Both the position numbers and the translations under genes were made by a program. The notes beneath the pieces were generated by a model, which had not been told where the DNA came from, did not search any database, and saw only the letters and a list, made by a program, of their open reading frames with translations. A stretch of 42,741 nucleotides of DNA from IMG/VR virus record IMGVR_UViG_3300033182_000322, positions 1 to 42,741 of that record; one strand, written 5' to 3'. Shown here piece after piece: positions 1 through 42,741 of the stretch (position 1 is its first letter; each line of letters begins with the position of its first letter). Source of the stretch: a virus.

Positions 1-77
1 ACGATGATGGATACGCGAGCGTCGATTACGCGGCGATTGGTATGAGAATGATAGAAGTATCAGAGGAGGTCGCGTAA
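1..77 (+). CDS. C-terminal end of a gene cut by the left edge
   Basis: Reading from base 3, an open frame of 24 codons ends in TAA at 75-77 with the C-terminus IEVSEEVA. It contains the Shine-Dalgarno GAGGAGG of the next gene, whose ATG overlaps this stop by one base (TAATG), the usual tight packing of this phage. The function cannot be judged from so little. The frame is compatible with the frame of the fibre gene at the right edge of the window, so if the molecule were circular and opened here this could be its C-terminus. That is only a one-in-three coincidence test. Confidence 0.55.
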   Translation, partial: DDGYASVDYAAIGMRMIEVSEEVA

Positions 78-1471
78 TGGGCTGGGCAACAGGGTTCAGA
101 GCAGGCTCTCAGATGGGCGCGGATATTCTTGATACATACCGCGCCGCTAGAAGAAACCGCGATATTAAAGAGATCGAAGCTGGTTTACAGCGTCAGCGAG
201 ACGATGCCATAGCTGAGCAAGAGGCTCAACAGGCCAATGTACAGGTTATGGCAGGGCAACAGCCCGGACAACTGCAACAGCAACAACTTGCTCGCAACGT
301 TGGCCTAGCCCCTGCGATTAACCCACAGCAGTCTATGGTGGCACCTCCCGGTCAGCAGTTGGCTGGCAGAGCTACGAATGTACCTGCTATGGGGCAGATG
401 TCACCTGTAGGTAGCGAGGCTATGGGTCTTGGCCCTGCGGCTAAAGGTCCGATGGGTGAGGCAATGGTGGAGCGCGAACGTGCTCGCCAGCTAAGAAGTC
501 TGGGCTATACCGACGAAGCCAACCAAGCCCTTGATCGTTCACTTCAGTTACAGGCCATCGACGAGGAACGTAGGCGCTACGGAATTGACCAAGAGTATCG
601 TGCGCGAGCAGAAAAGCGTGCTGAAGCGGCGGAAGGCCGTGCTGAAAGAGGGCTTGTATTACAAGAAGAGGCGGGAGAAAGAGCCGACTTAAATGCTGAG
701 TTGGATAGAAAATATAAGAATGTTCAACTAAATGCGGCACAACTTGAATTAGATGACAAGCTAGCTCTAAACGCAGGCTACGACGCTTATGCAGAGTGGC
801 AGAAAACTGGTAAGCCTCTATTGGAGTTTTACGAGACAAACGCTTGGAAGGATATGGGGCTAAAAAATCAAAGCATTTTAATCCAAAACGCAACTGGCGT
901 TACTGAGTCCCAACAAAATTTGGGCGTGTTTAACTTAACGAGTCAACTAGATAGAGCGCAGACTCTGGATGAAATGGTCCAAATTGTTAGCGACGAAGAC
1001 AGCATAACTAAAGGTTCAGCAGTTCGCATAGAGCGCAACGATGACGGGTCAGTTGATATTGTTTATTACGACGACACACCTTCTCCGCTATTAAAAGAAG
1101 GACAAGAGTTTGAAAAAGAGCTTAATCGCAGGAGTTATCCATCCGAAGAAGCGGCTATGGCTAATTTTAGAATTAGTGTTGAAAACCCAGCGTTGGGAGC
1201 ACAAGACTACATAGATTCTGAAGCCGCGATAAAAAAGCTAATTTACGAAAAAGGCCAAGACAAAATCAAAAACGCACGCGATTTAGCAGAACTAGAAGCC
1301 TCGATTATTCAAGAGCTAGTTGGCGATTATGGCATGATTAAGATGCAAACTGACCCTACTTTCCGTGCAAGCGTAGATAAAGAAGTTGACAGGCTAATGA
1401 GAGATTTGCGCGAGGCGGCAGGGCTAATGCCCGAAAAAGGTGGCCTTGACGACAGCGCATTTCTAGATTAG
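77..1471 (+). CDS. putative internal virion / structural protein, 464 aa
   Basis: The ATG follows a strong GAGGAGG at a good distance. The N-terminus (about residues 5-35, AGSQMGADILDTYRAARRNR) is of the kind found in marine podovirus proteins encoded just before giant internal virion proteins. Residues 40-75 are very rich in Gln and Ala. Residues about 130-230 are highly charged with many Glu, Arg and Ala and probably form long helices or coiled coil. No enzyme motif is visible. It lies 13 bases upstream of the 2055-residue protein, so co-expression and a role in the virion or in genome ejection are likely from context. No specific family is recognised. Confidence 0.6.
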   Translation: MGWATGFRAGSQMGADILDTYRAARRNRDIKEIEAGLQRQRDDAIAEQEAQQANVQVMAGQQPGQLQQQQLARNVGLAPAINPQQSMVAPPGQQLAGRATNVPAMGQMSPVGSEAMGLGPAAKGPMGEAMVERERARQLRSLGYTDEANQALDRSLQLQAIDEERRRYGIDQEYRARAEKRAEAAEGRAERGLVLQEEAGERADLNAELDRKYKNVQLNAAQLELDDKLALNAGYDAYAEWQKTGKPLLEFYETNAWKDMGLKNQSILIQNATGVTESQQNLGVFNLTSQLDRAQTLDEMVQIVSDEDSITKGSAVRIERNDDGSVDIVYYDDTPSPLLKEGQEFEKELNRRSYPSEEAAMANFRISVENPALGAQDYIDSEAAIKKLIYEKGQDKIKNARDLAELEASIIQELVGDYGMIKMQTDPTFRASVDKEVDRLMRDLREAAGLMPEKGGLDDSAFLD

Positions 1472-1484
1472 CGGGGGTTGACTT

Positions 1485-4400
1485 ATGGCTAGGTTTTACG
1501 ACTTAGATGGCCTAAGACAAGCCGCTAAAGGGACAAGCAGTGAGGGGCTTAGCGACGAAGAACTCGTAATAGAGTATTCCCGTCGCACTGGCACAGACGC
1601 TCAACAAGTAGCTGAATACTTAGGTTTACCCACAGGGCGTGGCTCAAGTGCTTTTGGCGCTGGTCTAGGTATGGGTTTCGACCAAGCGCAAGCTATGGTT
1701 GCTGGTACAGGGGCCGCTCTTGCTGATGTAGCAGGTTTTACTGGCGTACGAGACGCTTTAGAAGCTGAAGCAAGGCAACAACAGGCGCAGTCATACTTAG
1801 CACGTAATCCAGAAGTTGCGCAGAGAGTCGAAGATATACGCGGCTTGGGTGATGTTCCCGGCTATGTCGCTGGTCAGTTGGGGCAACAGGTGTCTATTGT
1901 TGGCGGCATAATCGGTGCTTCAGCGTTGGGTACGTTAGCAGGTGGGCCTGTAGGTGGTCTAGCGGCAGGTTTGGGTACGTCATATACCTATGGTGTAGGT
2001 TCTCTGTATAACGAAGCCTTGGAGGGTGGCGAGCGTCAAACAGGTGAAGCACTAGCTAAAGCTGTGCCTTATGCCGCCGCAGAAGCACTCCTACCTCTTG
2101 GTATTGGTAGAGTAGCGCGGGGCGCTGGAATACCCGGAATATCGTCTATAGCTAGCCGCCCCAAGCGCGTAGCGGCGGCAGGGGGAGCAGGTGCGGTAAC
2201 AGAAGCCGCAACTGAACTGTTCCAGACCAGCCTAGAAATCGGTATGCGAGATGACCTCTCGCCCGAAGAAATCTACTCTCGTTACCTAAACGCCGCTGTA
2301 TCTGGCGGGCTTGTTGGTGGTGGATTCTCAGCCGCTGGCGCTACGTTTGGTAGAGCGCCGCAACCGGAGACTGATCCTGATGCTGACGTTACTGACACTG
2401 ACGTTGATACTGGACCTGTTGATACAGCACCAGAAAACAATGTTGTACCGGACGCAGAGGGCGGCGTTAATCTCGCAGGCTCACAAGCAGAGGTGGACGC
2501 TAATCGCGTAGCCCAAGAGCAAGACGCAGAACTACGTGAGTTAAATAAAGCTGAGTGGCGTGAGTCATTATTACCCCTGACAGGGGGTAAGTTAACTCGG
2601 GGCGACCGCAGAAAGTTAGAAGGTCGCAAGAAAAACCTTGAGTACGACCTTGAGGTAGCGGAAGAAGTAGCGCCACTAGCTACAGCAGGTAAGGGCAAAT
2701 CAAAGCGTCGGCGTAAGAAAGAACTGGTTGCTGAGCGCCGGTCTGAATTGCAACAAGAGCTTAACAACATAAACACTCAGCTTGCCGCTGATAACGTTGC
2801 ACGTATGGCTGAAGCCGATTTGACAGGCTTGGATAACGATGTCACGCCAGTTGAGCGAGCTATTGCAGAAGCCGAGCAACGAGCGCAGGCCGAGGCTGAA
2901 GCCGCCCAGCGCGTACAAGGTGATGTGAGTCCAGAAGTAGCACCGGAAACGCTGGAAGAAGGCGTAGACTTGGCTCAGCAAGTGGCTCCCGCCGCTAGGC
3001 CAGAAACCGAGGTAGCACCAGAGCCTGCTGTAGAGCCGGTGCAAGCTGTATCCCCCGTAGTAGAACCAGACTTGCAGGTTGCGCAAGACGCAACAGAAGC
3101 TACACCCGAAGCCGTTAGTCCTGTAGTTGAGGAAGAACTGGTAACGGCTGAAGACATCGAAGCTGAAGTCCAAAAAGACCAAGACATCGCACGGACACTG
3201 GCGGCAGAAGTTGAGTCAGATAACGTAAAAGTAGCTGGCCCTATTACTTTAGAACAGCCTGTTATAGCGGCTATTGCCCGACATTTGCGAAGTCCTAAAG
3301 CATCTGGCCTGAATGTAGTTTACGAGCCGGGAACGGCTAATCCTGTAGAAGTTGCCCCCGAAATATCTGCTCAAATTGACGGGGTGCGGCAGGCTGTATT
3401 TGCTGTAGCGCAAGCTAAGGCTAGTTACGACAACGTGGCTAGCAACATACTGGACAAAGATACAGACGCGGATATTGTAGGCAAAGAAGATACAGCTACC
3501 GCTGTAGCTGAAGCTAATTACGAAAAACGCGAAACAGCACGACAAAACCTAGTGACAGCAGTAGAAAATTTTATAGCTGTTGCAGGTGGTAGACCTAATG
3601 CCAATGCAATTATCGCCGCGTTCAAGACTACTAAAGAAAAACGTGGCAAGAGCAGAGATTTAAACAGCGCAGAGTCAGAGTTCTTAAGTGGTGTAATGCC
3701 TACCAAACGTGGGCTAGCTTATAAAAAACTCGCTGGGTTCCACCAACAGCTTGATATAGGGCTGTCTAGCGCTTTCCGTGCTTACACAAATGGTGAGTTA
3801 ACCGCTTCACCTGACTTTGCACCCAGAAGCGCCCCGGTTCGACAAAACAAGCAACAACGCGAGGCAGAGAAAAAAGCTGGCATACGCTTGTTTGAACGGG
3901 ATTTACAAGCCGCAGTAGAAGGTGGCGCGTTAGGTAACAGCGCAAGGACTACACCTGACCGAGCTACCATAAGCAAAATAGATGACGCTGTGAAAAGCGA
4001 AAAAGCTAGGCTAAAGGAGCAACGGGACAACAAAACTTTAACCGTGCCTCAGTACAGAAAAGCCGTAAAGGACGCTGAAGCAAGAGGGCAGGCCGCTAAA
4101 GACGCTGAGCAAGCAAAAATTGACGCTAGATTAGCGGAAACTCAAGGGTTTGAGGCTCTTATTAATAGAGCTTTGGACACAGGAGTTGCCAACGTAACAG
4201 AAAGACTAATTGCTAAATTAGCGCGTAGAGCCATAAAAGCACGCCGAGATGCGGGCATCCCTGATCCTGTTATTGAGTTTGGCGATGAGTCTAGCTTTGA
4301 CCCAAATAAAACTGCTGGCGGCACCATAACACTCAAGCGTGAAAGTAGCCCAGAAGTTGTTGCGCACGAAGCCTTGCACGCTTTGTTGCAGGGTTTTGTT

Positions 4401-7400
4401 TACGCCAACAGGAGTACCAGAGTACCGGGGCATGACCCAGAAGTAGTTAAAACAGTAGACCTACTTCGTGGTTACGTAAAAACTCTTGTTAACTTGGACA
4501 TGGATAAGTTAAACGACTCCCTAACGCCAGCGCAAAAAGCTAAAGCTAGCGAAGCTATAAGCGTGCTTCGTGACTTAGTAAACCGTGGCGATGCAAATGG
4601 GGAAGTAGACGCAGTACTTGAACTTATTTCATACGGCAACACCTTGCGTGATATGAAGATGTTGCTCACCAGAGTAGAACGTCGTAGAACCGAAAAAACG
4701 GCGGATTGGCGTACAACTTTAAGGGGCATATTTGAAGTAATCCGTAGGTTGTTAAACAAACTTACGGGGGCTTCAGACACAGCCGCGAACGACGTAATTG
4801 ACGCCACAGTTGCCTTACTTGAGGGCGTAACAGCTAAGCCTGTAGCTCCCAAAAAAGGCAAGAAACTAATGGTAGGTAAACCTACCAAGGTAGATCCTAC
4901 TTCGTCTACATCTGCATTTGGTATTGACGTACGTGACGAAGCACAGCTTTCTGATTGGGTATTGTCCACTAAGGTATTTTTCGATCTGCTTAATTGGGAT
5001 AAGCGGATGAAGTGGTCTGGCGAGAAGCTAACTGGTCTGAACAAGACCATACGTAGGGAAATGCCGGGTATAGAGAAAGTTGTACGTTACCTTAACCCCT
5101 ACTACGGTTTACAAAATCTAGCCAAATTCGTAAAAGAGTTTAAAAGTGACAAGCATACTGGCTACCTGCGAGCAGAAGAATTTGCCAGCGTTATAAGGCG
5201 ATCAAGCAAAGAAGATGTACAGAAGATGTTTGACTACTTAGATAGTGAGACACAAGACGCTTCTTTGCTGGATGGCGTAAAGTACGCAGACAAGCGCAAG
5301 GCCATGCTAGATTCTTTGCGTAGTTTTATTAACGAGTACGTAGAATCGTTGGACGACGCTAGCAAAGCATCCTTTAAGCGTAGGCCGTTCAGCGAGTCGC
5401 TGTTCTTTGTATCTGATACAACAGACATAGGAAGCCGTCGTTTCGGCGTCAGTAAAAAAATATCCAGAATTATAGGTAAGCAAGAGTACAAGGAAGTTAA
5501 CCTAGAAGACGAGTGGATATACCCAGAGGGCGAAACTGAGCTTAGTGATAGCCCTGTGTACCTGCGAGTTATTAAGCGGTTGCCAAACGGTGAAGTTAGG
5601 CATGAGGGCTTTATACACGAACAAAACGCGGCATTGTTTAACGGTGCGCCGTACAAAGATGGTGTTGACTTGTTTGAAGTGGAGCCTGAGCTTACCTACA
5701 AAGTTGAAGAAACGCCTAGCGGTTACAGCTTTAGCCGCCAAATGACAGCTAGACAAGCTCTTTCCACTGCTGATTACAAGGAAGGTAGGGAAAAATTATC
5801 TTTGGCTATGCTGAACACCGTAGGGTCTTTGGCTAACTATTTTGCCTCAAAAGGGCTTGTAAACTCCTTGTACTCGGCTGGCAGGGCGAACGGTACTTTA
5901 GACATAAACAGCTTAAACGCTAGGTCTGAACCTGTACTCGTTTTTGATTCTATTGAACAACTTAACGCATACAACAAGCACTTTGCCGGTATAGACGGCT
6001 ACACTCATAGACCCGTAGGGCCGGATAACATACCTAGCGCCAACGCTGACGAGTTAAAGTCGGGAATAGCATCCCAAGCGGTAGGCGAGTCTGGCAATTA
6101 CGTACGCATCCCAGAAGACTCAGAAACTTGGGGCGCGTTGCGCGGCAAGATACTGCCCGCACCTGTGTACTCAGGTATCTTATCTGCCTCAAGCCAAAAC
6201 GCCGTGTTTGATACTGACGTTGCTAGAACCTATAGCGGAATACTTAGATGGTTTAAGAAAAGTAAGACTATCTACAACCCCGGCACGCACGTTACTAACG
6301 CGGCGTCTAACGTCACTATCGCTATGGGTCACGGGCTGACTAGAAAAACTGTTATAAGGGCTGGTGAGCTTCTACTCAAGTATTACCTAACACCAAACAA
6401 GCTCAATGCTAGTGAGCTAGCAATAGTAAATGGATTTATGAACTCAGGCGCGGTTCTGGGAGATTTTTCCGTAGCAGAGGTCAAGAAGGCGGTTATAGAA
6501 GCAACTGTCCGAGCTATGCGTAGCAATAACGAAAAGCGTGGTGCGTTTGGCTGGGCTATGGACGCCATGAACTTAGAGCGTTACAAGTCTGAAAATTTAA
6601 CTGAGGTAGCAAAAAAAGCTAAAGACATTGGAGTTACAGCAGACGAAATAGCCACTACAGCGTATGCAACAGGCGATAACATATTTCGCTTTGCGGCGTT
6701 TTTACAAAGGGCTGGGCAACTACAGGCACAAAAAGATTCTACCGACTTGACTGCGGAAGAACTTCGTACCGTAGGTATTGACGCCCGTAATATGTTCTTG
6801 GACTACGATATTGACTCTAAAGCCCTCCAACTGGCTAGGCAAACAGTCTTGCCGTTTGCGTCGTGGACTTACGCGATCATACCCGTCATTACTAATATGG
6901 CGATTACACAGCCTTGGCGGATAGCCAATATATTCGCCGCGTACGCCGCATTAGACTTGTTTGCAAGTATGCTTGCAGGGGAAGACGAAGACTACCGCAA
7001 GCGATTAGGCAGTATGTATAACGAGCGAGTGTTTGGCATTGGGCCTCACTCTATGATTCGTATACCGTTCTTAGGTTCTGACACTCAGCCTGTGTACTAC
7101 AGACTAGGTGACTACATACCGCTGTCGTCTACGTTTAAAGCTGGGCCAAACGGATTTATGGGCATAGAAGGCTTCCCGTCTGGCTTAATGCCTAACGGCC
7201 CTCTAATTAGCGCCTTTTCTATGGTGGCAAATACAGACCTTTACACAGGCAAAGAAATATACCTTGATACGGATGACGCGTTGGACAGATTTTTGTCCCT
7301 TGCCAAAGCGGGTTACGACACATTTACGCCGCCGCTTATTTCCAGTAGAAACAAGGAAAACTTAGATAAATACTTAAACGACGCACCTACTGTTTCTGGT

Positions 7401-7652
7401 CGGTCTATGACTTCTATGTGGGCTGTTCGGGCGTTCGGCTTCAAATTTTATGATCCCTACACATCTGATGAGGCCGCGTGGAAACAAATCAGAGCTAAGG
7501 CAATAATGCGCGAGTACGAGACGGCTATGTATAAGGCCAGACGCGAGATGGTAAGAAGCGGTTCTTATGATACAGAGGCTCTAAACGCCGAATTAATTCG
7601 GCTAAACGAGCGTATGCGTGAAGAAGTTGATGAAGTTTTCAATAGCGACTAA
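1485..7652 (+). CDS. giant internal virion protein with metallopeptidase motif, 2055 aa
   Basis: This is the largest gene in the window. Residues about 55-290 contain Gly/Ala-rich hydrophobic stretches that could insert in or associate with membrane. Residues about 295-560 are low-complexity, Glu/Ala/Pro/Val-rich and acidic. HEALH lies at residues 961-965, the HExxH zinc motif of metallopeptidases. From about residue 1595 the text NPGTHVTNAASN and the helical region after it resemble the C-terminal domains of phage 'large polyvalent proteins' (LPD38-like, from memory). By analogy with T7 gp16 and other ejected proteins it may travel with the DNA into the host and help it cross the envelope. 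The ATG lies after GGGGG. The motif is seen; the role is inferred. Confidence 0.7.
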   Translation: MARFYDLDGLRQAAKGTSSEGLSDEELVIEYSRRTGTDAQQVAEYLGLPTGRGSSAFGAGLGMGFDQAQAMVAGTGAALADVAGFTGVRDALEAEARQQQAQSYLARNPEVAQRVEDIRGLGDVPGYVAGQLGQQVSIVGGIIGASALGTLAGGPVGGLAAGLGTSYTYGVGSLYNEALEGGERQTGEALAKAVPYAAAEALLPLGIGRVARGAGIPGISSIASRPKRVAAAGGAGAVTEAATELFQTSLEIGMRDDLSPEEIYSRYLNAAVSGGLVGGGFSAAGATFGRAPQPETDPDADVTDTDVDTGPVDTAPENNVVPDAEGGVNLAGSQAEVDANRVAQEQDAELRELNKAEWRESLLPLTGGKLTRGDRRKLEGRKKNLEYDLEVAEEVAPLATAGKGKSKRRRKKELVAERRSELQQELNNINTQLAADNVARMAEADLTGLDNDVTPVERAIAEAEQRAQAEAEAAQRVQGDVSPEVAPETLEEGVDLAQQVAPAARPETEVAPEPAVEPVQAVSPVVEPDLQVAQDATEATPEAVSPVVEEELVTAEDIEAEVQKDQDIARTLAAEVESDNVKVAGPITLEQPVIAAIARHLRSPKASGLNVVYEPGTANPVEVAPEISAQIDGVRQAVFAVAQAKASYDNVASNILDKDTDADIVGKEDTATAVAEANYEKRETARQNLVTAVENFIAVAGGRPNANAIIAAFKTTKEKRGKSRDLNSAESEFLSGVMPTKRGLAYKKLAGFHQQLDIGLSSAFRAYTNGELTASPDFAPRSAPVRQNKQQREAEKKAGIRLFERDLQAAVEGGALGNSARTTPDRATISKIDDAVKSEKARLKEQRDNKTLTVPQYRKAVKDAEARGQAAKDAEQAKIDARLAETQGFEALINRALDTGVANVTERLIAKLARRAIKARRDAGIPDPVIEFGDESSFDPNKTAGGTITLKRESSPEVVAHEALHALLQGFVYANRSTRVPGHDPEVVKTVDLLRGYVKTLVNLDMDKLNDSLTPAQKAKASEAISVLRDLVNRGDANGEVDAVLELISYGNTLRDMKMLLTRVERRRTEKTADWRTTLRGIFEVIRRLLNKLTGASDTAANDVIDATVALLEGVTAKPVAPKKGKKLMVGKPTKVDPTSSTSAFGIDVRDEAQLSDWVLSTKVFFDLLNWDKRMKWSGEKLTGLNKTIRREMPGIEKVVRYLNPYYGLQNLAKFVKEFKSDKHTGYLRAEEFASVIRRSSKEDVQKMFDYLDSETQDASLLDGVKYADKRKAMLDSLRSFINEYVESLDDASKASFKRRPFSESLFFVSDTTDIGSRRFGVSKKISRIIGKQEYKEVNLEDEWIYPEGETELSDSPVYLRVIKRLPNGEVRHEGFIHEQNAALFNGAPYKDGVDLFEVEPELTYKVEETPSGYSFSRQMTARQALSTADYKEGREKLSLAMLNTVGSLANYFASKGLVNSLYSAGRANGTLDINSLNARSEPVLVFDSIEQLNAYNKHFAGIDGYTHRPVGPDNIPSANADELKSGIASQAVGESGNYVRIPEDSETWGALRGKILPAPVYSGILSASSQNAVFDTDVARTYSGILRWFKKSKTIYNPGTHVTNAASNVTIAMGHGLTRKTVIRAGELLLKYYLTPNKLNASELAIVNGFMNSGAVLGDFSVAEVKKAVIEATVRAMRSNNEKRGAFGWAMDAMNLERYKSENLTEVAKKAKDIGVTADEIATTAYATGDNIFRFAAFLQRAGQLQAQKDSTDLTAEELRTVGIDARNMFLDYDIDSKALQLARQTVLPFASWTYAIIPVITNMAITQPWRIANIFAAYAALDLFASMLAGEDEDYRKRLGSMYNERVFGIGPHSMIRIPFLGSDTQPVYYRLGDYIPLSSTFKAGPNGFMGIEGFPSGLMPNGPLISAFSMVANTDLYTGKEIYLDTDDALDRFLSLAKAGYDTFTPPLISSRNKENLDKYLNDAPTVSGRSMTSMWAVRAFGFKFYDPYTSDEAAWKQIRAKAIMREYETAMYKARREMVRSGSYDTEALNAELIRLNERMREEVDEVFNSD

Positions 7653-7682
7653 ACTTAACCCTCAACAAACGGAGACGTTGAT

Positions 7683-7916
7683 ATGTACGGTATGAAGAAA
7701 GGCGGTTCTCGCAAAGTAAGCCACAAGTCAGGCGCTATGGCTGACCATGCTGGCGGTGGTATGGGTGTTGCCCAAAAGATGAGCAAAGAGTCCAATGTGT
7801 CTATCGGCGCTCAGAAAATGGTGAACTTTATGTCAGACAGCGGCCACACTGCGCCTAAGCTGAACAACGACAAAGCTCACGATTTCCGTCCCGGCGGCGA
7901 AGTCTCTCCGCAGTAA
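7683..7916 (+). CDS. small hypothetical protein, 77 aa
   Basis: The ATG follows CGGAGA. The protein is rich in Gly, Met, Lys and His, with no membrane segment or known motif. It lies 30 bases after the giant virion protein gene and is the last rightward gene of this segment. Its TAA ends at 7916, directly against the stop of the leftward HNH-like gene at 7917. Co-transcription with the virion genes suggests a structural or assembly accessory role, which is only context. Confidence 0.6.
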   Translation: MYGMKKGGSRKVSHKSGAMADHAGGGMGVAQKMSKESNVSIGAQKMVNFMSDSGHTAPKLNNDKAHDFRPGGEVSPQ

Positions 7917-7937
7917 CTACTTCATCTTCGCCTTTTT
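7896..7937 (+). terminator. possible intrinsic terminator at convergent gene ends
   Basis: GGCGAAG (7896-7902) is complementary to CTTCGCC (7926-7932), which is followed by TTTTT. The 7-bp stem has a long 23-base loop, so the hairpin is weak. It would end rightward transcription just inside the tail of the convergent HNH-like gene. Confidence 0.35.
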
Positions 7938-8168
7938 AGTACGGGCGAATGAGCGGTTCTTGGACTTAGGGGTAACGCGCAAGTTAGATTTGCCGTTACC
8001 CCCGCCCTTGGCGAGTGGCTTCTTGTGATCCACATCCTTGCCATCGCCCTTGGTAACTTTACCCTTCTTAGCCATCTTAGACCGTGCCGCATTACGCGCC
8101 GCACGGTTTTTCTTTTGCTTGGGCTTTGAGTGGTAGTTGTCGTACTCTTTACGGTAGTTTCGCGCCAT
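7917..8168 (-). CDS. small HNH-like nuclease, 83 aa
   Basis: A very basic protein. Residues about 44-70 read DVDHKKPLAKGG followed by NLRVTPKSKNRS, the DH...N...N pattern of an HNH core. It is short and no zinc-binding CxxC pairs are seen, so it may be a minimal or degenerate HNH protein. The ATG follows AGGAGG and overlaps the end of the primase-helicase gene by 20 bases, making it the last gene of the leftward replication operon. HNH proteins in phages serve in packaging or as homing nucleases; which applies here is not known. Confidence 0.65.
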   Translation of the reverse strand: MARNYRKEYDNYHSKPKQKKNRAARNAARSKMAKKGKVTKGDGKDVDHKKPLAKGGGNGKSNLRVTPKSKNRSFARTKKAKMK

Positions 8169-11112
8169 GCGAGCCTCCTAAGATAGCCTTCAGAACGGTA
8201 CTGTTCTTCACAGCTTCTGACCCGTCCAGCCCATCTAAGAATCTGGGGTGCGTTAAGTCTACCATAATGCAGAACGCCTGACCCGGATTATGGCCGGGAC
8301 AACCCTTGAACAACGTGACTCTTTCCCGTTCGCTAATCAGTGCGCCCATATCACGCAGTTCCCGCGTTACTCGGTCTATGCCGTCACGGGTGCGCTGTAG
8401 CCACCGCTTCAACATCGCGATATTAATCGCTACGTAGCTACCCTTAAGTATATTGTTGTTAGCGTCGTAAATGATTTTTTCCCTAGCAACAGCGGTTGTC
8501 GGAGGTGGCATCTGTACGTTCTCTTTCTGCTCACCTTGTTTCTGGGAAGAATGTATAATCTCGTCGTTATGTTCTTGAAGAAACTGACCCAGCGTATCTA
8601 TCGCGTCTACGGCGTTCTTGCTCTCATAATCATGGGTTGCCTGTACGTGGGCTATCCAATACCGAGCTACTTCGTCAGCGTCGAAATTCACCAGCCCCAG
8701 CTTGACCGCAATCTTTGACATTATCCAGCCAGACACAATCATCGGCTCAGCGTACTTGTCTACAGCTTGAAACACAGAGCCAAACTTGTCGATAAACTTG
8801 GGCTTGAGCGTCTTAAAGAGCGCCACATCCCCGCCTACGTTGATGACAGCCGATACCAGTTCTGGATATGCCCAGCCGTAGTTGTGGAATATCTCCTCCA
8901 CAAACCGCTCTGCGGGGCTAGTGCCTGACTCGTCCTTCTCGACAAGGGTGCGGTCATCATGGATATACTCAATACATCTGGCTCTCAGCGCACTGTCATT
9001 GGTCTGCGCCAGATCAAACTGCTGGTGGAACGATACATTGGCAGACACAAACGTGGGGCCGGTCCATCGGGACGGTTCGCGTAGCTCCCGCCGCTGATCC
9101 ATAGAGTTCTTCTCTACGCCAGAGCTTATGTCATACACCATGTTGACTGCTTCATCAGGATGCACGGTGGTAAGCTCATCTATTGTACAAGGTAGCTGGT
9201 TAAGCACACCTCGTATCTTAAACATAGCGTTGGCGGTGTCCCGGCGTTGCAGAAGCATCTCTTTAGGGTTTCCGAACAAGCTGTTGATGGCGAACAGTGC
9301 CAAGGTTTTACCTGTCGTTGTCTTGGGCGAATAGATCGACACGAAGCCCGTACAGTTACCTGCGGCACGGCTCAACACGCTACCCATCGCCATGAACATC
9401 ATCATGCGGAGCATCTTGGCTTCTGGCTTTTGCAGAATCTGCATCGCCTCGACCCATTTCTCCTTTGACCCCACTGGCTTGACCAGATCATCGAACCGCG
9501 TAGCGGCACCCTTCAGTCTGCGCTTCACCTCGCCATCGACATCGTTGCCGATAACTGTATGTCCACACAGGAAAGTCTCGTCCTTCTGCCAGCCAAAATG
9601 CGTGTAATCTATACCCGTGGGGTTTTCGCTTTGTACTTTTGCTAGATAATCCACGATAAACAACCTCAGTCTTTCTTGTTGCGCCCCCGTTTTGGCATCG
9701 AATATCTGACGATGGTGTAAGAACTTGGTGAAGGACGGGCCGTTGACCAGCACATCCATCTCATGATCTTCCTCAGTCCACCCTACCATCGGATACCTTA
9801 CCGATAGTCTAAAGGTAGACAGGCCGGTTTCTGGGTTCTTATAGATACCCAGTACGTGCATCAGGTAGTGTGATACCAGTATCCACTCGACTTGTTCTGC
9901 TTTTACGGGGTTCCCGTTAGCGTCACTGGACTCAATCTGCTCGCGCACTTCTTTGTACACGCAGTTGTCGCGTATGACATAGCCTTCTGGTAGCTCAATC
10001 TCTTCTTCGCCGGTATCCGTTTCGACTGTCAGCGAGGTAGTAGAGCTAAGCCTAGCAGGGCTTTTTATGGTGTCTTTGTGTGGACACTCGCGGCATCCAG
10101 CGGGGCACAACCGCTCAAATGTTTCACAGGTAGTTGGCCCATGACTGCCCCAGCCGTTCAGCTTGTCCATGTTGGACTTGAGGTCAAAGTCAGGGTGTTC
10201 CCCCGCAAGCCGTATTACAGCTTCCTCGGGGTCTGTACAGTGCTTTGCGATGCCTAGTGACGCCCTCCACAGGGGTTCTTCTACTTGCTCCCCTGCGGCG
10301 TCCATGAAGCCCCCGCTAGCGACTAGCGCACGGATCTGGGTACAGTGTTCCGCTACGCGATCTAAAACAACGTCGTTAGTGCCCATAATGGCGTCAGCAA
10401 CGGACGACCTTTTAGGCTTTTTCTGCTCCGGCTCTTTTACTACCCACTTCTTGAGGATACCTGCCAACATCATAGGGTCAAAATCTTGACAGTTCTTTAC
10501 GACTTTGACCGGCTTCCAATCGCTGGACTTTTTATGGTGCGATCCCACAGGCCGCAACACCATAGACGGGTCGTGGATCTTGGAGGTATCTATGTCCAGC
10601 CCATGCTCAGCCAGCGCCACACGAAGCGCTTTGGACAACTGCACCCACGTTTTGGTGGGCAGTTCTTCTGTCAGAGGCCAGTAAACATGCAGTCCCTTGC
10701 CGGAGGACACCAGCATCGGGGATGGCATTTGCATTTGCTCCAGTACATCTTTCAGTGCTTTTACAGCATCTATCTGATTTGTGTACTGTTTGTCATCTCC
10801 AATGTCTAAATCAAACGCTAGGGCTTTGAAATACCTCGCAAATTCTGCTTTTCTATACCACTTCTTTTTTCCGTTGTTGTTTACATACTCATGCCCTGAG
10901 AACGAGCCTACTGTGTAGTAAACGGTTACGCTTGGGTGCTTATCGCACTGTGCAATACGAGCCGCCGCCTTATCATAATCCGCATAATTATAGGAAGCCT
11001 CCTGCCAAAAAAATCCTTCTTTGACGTTACCTTGTGGGTCTGGCTTCCAACAACAAATAACTAACTGATCTGACTTGGCGTGAACACGTTGTAGAAATTC
11101 TTGTGTCTCCAC
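8149..11112 (-). CDS. primase-helicase: AEP-type primase fused to SF3-like ATPase, 987 aa
   Basis: The N-terminal part carries archaeo-eukaryotic primase motifs: FDLDIG with D101 and D103 as metal ligands, SSGKGLH at 136-142, and LRPVGSHHKK around 187-195. A central Cys-rich stretch (CPAGCRECPH, about residues 330-345) may bind zinc. The C-terminal half has a P-loop, SPKTTTGKT, near residue 595 and an acidic Walker B-like IDELTTV, typical of DUF927/superfamily 3-like helicases. It probably primes and unwinds DNA at the fork with the family A polymerase encoded upstream, taking the place of a T7 gp4-type protein. The frame starts with GTG at 11112, five bases after AGGGGG. A terminator lies between this gene and the SSB-like gene upstream. 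Confidence 0.85.
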   Translation of the reverse strand: METQEFLQRVHAKSDQLVICCWKPDPQGNVKEGFFWQEASYNYADYDKAAARIAQCDKHPSVTVYYTVGSFSGHEYVNNNGKKKWYRKAEFARYFKALAFDLDIGDDKQYTNQIDAVKALKDVLEQMQMPSPMLVSSGKGLHVYWPLTEELPTKTWVQLSKALRVALAEHGLDIDTSKIHDPSMVLRPVGSHHKKSSDWKPVKVVKNCQDFDPMMLAGILKKWVVKEPEQKKPKRSSVADAIMGTNDVVLDRVAEHCTQIRALVASGGFMDAAGEQVEEPLWRASLGIAKHCTDPEEAVIRLAGEHPDFDLKSNMDKLNGWGSHGPTTCETFERLCPAGCRECPHKDTIKSPARLSSTTSLTVETDTGEEEIELPEGYVIRDNCVYKEVREQIESSDANGNPVKAEQVEWILVSHYLMHVLGIYKNPETGLSTFRLSVRYPMVGWTEEDHEMDVLVNGPSFTKFLHHRQIFDAKTGAQQERLRLFIVDYLAKVQSENPTGIDYTHFGWQKDETFLCGHTVIGNDVDGEVKRRLKGAATRFDDLVKPVGSKEKWVEAMQILQKPEAKMLRMMMFMAMGSVLSRAAGNCTGFVSIYSPKTTTGKTLALFAINSLFGNPKEMLLQRRDTANAMFKIRGVLNQLPCTIDELTTVHPDEAVNMVYDISSGVEKNSMDQRRELREPSRWTGPTFVSANVSFHQQFDLAQTNDSALRARCIEYIHDDRTLVEKDESGTSPAERFVEEIFHNYGWAYPELVSAVINVGGDVALFKTLKPKFIDKFGSVFQAVDKYAEPMIVSGWIMSKIAVKLGLVNFDADEVARYWIAHVQATHDYESKNAVDAIDTLGQFLQEHNDEIIHSSQKQGEQKENVQMPPPTTAVAREKIIYDANNNILKGSYVAINIAMLKRWLQRTRDGIDRVTRELRDMGALISERERVTLFKGCPGHNPGQAFCIMVDLTHPRFLDGLDGSEAVKNSTVLKAILGGSHGAKLP

Positions 11113-11127
11113 GCATACCCCCTAGAC

Positions 11128-11153
11128 GAAAAAGCCCCGCGCTGAGCGGGGCT
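11128..11153 (-). terminator. intrinsic terminator between SSB-like and primase genes
   Basis: On the minus strand AGCCCCGC and GCGGGGCT form a perfect 8-bp stem with a 5-base loop, followed by TTTTT. It sits in mid-operon, 15 bases before the primase GTG, so primase would need readthrough or antitermination. Confidence 0.85.
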
Positions 11154-11167
11154 GTACACCATACCAC

Positions 11168-12022
11168 TTATTCATCGAAAAGGTCAGCAATACTGTTTGC
11201 TAAATCATCCGATGCCTTTACTGGCTCCAGTTTTGGCTTCTTTTTAGGGGCAGGTGGTGGCTCGACAGGCTCCTCCTTGGCCTCTATTCTCGTCTCTGCC
11301 TTGGGTGCTTCAAGGGTTGCGCTAGGCTCCAACTGCCGTGTGGCAATCTTCACTAAGTCATGCTCGGTGAGCTTTTCCAGTGAGTCTAGCTTGGCCTCTG
11401 GTACATATCCTTTGTGGCTAAAAACAATCTTGGGGTAGCTGGCTTCGTCATCGAACGACAACTCAGTAACAACTTCCTCTGGTGTTAGTCCATAGTTACC
11501 AAGACTCTTGAAGTATTCCCGCAGACCGCGCATGGCTGATACAGGGATCGTTAGGCTGTACACCTTGGATGGGTCAGCGGCGGCTACAACAGCCAGATGC
11601 CGTTGGTCAGCACAGAGCTTGGACTTGTTGCCGCTTGGCAGGATCTTTGAGCCTAGCTCGTTATTGGGGCACCCTGCGCAGTTATCGTTGACGGGGTTCT
11701 CAACAGAAGCGTGGGGTTTGACACCATCACTTGAAAAGCAGGTGGGTGCGGTGTTCTCGCCATCGTAAGCGGAACCGTAGAAGACTTTAGACACCCGTGG
11801 GTTAGCGCCCACAATAACAACGTCCAAAGTAGTTCCCACCACAGTTTCCACACCTGACTCGACTAGCCGGTAGCGTGACGAGCGGATACTGATTCTGGGT
11901 ATGCTACTGCCTTCGCCGGAAGCGCCTACGATAGCGCCAGCAACGGCAGACTTCTTACCACTCTCCTGCCGTTGGCGAATACGCTCGGCAATATGGTCTG
12001 GTACGTTCATTACATTTGACAT
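11168..12022 (-). CDS. putative ssDNA-binding-like replication protein, 284 aa
   Basis: The central part has four cysteines (C95, C115, C118, C137) in a spacing that could bind one zinc. The C-terminal region, from about residue 238, is Pro/Lys/Glu-rich and ends in the acidic tail ADLFDE. A flexible linker with an acidic tip is typical of single-stranded DNA-binding proteins such as T7 gp2.5 and bacterial SSB. The gene lies between helicase and primase genes and ends just before a terminator, which would suit a protein needed in excess. The SSB call is inference from tail, zinc motif and context; no OB-fold could be proven by eye. The ATG follows AGGGGA. Confidence 0.5.
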   Translation of the reverse strand: MSNVMNVPDHIAERIRQRQESGKKSAVAGAIVGASGEGSSIPRISIRSSRYRLVESGVETVVGTTLDVVIVGANPRVSKVFYGSAYDGENTAPTCFSSDGVKPHASVENPVNDNCAGCPNNELGSKILPSGNKSKLCADQRHLAVVAAADPSKVYSLTIPVSAMRGLREYFKSLGNYGLTPEEVVTELSFDDEASYPKIVFSHKGYVPEAKLDSLEKLTEHDLVKIATRQLEPSATLEAPKAETRIEAKEEPVEPPPAPKKKPKLEPVKASDDLANSIADLFDE

Positions 12023-12025
12023 AGG

Positions 12026-12418
12026 TTATCCCCTATTCTGGTTTCGACGGAAGTTAAATACCTTAACGGTGTTGTAGTTGATCCCCGGTGGCAGTTCGCC
12101 GTGGGTTTCAAGGTGATCGCGTACAGCAGTCTTGCTGGCCCTAGACTCAACAAGCTCCCAAGCGTCATTCTCTTTACAGAAAGCAAAGAAATCTTCTCTG
12201 GACGCCACAGTTGCCGATTGATGGGAAGACCAGTACGCGGTGCCAAGGCTGGTTTTTATAGACTCCAAACCGTCCTCTTGTGCTCGCATAGTGAACCAGT
12301 TTTCAAGCAAGACAAGTTTCTCTTTCAAAGACGCCTTATCTGCCTTGTACTTCCGGTCAAGCTCGGCTATTTCATTACGCACACGGGCGTAGCGAGTAGC
12401 CGCTTCTTCGTAGTTCAT
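12026..12418 (-). CDS. hypothetical replication-operon protein, 130 aa
   Basis: Residues 1-50 form a charged helical segment, probably coiled coil (RNEIAELDRKYKADKASLKEK broken by few non-helical residues). The C-terminus is basic (FNFRRNQNRG). The size and the N-terminal coiled coil are loosely like Gam-type DNA-end-binding proteins, but that is not established. The ATG follows AGGAG; the stop lies 3 bases before the SSB-like gene. Confidence 0.6.
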   Translation of the reverse strand: MNYEEAATRYARVRNEIAELDRKYKADKASLKEKLVLLENWFTMRAQEDGLESIKTSLGTAYWSSHQSATVASREDFFAFCKENDAWELVESRASKTAVRDHLETHGELPPGINYNTVKVFNFRRNQNRG

Positions 12419-12435
12419 ACATTACTCCTAGTAAC

Positions 12436-14001
12436 TTAGTCATCGTCATGGTTTATCCCTTGAACCAAATCAAGGAATTCGGTAAGCACATTCTTTTTGT
12501 GCTTCAAGCGGCTATAAAGTTCTTCTTCAAACTTCGTAGCCGATATGTGCCACACGGTAGTCTTGCCCTCTGTGCTAAGACGCCGTATACGCGCATTTGC
12601 TTGTTCGTACTGCTCAAGTGAGTAAATAGGTGCAAACCATATTATGTCTTTTGCGGCGGTCAGTGTCAAACCATGAGCCGCCACCTTGGGATGCGCCAGC
12701 AACACTTTGGGAGAGTCGGTGTACTGGAAGTTGTTAAATATCTCATCCCTATCCTTTTTGGATACGTCACCATTGACCAGTGCTACGTCATAGCCATCCG
12801 CTACAAGTTTTTCTCGCAACCATTTCTGCACCCCTTTGAGGGGTACGAACACGATAGCCTTGTCTCCGATCTCATCCAGAAGCTCGGTCAGTGTGTTGTA
12901 ACGATCCTTCGCGTCGATCTTTATAGATGTGTCTTCGCTGTAAACAACGCCACAACAAATTTGCAGTAGCTTGGAGAGCATGACAGCAGAGTTAGCGGCA
13001 GACACTTGCCCTTCGGAGAATGTCGTTACCGCCTTGTCCTGCATCTCTTTAAACGCTTTCTTTTGCTGGGCCGTTAGCTCAGTCGCCCTGTTCACAAAGT
13101 TGGTATCAGGCAGGTCTTTACACTCGTCCAGCGAGAACCGTATCGACGGTTGTAGCACTTTCTTGCAGGTGTCCAAGGCGTCTGGCCTCGGTATCCACTT
13201 AAACTGTGACACCTTCTTCATCACGGTTTCTTTGAAAGATGTGTAGCTTCTGGCTACATGTGGCGATTCAACAAGCCTCGCTAACGTCCACGCATCGGCT
13301 GGCGTCTGCGATATGGGTGTGCCTGTCAGTAACCACAACCAAGGCTGGTGTTGCTTCAACCAATTAAAGAATATCTTGTATCGTTGTGCGCTTGGTGTCT
13401 TGAGCGCGGTCGCTTCGTCGTAGATAACAACGTCGAAATCGTTTAGCTCTTTACTTAGCCCCGTAAAGCCATCGTGGTTAATGATGACGTACTGAACGCC
13501 GGGGGTGTCTAGTAATTTAAGTCTTTTCTGTCGTGTACCTGTGCAGATAACAAACGATCTGTGTGGCAGGTGCATCTTTAGCTCTCTACCCCAAACTTCT
13601 TTGGTGGTTGATAAAGGCGCTACGATGAGAATCTTTTTAGCTTCGCCAGAAGTAAGTAGGTAATCTGCGGCCCAGATAGAGCTTATTGTCTTTCCAGTAC
13701 CCGGTGCATTGAGACACAAAGCACGCTTATTAAGAGACAAAAACTCTGCCGTGAACCGCTGGTGTTCCATCGGCTTGAATCTGGCTGGGTAGTCGTAGTA
13801 GTAACTGATAGGGGAAGGCACAGTGATGCCCATGTTGCGCAAAACCATGCACTCCTGCACGCCATGCGGTACAACAAGTAGGTCTTCACCATCTTTGTGT
13901 AGCGTCTTAGCGTGAGGTATTACTGTAGCTATGTCATTGTTTATAGATGACTTTATAACTACTTTCTTCTGTTCCGGCACTACAAGCACAGTGCGGCCCA
14001 C
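12436..14001 (-). CDS. SNF2-like superfamily II helicase, 521 aa
   Basis: Helicase motifs appear in order: Q/I region MEHQRFTAEFL near 78-88, Walker A NAPGTGKT at 98-105, motif Ia IVAPLSTTKEVW, Walker B YDEAT at 194-198, motif III LLTGTPISQTP around 224-234, and motif VI QANARIRR near 478. This is the SNF2/Rad54-like layout of phage DNA-remodelling helicases, likely used in fork restart or recombination (a UvsW-type role is inference). The frame opens with GTG at 14001, only one base after AGGGGG. A second GTG 12 bases downstream has better spacing, so the true start is uncertain by four codons. The start region overlaps the VRR-NUC gene by 22 bases. Confidence 0.85.
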   Translation of the reverse strand: MGRTVLVVPEQKKVVIKSSINNDIATVIPHAKTLHKDGEDLLVVPHGVQECMVLRNMGITVPSPISYYYDYPARFKPMEHQRFTAEFLSLNKRALCLNAPGTGKTISSIWAADYLLTSGEAKKILIVAPLSTTKEVWGRELKMHLPHRSFVICTGTRQKRLKLLDTPGVQYVIINHDGFTGLSKELNDFDVVIYDEATALKTPSAQRYKIFFNWLKQHQPWLWLLTGTPISQTPADAWTLARLVESPHVARSYTSFKETVMKKVSQFKWIPRPDALDTCKKVLQPSIRFSLDECKDLPDTNFVNRATELTAQQKKAFKEMQDKAVTTFSEGQVSAANSAVMLSKLLQICCGVVYSEDTSIKIDAKDRYNTLTELLDEIGDKAIVFVPLKGVQKWLREKLVADGYDVALVNGDVSKKDRDEIFNNFQYTDSPKVLLAHPKVAAHGLTLTAAKDIIWFAPIYSLEQYEQANARIRRLSTEGKTTVWHISATKFEEELYSRLKHKKNVLTEFLDLVQGINHDDD

Positions 14002-14285
14002 CCCCTAAATTCAGCTTCCCAACCTGACAGTGAGACGCCTTCTCTTACGATCCAGCACTGGCCTCCGTTCTGTATCACTAGACCTATCTCACGGACTTGG
14101 TTAGCCGTTGGTTCGTTTTTACCGAATTTCGTTTCTATACCAAAGAAGTGCCCGTTCACCTGTCCGATAAAGTCAGGTATACCCGAGCGTCCGTAACCGT
14201 TCGCAGAAGGCATGAAGTAGTAGCATTTATCTACTGAATTCAATACCTTGCGAACAGCTTTCTTTACATCACCTTCGTTCTTCAT
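13980..14285 (-). CDS. VRR-NUC family nuclease, 101 aa
   Basis: A compact PD-(D/E)xK nuclease. GIPDF gives D38, and the following strand GIETKFG gives E51 and K53, with PTANQ after it, which is the VRR-NUC signature. Stand-alone phage VRR-NUC proteins of about 100 residues are common and are thought to act on branched DNA. It overlaps the SNF2-like helicase gene downstream by 22 bases and the HTH-like gene upstream by 4 (ATGA), so helicase and nuclease are translationally linked and may act together. Confidence 0.85.
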   Translation of the reverse strand: MKNEGDVKKAVRKVLNSVDKCYYFMPSANGYGRSGIPDFIGQVNGHFFGIETKFGKNEPTANQVREIGLVIQNGGQCWIVREGVSLSGWEAEFRGWAALCL

Positions 14286-14599
14286 GCGTACAGTGAAGCA
14301 CCAAGGATGAAGCCCATACCAAACAACACAACCGCAATCAACACATGCTCAAAACTAATTGTTTCGATAAAAGTTGGCTCGGTTTTTGCGGGGGTTGACT
14401 TTGGCTCGACGGGCGGTGCCACGGGGATGTTGAGGAACGTGTTGAACGACTCCTCCCGCTTCTGTTTGTTCAGCCTATTAGCTATTGAGCTTTCTGAACG
14501 CCGTAGAGCTTTAGCCATTTCTTTATAGCTAGCGCCTTCTGCTTTCATTTCAAACAGTTTTTGGTCGTGTTTAGCAGACCATGCTTTGTACTTAGCCAC
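14282..14599 (-). CDS. HTH-like protein with C-terminal membrane anchor, 105 aa
   Basis: Residues 5-48 look like a helix-turn-helix or SANT-like DNA-binding segment (WSAKHDQKLFEMKAEGASYKE, then RSESSIANRL). Residues 55-80 are a Pro/Thr-rich linker. Residues 84-104 (VLIAVVLFGMGFILGASLYA and neighbours) form one hydrophobic helix at the extreme C-terminus. The arrangement suggests a DNA-binding domain tethered to the inner membrane. The start is GTG, six bases after AAGGAG, overlapping the TAG of the gene upstream. A coding frameshift is unlikely because both neighbours overlap cleanly. Confidence 0.7.
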   Translation of the reverse strand: MAKYKAWSAKHDQKLFEMKAEGASYKEMAKALRRSESSIANRLNKQKREESFNTFLNIPVAPPVEPKSTPAKTEPTFIETISFEHVLIAVVLFGMGFILGASLYA

Positions 14600-15288
14600 T
14601 ATCGTCTCCTTAGTCTAGCGTCTGGACAAATTTCCTTTGCAGGACACCACGGACACAACCCGCTTGGCTTGGTTTCAAACACACCCAAGTCAATCGTTTC
14701 ATGCACGCGATCAATGCGAGGTTTCAGTGCTCCCCACAGAGATTCTAAATATCGACGTTCATACGTAGTGTTCGTCGTTTTGTTAAACCGTAACCAAATA
14801 AACGAGGTCTTTACTGTCTGCACTTCGGGGAAGTGCCAGAAGATCATCGCCGCAAACAACTGTAGCTGTGTGGGCGACTCTCTTACCTTGCCTGTTTTGT
14901 AGTCTAAACAGTACGCTGTGTCACCGTCAATAACTAAAACGTCAGCGATTGATCGAAAGTACGCATCGTCTGCAAACCAATCAACTGGCTCCAGATTCTC
15001 ATTCACCGCCATCTGGTATTCAAACTTCTTCTCGCCAGAGCGCGACATAATTACGTCTACGATGTTGCCCCACTTCTTGAGAGACAACTCATCTTCCTCT
15101 GTTAATCCCGTGGGATTAAGCTCGCCCCTGCCGTAGTCTTCTAGCACCTTGTGTACCCGATGCCCGTAGTCAATCGCCTCGCTACTCGCCATTCGCACGG
15201 ACTTGCTAACGTACAGGTAATCGAACTGGGCTGGGCAGTTTTCAAACGTACTCAACCTGCTGTAAGAAAGAGCCATCTTGTCGCTCAT
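14599..15288 (-). CDS. Cas4/RecB-like PD-(D/E)xK exonuclease with Fe-S-type cysteines, 229 aa
   Basis: Motifs in order: YSRLSTFENCP with C18, GHRVH (GxxxH) at 42-46, D116 in SIADVLVID, the catalytic LDYKTGK with D129 and K131, QLQLFA after it, and three C-terminal cysteines C212, C215 and C221. One N-terminal and three C-terminal cysteines is the iron-sulfur arrangement of Cas4 and AddB nucleases. The likely role is resection of DNA ends in phage recombination or replication; no CRISPR array or other cas gene is present. One copy of the 18-bp palindrome lies inside the gene at 15102-15119. It overlaps the gene upstream by 4 bases. Confidence 0.85.
   Translation of the reverse strand: MSDKMALSYSRLSTFENCPAQFDYLYVSKSVRMASSEAIDYGHRVHKVLEDYGRGELNPTGLTEEDELSLKKWGNIVDVIMSRSGEKKFEYQMAVNENLEPVDWFADDAYFRSIADVLVIDGDTAYCLDYKTGKVRESPTQLQLFAAMIFWHFPEVQTVKTSFIWLRFNKTTNTTYERRYLESLWGALKPRIDRVHETIDLGVFETKPSGLCPWCPAKEICPDARLRRR
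15102..15119. repeat. palindrome copy 1: TTAATCCCGTGGGATTAA
   Basis: A full copy inside the Cas4/RecB-like gene, encoding LNPTGL on the coding strand. It is the only copy far from the 19-27 kb cluster. Confidence 0.9.
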
Positions 15289-15758
15289 GTGTTTAGCGCC
15301 TCTAGTTCTCGTACACGTTTTCGCAGTGCGAGTATTTGTTTGCCCATATCTGCGTTGCGCGTACGTAAGCGAACCACATCGTGTTCTTGGGGGTTTTTAA
15401 GGCTGTACTGTTCAAAAGCCTGCTCTTTTTCTGCCACAACCTGTTCGCGCTTGTGAACCGACATAAGCATGGCTTGCGCTTGCTTTAGTAATTTAGAGCT
15501 TTGGTTATATTGCTTATCAATGCACCCTAGTTTGTCTAAGTACAACTGCTGATACTTTTCAGCTATTTCGACACGTTCTTCTAACGAATAATCCTCTTTG
15601 GGCGTATAATCCTTTTTGGTACGCGCAATATGTTTTATTTCGGTGTCAGTTTCGATATTTATTTCCTCAACAACTGACGCCCATGCTTCCCAACCTTCGT
15701 CAAGCTGTTCAGAAATTTCGTCCATAAGTTTGTCTGCGTGCAACGTGTATTCGCTCAT
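15285..15758 (-). CDS. hypothetical coiled-coil protein, 157 aa
   Basis: An acidic, helical protein. Residues about 65-155 show coiled-coil heptad character and end in RTRNADMGKQILALRKRVRE. There is no enzyme motif. It overlaps both neighbours by ATGA and lies between the nuclease and a small conserved-looking protein in the replication operon, which suggests an oligomeric accessory factor; function unknown. Confidence 0.65.
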   Translation of the reverse strand: MSEYTLHADKLMDEISEQLDEGWEAWASVVEEINIETDTEIKHIARTKKDYTPKEDYSLEERVEIAEKYQQLYLDKLGCIDKQYNQSSKLLKQAQAMLMSVHKREQVVAEKEQAFEQYSLKNPQEHDVVRLRTRNADMGKQILALRKRVRELEALNT

Positions 15759-15994
15759 TTACGTGGTTTCTCCGTTGTCACTAGGCTTTCTGTTTCGATC
15801 CATACCCTAGCGCCACAGTTAAGTGGCTTATCTGGGGAGTGAACAACTCTGGAAGGGCCGTGGATAAATACACCGTGGCAATAAGTATTCTTTTTGCCTT
15901 GCTTTACTGTTATCGGTGGCTCATGTTCCGACGGATCAGACACTTTGAGGTTGCGCCTAATAACGTGCTGGTTAACGTGGATGCGAGTCTTCAT
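15755..15994 (-). CDS. small basic protein downstream of DNA polymerase, 79 aa
   Basis: A short, basic, His-rich protein with predicted beta strands (GVFIHGPSRVVHSPDKPL, then GARVWIETES). From memory, similar proteins of about 80 residues occur next to polymerase genes in many marine phages, but I cannot name the family. It overlaps the polymerase gene upstream and the coiled-coil gene downstream by 4 bases each. Confidence 0.65.
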   Translation of the reverse strand: MKTRIHVNQHVIRRNLKVSDPSEHEPPITVKQGKKNTYCHGVFIHGPSRVVHSPDKPLNCGARVWIETESLVTTEKPRK

Positions 15995-17829
15995 TTGGCT
16001 TCTCCATACGATGCTCCCACTCCTGTTTCACAAGCTACGGGTATGTAGCCCCTGCACCACTTAGGTGTCAGGTTCAAACATTCCTCCATGTAAGCTCGCG
16101 CTTCAACAAGTTCATCATCAGGTACGATGCACACGGCTTCGTCATGTACCGATAGCTTTACCGGATACCGCTGATTGATCCTAGCAGTCTGCCACATAAC
16201 AATCTGCATTGCCGCATGTTGGCAAAGATTTTCTACAACTTTCGGGCCAAAGATTTTGACTTCTTCGTTACGGCCCATTGTGTATATCCAATTATTTTCT
16301 TTGTACCTTAGCTTATGGTACACAACCCCCGGTTCTCCCGGCCTACCGAAACCATCCTTTTGTGTGATAAACCAGCCGCGAACGTCTACTTGCTCTAGCC
16401 AGTTTTCGTTTGCGATATTGGGAAGCACAGAGTGCTCGCAGTGTTGCCATAGTTTGGTTACTTCGTAGTGAACACTACGGTAAAGCTCAACGATCTCGTA
16501 AGCTCTATCCATTGTTATAGGCTCTGCACCTATGTATTTACCTTGCAAGTTAGCCATCTCTTGGAAGCGAGCGGCCCCTGCACCGTACTGCAAACCGAGC
16601 ATGGCGGTCTTACCTAGAAACCTCTCTGCTTTGTCAGCTTTGGTTATCTCTCTGCCAAACATTCGGGAAGCAAAGTCGCAGTACATATCGACTCCCGCCT
16701 CCAGCTTTTCAATAACATCGGTCTGCCCTGCCAGTGCCATCACAGTACGCAGTTCGATATTAGATGAGTCGCCAACAAGTACAGAGTGTCCTTCGGGAGC
16801 GCGGAGCGCGTTACGCAAACCAGCACTGATCCCTCTGGCTGGTAGGTTCTGCCAATTAACTTTGTTGCCCCCAGAGTATCTTCCGGTTGTTTTAGCGCCC
16901 CAATAGTTTAAGTACACAGGAAGTGGGCCACGCTTTGTCATCTCAATAAAACGCTCGGCCCGTGTCTCTGCAATAGTGGTCTTAGCGCCCAGCCTAGCGG
17001 CTACCAGCGCCTGCACTTCTGAGTCGGGATGCTCCTGCAAAGCCAGAAACTCTTTATCTGTCTTGGCAAAAGCGAAAGTAGTCTTACCCGTTCTGGGACT
17101 TACTTTGGTAGGCGGGTATACACCAAGGGCGCGTAGCTTCTCCGCAAACTTGGCACTCGACATGATCTCGGAGCGGTCAGCTTGTGCCAGCGCCAACAGC
17201 CCTTCTTTCCTCTGCACTTCTTTGGTGTATAGATCCTGCATGAGATCAAGATCACCCACAAACGCTGGCTCTGTGAACATACGGATCGTCATGTCGATCA
17301 GCAAGTTATTAAGTACAGGTGACTTATAGGAAAGTTCCCGGTGTAAATCGCGACATATTTTAACATCGGTAAGACAATACGCTTCGTAGTCTGCGAACGT
17401 GTCTTCGTCCATGTCGGCAAGGCGAACGCCCTTCATGTTGTGAACGGCTGTGCCTTTGTCTTCAAGCCTATAGAACCTAGCCATATTAGCCAGCGAGTGA
17501 GAGCGCAGGTACGGATGCACCATGCGGGACAGAGCTTGCGTACAGGTCCACATTCGTGGGTTTATCCCATAACGTTTAGCTAGGATATACCCGTCGAACA
17601 TAGTGTTGTGACAACAAATCTGTACGTTGTCCCAATCGCAGAGGTTTTGTAGTTGCTCGGTTATGCTGGCTTCGGAACCAACGATAGACATCGGCGGCTC
17701 GTCGTCAATCGCCACGCCAACCATGATAGTTTCGTAGCGATCATCAACAATGTAGGCATCTGTTTGGAGTTTACTAAGTGAGTAGTCGGAGTCGTAGTAC
17801 GTCTCAAAATCAACGTAGACTGTACGCAT
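15991..17829 (-). CDS. family A DNA polymerase with 3'-5' exonuclease, Leu at the '762' site
   Basis: The N-terminal proofreading domain is complete: D7 and E9 (VDFET), D79 (HNTMFDG) and Y151-D155 (YCLTD), the DEDDy set. The polymerase domain has motif A GDSSNIELR (D354, E359), motif B with R403, K407, L411, Y415 and G416, and motif C SVHDEAV (D563, E564). There is no 5'-3' exonuclease domain; at 612 aa it is a typical phage enzyme. L411 is four residues after K407, which corresponds to Phe762 of E. coli Pol I and Tyr526 of T7. Leu there is a known virioplankton variant linked with slower or temperate lifestyles. The Shine-Dalgarno is GGGGAG; the start overlaps the DUF3310 gene by 20 bases. 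Confidence 0.93.
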   Translation of the reverse strand: MRTVYVDFETYYDSDYSLSKLQTDAYIVDDRYETIMVGVAIDDEPPMSIVGSEASITEQLQNLCDWDNVQICCHNTMFDGYILAKRYGINPRMWTCTQALSRMVHPYLRSHSLANMARFYRLEDKGTAVHNMKGVRLADMDEDTFADYEAYCLTDVKICRDLHRELSYKSPVLNNLLIDMTIRMFTEPAFVGDLDLMQDLYTKEVQRKEGLLALAQADRSEIMSSAKFAEKLRALGVYPPTKVSPRTGKTTFAFAKTDKEFLALQEHPDSEVQALVAARLGAKTTIAETRAERFIEMTKRGPLPVYLNYWGAKTTGRYSGGNKVNWQNLPARGISAGLRNALRAPEGHSVLVGDSSNIELRTVMALAGQTDVIEKLEAGVDMYCDFASRMFGREITKADKAERFLGKTAMLGLQYGAGAARFQEMANLQGKYIGAEPITMDRAYEIVELYRSVHYEVTKLWQHCEHSVLPNIANENWLEQVDVRGWFITQKDGFGRPGEPGVVYHKLRYKENNWIYTMGRNEEVKIFGPKVVENLCQHAAMQIVMWQTARINQRYPVKLSVHDEAVCIVPDDELVEARAYMEECLNLTPKWCRGYIPVACETGVGASYGEAK

Positions 17830-18064
17830 CAGGCTCCCCCCTTGGGTCTATGCCAAGGGACAGTTGCAAGTACCACATCTGCTTCTCGACTTCTTGTTTT
17901 TCGTTGTCTTTACGCCCCCTTCGCCAGCTATATTTAAAAGCCGCGAGCTTCGCGTAGATACGCACTTCTTCTTCACCGTATGCGGCAAGCATAGCGTCTA
18001 TGCACTCTATCTCGTTATCTTGCCGATAGTGATCTGGGTTTATCGGGTCGTTTTCCCTCTTCAT
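17810..18064 (-). CDS. DUF3310 family protein, 84 aa
   Basis: Residues 7-75 carry the DUF3310 pattern: NPDHYRQ, then IECIDAMLAAYG, and then AAFKYSWRRGRKDN with KQMWYLQ. Such proteins are common in phage replication regions and are sometimes called nucleotide-kinase-like, but the reaction is not established. The gene overlaps the polymerase gene by 20 bases, and its start lies inside the end of a small zinc-ribbon frame. Confidence 0.85.
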   Translation of the reverse strand: MKRENDPINPDHYRQDNEIECIDAMLAAYGEEEVRIYAKLAAFKYSWRRGRKDNEKQEVEKQMWYLQLSLGIDPRGEPDAYSLR

Positions 18065-18155
18065 TTTTGATCCCTTTTAGTTTGGTTTGGCACTGTTCGC
18101 ACAGTGCCTTGACTATTGGAACTCCACATCGGTTGCACGTATAGCAGTGGTGCAT
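18015..18155 (-). CDS. 46-aa zinc-ribbon microprotein overlapping DUF3310
   Basis: ATG at 18155 overlaps the TAA of the gene upstream (TAATG). It encodes MHHCYTCNRCG with a second pair LCEQC: C7-x2-C10 and C19-x2-C22, a four-cysteine zinc-ribbon knuckle, plus a Lys/Arg-rich tail. The last 50 bases overlap DUF3310 in another frame. GGAG lies close upstream (2 bases) and GAGG further back. Without this gene there would be a gap of 90 bases in an otherwise gapless operon. The two CxxC pairs and the coupled start make a real gene likely. Confidence 0.6.
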   Translation of the reverse strand: MHHCYTCNRCGVPIVKALCEQCQTKLKGIKNEEGKRPDKPRSLSAR

Positions 18156-18433
18156 TACTCCACATCCTCATCACTTGTGGGGAAGAAGATGGTAACGCCA
18201 CGCCTCTGGCTAGTACCTTGAAACCAATCGCTGTTGGGGCAAGTATCTAGCCATTTAAACAACTCATAGCTAGACATAACCTTGTTGTTGGTCAGCATCC
18301 GCTGGGTTGTCGTAGGTAAAGAACCTAACTCCAATACGCGATACCCAGAGTCGCTGTAACAATCAACGCGCCCGTCGTCACGCAAACGCATAGTGCTACC
18401 CTTAATCTCAACCCACTCTCTTTCTTCTGCCAT
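18155..18433 (-). CDS. hypothetical protein, 92 aa
   Basis: A small acidic protein with alternating short strands (TMRLRDDGRVDCYSDSGYRVLELG) and an acidic C-terminus. Its ATG follows the TAA of the 45-residue membrane protein with no gap, and its own TAA overlaps the zinc-ribbon start. No motif is recognised; it is part of the replication operon. Confidence 0.65.
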   Translation of the reverse strand: MAEEREWVEIKGSTMRLRDDGRVDCYSDSGYRVLELGSLPTTTQRMLTNNKVMSSYELFKWLDTCPNSDWFQGTSQRRGVTIFFPTSDEDVE

Positions 18434-18571
18434 TTAATCCACCATTGAGTAAGCTAACGTAAGAAAGGCAATGAAGAACAACGCGCCTACCGCCTCGTTG
18501 AAAAAAATGTTGCCGCCAAACTCGCGGTTTTGCCACGCACGCAAATGCTTTAAGAATGATTTATCATTCAT
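18434..18571 (-). CDS. 45-aa single-pass membrane microprotein, first gene of replication operon
   Basis: ATG at 18571 lies five bases after AAGGAGAC, a strong ribosome binding site. The N-terminal half is polar and basic (KSFLKHLRAWQNREF); residues about 27-42 (AVGALFFIAFLTLAYS) form a hydrophobic helix. The TAA abuts the ATG of the next gene. It follows a terminator 30 bases upstream, so it is the first gene reached when transcription passes that terminator. Function unknown. Confidence 0.6.
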   Translation of the reverse strand: MNDKSFLKHLRAWQNREFGGNIFFNEAVGALFFIAFLTLAYSMVD

Positions 18572-18600
18572 TAGTTGTCTCCTTAGTAAGTAAAGTAAGT

Positions 18601-18621
18601 AAAAAGCCCCCCGAAGGGGGC
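18601..18621 (-). terminator. intrinsic terminator just before the replication operon
   Basis: On the minus strand GCCCCC-TTCG-GGGGGC is followed by TTTTT: a 6-bp G+C stem with a stable TTCG loop. It lies 30 bases upstream of the first replication gene and about 60 bases after a possible promoter, which is an attenuator-like position. Confidence 0.9.
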
Positions 18622-18629
18622 AAGACTTT

Positions 18630-18691
18630 CAGGAGTAATAGTCTACCACTCGCACTCATGCAATGCTTGTGGCACCTTGAATATACTCCTG
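18630..18691 (-). ncRNA. putative structured leader RNA upstream of terminator
   Basis: On the minus strand CAGGAGTA (18684-18691) pairs perfectly with TACTCCTG (18630-18637). Between them CCAC and GTGG enclose an inner stem of GCATT with AGTGC around the loop GCATG, giving nested helices. A GTG-started frame of ten codons ending in TGG TAG lies in the same stretch. The outer 5' arm overlaps the putative -10, so the full fold would exist only in transcripts coming from upstream. It may be an attenuator; seen by eye only. Confidence 0.35.
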
Positions 18692-18707
18692 CCAGATTTT
18701 TTTGCAA
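18680..18707 (-). promoter_or_regulatory. possible sigma70 promoter for the replication operon
   Basis: On the minus strand TTGCAA (18707-18702), a 16-bp spacer and TATATT (18685-18680). The -10 matches 5 of 6 and the -35 4 of 6. It lies directly after the stop of the 65-residue gene and upstream of the terminator at 18601-18621. Confidence 0.45.
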
Positions 18708-18905
18708 CTACTTAGGAAAAAGGATTACCTCGACGGGTGCTTCCCCGCCTTTCCAATCCACATCCTCAAGTGCCTTGATGGATAAGTCATTGAGTATAGC
18801 CATAGACTTTTTGAACCTGCGGCTCATCTGGTCGGCGGCCTGTAACGCGATTAGTATTTCCCCGACATACTCCGGTATGGGATTAGTTTTTTGGTCAGCG
18901 TCCAT
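18708..18905 (-). CDS. small hypothetical protein, 65 aa
   Basis: A helical N-terminal two-thirds (GEILIALQAADQMSRRF...), then GGEAPVEVILFPK. No clear Shine-Dalgarno precedes the ATG; it lies 4 bases after the stop of the gene upstream and may depend on coupling. It is the last gene before the leader and terminator. No function recognised. Confidence 0.5.
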   Translation of the reverse strand: MDADQKTNPIPEYVGEILIALQAADQMSRRFKKSMAILNDLSIKALEDVDWKGGEAPVEVILFPK

Positions 18906-18909
18906 AACA

Positions 18910-19122
18910 CTACAACTGCTCTCTAATTATCTTCCCCAGATCCCTAAAGCCGTTAAGGTCTTCAAGCGTGTGGCCTAAGAACTCATACTGCTTGTTTAAC
19001 AAGTATCTAGCTTTCATAAGCTCAGTGGCTATCGCCAACTGCTGATTCTTGCTGAGACTGTTCCAATGATACTTCTGGGTGACAAATAACTCCAGAGTCC
19101 TATCGTCTATCCGATCTTGCAT
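18910..19122 (-). CDS. small hypothetical protein, 70 aa
   Basis: A mostly helical, charged protein (LSKNQQLAIATELMKARYLLN). Its ATG follows AAGGAG, and that site is directly preceded by a complete copy of the 18-bp palindrome (19132-19149), so it is one of the five start-associated copies. Function unknown. Confidence 0.6.
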   Translation of the reverse strand: MQDRIDDRTLELFVTQKYHWNSLSKNQQLAIATELMKARYLLNKQYEFLGHTLEDLNGFRDLGKIIREQL

Positions 19123-19131
19123 TGGTACTCC

Positions 19132-19149
19132 TTAATCCCACGGGATTAA
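19132..19149. repeat. palindrome copy 2: TTAATCCCACGGGATTAA
   Basis: A full 8+2+8 copy. On the minus strand it runs straight into GGAG of the Shine-Dalgarno of the 70-residue gene. Confidence 0.9.
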
Positions 19150-19422
19150 CTAGTGAACATTGTTCATCGTCAGAGGAGCCCTTGCGGGGTAGGCTTTCTT
19201 GTTAAAGCTATCTATCGCAGTCATGATGAACGATAACAAGGCCAACATATCTTCGTTACTGTCGTCCAGTAGTAGATAAGAAGGGGCGTCATAAAACGCA
19301 CGCCCCCTTGCTTCCAGCAATCGTTGGATGAAGTCATCTATTTCTTCGGCTGAAGAAAATTCTATACTGCCCCCACCTAAACCAAGCTGGATGATCGCAT
19401 CATCTTCGTTATCGTCGTCCAT
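19150..19422 (-). CDS. acidic hypothetical protein, 90 aa
   Basis: A strongly acidic N-terminus (MDDDNEDDA) and a helical C-terminal part. A GTG two codons upstream (19428) would add two residues; neither start has a clear ribosome site, so translation may be coupled to the 445-residue gene, whose stop is at 19436. The stop abuts palindrome copy 2. No motif recognised. Confidence 0.55.
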   Translation of the reverse strand: MDDDNEDDAIIQLGLGGGSIEFSSAEEIDDFIQRLLEARGRAFYDAPSYLLLDDSNEDMLALLSFIMTAIDSFNKKAYPARAPLTMNNVH

Positions 19423-19435
19423 TACCACGTTCGAC

Positions 19436-20773
19436 TTACTCGGTTTCGCCTACAAGCATACCCCATAAGCTACCCGCATAGATAATGAATTCTTGAGTAG
19501 ACAACTTCTTGCCCACATCAACGATGCCAAACCGCCTAACCTTATTGTCGTCTCCATCGTCTATCGACAACTGAGCGATTTTAGCCATCATGTCAGCAGG
19601 TAGCTGGGACATTGGCTCTATGTAGGTGTCTGTGAGCCGTTTGTAGTAAGACACATTAGAGCGCCAATGATCTTCGGTTTTCAGACTGTTAAGTAGTTCG
19701 TCTGCTCGGGAAAGCGCATCGTTAAGCCTAGCGTCTTTGTCCCCGAACGTATGTCGAACAAGGTCAGTCACCGTCCTAAAGTCACCTGACATAAATTGAT
19801 CGGCGGTAGGGAAGTCAAGCAACGTGTAGGAAACTAAGTCGGAGTTAGGCACAAGGCGCAGGTAGCACATCCGCGAGCTTTCGATAGCGGAGTCTACAAG
19901 AGTGACGTAATTGTGGCGTAGTTTATTCCACAAACTAGTCGCTTCCGCTGGAACACTTGGCGAGTCAATAAGAAACTTAAGTACTTTGCTACCGCCGTCG
20001 TCACCAAACGCATCGTTAAGCGTTCCTTTAAGGCCGCGTATACTCTGCGATATAGTTTGTTGCTTACGCTTCACGGGCGTGAGGATGTTGTGATGTTCGT
20101 TCTCAAACGCCACATACTCCCTGACCTTGGTAGGCGGGGTCCACTTGGCATACTTCCTCGCCAGCTTCAGCGCAGTCTCCGCACTTGAAGTGCTTTGTAC
20201 ATGCGAGCGTTCTCTGTGTATTAGCAACGGGCTACGGAACAAGTACTGCTCTGTCCCATGAGCCTTGTTGCCCGAGGTTGAGATAGCGGCACTGGCGTAA
20301 TCGGAGTCCCTGTGAAAGATTATTACGCCATCAATAACGGGTATCAGCAAGTCATCAGTGTACGGTTCCATATCTTTGTAGATATTAAAGTACCTATCCG
20401 TACTCCTAAGCTCAAGGCGGGGGAACACTTCAAGGTATGGCATAACCGAAGTTAGCTCGTCCATCATCTCAAAGAGTAAAGGCGTCATAAAGAAGCCAAA
20501 CTTACGAAACGAGTCGATGTTGACGCTATTGAAAACCCTGTCCTTAGCCCGCTCTGAATCAGCAACAAGCCTATTCTTCTGTGCTAGGAACATTTCTTTA
20601 GGGATGGTAAACATGTTCTCAAAAGTGTAGCCAGAGTCTTGGTTAAGTGAAGGGTGCGGCACGCGGGTAGACATATCCCTATCAGTCCCACTGACAGCAC
20701 TGAGCCATGAGTAAAGTATGTCGGTATCAAGCTCGACGCGCTTGGCTTTGGTGGTTCGCTTTTTAACAGTCAT
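19436..20773 (-). CDS. hypothetical protein, 445 aa
   Basis: A large soluble protein with a basic start (TVKKRTTKAKR) and mixed helix and strand composition. No P-loop, nuclease or membrane motif was recognised. The ATG follows TTAAGGAG at good spacing; upstream of it is an A+T-rich spacer that keeps only the ATTAAGGAG half of the start-associated context, without the palindrome. It follows the MoxR/VWA module, so it could be part of or a target of that system, which is inference from order only. Confidence 0.65.
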   Translation of the reverse strand: MTVKKRTTKAKRVELDTDILYSWLSAVSGTDRDMSTRVPHPSLNQDSGYTFENMFTIPKEMFLAQKNRLVADSERAKDRVFNSVNIDSFRKFGFFMTPLLFEMMDELTSVMPYLEVFPRLELRSTDRYFNIYKDMEPYTDDLLIPVIDGVIIFHRDSDYASAAISTSGNKAHGTEQYLFRSPLLIHRERSHVQSTSSAETALKLARKYAKWTPPTKVREYVAFENEHHNILTPVKRKQQTISQSIRGLKGTLNDAFGDDGGSKVLKFLIDSPSVPAEATSLWNKLRHNYVTLVDSAIESSRMCYLRLVPNSDLVSYTLLDFPTADQFMSGDFRTVTDLVRHTFGDKDARLNDALSRADELLNSLKTEDHWRSNVSYYKRLTDTYIEPMSQLPADMMAKIAQLSIDDGDDNKVRRFGIVDVGKKLSTQEFIIYAGSLWGMLVGETE

Positions 20774-20803
20774 TGATTACTCCTTAATAAGTAAATTAGT
20801 TAG

Positions 20804-21106
20804 TCAGATAACTTTGCGGAATTCTACTGCCGCAATGGTTTCGCCCTTGTGTACTACCTCATAGTTATCGCCGTAGTGCGTAGCACCTTGGCGAGCCATG
20901 TCAGCCAACAACACCATAAGCGAACGGCCTATGGTGTCTACGTAAACGATACGGGCATCGTCGTCTACTGTTAGCCAGTTATTCCGGGTATCGGTAGTGA
21001 TACCCAATTCTTCAAAGCCACGAACAAGTTTGCTCTCTGTCCGTGTAAGTCGAGTAGTAATGTTCTGCTCAAACTTGGACAGGCGGCTTACTAGATCATC
21101 CTTCAT
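20804..21106 (-). CDS. hypothetical protein, 100 aa
   Basis: I chose the ATG at 21106 because AAGGAG lies six bases before it; an open frame continues 16 codons further up but has no ribosome site and overlaps the VWA gene. The N-terminal half is a basic helix likely to be coiled coil (LVSRLSKFEQNITTRL and following). The C-terminal half is compact, with YVDTIGRSLMVLLADMARQG. Function unknown. Confidence 0.6.
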   Translation of the reverse strand: MKDDLVSRLSKFEQNITTRLTRTESKLVRGFEELGITTDTRNNWLTVDDDARIVYVDTIGRSLMVLLADMARQGATHYGDNYEVVHKGETIAAVEFRKVI

Positions 21107-21116
21107 TTCGTTCTCC

Positions 21117-22286
21117 TTACAACTGAACGGGAACGGGAGTACCAAACGGCACATCGTCCTTGCTATGTGTCAGACCCCACACGCATGGGATACCGGGGTC
21201 CATCAGTTCATCTAAGTCACCATATAAGTCAGTGAAGTAGATCATACCGCAATAGTCATCCTGAGACTCCTCAAGGTGATCGAACACGGGCTTGAACCGC
21301 GTGCCTCCACCCTGACACGGTTTGAATTCAACTTCTTCACCATACTCAAAGCGATCAACCCGTAGCACCGCGCTGTCACAATAAACAACTTCGACAAACG
21401 CGGGGCGGGTGTCACTAACGATAGCGTTGATCTCGGCGGAAACTTGCGCCAGTTCAGTCGGATCACTCCACATCGAACCGGATACGTCAGCACCGATCAA
21501 CAGGCCACCAAGCGCATCGGAATGAAGCGCAGGCAAGTAGATACCTTGTGACACGAACCGCCTACGTGGGCGTTGGAATGTATAGTCATCCTTAGCCGAC
21601 TCGGACAGCATGTTGCGTAGCACATCTACCCAAGACACTTTCGACTTGCCTATATCTTCCAGTATGCGATCAACTAGGCCAGAGCCTTGCCCACACTCTT
21701 TAGCCATCTTCGCGGCGGCTACGATTGTGGACTCAAGGTCTGCTTTTGTTGCCTCGTCAACAGCATCCTCAATGTCGCCCTCGCCATCGAAACCACCGGC
21801 TGGATAAGGTGAGTCGTTGCCATCACCTTCGCCGTCACCATCTGGGTTGTCCGGCTTGTCAGGCGGGGAAGGCGGGTTGTCCTTCAGCTTCTGGTAAACT
21901 TCTTCAGAGGACATTGACTCCGTTACCCAATCAACAAACACGCCACCGTCAGGTAGCTCGTAACCACGCTTGCGTATGTACGCATTGATGATTGCGTCGT
22001 TAGAGTAATTCCACAGTCTAGGGTCGCGTCCTTCCCGCCGCCACATATGCATTAGTACAACATGCAATGCTTCGTGCAAGGTCAGACCGAACAACTGCGA
22101 GTCGGTACACTTGGATACAAAGTCTGGGTTGAATTTAACCCATGACCCGTTGGTAGCGGCTGTAGGCACATCGGATGTTACCTCCCGCTTGATCTTACTC
22201 ATCACTGCCGCGATGAATGGTTCGCGTATGCCCAGCTTGCTGTACGCAAGACCCACACGCTTTTCGATTAGAGATATATCAGTCAT
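21117..22286 (-). CDS. metallopeptidase-like / VWA domain protein (DUF2201-type), 389 aa
   Basis: The N-terminal domain has HEALHxxxxH at 71-80, the zinc site of the peptidase-like domain found in DUF2201 proteins. Residues about 138-175 are a Pro/Asp/Gly-rich acidic linker. The C-terminal domain is von Willebrand A-like, with the metal-site motif DVSGSM (D267, S269, S271). Proteins with this pair work with MoxR AAA+ ATPases, which act on a partner through the VWA domain; the ATPase gene lies two genes upstream. What the phage uses the pair for is unknown. The Shine-Dalgarno GGAG is directly preceded by palindrome copy 3. Confidence 0.85.
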   Translation of the reverse strand: MTDISLIEKRVGLAYSKLGIREPFIAAVMSKIKREVTSDVPTAATNGSWVKFNPDFVSKCTDSQLFGLTLHEALHVVLMHMWRREGRDPRLWNYSNDAIINAYIRKRGYELPDGGVFVDWVTESMSSEEVYQKLKDNPPSPPDKPDNPDGDGEGDGNDSPYPAGGFDGEGDIEDAVDEATKADLESTIVAAAKMAKECGQGSGLVDRILEDIGKSKVSWVDVLRNMLSESAKDDYTFQRPRRRFVSQGIYLPALHSDALGGLLIGADVSGSMWSDPTELAQVSAEINAIVSDTRPAFVEVVYCDSAVLRVDRFEYGEEVEFKPCQGGGTRFKPVFDHLEESQDDYCGMIYFTDLYGDLDELMDPGIPCVWGLTHSKDDVPFGTPVPVQL

Positions 22287-22296
22287 TAAGTTCTCC

Positions 22297-22314
22297 TTAA
22301 TCCCACGGGATTAG
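22297..22314. repeat. palindrome copy 3: TTAATCCCACGGGATTAG
   Basis: 17 of 18 consensus bases. It carries the stop codon of the 126-residue gene (22311-22313) in one arm and abuts the Shine-Dalgarno of the VWA gene with the other. Confidence 0.9.
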
Positions 22315-22691
22315 AACGGTACGTCTTCATGTACTTTGACGTATTTTTCATACAAATCGTCGAGAGCAAACACCGCATCAACGTACAACTTAGCTTGCTC
22401 AAACGTCTCAAACGTTTTGAACCGTGTTGAAGAAGCGCCAGCGTGCGCCCAATCCAACTGTGCAAACCAATGGTGGTCGGCAGTTTCTTGGATTACGCCC
22501 ACATTCTGGAGCTTCCCGTTAGGCATGGGACACTGGACAAGCCAATGCTCCCGCAGACAGATATGCGTATCCAGCGCATCAGTACCCACCATAGTCCTGA
22601 TTGACTGATAAGACTCCGGCCAATCGTGAACTAGTCTGGTGGGATATTTACGCCAGTACGCAACGTTATCTTTGCGCGTGAACTCAAGCAT
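22311..22691 (-). CDS. hypothetical protein, 126 aa
   Basis: A small protein rich in Trp, His and Tyr (HWFAQLDWAHAGASS). It starts within the last 8 bases of the MoxR gene and ends inside a palindrome copy. It is placed between the MoxR ATPase and VWA genes, so it may be an adaptor of that module; no family recognised. Confidence 0.65.
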   Translation of the reverse strand: MLEFTRKDNVAYWRKYPTRLVHDWPESYQSIRTMVGTDALDTHICLREHWLVQCPMPNGKLQNVGVIQETADHHWFAQLDWAHAGASSTRFKTFETFEQAKLYVDAVFALDDLYEKYVKVHEDVPF

Positions 22692-23697
22692 TGAACGCGC
22701 CCTGATTCTGTAATGACCACTGCGTGAACGCAGGTGATTTCGCCAGATCCTTGTCGCGCTTGTAGGCCAGCTTAACAGTCAACGTTTGCACATCGCCGGG
22801 GCATTTCTGTAAGAACTTCCAAGCGTTGTCAAAGTTAGACTTGTCGAGCCGCGTAGCCAGACCCATAGCCACACAATAGAGAACGTTCAACTTCTCCGGC
22901 ACTTCTGTCGGCTTGCCCTCCAGAATGTCATCAATGCGGGGCATCTCGCCGTAGACTCGCAGGTGCGCTTCAAACGCAATGCCAGCCTCCTCGCCAATGT
23001 CACCCTTAATACATTCCGGTCTGACTTCTTCCGGTAGGTCTAGGCTGAGCGCGTCACTGACAGCGAACCACGAACGTGGTGTGGGGAACGGCTTGATTTC
23101 GCCGCCGCTAGGCTCAAACTTGTGCAGGTAGTCTGGCCGGTCGCGCAGGAATGATAGAACTTCGGGGCGTATACCCTGAGTGATAGCGTGATCCTCAAAG
23201 TCATCAAGCGTACTGGCAACTTCAACTTGGTTGAACCTGTTAAGTAACGGGCCACCAATGTTGTACGTTACACCGCGATCAGACTTGGAGTTACCTGCCG
23301 CCATAATCATCCAGCCTTCCGGCACCCCGAAATCTTGGGGTGTCAGCACTAGCTGATACGCCGCCGCTTGTATCGACTGCGGGGCAGAGGTGATCTCATC
23401 AAGAAAGATGATGCCCGATCCCTCCTGCGGGAGCGTGTCGAACCGACACCATGTGGCTACCTTGTTAGCCATATCTGCCGCAGGGATACCGCGCAGGTCG
23501 GTAGGCTCCATCTGACTCAGCCGAATGTCTACCACGCCGTGCCAATCCTCGACTTTATCTTTCAAGAACTCGCTGGCTTGGAATACCACTTCGGACTTGC
23601 CGATACCCGCAGGGCCAAGCAAAAACAACGCACGCTTGCGAACTTTGGGGTTGAGGTAACGCTTAACGATAACAGGGGTTACGTGTTTGATACGCAT
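22684..23697 (-). CDS. MoxR-like AAA+ ATPase, 337 aa
   Basis: Walker A GPAGIGKS at 28-35, Walker B IIFLDE at 96-101, sensor 1 MIMAAGN with N135, and a downstream GGPLLNRF segment with an arginine in arginine-finger position. This is the MoxR/CobS-type AAA+ layout. MoxR ATPases act as chaperones with VWA partners, and such a partner is encoded downstream. Probable role: remodelling a phage or host protein complex. The ATG follows AGGAGG; the gene overlaps the next by 8 bases. Confidence 0.9.
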   Translation of the reverse strand: MRIKHVTPVIVKRYLNPKVRKRALFLLGPAGIGKSEVVFQASEFLKDKVEDWHGVVDIRLSQMEPTDLRGIPAADMANKVATWCRFDTLPQEGSGIIFLDEITSAPQSIQAAAYQLVLTPQDFGVPEGWMIMAAGNSKSDRGVTYNIGGPLLNRFNQVEVASTLDDFEDHAITQGIRPEVLSFLRDRPDYLHKFEPSGGEIKPFPTPRSWFAVSDALSLDLPEEVRPECIKGDIGEEAGIAFEAHLRVYGEMPRIDDILEGKPTEVPEKLNVLYCVAMGLATRLDKSNFDNAWKFLQKCPGDVQTLTVKLAYKRDKDLAKSPAFTQWSLQNQGAFNA

Positions 23698-23745
23698 AAT
23701 TGTGTCCTCCTAGGACGTAAGTAAACAACAAGTTAGTAATAAGTT

Positions 23746-23763
23746 TTAATCCCGTGGGATTAG
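23746..23763. repeat. palindrome copy 4: TTAATCCCGTGGGATTAG
   Basis: 17 of 18 consensus bases. It includes the TAA stop (23760-23762) of the 75-residue gene and lies 48 bases upstream of the MoxR start. Confidence 0.9.
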
Positions 23764-23987
23764 TCTTCCGTTTCTTGGGCCAACTCTATCTCCGCATGTT
23801 CTGCTACGGAGAGAGGTTGGAGGTGTAACCGACTGTAGCGATCAGACTTAGCTCGCTGAAAGCCACAGGCGGTATCATAGGAGCTATCAAGCGGTACAGC
23901 ATCCGCAAGTAGCTCCAATACTTTACACGCCGACTCGTAGGGCATCATGTACCCAGAGGAAGGCGTTATGACAACTGCTCGCTTCAT
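23760..23987 (-). CDS. small hypothetical protein, 75 aa
   Basis: A short protein with mixed composition and an acidic end (HAEIELAQETED). The ATG overlaps the stop of the DUF3150-like gene by 4 bases (ATGA) and its stop lies in palindrome copy 4. No motif recognised; part of the MoxR/VWA operon. Confidence 0.6.
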   Translation of the reverse strand: MKRAVVITPSSGYMMPYESACKVLELLADAVPLDSSYDTACGFQRAKSDRYSRLHLQPLSVAEHAEIELAQETED

Positions 23988-25018
23988 GCGAACTCATCCG
24001 CGAACATATCGTCAATCTCAGCCATCAGACTGCGTGAGGGGTCAGGCTCCAGAGGCGCGAATCCATCCTTGTTGGATTCTTCCGGGGTTTCAGGGAGCGC
24101 TACTACGTTGTCATTAGTGGGTTCCGGCTCGTCATCGGACAGCATCGCTTCGATCTGCGCGACCCATCCAACAATCTGCGTACAAGTCTGCGTCTTGATA
24201 CTCAACCCACTACGCAACTGAGCGGGAGTCGGTAGTGCCGATCTCAACTCACGCGCAAACGTGATGTACTCCGTGGGCAGTACACTGTCGCCAAAGTCGA
24301 TAATCTTCTGGCACTCATCCAGCACGTTGTTCACTGTAGAGTCACGGAAGATAGCCGGTTTAGTATCGACAACCACGCCGTTGTCATCCTTGATAGCACG
24401 GTCTGGCTCGTTCAACTTATCGGACAGTTTGTGCAAGGTGGCTTGCACTGCCATCAGCGGAGCCTTCGCCAGATCCGCGTATTGCTCGCGCATGGAGTTA
24501 GCCGTTAGCTTGCGCAACTCATCAAGCTCGTCCTCCTGCATCTGCACGCGGAAGTCGTTCTCGTCAGTCACCTGCCGATACAGGAACTTGAGGGAGAACT
24601 GATCCTTCAGCTTATCCACGCTCGGGTAGATGTCTGCGTCAAACAGCGAGCCCAACTCGCGCTGAGCCTCCAGCATGACGTTAGACCAGTTATTGAGAAA
24701 CGCAGTTACGGCCTGCTGGAACTCCAATTCGATCTTGCCAGCATCCTGCGCAAATTCCATAAAGCGCGTAGACGGGAGCAAGAACTCGTTGCGATTCCAC
24801 AGGTAGGTATCCCTGCGAACGAACGATCTGGCTCGCGAACACAGTCGATCTATAGGTGACATCAAGTGCTTGGGGTACAAGCTCTTAACAAAACGACCCG
24901 CATCTGATGCGGCATTGTGAGCGTTAGCAACATCATTAGATACATTACGATCTGTACGCTCCTTGGTTGGCTGATTGATCGACACCGATACAATCAGGGC
25001 GTTAGTCTTGATTGACAT
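23984..25018 (-). CDS. DUF3150-like protein of the MoxR/VWA module, 344 aa
   Basis: I chose ATG 25018 because AAGGAG lies seven bases upstream; the frame extends 12 codons further without a ribosome site. The N-terminus (MSIKTNALIVSVSINQPT) is followed by a long helical, charged body, and the C-terminus is acidic (ADEFA). Size, N-terminal signature and position beside MoxR and VWA genes fit DUF3150, a family I recall in this context in other phages and proteobacteria; no catalytic motif is seen. It overlaps the genes on both sides. Confidence 0.6.
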   Translation of the reverse strand: MSIKTNALIVSVSINQPTKERTDRNVSNDVANAHNAASDAGRFVKSLYPKHLMSPIDRLCSRARSFVRRDTYLWNRNEFLLPSTRFMEFAQDAGKIELEFQQAVTAFLNNWSNVMLEAQRELGSLFDADIYPSVDKLKDQFSLKFLYRQVTDENDFRVQMQEDELDELRKLTANSMREQYADLAKAPLMAVQATLHKLSDKLNEPDRAIKDDNGVVVDTKPAIFRDSTVNNVLDECQKIIDFGDSVLPTEYITFARELRSALPTPAQLRSGLSIKTQTCTQIVGWVAQIEAMLSDDEPEPTNDNVVALPETPEESNKDGFAPLEPDPSRSLMAEIDDMFADEFA

Positions 25019-25241
25019 GACTAGTCTCCTTAATAATAGTTTGTGCTTGAACAAGTTTTACACCCGATTCCTCGGGCAAGTAATCAACTAAACGATTAAC
25101 TCCGACAGTCTGAAGTAGATTGACCAAAGCCGCTCTACCCTGACTGTTATCGTAATCATTATATATCTGTTTGATAACTGCAAGTATCAGATCATCCTTA
25201 GATAGCAGGGAGAACTGCGCAGGTTGAGATAGATAAGTCAT
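25002..25241 (-). CDS. small hypothetical protein, 79 aa
   Basis: ATG 25241 is preferred because AAGGAGG lies eleven bases upstream, directly joined to palindrome copy 5. The eight codons upstream of this Met in the open frame lie inside the ribosome site and repeat. The protein is helical (LILAVIKQIYNDY). Its end overlaps the start of the DUF3150-like gene by 17 bases. Function unknown. Confidence 0.55.
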   Translation of the reverse strand: MTYLSQPAQFSLLSKDDLILAVIKQIYNDYDNSQGRAALVNLLQTVGVNRLVDYLPEESGVKLVQAQTIIKETSHVNQD

Positions 25242-25255
25242 CGAGTAATACCTCC

Positions 25256-25273
25256 TTAATCCCATGGGATTGG
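25256..25273. repeat. palindrome copy 5: TTAATCCCATGGGATTGG
   Basis: 16 of 18 consensus bases. On the minus strand it runs into GGAGG of the Shine-Dalgarno of the 79-residue gene. Confidence 0.85.
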
Positions 25274-25288
25274 TTTTAGTGGTTTGCG

Positions 25289-25537
25289 TTAGCCAGTGAT
25301 TTTGGGGTTTGTGCCAATACCCGCCGTGACCGGCACAGGATTGGATTTGTGCATCGTTGCGATGCCTTTGACAAGCGTACCCGTATACCGCTGGGTTTCT
25401 TTGCGAGCTTGTACCTTTGGGTCGAACACCGTGATGGGTACACTCGGGTAGGTTTGAGTCTCGCGCACATAACGAGGGTTGGCATATAGCGTTGCCTCGC
25501 GAGTGCCGTTGTAGACAGAACTGCGACTACTGCTCAT
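25289..25537 (-). CDS. small hypothetical protein, 82 aa, first gene after promoter P2
   Basis: ATG follows AAGGAG, which is joined to palindrome copy 6. The protein is basic, rich in Thr, Pro and Tyr, and probably poorly ordered (TREATLYANPRYVRETQ). It is the first gene downstream of a near-perfect sigma70 promoter (25633-25660), so it is likely an early protein. No family recognised. Confidence 0.6.
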   Translation of the reverse strand: MSSSRSSVYNGTREATLYANPRYVRETQTYPSVPITVFDPKVQARKETQRYTGTLVKGIATMHKSNPVPVTAGIGTNPKITG

Positions 25538-25549
25538 GTTGTTGTCTCC

Positions 25550-25567
25550 TTAATCCCACGGGATTAA
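25550..25567. repeat. palindrome copy 6: TTAATCCCACGGGATTAA
   Basis: A full copy in the leader between promoter P2 and the 82-residue gene, ending at the Shine-Dalgarno. Confidence 0.9.
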
Positions 25568-25632
25568 TTGAATTAGTCAGTTTGTGAATAAATAAACAAC
25601 AAGTGAAAAACATAAAATTTCCCACAGTCATT

Positions 25633-25660
25633 ATTATACCAAACTGGGAAGTTATGTCAA
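25633..25660 (-). promoter_or_regulatory. consensus sigma70 promoter P2, leftward
   Basis: On the minus strand TTGACA (25660-25655), a 16-bp spacer and TATAAT (25638-25633): both hexamers perfect. It is preceded by TTAAT (25665-25661). Drives the 82-residue gene and probably the accessory operon behind it. Confidence 0.85.
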
Positions 25661-25670
25661 ATTAAGAATA

Positions 25671-25696
25671 AACTAGTTGGTATTATAAAAAATAGA
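25671..25696. repeat. direct repeat A, left copy
   Basis: AACTAGTTGGTATTATA followed by an A+T-rich run and TAGA; nearly the same as 26251-26275. It contains the palindrome ACTAGT and lies upstream of promoter P2. Confidence 0.6.
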
Positions 25697-25739
25697 CATC
25701 TAAGAATTATTATTACAACTTTTTTATCATTACATCATA

Positions 25740-25762
25740 CGGCAACGTGGGGATTGGGACGG
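25740..25762 (+). other. fragment matching the fibre-gene NVGIG repeat
   Basis: CGGCAACGTGGGGATTGG (25740-25757) is identical to 42032-42049 in the fibre gene; with the next bases 22 of 23 agree. It reads GNVGIGTG in frame but there is no start codon and a stop follows. Possible relic of recombination. Confidence 0.45.
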
Positions 25763-26226
25763 GTAAGTGTACTTTAAGATACATTTAGGGTGTTTTTAGA
25801 CAATTAGTTAGTTGACTTTTACGTGACCAACATTTTTAAAATTTGTAAGTGTTTGATTTACAAAAAGAATCTCGGATTTTAGACAAAACTTTAGACAGTT
25901 AATTTCTCGTAACTTCTTGATTTTAAACGTTTTAGACAAATAGTCGCTCTCTCAGACAACAGAGACGCCCAGACACTAAAAAACCGACAGCGGCGCTTAT
26001 AGGGGTACACTATGTTTTAAAAATTCTGTCTATTTATCTATTTATTTGGTTATATATACTACTACTACCGACTTTTTCCTTGCTAATCAATGGTTTGCCA
26101 ATCCCACAATTTTTTTATGGTTTTAGATACTCAAAGTTCAAAAAATCTAAAGTGAGGAAAATCAAGGGCTTAGAAATCTACAACTCTGTCTAAGGATTTT
26201 CTTTATTCCATTAGGTTATTTAGAGC

Positions 26227-26244
26227 CTAATCCCGTGGGATTAA
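26227..26244. repeat. palindrome copy 7: CTAATCCCGTGGGATTAA
   Basis: 17 of 18 consensus bases, within the gene-free block just before the right copy of direct repeat A. Confidence 0.85.
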
Positions 26245-26250
26245 CTTAAA

Positions 26251-26275
26251 AACTAGTTGTTATTATATTTTAGAG
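26251..26275. repeat. direct repeat A, right copy
   Basis: AACTAGTTGTTATTATA followed by TTTTAGAG; matches 25671-25696 in same orientation with few changes, about 580 bases apart. Confidence 0.6.
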
Positions 26276-26302
26276 TTGTCTAAAAATTACGCGGCGGCGT
26301 TT

Positions 26303-26318
26303 CGTGATAGTAATAACG
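26303..26318 (+). repeat. GATAGTA motif copy 1
   Basis: CGTGATAGTAATAACG; overlaps the start of the inverted repeat at 26313-26335. Confidence 0.5.
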
Positions 26319-26335
26319 ACTCAGCTTGTCGTTAT
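26313..26335. repeat. inverted repeat ATAACGAC-N7-GTCGTTAT
   Basis: A perfect 8-bp dyad with a 7-base centre. The right arm runs into GTTATGTCAA, a third copy of the -35 context of promoters P1 and P2, but without a good -10. Possible operator. Confidence 0.5.
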
Positions 26336-26345
26336 GTCAAGGCCA

Positions 26346-26363
26346 ACGTGATAGTAATAGATG
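26346..26363 (+). repeat. GATAGTA motif copy 2
   Basis: ACGTGATAGTAATAGATG, 43 bases after copy 1 in the same orientation, shortly before the terminator of the 198-residue gene. Confidence 0.5.
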
Positions 26364-26396
26364 TTTGTGGGTCAGGGTCGGGCAAACAATAGGCAC

Positions 26397-26419
26397 AAAA
26401 AAGCCCGCACAAGGCGGGC
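26397..26419 (-). terminator. intrinsic terminator after the 198-residue gene
   Basis: On the minus strand GCCCGC-CTTGT-GCGGGC is followed by TTTTTT. Almost the same hairpin follows the paralogous gene at 27286-27309. Confidence 0.9.
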
Positions 26420-26433
26420 AAGGAGTGATCTTG

Positions 26434-26451
26434 TTAATCCCGTGGGATTAA
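26434..26451. repeat. palindrome copy 8: TTAATCCCGTGGGATTAA
   Basis: A full copy overlapping the stop codon (26448-26450) of the 198-residue gene, 14 bases before its terminator. Confidence 0.9.
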
Positions 26452-27044
26452 GCGGTCTTTTTGCGGGCGCGTCTTTCGATGCGCTTTTCTATGGGAGTCA
26501 CCTCGCAGTGATACTCGGCCAGTGTATCGTTCAACACCTTGACCGGATTCTTGGAATTGCCAAACAACCCAGCCAGTTGGCGCTTGAACTCGGCCAGACT
26601 GAATACCTGCTCAGCAGGCCCAGTGGGTTGGCGTGGCGTGCGGCCTCCGCCTGCGGCTCTGGCAATGCCCATTTCCTCGCGTGCGGCTTTCGCGGCAGAC
26701 TTCAGATCATGTTTAGACAGTACTAAAGCGCCTGTGCCTGTGGTGTGTTGCTCCTCCTTTTTGCGATCAACAAAAGAGATCGGCATATTCCCTGCCATCG
26801 ACAGTGTGGCGACATCGCCAAAATACGCTGATAGATTGTGATCCCCGTTGAACTCGTCGGCATACAACGACCGGCCATGCTTGACGATTGCGGGCACATC
26901 ATTGGACTCGTAATCCCGTGGGATTAACTCCACAAATTGTAGTGCCGCGCTACGTACCATTGCTAGTGCCGATGCTTGAGTTTCAACACCACTAGCGATG
27001 AGGGATGCGACTTCCTCGTTACGCGCAATATCTTTAACATCCAT
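26448..27044 (-). CDS. paralogous regulatory-region protein A, 198 aa
   Basis: ATG 27044 is chosen because AAGGAG lies seven bases upstream, joined to palindrome copy 10; the 22 codons further up in the frame overlap that repeat and promoter P1. It shares with the 182-residue neighbour GDHNL (middle), HTTG, the stretch SKHDLKSAAKAARE and RAAGGGR, so the two are paralogs. A basic tail (RIERRARKKTA) suggests nucleic-acid binding. It has its own consensus promoter and terminator, so it is probably made early and strongly. Copy 9 of the palindrome lies inside the gene. No family recognised. Confidence 0.7.
   Translation of the reverse strand: MDVKDIARNEEVASLIASGVETQASALAMVRSAALQFVELIPRDYESNDVPAIVKHGRSLYADEFNGDHNLSAYFGDVATLSMAGNMPISFVDRKKEEQHTTGTGALVLSKHDLKSAAKAAREEMGIARAAGGGRTPRQPTGPAEQVFSLAEFKRQLAGLFGNSKNPVKVLNDTLAEYHCEVTPIEKRIERRARKKTA
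26910..26927. repeat. palindrome copy 9: GTAATCCCGTGGGATTAA
   Basis: 17 of 18 consensus bases, inside the coding sequence of paralog A, where it encodes part of LIPRDYE. Confidence 0.85.
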
Positions 27045-27055
27045 TTTGAATCTCC

Positions 27056-27073
27056 TTAATCCCGTGGGATTAG
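27056..27073. repeat. palindrome copy 10: TTAATCCCGTGGGATTAG
   Basis: 17 of 18 consensus bases, in the leader between promoter P1 and paralog A, ending at its Shine-Dalgarno. Confidence 0.9.
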
Positions 27074-27116
27074 TTAACAAGTTAATAAAGGTGTGACTTT
27101 CCCAAGCCACATAATA

Positions 27117-27144
27117 ATTATACGCTCATGAGGGGTTATGTCAA
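27117..27144 (-). promoter_or_regulatory. consensus sigma70 promoter P1, leftward
   Basis: On the minus strand TTGACA (27144-27139), a 16-bp spacer and TATAAT (27122-27117). Both hexamers, the spacer length and the flanking TTAAT and TAAC are the same as in P2, while the rest of the spacer differs. Drives paralog A. Confidence 0.85.
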
Positions 27145-27161
27145 ATTAACAAGTTGAGCAT

Positions 27162-27179
27162 TTAATTCCATGGGATTAA
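27162..27179. repeat. palindrome copy 11: TTAATTCCATGGGATTAA
   Basis: 17 of 18 consensus bases, 17 bases upstream of the -35 of promoter P1, an operator-like place. Confidence 0.85.
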
Positions 27180-27190
27180 ATTTTTGGGCG

Positions 27191-27210
27191 CGGCCTAACT
27201 ACTATCACCG
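27191..27210 (-). repeat. GATAGTA motif copy 3, inverted
   Basis: On the minus strand CGGTGATAGTAGTTAGGCCG; it faces copy 4. Confidence 0.5.
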
Positions 27211-27256
27211 CAGGCGGCGATCTGCCTACTACAGCGCGGGCCGGAGAGCAACGGAT

Positions 27257-27275
27257 TCATGATAGTAGTTGGGAT
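27257..27275 (+). repeat. GATAGTA motif copy 4
   Basis: TCATGATAGTAGTTGGGAT, just beyond the terminator of paralog B. Confidence 0.5.
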
Positions 27276-27285
27276 TTTGAAAAAC

Positions 27286-27309
27286 AAAAAAGCCCGCACA
27301 AAGCGGGCT
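27286..27309 (-). terminator. intrinsic terminator after paralog B
   Basis: On the minus strand AGCCCGC-TTTGT-GCGGGCT is followed by TTTTT. Stem and loop are nearly the same as those at 26397-26419. Confidence 0.9.
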
Positions 27310-27324
27310 GGTGAGGCTGGTGTA

Positions 27325-27873
27325 TCACTTGCTGACCTTGCGGAGTTGGTAGCCATTTTCGCGAAGTATCTCACGAAGTGCTTGGATACCCGCTTCCGAT
27401 TTGAGCATGTTCTCGACCGCTGATTTCGCGCTGACCAGTGCGCCTTTGACGGGGCCGTTCATGTTGGGCCGTGCTTTGCGACCGCCACCGCTTGCTCGAC
27501 CGGCACCCAGATCCTCGCGTGCCGCCTTCGCCGCCTTGCGCATGTCGTGCTTGGCAAGATGGGTGGCCTCTTCGCCGGTGGTGTGCAATTCCTGAACTTC
27601 GCCATCTACCTTGCGCTCAATGGATACCGGCGCATCTGCGGCATAGTGTAGGGTGAGAAAGTCGGTAAATATGGCCTTGAGATTGTGGTCGCCGTCGAAG
27701 TGCTCAGTGTACCGACCCAGTACCTCACCAACCGATTCGCGTACCTCCTTGCTGGTATCCAACTCTGGTGCCGCAGTAGCGGCGGCGAATCTGAGTGAAG
27801 AGTACACGGTGCCATGTGCGGTAACAGCATCCTTGATGTGAGCGATTACCTGTTCATTTGCTTGCGTAGTCAT
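27325..27873 (-). CDS. paralogous regulatory-region protein B, 182 aa
   Basis: Paralog of the 198-residue protein: shares GDHNL, ELHTTGEEA, AKHDMRKAAKAARED and GRASGGGRKAR at similar places, with divergent N- and C-termini. The Gly/Arg patch and basic C-terminus (YQLRKVSK) suggest nucleic-acid binding. It is the first leftward gene, next to the divergent packaging genes. AAAGGA lies 12 bases before the ATG. No consensus promoter was found upstream, in contrast with paralog A. No family recognised. Confidence 0.7.
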   Translation of the reverse strand: MTTQANEQVIAHIKDAVTAHGTVYSSLRFAAATAAPELDTSKEVRESVGEVLGRYTEHFDGDHNLKAIFTDFLTLHYAADAPVSIERKVDGEVQELHTTGEEATHLAKHDMRKAAKAAREDLGAGRASGGGRKARPNMNGPVKGALVSAKSAVENMLKSEAGIQALREILRENGYQLRKVSK

Positions 27874-27970
27874 AGCTTTGCATCCTTTGTAAATGATTGA
27901 TTGAGTATCTAACCAACAAGTTGACTAGATGGTTCCCATGTTACCGAGTTAATTCCAGAGTACAAGGCAG

Positions 27971-27990
27971 TCATGATAGTAGTAGGGGGG
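27971..27990 (+). repeat. GATAGTA motif copy 5
   Basis: TCATGATAGTAGTAGGGGGG, about 100 bases upstream of paralog B in the divergent region. Confidence 0.5.
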
Positions 27991-28065
27991 TATGGACCCC
28001 CACCCCCACCCCACCCACACACCAATATCCGTTTGCCGCATAAAATTTCCTATTTTTTTAAATAC

Positions 28066-28081
28066 CTGTATATTCATACAG
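28066..28081. promoter_or_regulatory. LexA-type SOS box upstream of the terminase genes
   Basis: CTGTATATTCATACAG, that is CTGT-N8-ACAG, followed by TA. This is the gammaproteobacterial LexA half-site pair in perfect form with an A+T-rich centre. It lies 98 bases before the small terminase ATG. Binding by host LexA is inference. Confidence 0.65.
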
Positions 28082-28178
28082 TATTTCCATTTAACCACCC
28101 AAAAACCCCCATTCCACTACCCAACGACCCCCGCCATGCAGTAGACTTGTCAAAATTTTTGTGACGGGGCCGTAGCTG

Positions 28179-28811
28179 ATGCAGAACGCCGTTCGCGCTG
28201 ATTTGTTTCTTAGATCGTTAGCGCTTGCTGTAGCCAGAAATGCCGTTGGTGCTAATCTGGACATTAATGAAGTCTTGAAGTCAGAGGGTATTCAGTTAAG
28301 TGAGTACCAAGACATTGAGAAAAACCCTACCTATCAAGGCTATCTAAGTAAGTACAAGCAGGAACTTGTTGAATCAGGCTTCTCATTTGAGGCCAAGTGC
28401 AAGCTATTGGCTGAAGATATGTTGCCGGGGTTCTACCATTTAGGGCGAGATCCCGATACACCCGCGCCTGTACGTGCCAAAGTAATGGAACAAATGGTTA
28501 AGTGGGCAAATCTGGAGCCAAAAAACGACGTATCGCTAGGTGGTAGTGGTGGTTTTTCCATCAATATCGTTTTGCCGAGTGATTCGGGTGGTGAAACAAC
28601 CACTATTACGGCAGAAATACAGCCAAAAGAGCTACCTAGTGAGTCTGAAGACGAGAAAGACGTTATAGAAGGCGAGTTTGACGCGTTATCGGACAACGAT
28701 AACGTTCCTGACACAGCGGAATACCCGAAATTGACGACCGGCGACATATTATCGGCGTTTTTTGAAGAGTCTGAGGACTACCAGTACGCTGGAGACGACG
28801 TTTATGAGTAG
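28179..28811 (+). CDS. putative small terminase subunit, 210 aa
   Basis: It precedes and overlaps the large terminase gene by 8 bases, the usual place of the small subunit. The N-terminal 130 residues are helical (NEVLKSEGIQLSEYQDI, then KVMEQMVKWANLEP), fitting DNA recognition and oligomerisation. The C-terminal 70 residues are strongly acidic (SESEDEKDVIEGEFD), as in some terminase small subunits. The start ATG has only a weak GGGG upstream. The identity rests on position and composition. Confidence 0.65.
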   Translation: MQNAVRADLFLRSLALAVARNAVGANLDINEVLKSEGIQLSEYQDIEKNPTYQGYLSKYKQELVESGFSFEAKCKLLAEDMLPGFYHLGRDPDTPAPVRAKVMEQMVKWANLEPKNDVSLGGSGGFSINIVLPSDSGGETTTITAEIQPKELPSESEDEKDVIEGEFDALSDNDNVPDTAEYPKLTTGDILSAFFEESEDYQYAGDDVYE

Positions 28812-30207
28812 GAAAACGGTAAATTACAAGCCACCGCCGTCTTTAGCGCCGTTTTTGACCTGTGATAAGTTCATATCACTCATATCTGGACCTGTTGGGT
28901 CGGGCAAATCGTCTGCCGCGATGATGAAAATAGCGTATCACGCCAAGCAGATGCGACCGGGGAGTGACAACATACGTCGGTCGCGGGCGGTTGTGGTGAG
29001 AAACACCAACCAGATGCTGACTGACGCGACAATTCCGACGTTTATGACTTGGTTTCCCGAAGGGACAGCAGGGAGTTATGCGAGAACGGACAAAAGATTC
29101 TACTTACGTTTCGATGACGTTGAGTGCGAAGTGCTGTTTCGGGGGTTGGATGACGCTAACGATGTGCGGCGGTTGCTGTCACTTGAGGCGTCATTTGGAA
29201 TCCTTGATGAGTACCGCGAAATCCACCCTGACATCTTCAACGCCCTGCAAGGGCGGGTCGGTCGATACCCATCAGTAGCGAACGGCGGGTGTGTTAAGGA
29301 TGACGGCACTCCCAACCACCACATCTGGGGTGCGACCAACGCGCCGGATGCGGATACGTTCTGGGAAGAATACATGACCGAGCCGCCGGAAAACGCAGAG
29401 ATTTACTTTCAGCCCAGTGCGCTCAGTGATGACGCCGATTGGTTGGAGTATCTGGTCGAGGGGTACTACGACAATCTGGCAGAGGGTAAGACCGAGGATT
29501 GGGTAGATGTTTATATACACAATAAGTTTGGTAGGTCATTAGCGGGCACACCAGTGTATGACCGCGTGTTCAACTACGACTTTCATGTGGCGAAGGAGTC
29601 AATCAAGCCCGTGCAGAATGTGGAGTATCCCATCATTGCGGGGGTGGACTTCGGGCGTACGCCGTGTGCGATATTTAAACAGCGTGATCCCAGAGGTCGG
29701 GTCGTTACGTTGTCAGAAGTAACGTCCGAGAACATGGGTATTGAAACGTTCATCCGAACGTTGATGATGCCGCATATATCTCAGCACTATCCGGGGTTCA
29801 ACATCATCTGTGCGCCTGACCCCGCTGGGTTTATGAAGCAACAGCTTAACGAGATGACCCTAGTGGATGCGTTGAGAGCGGCGGGCTTTGAGTGCGTTAA
29901 GCCACCCAGTAACAAACCGGAATACCGGATACAGGCGGTAGAGCGGTTATTGTCACAACAAATTGACGGTACAGGGATGTATTTGATTGATCCCAGTTGT
30001 CGGATGTTGATAAAGGGATTCCAGCACGGGTATCGCTACAAGAAGAAGCGTGACGGGCAGATTGAGGCAAAACCGGATAAGAATGAATTTTCACACATAC
30101 ACGACGCGAACCAGTACGCTGATAGCATTATGGATATGAGCATACGCGGTGTGGAGAGGCGAGCAACAAAAAGAAATGTTGTTAGGCGCAACTACGTGTA
30201 TACTTGA
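28804..30207 (+). CDS. large terminase subunit, 467 aa
   Basis: The DNA-packaging motor. Walker A GPVGSGKS at 29-36 and Walker B FGILDE with D135 and E136 form the ATPase. The C-terminal RNase H-like nuclease shows GVDFGRTP (first catalytic Asp) near residue 280, a second acidic site in CAPDPAG, and HDANQYADS near the end. ATG 28804 is preferred because GGAG lies upstream and it overlaps the small subunit; the open frame extends 14 codons further without support. It cuts and pumps DNA into the prohead through the portal. Confidence 0.93.
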   Translation: MSRKTVNYKPPPSLAPFLTCDKFISLISGPVGSGKSSAAMMKIAYHAKQMRPGSDNIRRSRAVVVRNTNQMLTDATIPTFMTWFPEGTAGSYARTDKRFYLRFDDVECEVLFRGLDDANDVRRLLSLEASFGILDEYREIHPDIFNALQGRVGRYPSVANGGCVKDDGTPNHHIWGATNAPDADTFWEEYMTEPPENAEIYFQPSALSDDADWLEYLVEGYYDNLAEGKTEDWVDVYIHNKFGRSLAGTPVYDRVFNYDFHVAKESIKPVQNVEYPIIAGVDFGRTPCAIFKQRDPRGRVVTLSEVTSENMGIETFIRTLMMPHISQHYPGFNIICAPDPAGFMKQQLNEMTLVDALRAAGFECVKPPSNKPEYRIQAVERLLSQQIDGTGMYLIDPSCRMLIKGFQHGYRYKKKRDGQIEAKPDKNEFSHIHDANQYADSIMDMSIRGVERRATKRNVVRRNYVYT

Positions 30208-30267
30208 TTAAGCGTTGATCGCTGTTACAATCCACAGTACTAGTCGCTAAACTTAGGCGAACAATTT

Positions 30268-32397
30268 ATGGCCGATTCTATGATGGCGCTTATTCCGGTC
30301 GCATCCTCTGCTGACCTAGAGCGCGAAGCTGAGTTACGCAACAGCGAGCTACAAGCTCAACCGATGATTCAAGGACTCGCCGCACACGTTCGTCGGCGTT
30401 GGGAAGTTTCGCGTGATGCGAAGCGCGAGCTTGAAGAACGGATGCTGGAGTGTCTTCGTCAGCGCAACGGGGATTACGACCCTGACATAGAAGCACAGAT
30501 CAACGCCCAAGGCGGCTCCGACATTTTTGTTCAGCTTACTTCGGTCAAGTGTAGAGCGGCAACAAGTTGGCTCCGTGACACGTTGTTGGGAAGCGGCAAC
30601 GACAAGGCTTGGTCGATTGAGCCTACGCCGGAACCCGAGCTACCACAGTTTATTCTTGATGAGCTTCAGGCTGAGTTGGCGATGCAGGTGCAACAGCACA
30701 TGATGCAGACCGGCCAGATGCCTGACGAAGAAACCTTACGCCGCAAAGCGATGGAGATGCGGGACGTTACGTTCCGCGAGTATCGCGACGAGTCCGAGAA
30801 GCGCGTTGCCCGCATGGAACAGCGCATGGAAGATCAGTTGATCGAAGGGAACTGGCACAAAGCGTTCAACGAGTTTATTGATGATGTTGTGACGTTCCCG
30901 TTCGCCTGTATCAAAGGGCCGATCAAGCGTCGTCGCAAGGTAATGAAATTTGTGGACGGCACACTCCAGCCCGTCGATATTGTGCGCAACGAGTGGGAGC
31001 GGGTTGACCCGTTCATGCTGTATTGGGCACCTTGGGCTTGGGACATCAACGATGGGTATGTGATCGAACGGCATCGCATGACGCGAGACGCGTTGCAGTC
31101 GTTGATAGGCGTACCCGGATACAACGAAGATTCCATTAGGTCAGTGCTTTATGATTTTAACGGCGCTGGCTATTCATCTGATTGGTTGTGGGTTGACACT
31201 GCATTGACAGAGGCAGAAGGCAAAGACACTTTGCACACCACTGTTAACGATGATTTGATTGACGCGCTTCAGTTGTGGGACTCAATCGAAGGAACGATCC
31301 TTCTTGAGTGGGGTTTGAGTGAGGAAGAGATTCCCGACCCTGCGTTGAGTTACCCATGCGAAGTGTGGCTTGTCGGCAACACAGTTATACGTGCGGTACT
31401 GAACTACGACCCCATAGGCAGAAAGCCTTACTACCTAACATCATACGAAGCCAAGCCGGGATCAGTAGACGGCAAAGGCGTGGCGGATCTCTGTCGGGAT
31501 TCGCAACTCATGGTCAACGCAACTGCGCGGGCTATGGCTAACAACATGGGTATTTCGTCGGGGCCGCAGGTAGGTGTCAACGTAAGTAGATTACCACCGG
31601 GGGAAGACATCACGGACTTACATCCGTGGAAAATATGGCAGTTTGAGTCGGGGGAGTACAACGACGGATCACCACCGTTGACGTTTTATCAACCACCCAG
31701 CAATGCCGCTGAGCTAATGGCCGTTTTTGAGAAGTTCTCAGAACGCGCCGACGAGGACACGATGATACCCAAGTATATGACGGGTGGACATCAACCGGGA
31801 GCAGGGCGCACATCATCAGGTTTGTCGATGATGATTAGCAACGCTGGTAAAGGTATTAAACAGGTTATCAATAACATTGATAAGAACGTCATTGTCCCAG
31901 CAATCGAAAGGTTGTATCAGGATAATCTTAGGTACAACCAAGATCCTGATATTGTCGGGGATGTGCATGTTGTGGCGCGTGGTGCGAACAGCTTGGTAGT
32001 TAAAGAAGCTGAAGCTATCCGCCGTAACGAGTTCCTACAACTTGTACTCAATAGCCCCGTTGCCAATCAGATTGTTGGCAACCGAGGCACGGCAGAGCTA
32101 CTACGCGATGCCGCTAAGAACTTGAACATCAACGTAGATAAGGTCGTACCGGATACGTCGCAAGTTTCTATGATTGATGAACAGCAACAGCTAATAGCGC
32201 AGTTGCAACAACAACTCCAGATGATGCAGGAGTCTGTAAATGCGGCACCAGATAACGTCGAGTTCACCCGTGATGCTCAAGGTAACGTCACCGGAGCAAC
32301 ACGAAGAAAGACGCCGGTTCTCTTGCCCGACGGCTCTCCCGCCGGTGGAAGCGACGGTAACACGATGCGTAACGTCGTCACAGGAAGAAACGGATGA
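30268..32397 (+). CDS. portal protein, 709 aa
   Basis: A large protein directly after the terminase, the usual portal place. Early segment RRRWEVSRDAKRELEE, then ATSWLRDTLLGSGNDKAW, and a central body with Trp-rich WERVDPFMLYWAPWAW, match podovirus-type portal or head-tail connector proteins. Residues about 635-660 are Gln-rich helical (EQQQLIAQLQQQLQMMQE), suggesting a barrel or tail helix. It forms the ring through which DNA enters and leaves. An AGGCGA lies eight bases before the ATG. The end overlaps the next gene by ATGA. Confidence 0.88.
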   Translation: MADSMMALIPVASSADLEREAELRNSELQAQPMIQGLAAHVRRRWEVSRDAKRELEERMLECLRQRNGDYDPDIEAQINAQGGSDIFVQLTSVKCRAATSWLRDTLLGSGNDKAWSIEPTPEPELPQFILDELQAELAMQVQQHMMQTGQMPDEETLRRKAMEMRDVTFREYRDESEKRVARMEQRMEDQLIEGNWHKAFNEFIDDVVTFPFACIKGPIKRRRKVMKFVDGTLQPVDIVRNEWERVDPFMLYWAPWAWDINDGYVIERHRMTRDALQSLIGVPGYNEDSIRSVLYDFNGAGYSSDWLWVDTALTEAEGKDTLHTTVNDDLIDALQLWDSIEGTILLEWGLSEEEIPDPALSYPCEVWLVGNTVIRAVLNYDPIGRKPYYLTSYEAKPGSVDGKGVADLCRDSQLMVNATARAMANNMGISSGPQVGVNVSRLPPGEDITDLHPWKIWQFESGEYNDGSPPLTFYQPPSNAAELMAVFEKFSERADEDTMIPKYMTGGHQPGAGRTSSGLSMMISNAGKGIKQVINNIDKNVIVPAIERLYQDNLRYNQDPDIVGDVHVVARGANSLVVKEAEAIRRNEFLQLVLNSPVANQIVGNRGTAELLRDAAKNLNINVDKVVPDTSQVSMIDEQQQLIAQLQQQLQMMQESVNAAPDNVEFTRDAQGNVTGATRRKTPVLLPDGSPAGGSDGNTMRNVVTGRNG

Positions 32398-32789
32398 TCG
32401 AAACCGGCATAACAGCCGCCGCTAAAGTATTGTTTCTTGAATCAGTCGTTAACGATACTTGTAAGCTGGCGCTGTACGATGGCAACGCTAACCTAGATAT
32501 AACTACGCCTGTCTATACGACAGAGAACGAGGTTCAAGGCGAAGGTTATACGGCTGGTGGTGTGCAACTTACCAACGCTTCAGTTGGTGTTGATGACAAC
32601 GGAGCCGCGTTTCTAACTTGGGACAGCACTGAGTGGCCTAAGTCTACGATTACTGCGGCGGGGTACATGATTTACGACGCCTCTAAGGGTAATGCGGCAT
32701 TGTTTGTTGGTAGTTGGGGTAGTAATTACACCAGTACCAACGGGCCGTTTAAAGTAAACATACCCGACAAACAGATTTTACTAGTTTAA
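32394..32789 (+). CDS. small beta-rich virion protein, 131 aa
   Basis: Overlaps the portal stop by 4 bases. The body (CKLALYDGNANLDITT, then AAGYMIYDASKGNAALFVGSW) is beta-rich and similar in layout to the 140-residue protein at 37640. A head decoration or tail-attached protein is likely from composition and position; not assigned to a family. Confidence 0.65.
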   Translation: MIETGITAAAKVLFLESVVNDTCKLALYDGNANLDITTPVYTTENEVQGEGYTAGGVQLTNASVGVDDNGAAFLTWDSTEWPKSTITAAGYMIYDASKGNAALFVGSWGSNYTSTNGPFKVNIPDKQILLV

Positions 32790-32801
32790 AAAGGTAAAGG
32801 C

Positions 32802-33518
32802 GTGAATACCTTTACGCCCAACAGTGCCATTGTAAATGGCGCAAGCCCCACTTCGCTTACTAGCGCGGAAGTCGCTATTGATACTACGGGCGCGGTACAA
32901 GTTACCGCACTTGCTGGGGCGCTAGTTAATGCTTCGACTTCTGTAAGCGCTTCGTCTCAGGTGTCAGCAGGTGCTAATGTAGCTACTACTGGCGCTTGTA
33001 ATATATCGGGTAGTTGTTCGCTTCAACTTGAACTTGCCGATGTTGCTGGTGATCCCCGCGTAAGTGTTTCGGGCGGTCGCTTTAGGGTTCGTAGGTATGC
33101 TGATACACACCTAGTATCGGCAGAAATAGAAGCGCACTGGTCTATTAAGTTACCAGAAGTACGTAGCGCTCCTGCGCTTACTTACGAAAACACAGCAAAT
33201 TTAGTACCTAAACCTTTAAAAACAAAGGTAAAAATTAAGTATCCAGACCCGCTACCAGACGTAGAACGCGCTAAGGTTGCGACTACTGGCGTAACTATTA
33301 GCGTAAAAAACGAGGTGCTTCTACCCACTACTGGGTGTGAAAGTAACACTGGGTCGTGTAACGTTACGATTAGCTACAAACTAGAGTCACCCGAAAGCGC
33401 TAGTCACACAAACAACAGGATTGGGTCAGGGGTGTTTTTACGTACAGTGTTATTACCTACGACAGTACGTAACCCTACTGAGGAAGAACTTGTTGTTATT
33501 GCGCTGAATGTGATATAA
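32802..33518 (+). CDS. Ser/Thr/Ala-rich virion protein, 238 aa
   Basis: Starts with GTG after AAAGG. The N-terminus (NTFTPNSAIVNGASPTSLTS) resembles that of the 529-residue protein at 38083. Residues 25-90 are an Ala/Ser/Thr/Val run with alternating polar and hydrophobic residues, typical of beta-helical or Ig-like surface proteins. Four Cys lie in similar CNISGSC and CESNTGSC contexts. Probably a virion surface protein; no family recognised. Confidence 0.6.
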   Translation: MNTFTPNSAIVNGASPTSLTSAEVAIDTTGAVQVTALAGALVNASTSVSASSQVSAGANVATTGACNISGSCSLQLELADVAGDPRVSVSGGRFRVRRYADTHLVSAEIEAHWSIKLPEVRSAPALTYENTANLVPKPLKTKVKIKYPDPLPDVERAKVATTGVTISVKNEVLLPTTGCESNTGSCNVTISYKLESPESASHTNNRIGSGVFLRTVLLPTTVRNPTEEELVVIALNVI

Positions 33519-33527
33519 GGTGAGCGT

Positions 33528-33764
33528 ATGTTTTTAGGGCACAACACTGACCGACAGCACGTACAGGCATTGTGGGACTGTAAACAGCGAGACGATAAGT
33601 TGTTGGATTTATTTGCCAAACAACTTGACGAAGTAAAGAATCTACTTATCGCCGCAGATGATACAGACCGCATACTTAGGTTGCAGGGTCAGGCTAGTGT
33701 TCTTAGAGATTTCCTCGACGCGGTTGAAAAATCGCAAGAGGTTTTAGAGCGGCGAAAGCCGTAA
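33528..33764 (+). CDS. small helical protein between portal and scaffold, 78 aa
   Basis: ATG follows AAGGTGAG. Helical and charged throughout (AKQLDEVKNLLIAADDTDRILRLQG broken in two helices), likely a helical hairpin. Small proteins of this type lie between portal and scaffold in many podoviruses; role unknown. About 75 bases follow before the scaffold, with a possible 21-codon TTG frame too short to call. Confidence 0.6.
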   Translation: MFLGHNTDRQHVQALWDCKQRDDKLLDLFAKQLDEVKNLLIAADDTDRILRLQGQASVLRDFLDAVEKSQEVLERRKP

Positions 33765-33841
33765 ATTGTCCGGCAAACCATTATGCGAAGTGCAGACCGT
33801 GTTGGAGCATGTAGCAGAGTTGGAGCTTTAGGAGAAAAGTG

Positions 33842-34876
33842 ATGCCTTTACCCAAGCAAGTACAGAAGCAAGCGGCAGAAATAGAACAACTGGAACAGCA
33901 GCTTTACGCTGAAACTTCTTCGTCTGATAAACCAACAGCAGAAGTAGTTTCACCAGAAGCAGAGCAATCAGCGGATTCTACTGTAGCTACTGAAGAACTT
34001 ACTGATACGTCTTTAGAAGCGTCTGAACCCTCACAGGAGGAAGAAGTTGTAGAGGACACGGGAAAGGTAGCAGATGCGCCAGACGAGGATGGAAAGGTTT
34101 GGAAGCAGAAGTATAAAACCCTTCAGGGTATGTACGATGCGGAAGTGCCGCGCCTCCATCAGCAGGTGAAAACACTTACCGGAGAGCTAGAATCGCTCAA
34201 GGAAACTGTAGAAACTGCTAATAAACAGGTGGAGCAGGCTAAAGAAGAAGCCGAGTACGAACGCCTCAAGAATCTGGTGACGGATAAGGACCGCGAGGAA
34301 TTTGGTGACGATTTGATCGAAGTTCAGCGCAAAGTGGCGAGAGAAGAAACCGCCGAACTGTATAAGCAACTAGAGGCCGTTAGGGAAGAAAACGAGCAAC
34401 TGCGTGCCGCAATGGAGCAAACGGGTCACAGGGTTTCCCAGACTTCGTTTGAGCAGAAGCTCAACACCTTAGTACCTGATTTTGCTCAAGTAAACACTGA
34501 TCCTAACTGGATCAAGTGGTTGGACGAGCAAGACCAGTTTCTACGTACTCCCAGACGGGTTGTAGCTGAAAAGGCTTACGCAGAAGGCGATGCGGATGCT
34601 GTTGCCCACTTTGTTACCTTGTTTAAAGAATCACAACAAGGTGCTGAACCAGCCGAACAAGCCGTAGCCGAAGAAATTGCTACCCAAATCCAGCCCTCTA
34701 AGAGTGCTTCGTCTTCTTCAACGAAGTCGTCTAATGGAGCCGTGTATACGAACGACCAAGTTCGTAACATGTTCATTAAGATTACTAAGTTGAATCAGGC
34801 GGGCAAGCTAGAAGAGGCACGTAAACTTGAAGCTGAAATCGACCTAGCTTACACCCAAGGGCGTGTAGCTGGGTAA
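33842..34876 (+). CDS. scaffolding protein, 344 aa
   Basis: Lies directly before the major capsid gene, as scaffolds do. It is acidic, with a disordered Glu/Ser/Thr-rich N-terminal third, a coiled coil around residues 95-200 (KTLTGELESLKETVETANKQ and following), and a helical, basic-acidic C-terminus. The ATG at 33842 has AGGAG eight bases upstream; a GTG one codon earlier is also open. It guides assembly of the capsid shell and leaves before or during packaging. Confidence 0.8.
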   Translation: MPLPKQVQKQAAEIEQLEQQLYAETSSSDKPTAEVVSPEAEQSADSTVATEELTDTSLEASEPSQEEEVVEDTGKVADAPDEDGKVWKQKYKTLQGMYDAEVPRLHQQVKTLTGELESLKETVETANKQVEQAKEEAEYERLKNLVTDKDREEFGDDLIEVQRKVAREETAELYKQLEAVREENEQLRAAMEQTGHRVSQTSFEQKLNTLVPDFAQVNTDPNWIKWLDEQDQFLRTPRRVVAEKAYAEGDADAVAHFVTLFKESQQGAEPAEQAVAEEIATQIQPSKSASSSSTKSSNGAVYTNDQVRNMFIKITKLNQAGKLEEARKLEAEIDLAYTQGRVAG

Positions 34877-34900
34877 CAACTTTGTTCTAGGAGACTAACA

Positions 34901-35905
34901 ATGGCCGCTGTATTTCCGGTGAATTCACCGTTTAATACGACTCCTGACTACTCAGGGTCGTTCATCCCTACCTTATGGTCTGGGAAACTTCTTGCTAAGT
35001 TCTACCAAAACACCATGTTGTCCGAGATTATGAATACGGATTACGAGGGTGAGTTGAAGAACAAGGGCGATACCATTCGTATCCGCACCGCTCCGTCAAT
35101 CACCATCAATGACTACGCGGGCGCTGGCTCTACGCTGACAACTGAAACCCCAACTCCTATCTTCCAAGATATGCAGGTTGACAAGGCTAAGTACTTCAGC
35201 GTACAGACCAACGATGTGCTGGCTCAGCAGGCTGACATGGACTTGATGAACGTCTTTACTGAAGACGCCGCCAAGCAGTTGAAGATTGCTATCGAAGACG
35301 AAGTGTTCTTTAACGCTTTCATTACCGAAGGCCCAGACGCAGACAACGAAGGAACTACCGCTGGTGAAATCTCAGCCGCGTACAACCTTGGTTCTAAGAC
35401 TGCGCCTATCGACGAAGGCACTGCTTCTAACGTTCTCGACTGCATCTTGCGTATGTCTTCTGTTCTCGACGAGCAGAACGTACCCGAAGATGGTCGTTGG
35501 CTGATTATCAGCCCCCGTGAGCGTAACCTGTTGATGCAGTCTAATCTTGCACAGGCGTACTTCACTGGCGATCAGTCTAGCGTTATCCGCACTGGCAAGA
35601 TCGGCATGTTGGATCGTTTCACTGTATACGTATCTAACTTGTTGCCCAAGGGCACCACTGACAAGGCTATGGTAGCTGGCCTTTCCGCCGTTGCTAGTGG
35701 CTCTGCTGACGTTGGCGCTAAGCCTCGTCGTGCTATGGTAGCTGGTACTAACCACGCTTGTTCTTTTGCTATGACCATCAGCAAGACTGAGCCTCTGCGT
35801 AACCAAACTGACTTCGGTGACATCGTTCGTGGCCTCGCTGTATATGGTCGCAAAGTTGTCAAGCCCGAAGCTCTGGCAGTAGCGTTGGTTGGCGATCCTA
35901 GCTAA
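34901..35905 (+). CDS. major capsid protein, 334 aa
   Basis: Strong AGGAG before the ATG, position after the scaffold, and a terminator directly after it fit a highly expressed coat protein. The text reads like podovirus HK97-fold coats: an early KGDTIRIRTAPSITINDY, then DMQVDKAKYFSVQTNDV, a middle RWLIISPRERNLLMQSN and a C-terminal KTEPLRNQTDFGDIVRG. It builds the icosahedral head with the portal and scaffold. Confidence 0.9.
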   Translation: MAAVFPVNSPFNTTPDYSGSFIPTLWSGKLLAKFYQNTMLSEIMNTDYEGELKNKGDTIRIRTAPSITINDYAGAGSTLTTETPTPIFQDMQVDKAKYFSVQTNDVLAQQADMDLMNVFTEDAAKQLKIAIEDEVFFNAFITEGPDADNEGTTAGEISAAYNLGSKTAPIDEGTASNVLDCILRMSSVLDEQNVPEDGRWLIISPRERNLLMQSNLAQAYFTGDQSSVIRTGKIGMLDRFTVYVSNLLPKGTTDKAMVAGLSAVASGSADVGAKPRRAMVAGTNHACSFAMTISKTEPLRNQTDFGDIVRGLAVYGRKVVKPEALAVALVGDPS

Positions 35906-35921
35906 TATCTAACGCGTTACA

Positions 35922-35941
35922 GGGGGCTTCGGCCCCCTTTT
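35922..35941 (+). terminator. intrinsic terminator after the major capsid gene
   Basis: GGGGGC-TTCG-GCCCCC followed by TTTT. It probably keeps capsid mRNA in excess of the adaptor and fibre genes behind it. Confidence 0.9.
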
Positions 35942-35958
35942 ACTTCAAGGAGAAACAC

Positions 35959-36225
35959 ATGACCCCAGCAGAGTTATGCGCCAAGTTGGGTGGTGAAACT
36001 ACCACTAATCGCATGGTTGCGTTTATCAACGGTAAACGGGAAGTAATCGCCCGTATGAAAGGCGACGAGTACCAGCTTGAGCCTATTGCCGCCGCTTTAG
36101 TTGCGGAGCTTAATGCTAAGATTGGTGTTGGTGCGGCAGATGATGATAGTAAGCCAGCGCCTAAAAAGGCCAAAAGAGCGCCACGTAAGGCCGCTAAAGT
36201 AGAAGCAGACTTGCCTGAAGATTAA
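35959..36225 (+). CDS. small hypothetical protein, 88 aa
   Basis: AAGGAG precedes the ATG. Short N-terminal folded part (MTPAELCAKLGGETTTN), then a Lys/Ala/Pro-rich basic tail (KPAPKKAKRAPRKAAK) and an acidic end. The tail could bind DNA or the inner capsid. It lies between capsid and adaptor genes; function unknown. Confidence 0.6.
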   Translation: MTPAELCAKLGGETTTNRMVAFINGKREVIARMKGDEYQLEPIAAALVAELNAKIGVGAADDDSKPAPKKAKRAPRKAAKVEADLPED

Positions 36226-36266
36226 ATTCAAGGTATCTTCGTAGCTTAATAATTCAGGGCTATCTG

Positions 36267-36893
36267 ATGAAAGCGGCTAGCGAATTTTTCTCGCGTATAA
36301 TCCCAAAAGTACCGGGATGCTCAACTCCACTAGCGGAACAAGCTGTCGTGGACGCGGCTGTGTATTTATGCGAGCACTCTTTAGTGCTCAAATACAATAC
36401 TGACGCTTTTAGCACTGTGTCAGGAACTAGTACGTACGATATAGACGTACCAGCTAGTCATGCTCTGTCTAGGGTTATTTACGTAACTGTAGACGGGGAC
36501 GAGATACAGCCTTTGTCGGTAAACAATTTACCGCTAGTTACCACAGATAATGCTAAGCCTACCAAGTACTATGTGACTCAGCTTGAGTCTGAAACCCAGC
36601 TTAATCTGTATGCTACGCCTGATGATGCCTACTCAGTAGTTGTTAATGTGGCTTTGCGCCCTAGTACAGATACTACTTTTTTAGCAGATGATTTGTATCA
36701 TTACTGGATGGAGCCTATAATAGCCGGTGCGTTAGGTAGGATTTACGCTGTGCCGGGGCAACCGTTCACAGATTATACGGCGGCGGATTATTACCAGCGT
36801 CGTGCAAAATTGTTGTGTCATAATGCACGAAATGAAGGTAACATAGGCCGTGTTATAGGGTCGTTGCAGACCCAACCAAGACCCTTTGTGTGA
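36267..36893 (+). CDS. putative head-tail adaptor / tail protein, 208 aa
   Basis: Placed after the capsid, at the usual adaptor position. An N-terminal helical part (LAEQAVVDAAVYLCEHS) is followed by beta strands (TYDIDVPASHALSRVIYVTVDGDEI) and a C-terminal helical segment with YYQRRAKLLC. This helix-strand-helix order is like connector proteins of podoviruses (compare T7 gp11), which is inference from layout only. Confidence 0.6.
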   Translation: MKAASEFFSRIIPKVPGCSTPLAEQAVVDAAVYLCEHSLVLKYNTDAFSTVSGTSTYDIDVPASHALSRVIYVTVDGDEIQPLSVNNLPLVTTDNAKPTKYYVTQLESETQLNLYATPDDAYSVVVNVALRPSTDTTFLADDLYHYWMEPIIAGALGRIYAVPGQPFTDYTAADYYQRRAKLLCHNARNEGNIGRVIGSLQTQPRPFV

Positions 36894-36901
36894 GGTGACA
36901 A

Positions 36902-37618
36902 ATGACCATTGCGGCTAGTTCGATTTTACAACGTTGCATTGATACGCTACAAGACACCACATCGGTGCGATGGCCTGTTCCCGAACTAGTTCGGTATTTG
37001 AACGATGGGCAACGGGAAGTTGTCTTATATCGCCCCGATGCTATGGTTACGACCGCGAACTTTACTTGTGCGGCAGGCTCTAAGCAGGAGTTGGATAAGA
37101 ACAACAATGCTTTGGGTGCCGCCAAGCTAATTGAAATTACTCGCAACGTTAACGATTCTGAATCTTTTTACGGTGCTGTGCGGCTGGTTAACAGAGAAAT
37201 TCTTGACGCGCAAAAACCTGATTGGCACAACGAAACCAAGTCTGGTGACATAGCGCATTACATGTACGATCCACGTAATCCTCTTGAGTTTTACGTATAT
37301 CCACCAGCAAAGACTACGGCTGTTTTAGAAGTTGTTTACTCAAAGTATCCTACGGATATTACGGAACCAGCTTCTAATGCCACTGTTAGTGACGTATCTG
37401 GGAATATCAGTGTTCCTGATATTTACAGTAACGTTGTTCAAGATTACATCCTTTACCGCGCTTACAGTAAAGATAGTGAGTACGCTGGTAACGCACAACG
37501 TGCGCAGGCTCATTACGCCGCGTTTGCTAACGCGCTTGGTATTGAGATACAGGCAACTGTACAAGTAGCTCCAAACCCAGTGTCTAACCCCAATGTACCG
37601 CAACGCGTAACCGCGTAA
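36902..37618 (+). CDS. phage adaptor protein (DUF6682-like), 238 aa
   Basis: ATG follows GAGGTG. The N-terminal ILQRCIDTLQDTTSVRWP followed by ELVRYLNDGQREVVLYRPDA is the signature I associate with DUF6682-type phage adaptors. The middle contains a beta-rich region ending in PLEFYVYPPA, and the C-terminus helical segments (VVQDYILYRAYSKDSEYAGN). The likely role is to attach below the portal and receive the tail. Confidence 0.75.
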   Translation: MTIAASSILQRCIDTLQDTTSVRWPVPELVRYLNDGQREVVLYRPDAMVTTANFTCAAGSKQELDKNNNALGAAKLIEITRNVNDSESFYGAVRLVNREILDAQKPDWHNETKSGDIAHYMYDPRNPLEFYVYPPAKTTAVLEVVYSKYPTDITEPASNATVSDVSGNISVPDIYSNVVQDYILYRAYSKDSEYAGNAQRAQAHYAAFANALGIEIQATVQVAPNPVSNPNVPQRVTA

Positions 37619-37639
37619 TTACTTTAGAGGACTAACAAA

Positions 37640-38062
37640 ATGAGTCAGTTTTCCGACTACACAGAAGAGAACATTATCCAGACCACGCTTCGTGGTCAGG
37701 CGTTCCCTGTTCCATCCGATGTCTACATCGCTCTGTTTACTTCTGATCCGACTGATGCCGGTTCTGGTTCAGAGGTTAACTCTGCGTCTTGGACGACCTA
37801 CGCTCGGCAAGATGCCGCTGATGGCGCGGCCATCGACACGGGCTGGACTGCACCTTCAAACGGCGTTTCTTCTAACGCGAAGGTAATCACGTTCCCAGCT
37901 AACAACAGTGGCGGTTCTATTACTGTTACCCACATCGGCGTATTTGACGCGCTGACTTCAGGTAACTTGTTGTATCATGCCCCCTTGGTATCTTCCAAGA
38001 CTTTGTTGGATGGCGACGTACTTTCCTTCGCTATCGGAGCAATTACCGTAACTGTAGCCTAA
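37640..38062 (+). CDS. small tail-fibre-type structural protein, 140 aa
   Basis: Contains DVYIALFTSDPTDAGSGSEV, then TYARQ, THIGVFDALTSGNLLYHAPL and a terminal GAITVTVA. This is the pattern of a widespread family annotated as phage tail fibre protein, a small beta-rich virion protein. It probably decorates tail or capsid. GAGG precedes the ATG. Confidence 0.7.
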   Translation: MSQFSDYTEENIIQTTLRGQAFPVPSDVYIALFTSDPTDAGSGSEVNSASWTTYARQDAADGAAIDTGWTAPSNGVSSNAKVITFPANNSGGSITVTHIGVFDALTSGNLLYHAPLVSSKTLLDGDVLSFAIGAITVTVA

Positions 38063-38082
38063 TGACCTAACACGGGAGCGTT

Positions 38083-39672
38083 ATGAGTACGTTCTATACG
38101 CCGGATGGCGCGGCGGTAAACACCGCTCCCGAGTCAGGACTAACACAAGCCTCCGCGAATATCTCGGGGGCTTGTAGCGCTTCTAGTGTAGGTAATTACA
38201 TACAATTACCTACCGTCGCTGTACCGGGGTCCGGTGCGGTTGCTCCTACTGCTATACGTACCGTTTTACCAGATAGTCAACCTACTGGCACGGCGTTCTG
38301 GGTGCCGCGTGGTGTTAAAACACACCTAAGTACCCAAGCAAACTTTAGTTCTATCGGACGCGTAAACGCGTTTGTATTGAGAACTATACAAGTCGCCGCC
38401 GCCATAGCGACGACGGCATCTTTGGCGGCGATCCCTGCTGACCAGCTTGGGGAATCTGATTCTTCTGCTGTAGCGACTGTTTCCCCTACTGCTACTAGAG
38501 TACAGCTATCTACAGCTAACTCCAGTGCGTCAGGTAGCGCCACAGCTACTGCCGATGTAAATAGACAAGTTGTAGCGAACATAAGTTCGCAGAACACTGT
38601 ATACGTTACTGTAGGTATAAACGGCGTATTTGAAGCCTACGCCCCAATGCCCTGTAGCGCTACGGTTGCCGTTGATCCCGTTGGCCTACGAACTGCTCCT
38701 GCGCTTAGTGCGATACTCTCTACTGCTACTGGGTCGGCAACTGGCACACTTGTTCAGCCCGGACTAAGCGACTCTCTTGGGGTTTCATCTACTGTTATCC
38801 TAGATCCGTTTTTGTCTATCAGCCCCGGCGTAACAATAACTGCTTCCGGTACAGTACAAACTTCTCCATTTATTAATACGCCCATCAGTAGCAATATCTC
38901 TGCGTCTGTTGTAACTACTGGTCGCGGATCACAAACTTTCCAAGCGGCAACTGACTTAGAGCCTAACCTAAGCACGATTGTAGCTAGCATAAGTACTAAG
39001 TTTTTTACTACGTCTGTTATACAAGGAGACACTAGCAATACCGCTACTGGCGTTATTTTTAAGGTTTCCGAAGCAAACGTAAGCGCCCAAGCCGGCGTCG
39101 TAAACGATGATACTGTTACGCACCAACTTACCTGTACACTAAGTGCTCCAAATGCTGTAGTAACAGCGGAGGCTAGGTTGGCAGAGCGTGGTGAATCTAA
39201 CATAAGTGCGCCTTCTGGGGCTGTACTAGTCGAGGCGCGGTTGGCAGAACAGGGCCAAGTCGCCGTAAGTTCTGCGGGCGATTGTGTTGTTTTTGACGAT
39301 CAGCTACTGGTAACGCGGTTTGTAGAAGCTCAACTTACGCCAGCGGTTACTGTTTCCCCCGCTGGCGTAATCGTTAAGGTAGCAAATGCTACTGTAAGTG
39401 GCGCAGGTGCGGTCGCAAACGCACCGGGGTTCATTATAAAAGTAGCAAATTCTCAAATATCTTCTACTGGGCAAGTAGTTTTAGGAGACGAGAACTTTGT
39501 ATTTATTGTACAATTTGCTGAGTCTTCAGTGTCTGGGTCAGGAACTGTACTAGCAGATAGCGTTGCTAACATAGAAAGCCTAGATCCAGACCAAAGAACC
39601 TTTATACGGCCACCTATGACAACGAATTTTGTTAGGCCGTTCCAGCAATTTACGTTTAGGAGGCCGTCATGA
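38083..39672 (+). CDS. repetitive Ser/Thr/Ala/Val-rich fibre-like protein, 529 aa
   Basis: Almost the entire chain is low-complexity with Ser, Thr, Ala, Val and Gly and hydrophobic-polar alternation. Short imperfect repeats appear, for example GVIVKVANATVSGAGAV and GFIIKVANSQISSTGQV in the last quarter, and RLAERGE / RLAEQGQ around residues 365-390. The C-terminus is aromatic and basic (FVRPFQQFTFRRPS), which may be an anchor. Probably a beta-solenoid or Ig-like virion surface protein. The start resembles the 238-residue protein at 32802. It overlaps the next gene by ATGA. Confidence 0.6.
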   Translation: MSTFYTPDGAAVNTAPESGLTQASANISGACSASSVGNYIQLPTVAVPGSGAVAPTAIRTVLPDSQPTGTAFWVPRGVKTHLSTQANFSSIGRVNAFVLRTIQVAAAIATTASLAAIPADQLGESDSSAVATVSPTATRVQLSTANSSASGSATATADVNRQVVANISSQNTVYVTVGINGVFEAYAPMPCSATVAVDPVGLRTAPALSAILSTATGSATGTLVQPGLSDSLGVSSTVILDPFLSISPGVTITASGTVQTSPFINTPISSNISASVVTTGRGSQTFQAATDLEPNLSTIVASISTKFFTTSVIQGDTSNTATGVIFKVSEANVSAQAGVVNDDTVTHQLTCTLSAPNAVVTAEARLAERGESNISAPSGAVLVEARLAEQGQVAVSSAGDCVVFDDQLLVTRFVEAQLTPAVTVSPAGVIVKVANATVSGAGAVANAPGFIIKVANSQISSTGQVVLGDENFVFIVQFAESSVSGSGTVLADSVANIESLDPDQRTFIRPPMTTNFVRPFQQFTFRRPS

Positions 39673-39947
39673 AATTAGGTACGGTTACACAACAGCCAGC
39701 CGAACGCTTGTCATATACCATTGATTATAGTCAGTTTCTTACAGATGGCGATAACGTACAAACTGCAACGGCGACAGTATCTCCCGATGGATTAACAGTT
39801 GATACTGTTAGTGTATTAGACCCGAGAGTTCGATTTTTTGTAGAGGGCGGCACTACAGGCGAGCGTTACAAAGTAACGGTTAACGTAGCTACCGCAGACG
39901 GACGACAGCTACAAGACGAGCTAATCTTTAAGATTAAGGAAATCTAA
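39669..39947 (+). CDS. small beta-sandwich virion protein, 92 aa
   Basis: Strong AGGAGG before the ATG, which overlaps the previous stop. Strand-rich text (VQTATATVSPDGLTVDTVSVL, then RYKVTVNVATADGRQLQDELIFKI) reads like a single Ig-like domain of phage fibre accessory proteins. Ends 3 bases before the long fibre gene, so probably works with it. Confidence 0.65.
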   Translation: MKLGTVTQQPAERLSYTIDYSQFLTDGDNVQTATATVSPDGLTVDTVSVLDPRVRFFVEGGTTGERYKVTVNVATADGRQLQDELIFKIKEI

Positions 39948-39950
39948 ACG

Positions 39951-42741
39951 ATGGCGCAAACTCTTCACAACAATGTATTTACCAAACTAGCCGCCTCGTT
40001 ATCTAACTCTGCAACTAGTATTTCTCTACTTGACGGCTCTGACTTCCCTACACCTGCTGTCGGTGATTTTTACTTTGCTACGCTAGTTTCAATTAGCGCA
40101 AGCACTGGTAAAGAAGATGATTGGGAAATTGTAAAAGTAACTGGCAAGCCCGCGACTAACACCCTCACAGTTACTAGAGGGCAAGAGGGTACAGCGGCCA
40201 GAGCGTGGGATACCTATACTCCTTGCGAGATTCGTATCACTGCTGGCACAGTTATCATGCCAGATGGCGATCAGAACCTATCTAACAAGACAATCACATC
40301 TAGTACGTTAGATGACTCTGTTATTGGTGGCACTACAGCGGCGGCGGGGTCGTTTACTGACCTAGCCGCTACTACGGTAGACGCGACTAACGTTGAAGTA
40401 ACGAACCTCAAAGCTAAAGACGGCACAGCGGCGGGATCTATCGCTGATTCTACGGGTGTTGTTACGCTGAACAGTGCGGTATTGACCACCGCTGATATTA
40501 ACGGCGGTACAGTTGATGGGGCCACCATCGGCCAAACCACAGCGGCTCTTGGTACGTTTACCGACATGGTTGCTGATGAACTTCAGCTAACAGGCGGGTC
40601 TGGCGACCAAGGTACGTTGTCGTGGAACGCTGACGAGGACACAGTAGCTTTAGTCGTTAGTAGTGGCGAAAGCCTGCAACTTGGTCAAGAAGTTGAGTAC
40701 AACGTACGCAACAACTCTGGGTCTTCTATAGCTAAAGGCGTTCCAGTAATGATTACTGGAACACTCGGTTCTTCTAGTCGAATCACTATCGGCGAGATGG
40801 ACGCTACTAGTGTTGCTAATGACAAGAAGTATTTAGGTATTACAGCTGAAGCCATCGCCTCTGGTGCTGATGGCAAAGTAATGTACTTCGGCAAAGTAAG
40901 TGGCCTCAATACAAGCGCTTACAGCGCTGGCGATCTGTTGTTCTTGGATACGTCTGTAGCAGGTGGCTTAACAGCTACTGAGCCAAGCTCAGGTATTAAG
41001 CTGGGCGCGGCGTACGTTGTACACAGCCACGCCTCGGCGGGTGTCCTGATGGTTCGTCCATCCGCTAGCGTAGGCTTGCATGATCTACATGACGTTTTTG
41101 TGGACGCTCCGGGCACCGGAGAAATTATCCAGTACAACGCGTCTAACGGCCTTTGGGAAACCAAAACGCTGGCAGAAGCAGGTATCGCCACAACTACGAA
41201 CTTTACCTCCACAGGCATCGACGACAACGCTACATCTACAGCTCTGACGGTTACAGACTCAGGAATAGCGGCAACCCTGACAACTGCCGCTCAACCGAAT
41301 ATCACCTCTGTGGGAACGCTGACGGGCCTCGACGTTGACAACATCAACATCAATGACAATGCGATCACTTCAACAGACACCAACGGCAATATTGCAATCA
41401 CACCGGACGGCACTGGGGAGGTGGACATATCCAAAGTCGACATTGATGGCGGAGCGATCGACGGCACCACCATTGGCGGATCGTCTGCGGCAGCGGGTAC
41501 ATTTACCGACTTAACTGCGACGGGCACAATTAGCTTCCCAGACAATAGCATCTCGGGCGACGACATCGACGGCGGAACAATCTCGAATTTTGCGTCCACA
41601 GGCATCGACGATAACGCCACAAGCACTGCGATTACGATTGATTCTAGTCAGAACGTCAGTCTATCCAATGACCTCACAGTAGACACCGACACCCTTGTTG
41701 TTGACTCAACGAATAATCGGGTGGGGATTGGCGCTACTCCTAACGCACTGCTAGATGTCTCAAGCGTTAGCACATCGACTATACGTTTGTCTAATAGTGA
41801 TACTGTTTTATCGCAAAACCAAATTACTGGGCAGATTGAGTTCTATCAAGCAGACGCTACTGCTGATGGTACAGGGATTACCGGCAAAATTGGTATGCGT
41901 TCAGTTACTCAAACGGGTGGTGGAACGTATTACGGCAATGTCGCAGATATGGCGTTCTACGTTAGCGGTCAAGCTAACGGCTACGCAAGTGACAATGCAA
42001 CATTAAACGCCATGACCATACAGGCTGGAAGCGGCAACGTGGGGATTGGTACGGATGATCCCGCATCGCATAACACATACGGCGGGTTAACTGTTGCGGC
42101 ATCAAACGCTACTGGCGCAGAGTTTGTTGCCTTTAGAGATGATGGCAATCTGGCAGATGGAGATTTCTGTGGCGGCTACATAATCGGCAATAGAGACTCC
42201 AGTGGCACTCCAAATCACTACGGCGGTATGTGGGCTACTGCCGATCTTACCTATGGCTATATGCAGTTAAATTTCGGAGCGCAGAGAGACTCTTATGAAA
42301 CCAATACGCCCGATGTTGTAATAGATCTTGGCGGTAACGTGGGGATTGGTGAGACTAATCCAAACAGACGCCTTACTGTAGAAGATGCGAGTAACGTGGG
42401 TGTAGCTGAATTTGAGTCTGGGCAAACTTCTTCAAAGGTTTATTTTAAAGATTCAGGGACAACCAATACGTATTCTGTTGCTATTGGCTCAGAAAGCGAC
42501 GATTTGGTGTTTTATGCTTCTTCTGGTGGCACAGAGCGCATGAGGCTAGACTCCAGCGGCAACTTGCTGGTTGGCACGGATACCGGCGCGTCAGCGGCGT
42601 CTGCCAAACAGGTTATATACAACGACGGCGCAACAAGCTGCTATCTACAGATGGCTGGATCAGCCGATACCAGTGGCATATTAATAGGCGCTAATAACAC
42701 TGGTGGCTGTACTTGGTATAACTATACCGGAGCTATTGGCT
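39951..42741 (+). CDS. long tail-fibre protein, open at the right edge (at least 930 aa)
   Basis: ATG 39951 follows AAGGAAA and the frame stays open for 930 codons to the window end. The N-terminal 110 residues read NVFTKLAASLSNSATSISLLDG and then VTRGQEGTAARAW, an attachment-type domain of phage fibres. After it come imperfect repeats of the type G-TIG-AA-GTFTDL (around residues 125, 185 and 510), then NVGIG/RVGIG repeats at about residues 592, 698 and 798. Such repeats form trimeric fibre shafts and often lead to a C-terminal chaperone or receptor-binding domain, not seen here. Likely host recognition. Confidence 0.8.
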   Translation, partial: MAQTLHNNVFTKLAASLSNSATSISLLDGSDFPTPAVGDFYFATLVSISASTGKEDDWEIVKVTGKPATNTLTVTRGQEGTAARAWDTYTPCEIRITAGTVIMPDGDQNLSNKTITSSTLDDSVIGGTTAAAGSFTDLAATTVDATNVEVTNLKAKDGTAAGSIADSTGVVTLNSAVLTTADINGGTVDGATIGQTTAALGTFTDMVADELQLTGGSGDQGTLSWNADEDTVALVVSSGESLQLGQEVEYNVRNNSGSSIAKGVPVMITGTLGSSSRITIGEMDATSVANDKKYLGITAEAIASGADGKVMYFGKVSGLNTSAYSAGDLLFLDTSVAGGLTATEPSSGIKLGAAYVVHSHASAGVLMVRPSASVGLHDLHDVFVDAPGTGEIIQYNASNGLWETKTLAEAGIATTTNFTSTGIDDNATSTALTVTDSGIAATLTTAAQPNITSVGTLTGLDVDNININDNAITSTDTNGNIAITPDGTGEVDISKVDIDGGAIDGTTIGGSSAAAGTFTDLTATGTISFPDNSISGDDIDGGTISNFASTGIDDNATSTAITIDSSQNVSLSNDLTVDTDTLVVDSTNNRVGIGATPNALLDVSSVSTSTIRLSNSDTVLSQNQITGQIEFYQADATADGTGITGKIGMRSVTQTGGGTYYGNVADMAFYVSGQANGYASDNATLNAMTIQAGSGNVGIGTDDPASHNTYGGLTVAASNATGAEFVAFRDDGNLADGDFCGGYIIGNRDSSGTPNHYGGMWATADLTYGYMQLNFGAQRDSYETNTPDVVIDLGGNVGIGETNPNRRLTVEDASNVGVAEFESGQTSSKVYFKDSGTTNTYSVAIGSESDDLVFYASSGGTERMRLDSSGNLLVGTDTGASAASAKQVIYNDGATSCYLQMAGSADTSGILIGANNTGGCTWYNYTGAIG

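Follow-up and report, generated by a model that had tools for sequence, protein, structure and literature searches.

A dispersed palindrome predicted to serve as the early-gene operator array of an uncultivated family of freshwater phages

The 42,741-nucleotide virus record IMGVR_UViG_3300033182_000322 (hereafter the window, meaning the whole stretch of DNA analysed) carries an 18-bp palindrome at many dispersed positions, raising the question of what these repeats do and what might bind them. The window contains 11 copies of TTAATCCC-RY-GGGATTAA versus 0.17 expected from dinucleotide shuffles, a count reached by none of 100 shuffles, and a scan of the whole record found no others. These are the 11 copies reported in a preliminary description of the sequence, which had proposed the comparison with shuffled sequence; every coordinate proved exact, with no mismatches at 15102, 19132, 25550 and 26434, one at 22297, 23746, 26227, 26910, 27056 and 27162, and two at 25256. 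The same description took the outer arms of eight bases to be constant, which is correct for the inner part (TAATCCC-RY-GGGATTA in gene direction, designated A-type) but not for the outermost base, mostly T or C on the upstream side and A or G on the downstream side; the copy at 27162 also has one change within the inner arm. The central two bases vary as described (AC, GT, AT), being purine-pyrimidine in nearly all sites, with GC also found in relatives.

The leftward early module contains all of the window sites, and the late module contains none. Moving outward from the first early promoter, the sites are spaced by 106, 146, 476, 207, 677, 294, 1510, 1449, 3165 and 4030 bp, the gaps growing with distance from that promoter, and they are numbered here in this order as putative operators. 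Operator 1 (TTAATTCCATGGGATTAA, 27162..27179) is upstream of the -35 element of the first early promoter (TTGACA-16-TATAAT, 27117..27144, minus strand, a 12/12 match to the sigma-70 consensus), with its centre at about -60, and operator 2 (27056..27073) is in the leader with its centre at about +46, directly followed by the Shine-Dalgarno (SD) sequence AAGGAG and then ATG. The gene served by this promoter (26448..27044, minus strand, 198 aa) contains operator 3 (26910..26927), and its stop codon overlaps operator 4 (26434..26451); operator 5 (26227..26244) is in an AT-rich intergenic region. A second consensus promoter (TTGACA-16-TATAAT, 25633..25660, minus strand, 12/12 match) precedes operator 6 (25550..25567), which lies in the leader of gene 25289-25537 and abuts its SD AAGGAG. 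Operator 7 (25256..25273) abuts the SD of a minus-strand gene with ATG about 12 nt further on, operator 8 (23746..23763) shares the stop codon of 23760-23987 upstream of a MoxR-like ATPase gene, operator 9 (22297..22314) shares the stop codon of 22311-22691 and abuts the SD of the VWA/DUF2201 gene, and operator 10 (19132..19149) abuts the SD of gene 18910-19122. Operator 11 (15102..15119) is within a RecB-like exonuclease gene (14599-15288), and this site and operator 3 are the two copies that had been noted as lying inside genes in different reading frames, as they indeed do. The metallopeptidase-like VWA/DUF2201 protein (21117-22286) is labelled 'HNH endonuclease' by PHROG and GenBank, a label with no Pfam support. 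The initially transcribed leaders after early promoters (27070-27115 in the window, and many other loci) have a common motif such as GTGGCTTGGGAAAGCCAC or GAGTCGGAAAGCGCC.

The array marks one uncultivated podovirus-like family of freshwater phages. A pattern scan of IMG/VR with the palindrome gave, among the matches listed, at least 106 distinct contigs, 98 of the 106 belonging to one family by shared proteins and the other eight being chance single matches unrelated to it. The scan of relatives proposed in the preliminary description was also carried out on a non-circular sample, IMG/VR loci collected by the VWA/DUF2201 early protein without use of the palindrome: 61 of 69 loci have at least one exact site, and the remaining eight comprise one B-type and one C-type locus (defined below), two short fragments and four distant relatives (32-33%). 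Long genomes of the family (58-61 kb) mostly have 10-12 sites (one has 6), restricted to the first part of the early operon. A nucleotide search against isolated phages gave no match; the nearest isolates are Pseudomonas phage Rollin, in whose record (which contains N runs) no site was found, and Rhizobium phage RHph_TM3_14A, whose genome carries a different palindrome of its own, GTTACCT-N4-AGGTAAC. The latter forms an unannotated genome-wide array (GTTACCTNNNNAGGTAAC; L124, L127) of 36 copies in 50 kb versus 0.04 expected, spanning early and late regions. In most members of the uncultivated family a second motif, ACTACTATCAY, precedes the palindrome of the first early promoter by about 15-25 bp (window copies at 27198(+), 27259(-) and 27973(-), with further copies nearby family-wide); this motif is not found in Rollin or the Rhizobium phage.

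Positions relative to genes were counted for 375 oriented sites across the family. The TAA of TAATCCC is the stop codon of the upstream open reading frame in 150 of them, and an SD sequence begins directly at the site end in 56. A site is present within 100 nt upstream of 40 of 65 VWA genes, 36 of 49 MoxR genes and 35 of 45 DUF3150-like genes, and upstream of none of the genes for exonuclease (0/49), SNF2 helicase (0/41), terL (0/34) or portal protein (0/19). At orthologous sites, such as those before VWA, MoxR and DUF3150-like genes, the two central bases drift between AC, AT and GT. In nearly all members with sufficient flanking sequence, a site precedes the start of the first early gene, and the most constant site of all, also in nearly every member, is the one upstream of this gene's -35 element, at a variable distance of about 3-18 nt. 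With a sigma-70 promoter defined as having at most two mismatches, a -35 element is located 65-105 nt before 15.6% of sites versus 0-1.4% in nearly all other bins, which places the site at approximately +35 to +55, about 45 nt downstream of strong promoters; in a smaller group of sites the -35 follows closely, and no promoter can be recognised alongside some 70% or more of sites. Some relatives have an exact operator copy inside the DNA polymerase gene, and in polA (L034:7523, L049:7041, L166:15519) the codons of a conserved DFNPMEL form an operator with one mismatch.

Certain lineages have evidently exchanged the whole set of sites for another. The B-type site, TATTCCC-RY-GGGAATA, is carried by L134, L218, L221, L223, L250, L252 and L253, and the C-type site, TAATTTT-GC-AAAATTA, accounts for six of six sites in L178; a pattern scan for the C-type was swamped by single chance matches in AT-rich contigs. 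The changes are symmetric in both arms and affect all sites together, from A to B in two or more lineages and from A to C in another. Sister contigs L032 (A-type) and L223 (B-type) share 86% identity over 4 kb and 96% in terL, yet between them orthologous sites show symmetric differences in the two arms. L134 and L250 are closer to the A-type window lineage than to the L223 clade, and therefore the switch to B happened more than once. Since whole arrays switch, one factor must act on all sites at once, and the concerted symmetry points to a co-evolving phage-encoded protein that would bind as a dimer.

The palindromes are probably operators for a single phage-encoded dimeric DNA-binding regulator of early genes, which would turn these genes down in the manner of stoperators. 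From the array itself, the arms and positions conserved across the family, the promoter geometry, the constraint on the DNA and the concerted switches, all of which are features of the sequences, we infer a dimer, repression rather than activation, a roadblock to transcription and a candidate for the binder. In this model, host RNA polymerase would start at the near-perfect sigma-70 early promoters until the regulator had accumulated, whereupon the latter would bind beside or just downstream of the early promoters and in the early gene junctions, blocking both initiation and elongation and so turning down the early operon. The regulator would most likely be the product of the first early gene, whose flanking operators would make it self-repressing. 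Two long genomes yielded no known repressor, integrase or recombinase, and 84,980 species genomes contained no prophage relative, so a role in early shut-off or in exclusion of a second infecting phage is likelier than lysogeny; a plasmid-like or rare lysogenic state is the less likely setting for such a regulator.

The preliminary description saw no repressor gene in the window and suggested a binder encoded outside it or by the host. The window does lack any protein recognised as a repressor by profile libraries, but it contains a candidate in the form of two unrecognised paralogs, the first early gene product (26448-27044, paralog b) and a 182-aa protein (27325..27873, minus strand, paralog a), which we favour by a small margin over all else as the operator-binding regulator. 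A binder from outside the window or from the host is not favoured, given that none of the 84,980 species genomes has more than one copy of the palindrome and that the sites switch in concert within phage lineages. The candidate gene is flanked by operators, and its family is present in all six long A-type genomes, the C-type genome G010 and the window; it went undetected in both Rollin and the Rhizobium phage. The two copies in the window lineage are 34% identical, and L052 and L250 likewise have two. The protein belongs to no Pfam family and no convincing PHROG family, 50,697 phage records contain no match to it, and searches of PDB and BFVD with models of the full-length protein and of its core yielded no PDB relative and a single homolog from an uncultured phage. 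The core domain model (pLDDT 95.7) consists of a helix (44-59 in full-length numbering), a turn, a helix (63-77), a beta hairpin (82-99) and a helix (108-121), an order of elements, and nothing beyond that order, by which the modelled domain would be read as a helix-turn-helix plus beta-hairpin.

Residue 63 is the first of the helix that follows the short turn in the core model. It is histidine (43) or asparagine (4) in 47 of 47 A-type copies and alanine (5) or serine (1) in six of six B-type copies, a correlation with site type that is suggestive support for the candidate. Loss of His/Asn63 in further B lineages was foretold before L250 was found, and residue 63 is changed in both paralogs of that B-type relative. 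At position 67, one turn further on, alanine is replaced by serine in three of three sister comparisons, serine also occurring in some A-type copies. A test for columns with disjoint A-type and B-type residues gave P ~0.005 for the candidate, and nominal significance also for some control proteins (MoxR, DUF3150, VWA and polA), because the B lineages sit on long branches; the residue test is therefore supporting evidence and not proof.

Another phage-encoded regulator could use the same operator array, whether one of the early proteins (92-aa, 75-aa, 121-aa or DUF3150-like) or the product of a gene outside the window, and this is the alternative to be taken most seriously, although an unlikely one. 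These early families are found in all A-type genomes and most of them in B and C types, and DUF3150-like, MoxR and VWA proteins also have A/B-specific columns; however, no DNA-binding domain is recognised in any of these candidates, A/B-specific columns are lacking in the 92-aa protein, and, unlike the first early gene product, they are not encoded next to the operators clustered at the first promoter. A helix-turn-helix protein (14282-14599) was also considered, and is confined to the window subgroup and therefore not the common binder.

Repression by the first early gene product, or by another phage protein, has to be distinguished from the opposite effect, in which the palindromes would load an activator or antiterminator that switches the early operon on. 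The site upstream of the -35 element is where activators bind, but this reading is improbable: the gap between the two varies widely, the promoters are already near consensus and need no activator, and the majority of sites are found downstream of promoters or within operons. Repression and roadblocking fit the placement of sites just after promoters and at the junctions between genes.

Still less probable is that the phages have borrowed the site of a host transcription factor. Dyads of 18 bp are typical of bacterial regulators, and Pseudidiomarina species (L232, L234, L236, L243, L248) have a single conserved TTAATCCCRYGGGATTAA just after the end of a tRNA-like gene near rpoD, with the same R-Y variation at the centre as the phage sites. 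Among the 84,980 species genomes, however, the palindrome has only 24 matches, all single, on which a host regulon is rejected, as is the host mobile repeat that the preliminary description had named as the refuting case; no bacterial or archaeal genome searched has such a regulon, and the concerted switches occur within one phage family, even between contigs that are 86% identical.

Of the two interpretations first offered for the palindrome, a dimer binding site and an RNA hairpin, the former is supported by the constraint on the DNA and the symmetric switches, and the latter is not upheld. The palindromes are predicted to be DNA operators because the site upstream of the -35 element is outside that promoter's mRNA and because one-sided changes break RNA pairing: on the coding strand, single-arm changes at a C-G pair include 20 of G to A in the downstream arm, giving a C-A mismatch (about half of them at one polA position), and none of C to T in the upstream arm, which would leave a G-U wobble. 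Centres at the MoxR site (AT 13, AC 11, GT 12) have no strand preference; over all sites AC outnumbers GT on the coding strand by 130 to 63, orthologous copies being non-independent. In 25000-28300 no palindrome coincides with a listed terminator-like site (a G+C-rich stem and then a run of T), and intrinsic terminators are rejected there. A hairpin upstream of the SD, acting on translation or mRNA stability, is thus the least probable reading of all, for although many sites abut an SD sequence that a stem could mask, the sites fold no better as RNA than shuffles, have no match in Rfam and in some cases lie inside genes.

The principle of one regulator with many dispersed sites is already known, and by analogy the predicted operator array may work like the stoperators of cluster A mycobacteriophages or the SPBRE/MrpR system. 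Stoperators (L5) are many copies of the site of one regulator, at promoters and in short intergenic gaps, with motif and regulator varying jointly among related phages (PMC9283540, PMC6550527). The array of this family resembles them in having many sites of one putative regulator in such locations, but stoperators are 13-bp, asymmetric, oriented with transcription and present genome-wide in more than 20 copies (PMC9283540, PMC6550527), whereas here an 18-bp palindrome is present in 10-12 copies in the early operon only. The monomeric stoperator repressor combines a helix-turn-helix with a stoperator domain (PMC9283540), for which the small proteins of two long genomes gave no Pfam or PHROG match. 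SPBRE of the Bacillus prophage SP-beta is a dispersed intergenic 15-bp motif that was recognised long before its binder, MrpR, a phage master repressor with a tyrosine-recombinase fold, outside the usual repressor folds (PMC10516654). It too provides dispersed sites for one regulator; no recombinase family match was found in the proteins scanned from these phages. Being palindromic, limited to the early operon and accompanied by neither type of regulator, the array is therefore not a member of either system. The SAS/ESAS elements of cluster K mycobacteriophages, in 11-19 phage-specific copies at the start codons of a subset of genes and absent from hosts, include a 13-bp asymmetric element of translation start (PMC3203893); the palindromes are likewise linked to start codons, but are symmetric and also occur upstream of promoters and inside genes. 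The 2055-aa protein 1485-7652 has no RNA polymerase match of the kind expected of an N4-type virion RNA polymerase, and ParB is absent from the families listed for two long genomes, in which part of the proteins were scanned. In E. coli gal, one operator is near -60 and another near +46 of the same promoter. Operators 1 and 2 of the window are similarly placed, 106 bp apart, but this pairing is not retained in most relatives.

Tentatively, and with the balance slightly against so full an account, the first early protein may be the founding member of a family of sequence-specific DNA-binding regulators that is new and has a fold absent from PDB; acting through 10-12 operators, it would shut down early transcription in phages that lack lysogeny genes, with residue 63 setting the base pair read in each half-site and several lineages having switched operator type genome-wide. 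The analysis thus names a testable candidate regulator without known relatives. It is a long-standing question how a regulator that acts at many sites can shift specificity in step with them and leave the circuit intact, and the natural pairs of close relatives in which the whole operator set has been switched make that question, and the co-evolution of regulator and site, directly testable here. An uncultivated phage family seen in dozens of metagenomes thereby gains its first regulatory logic.
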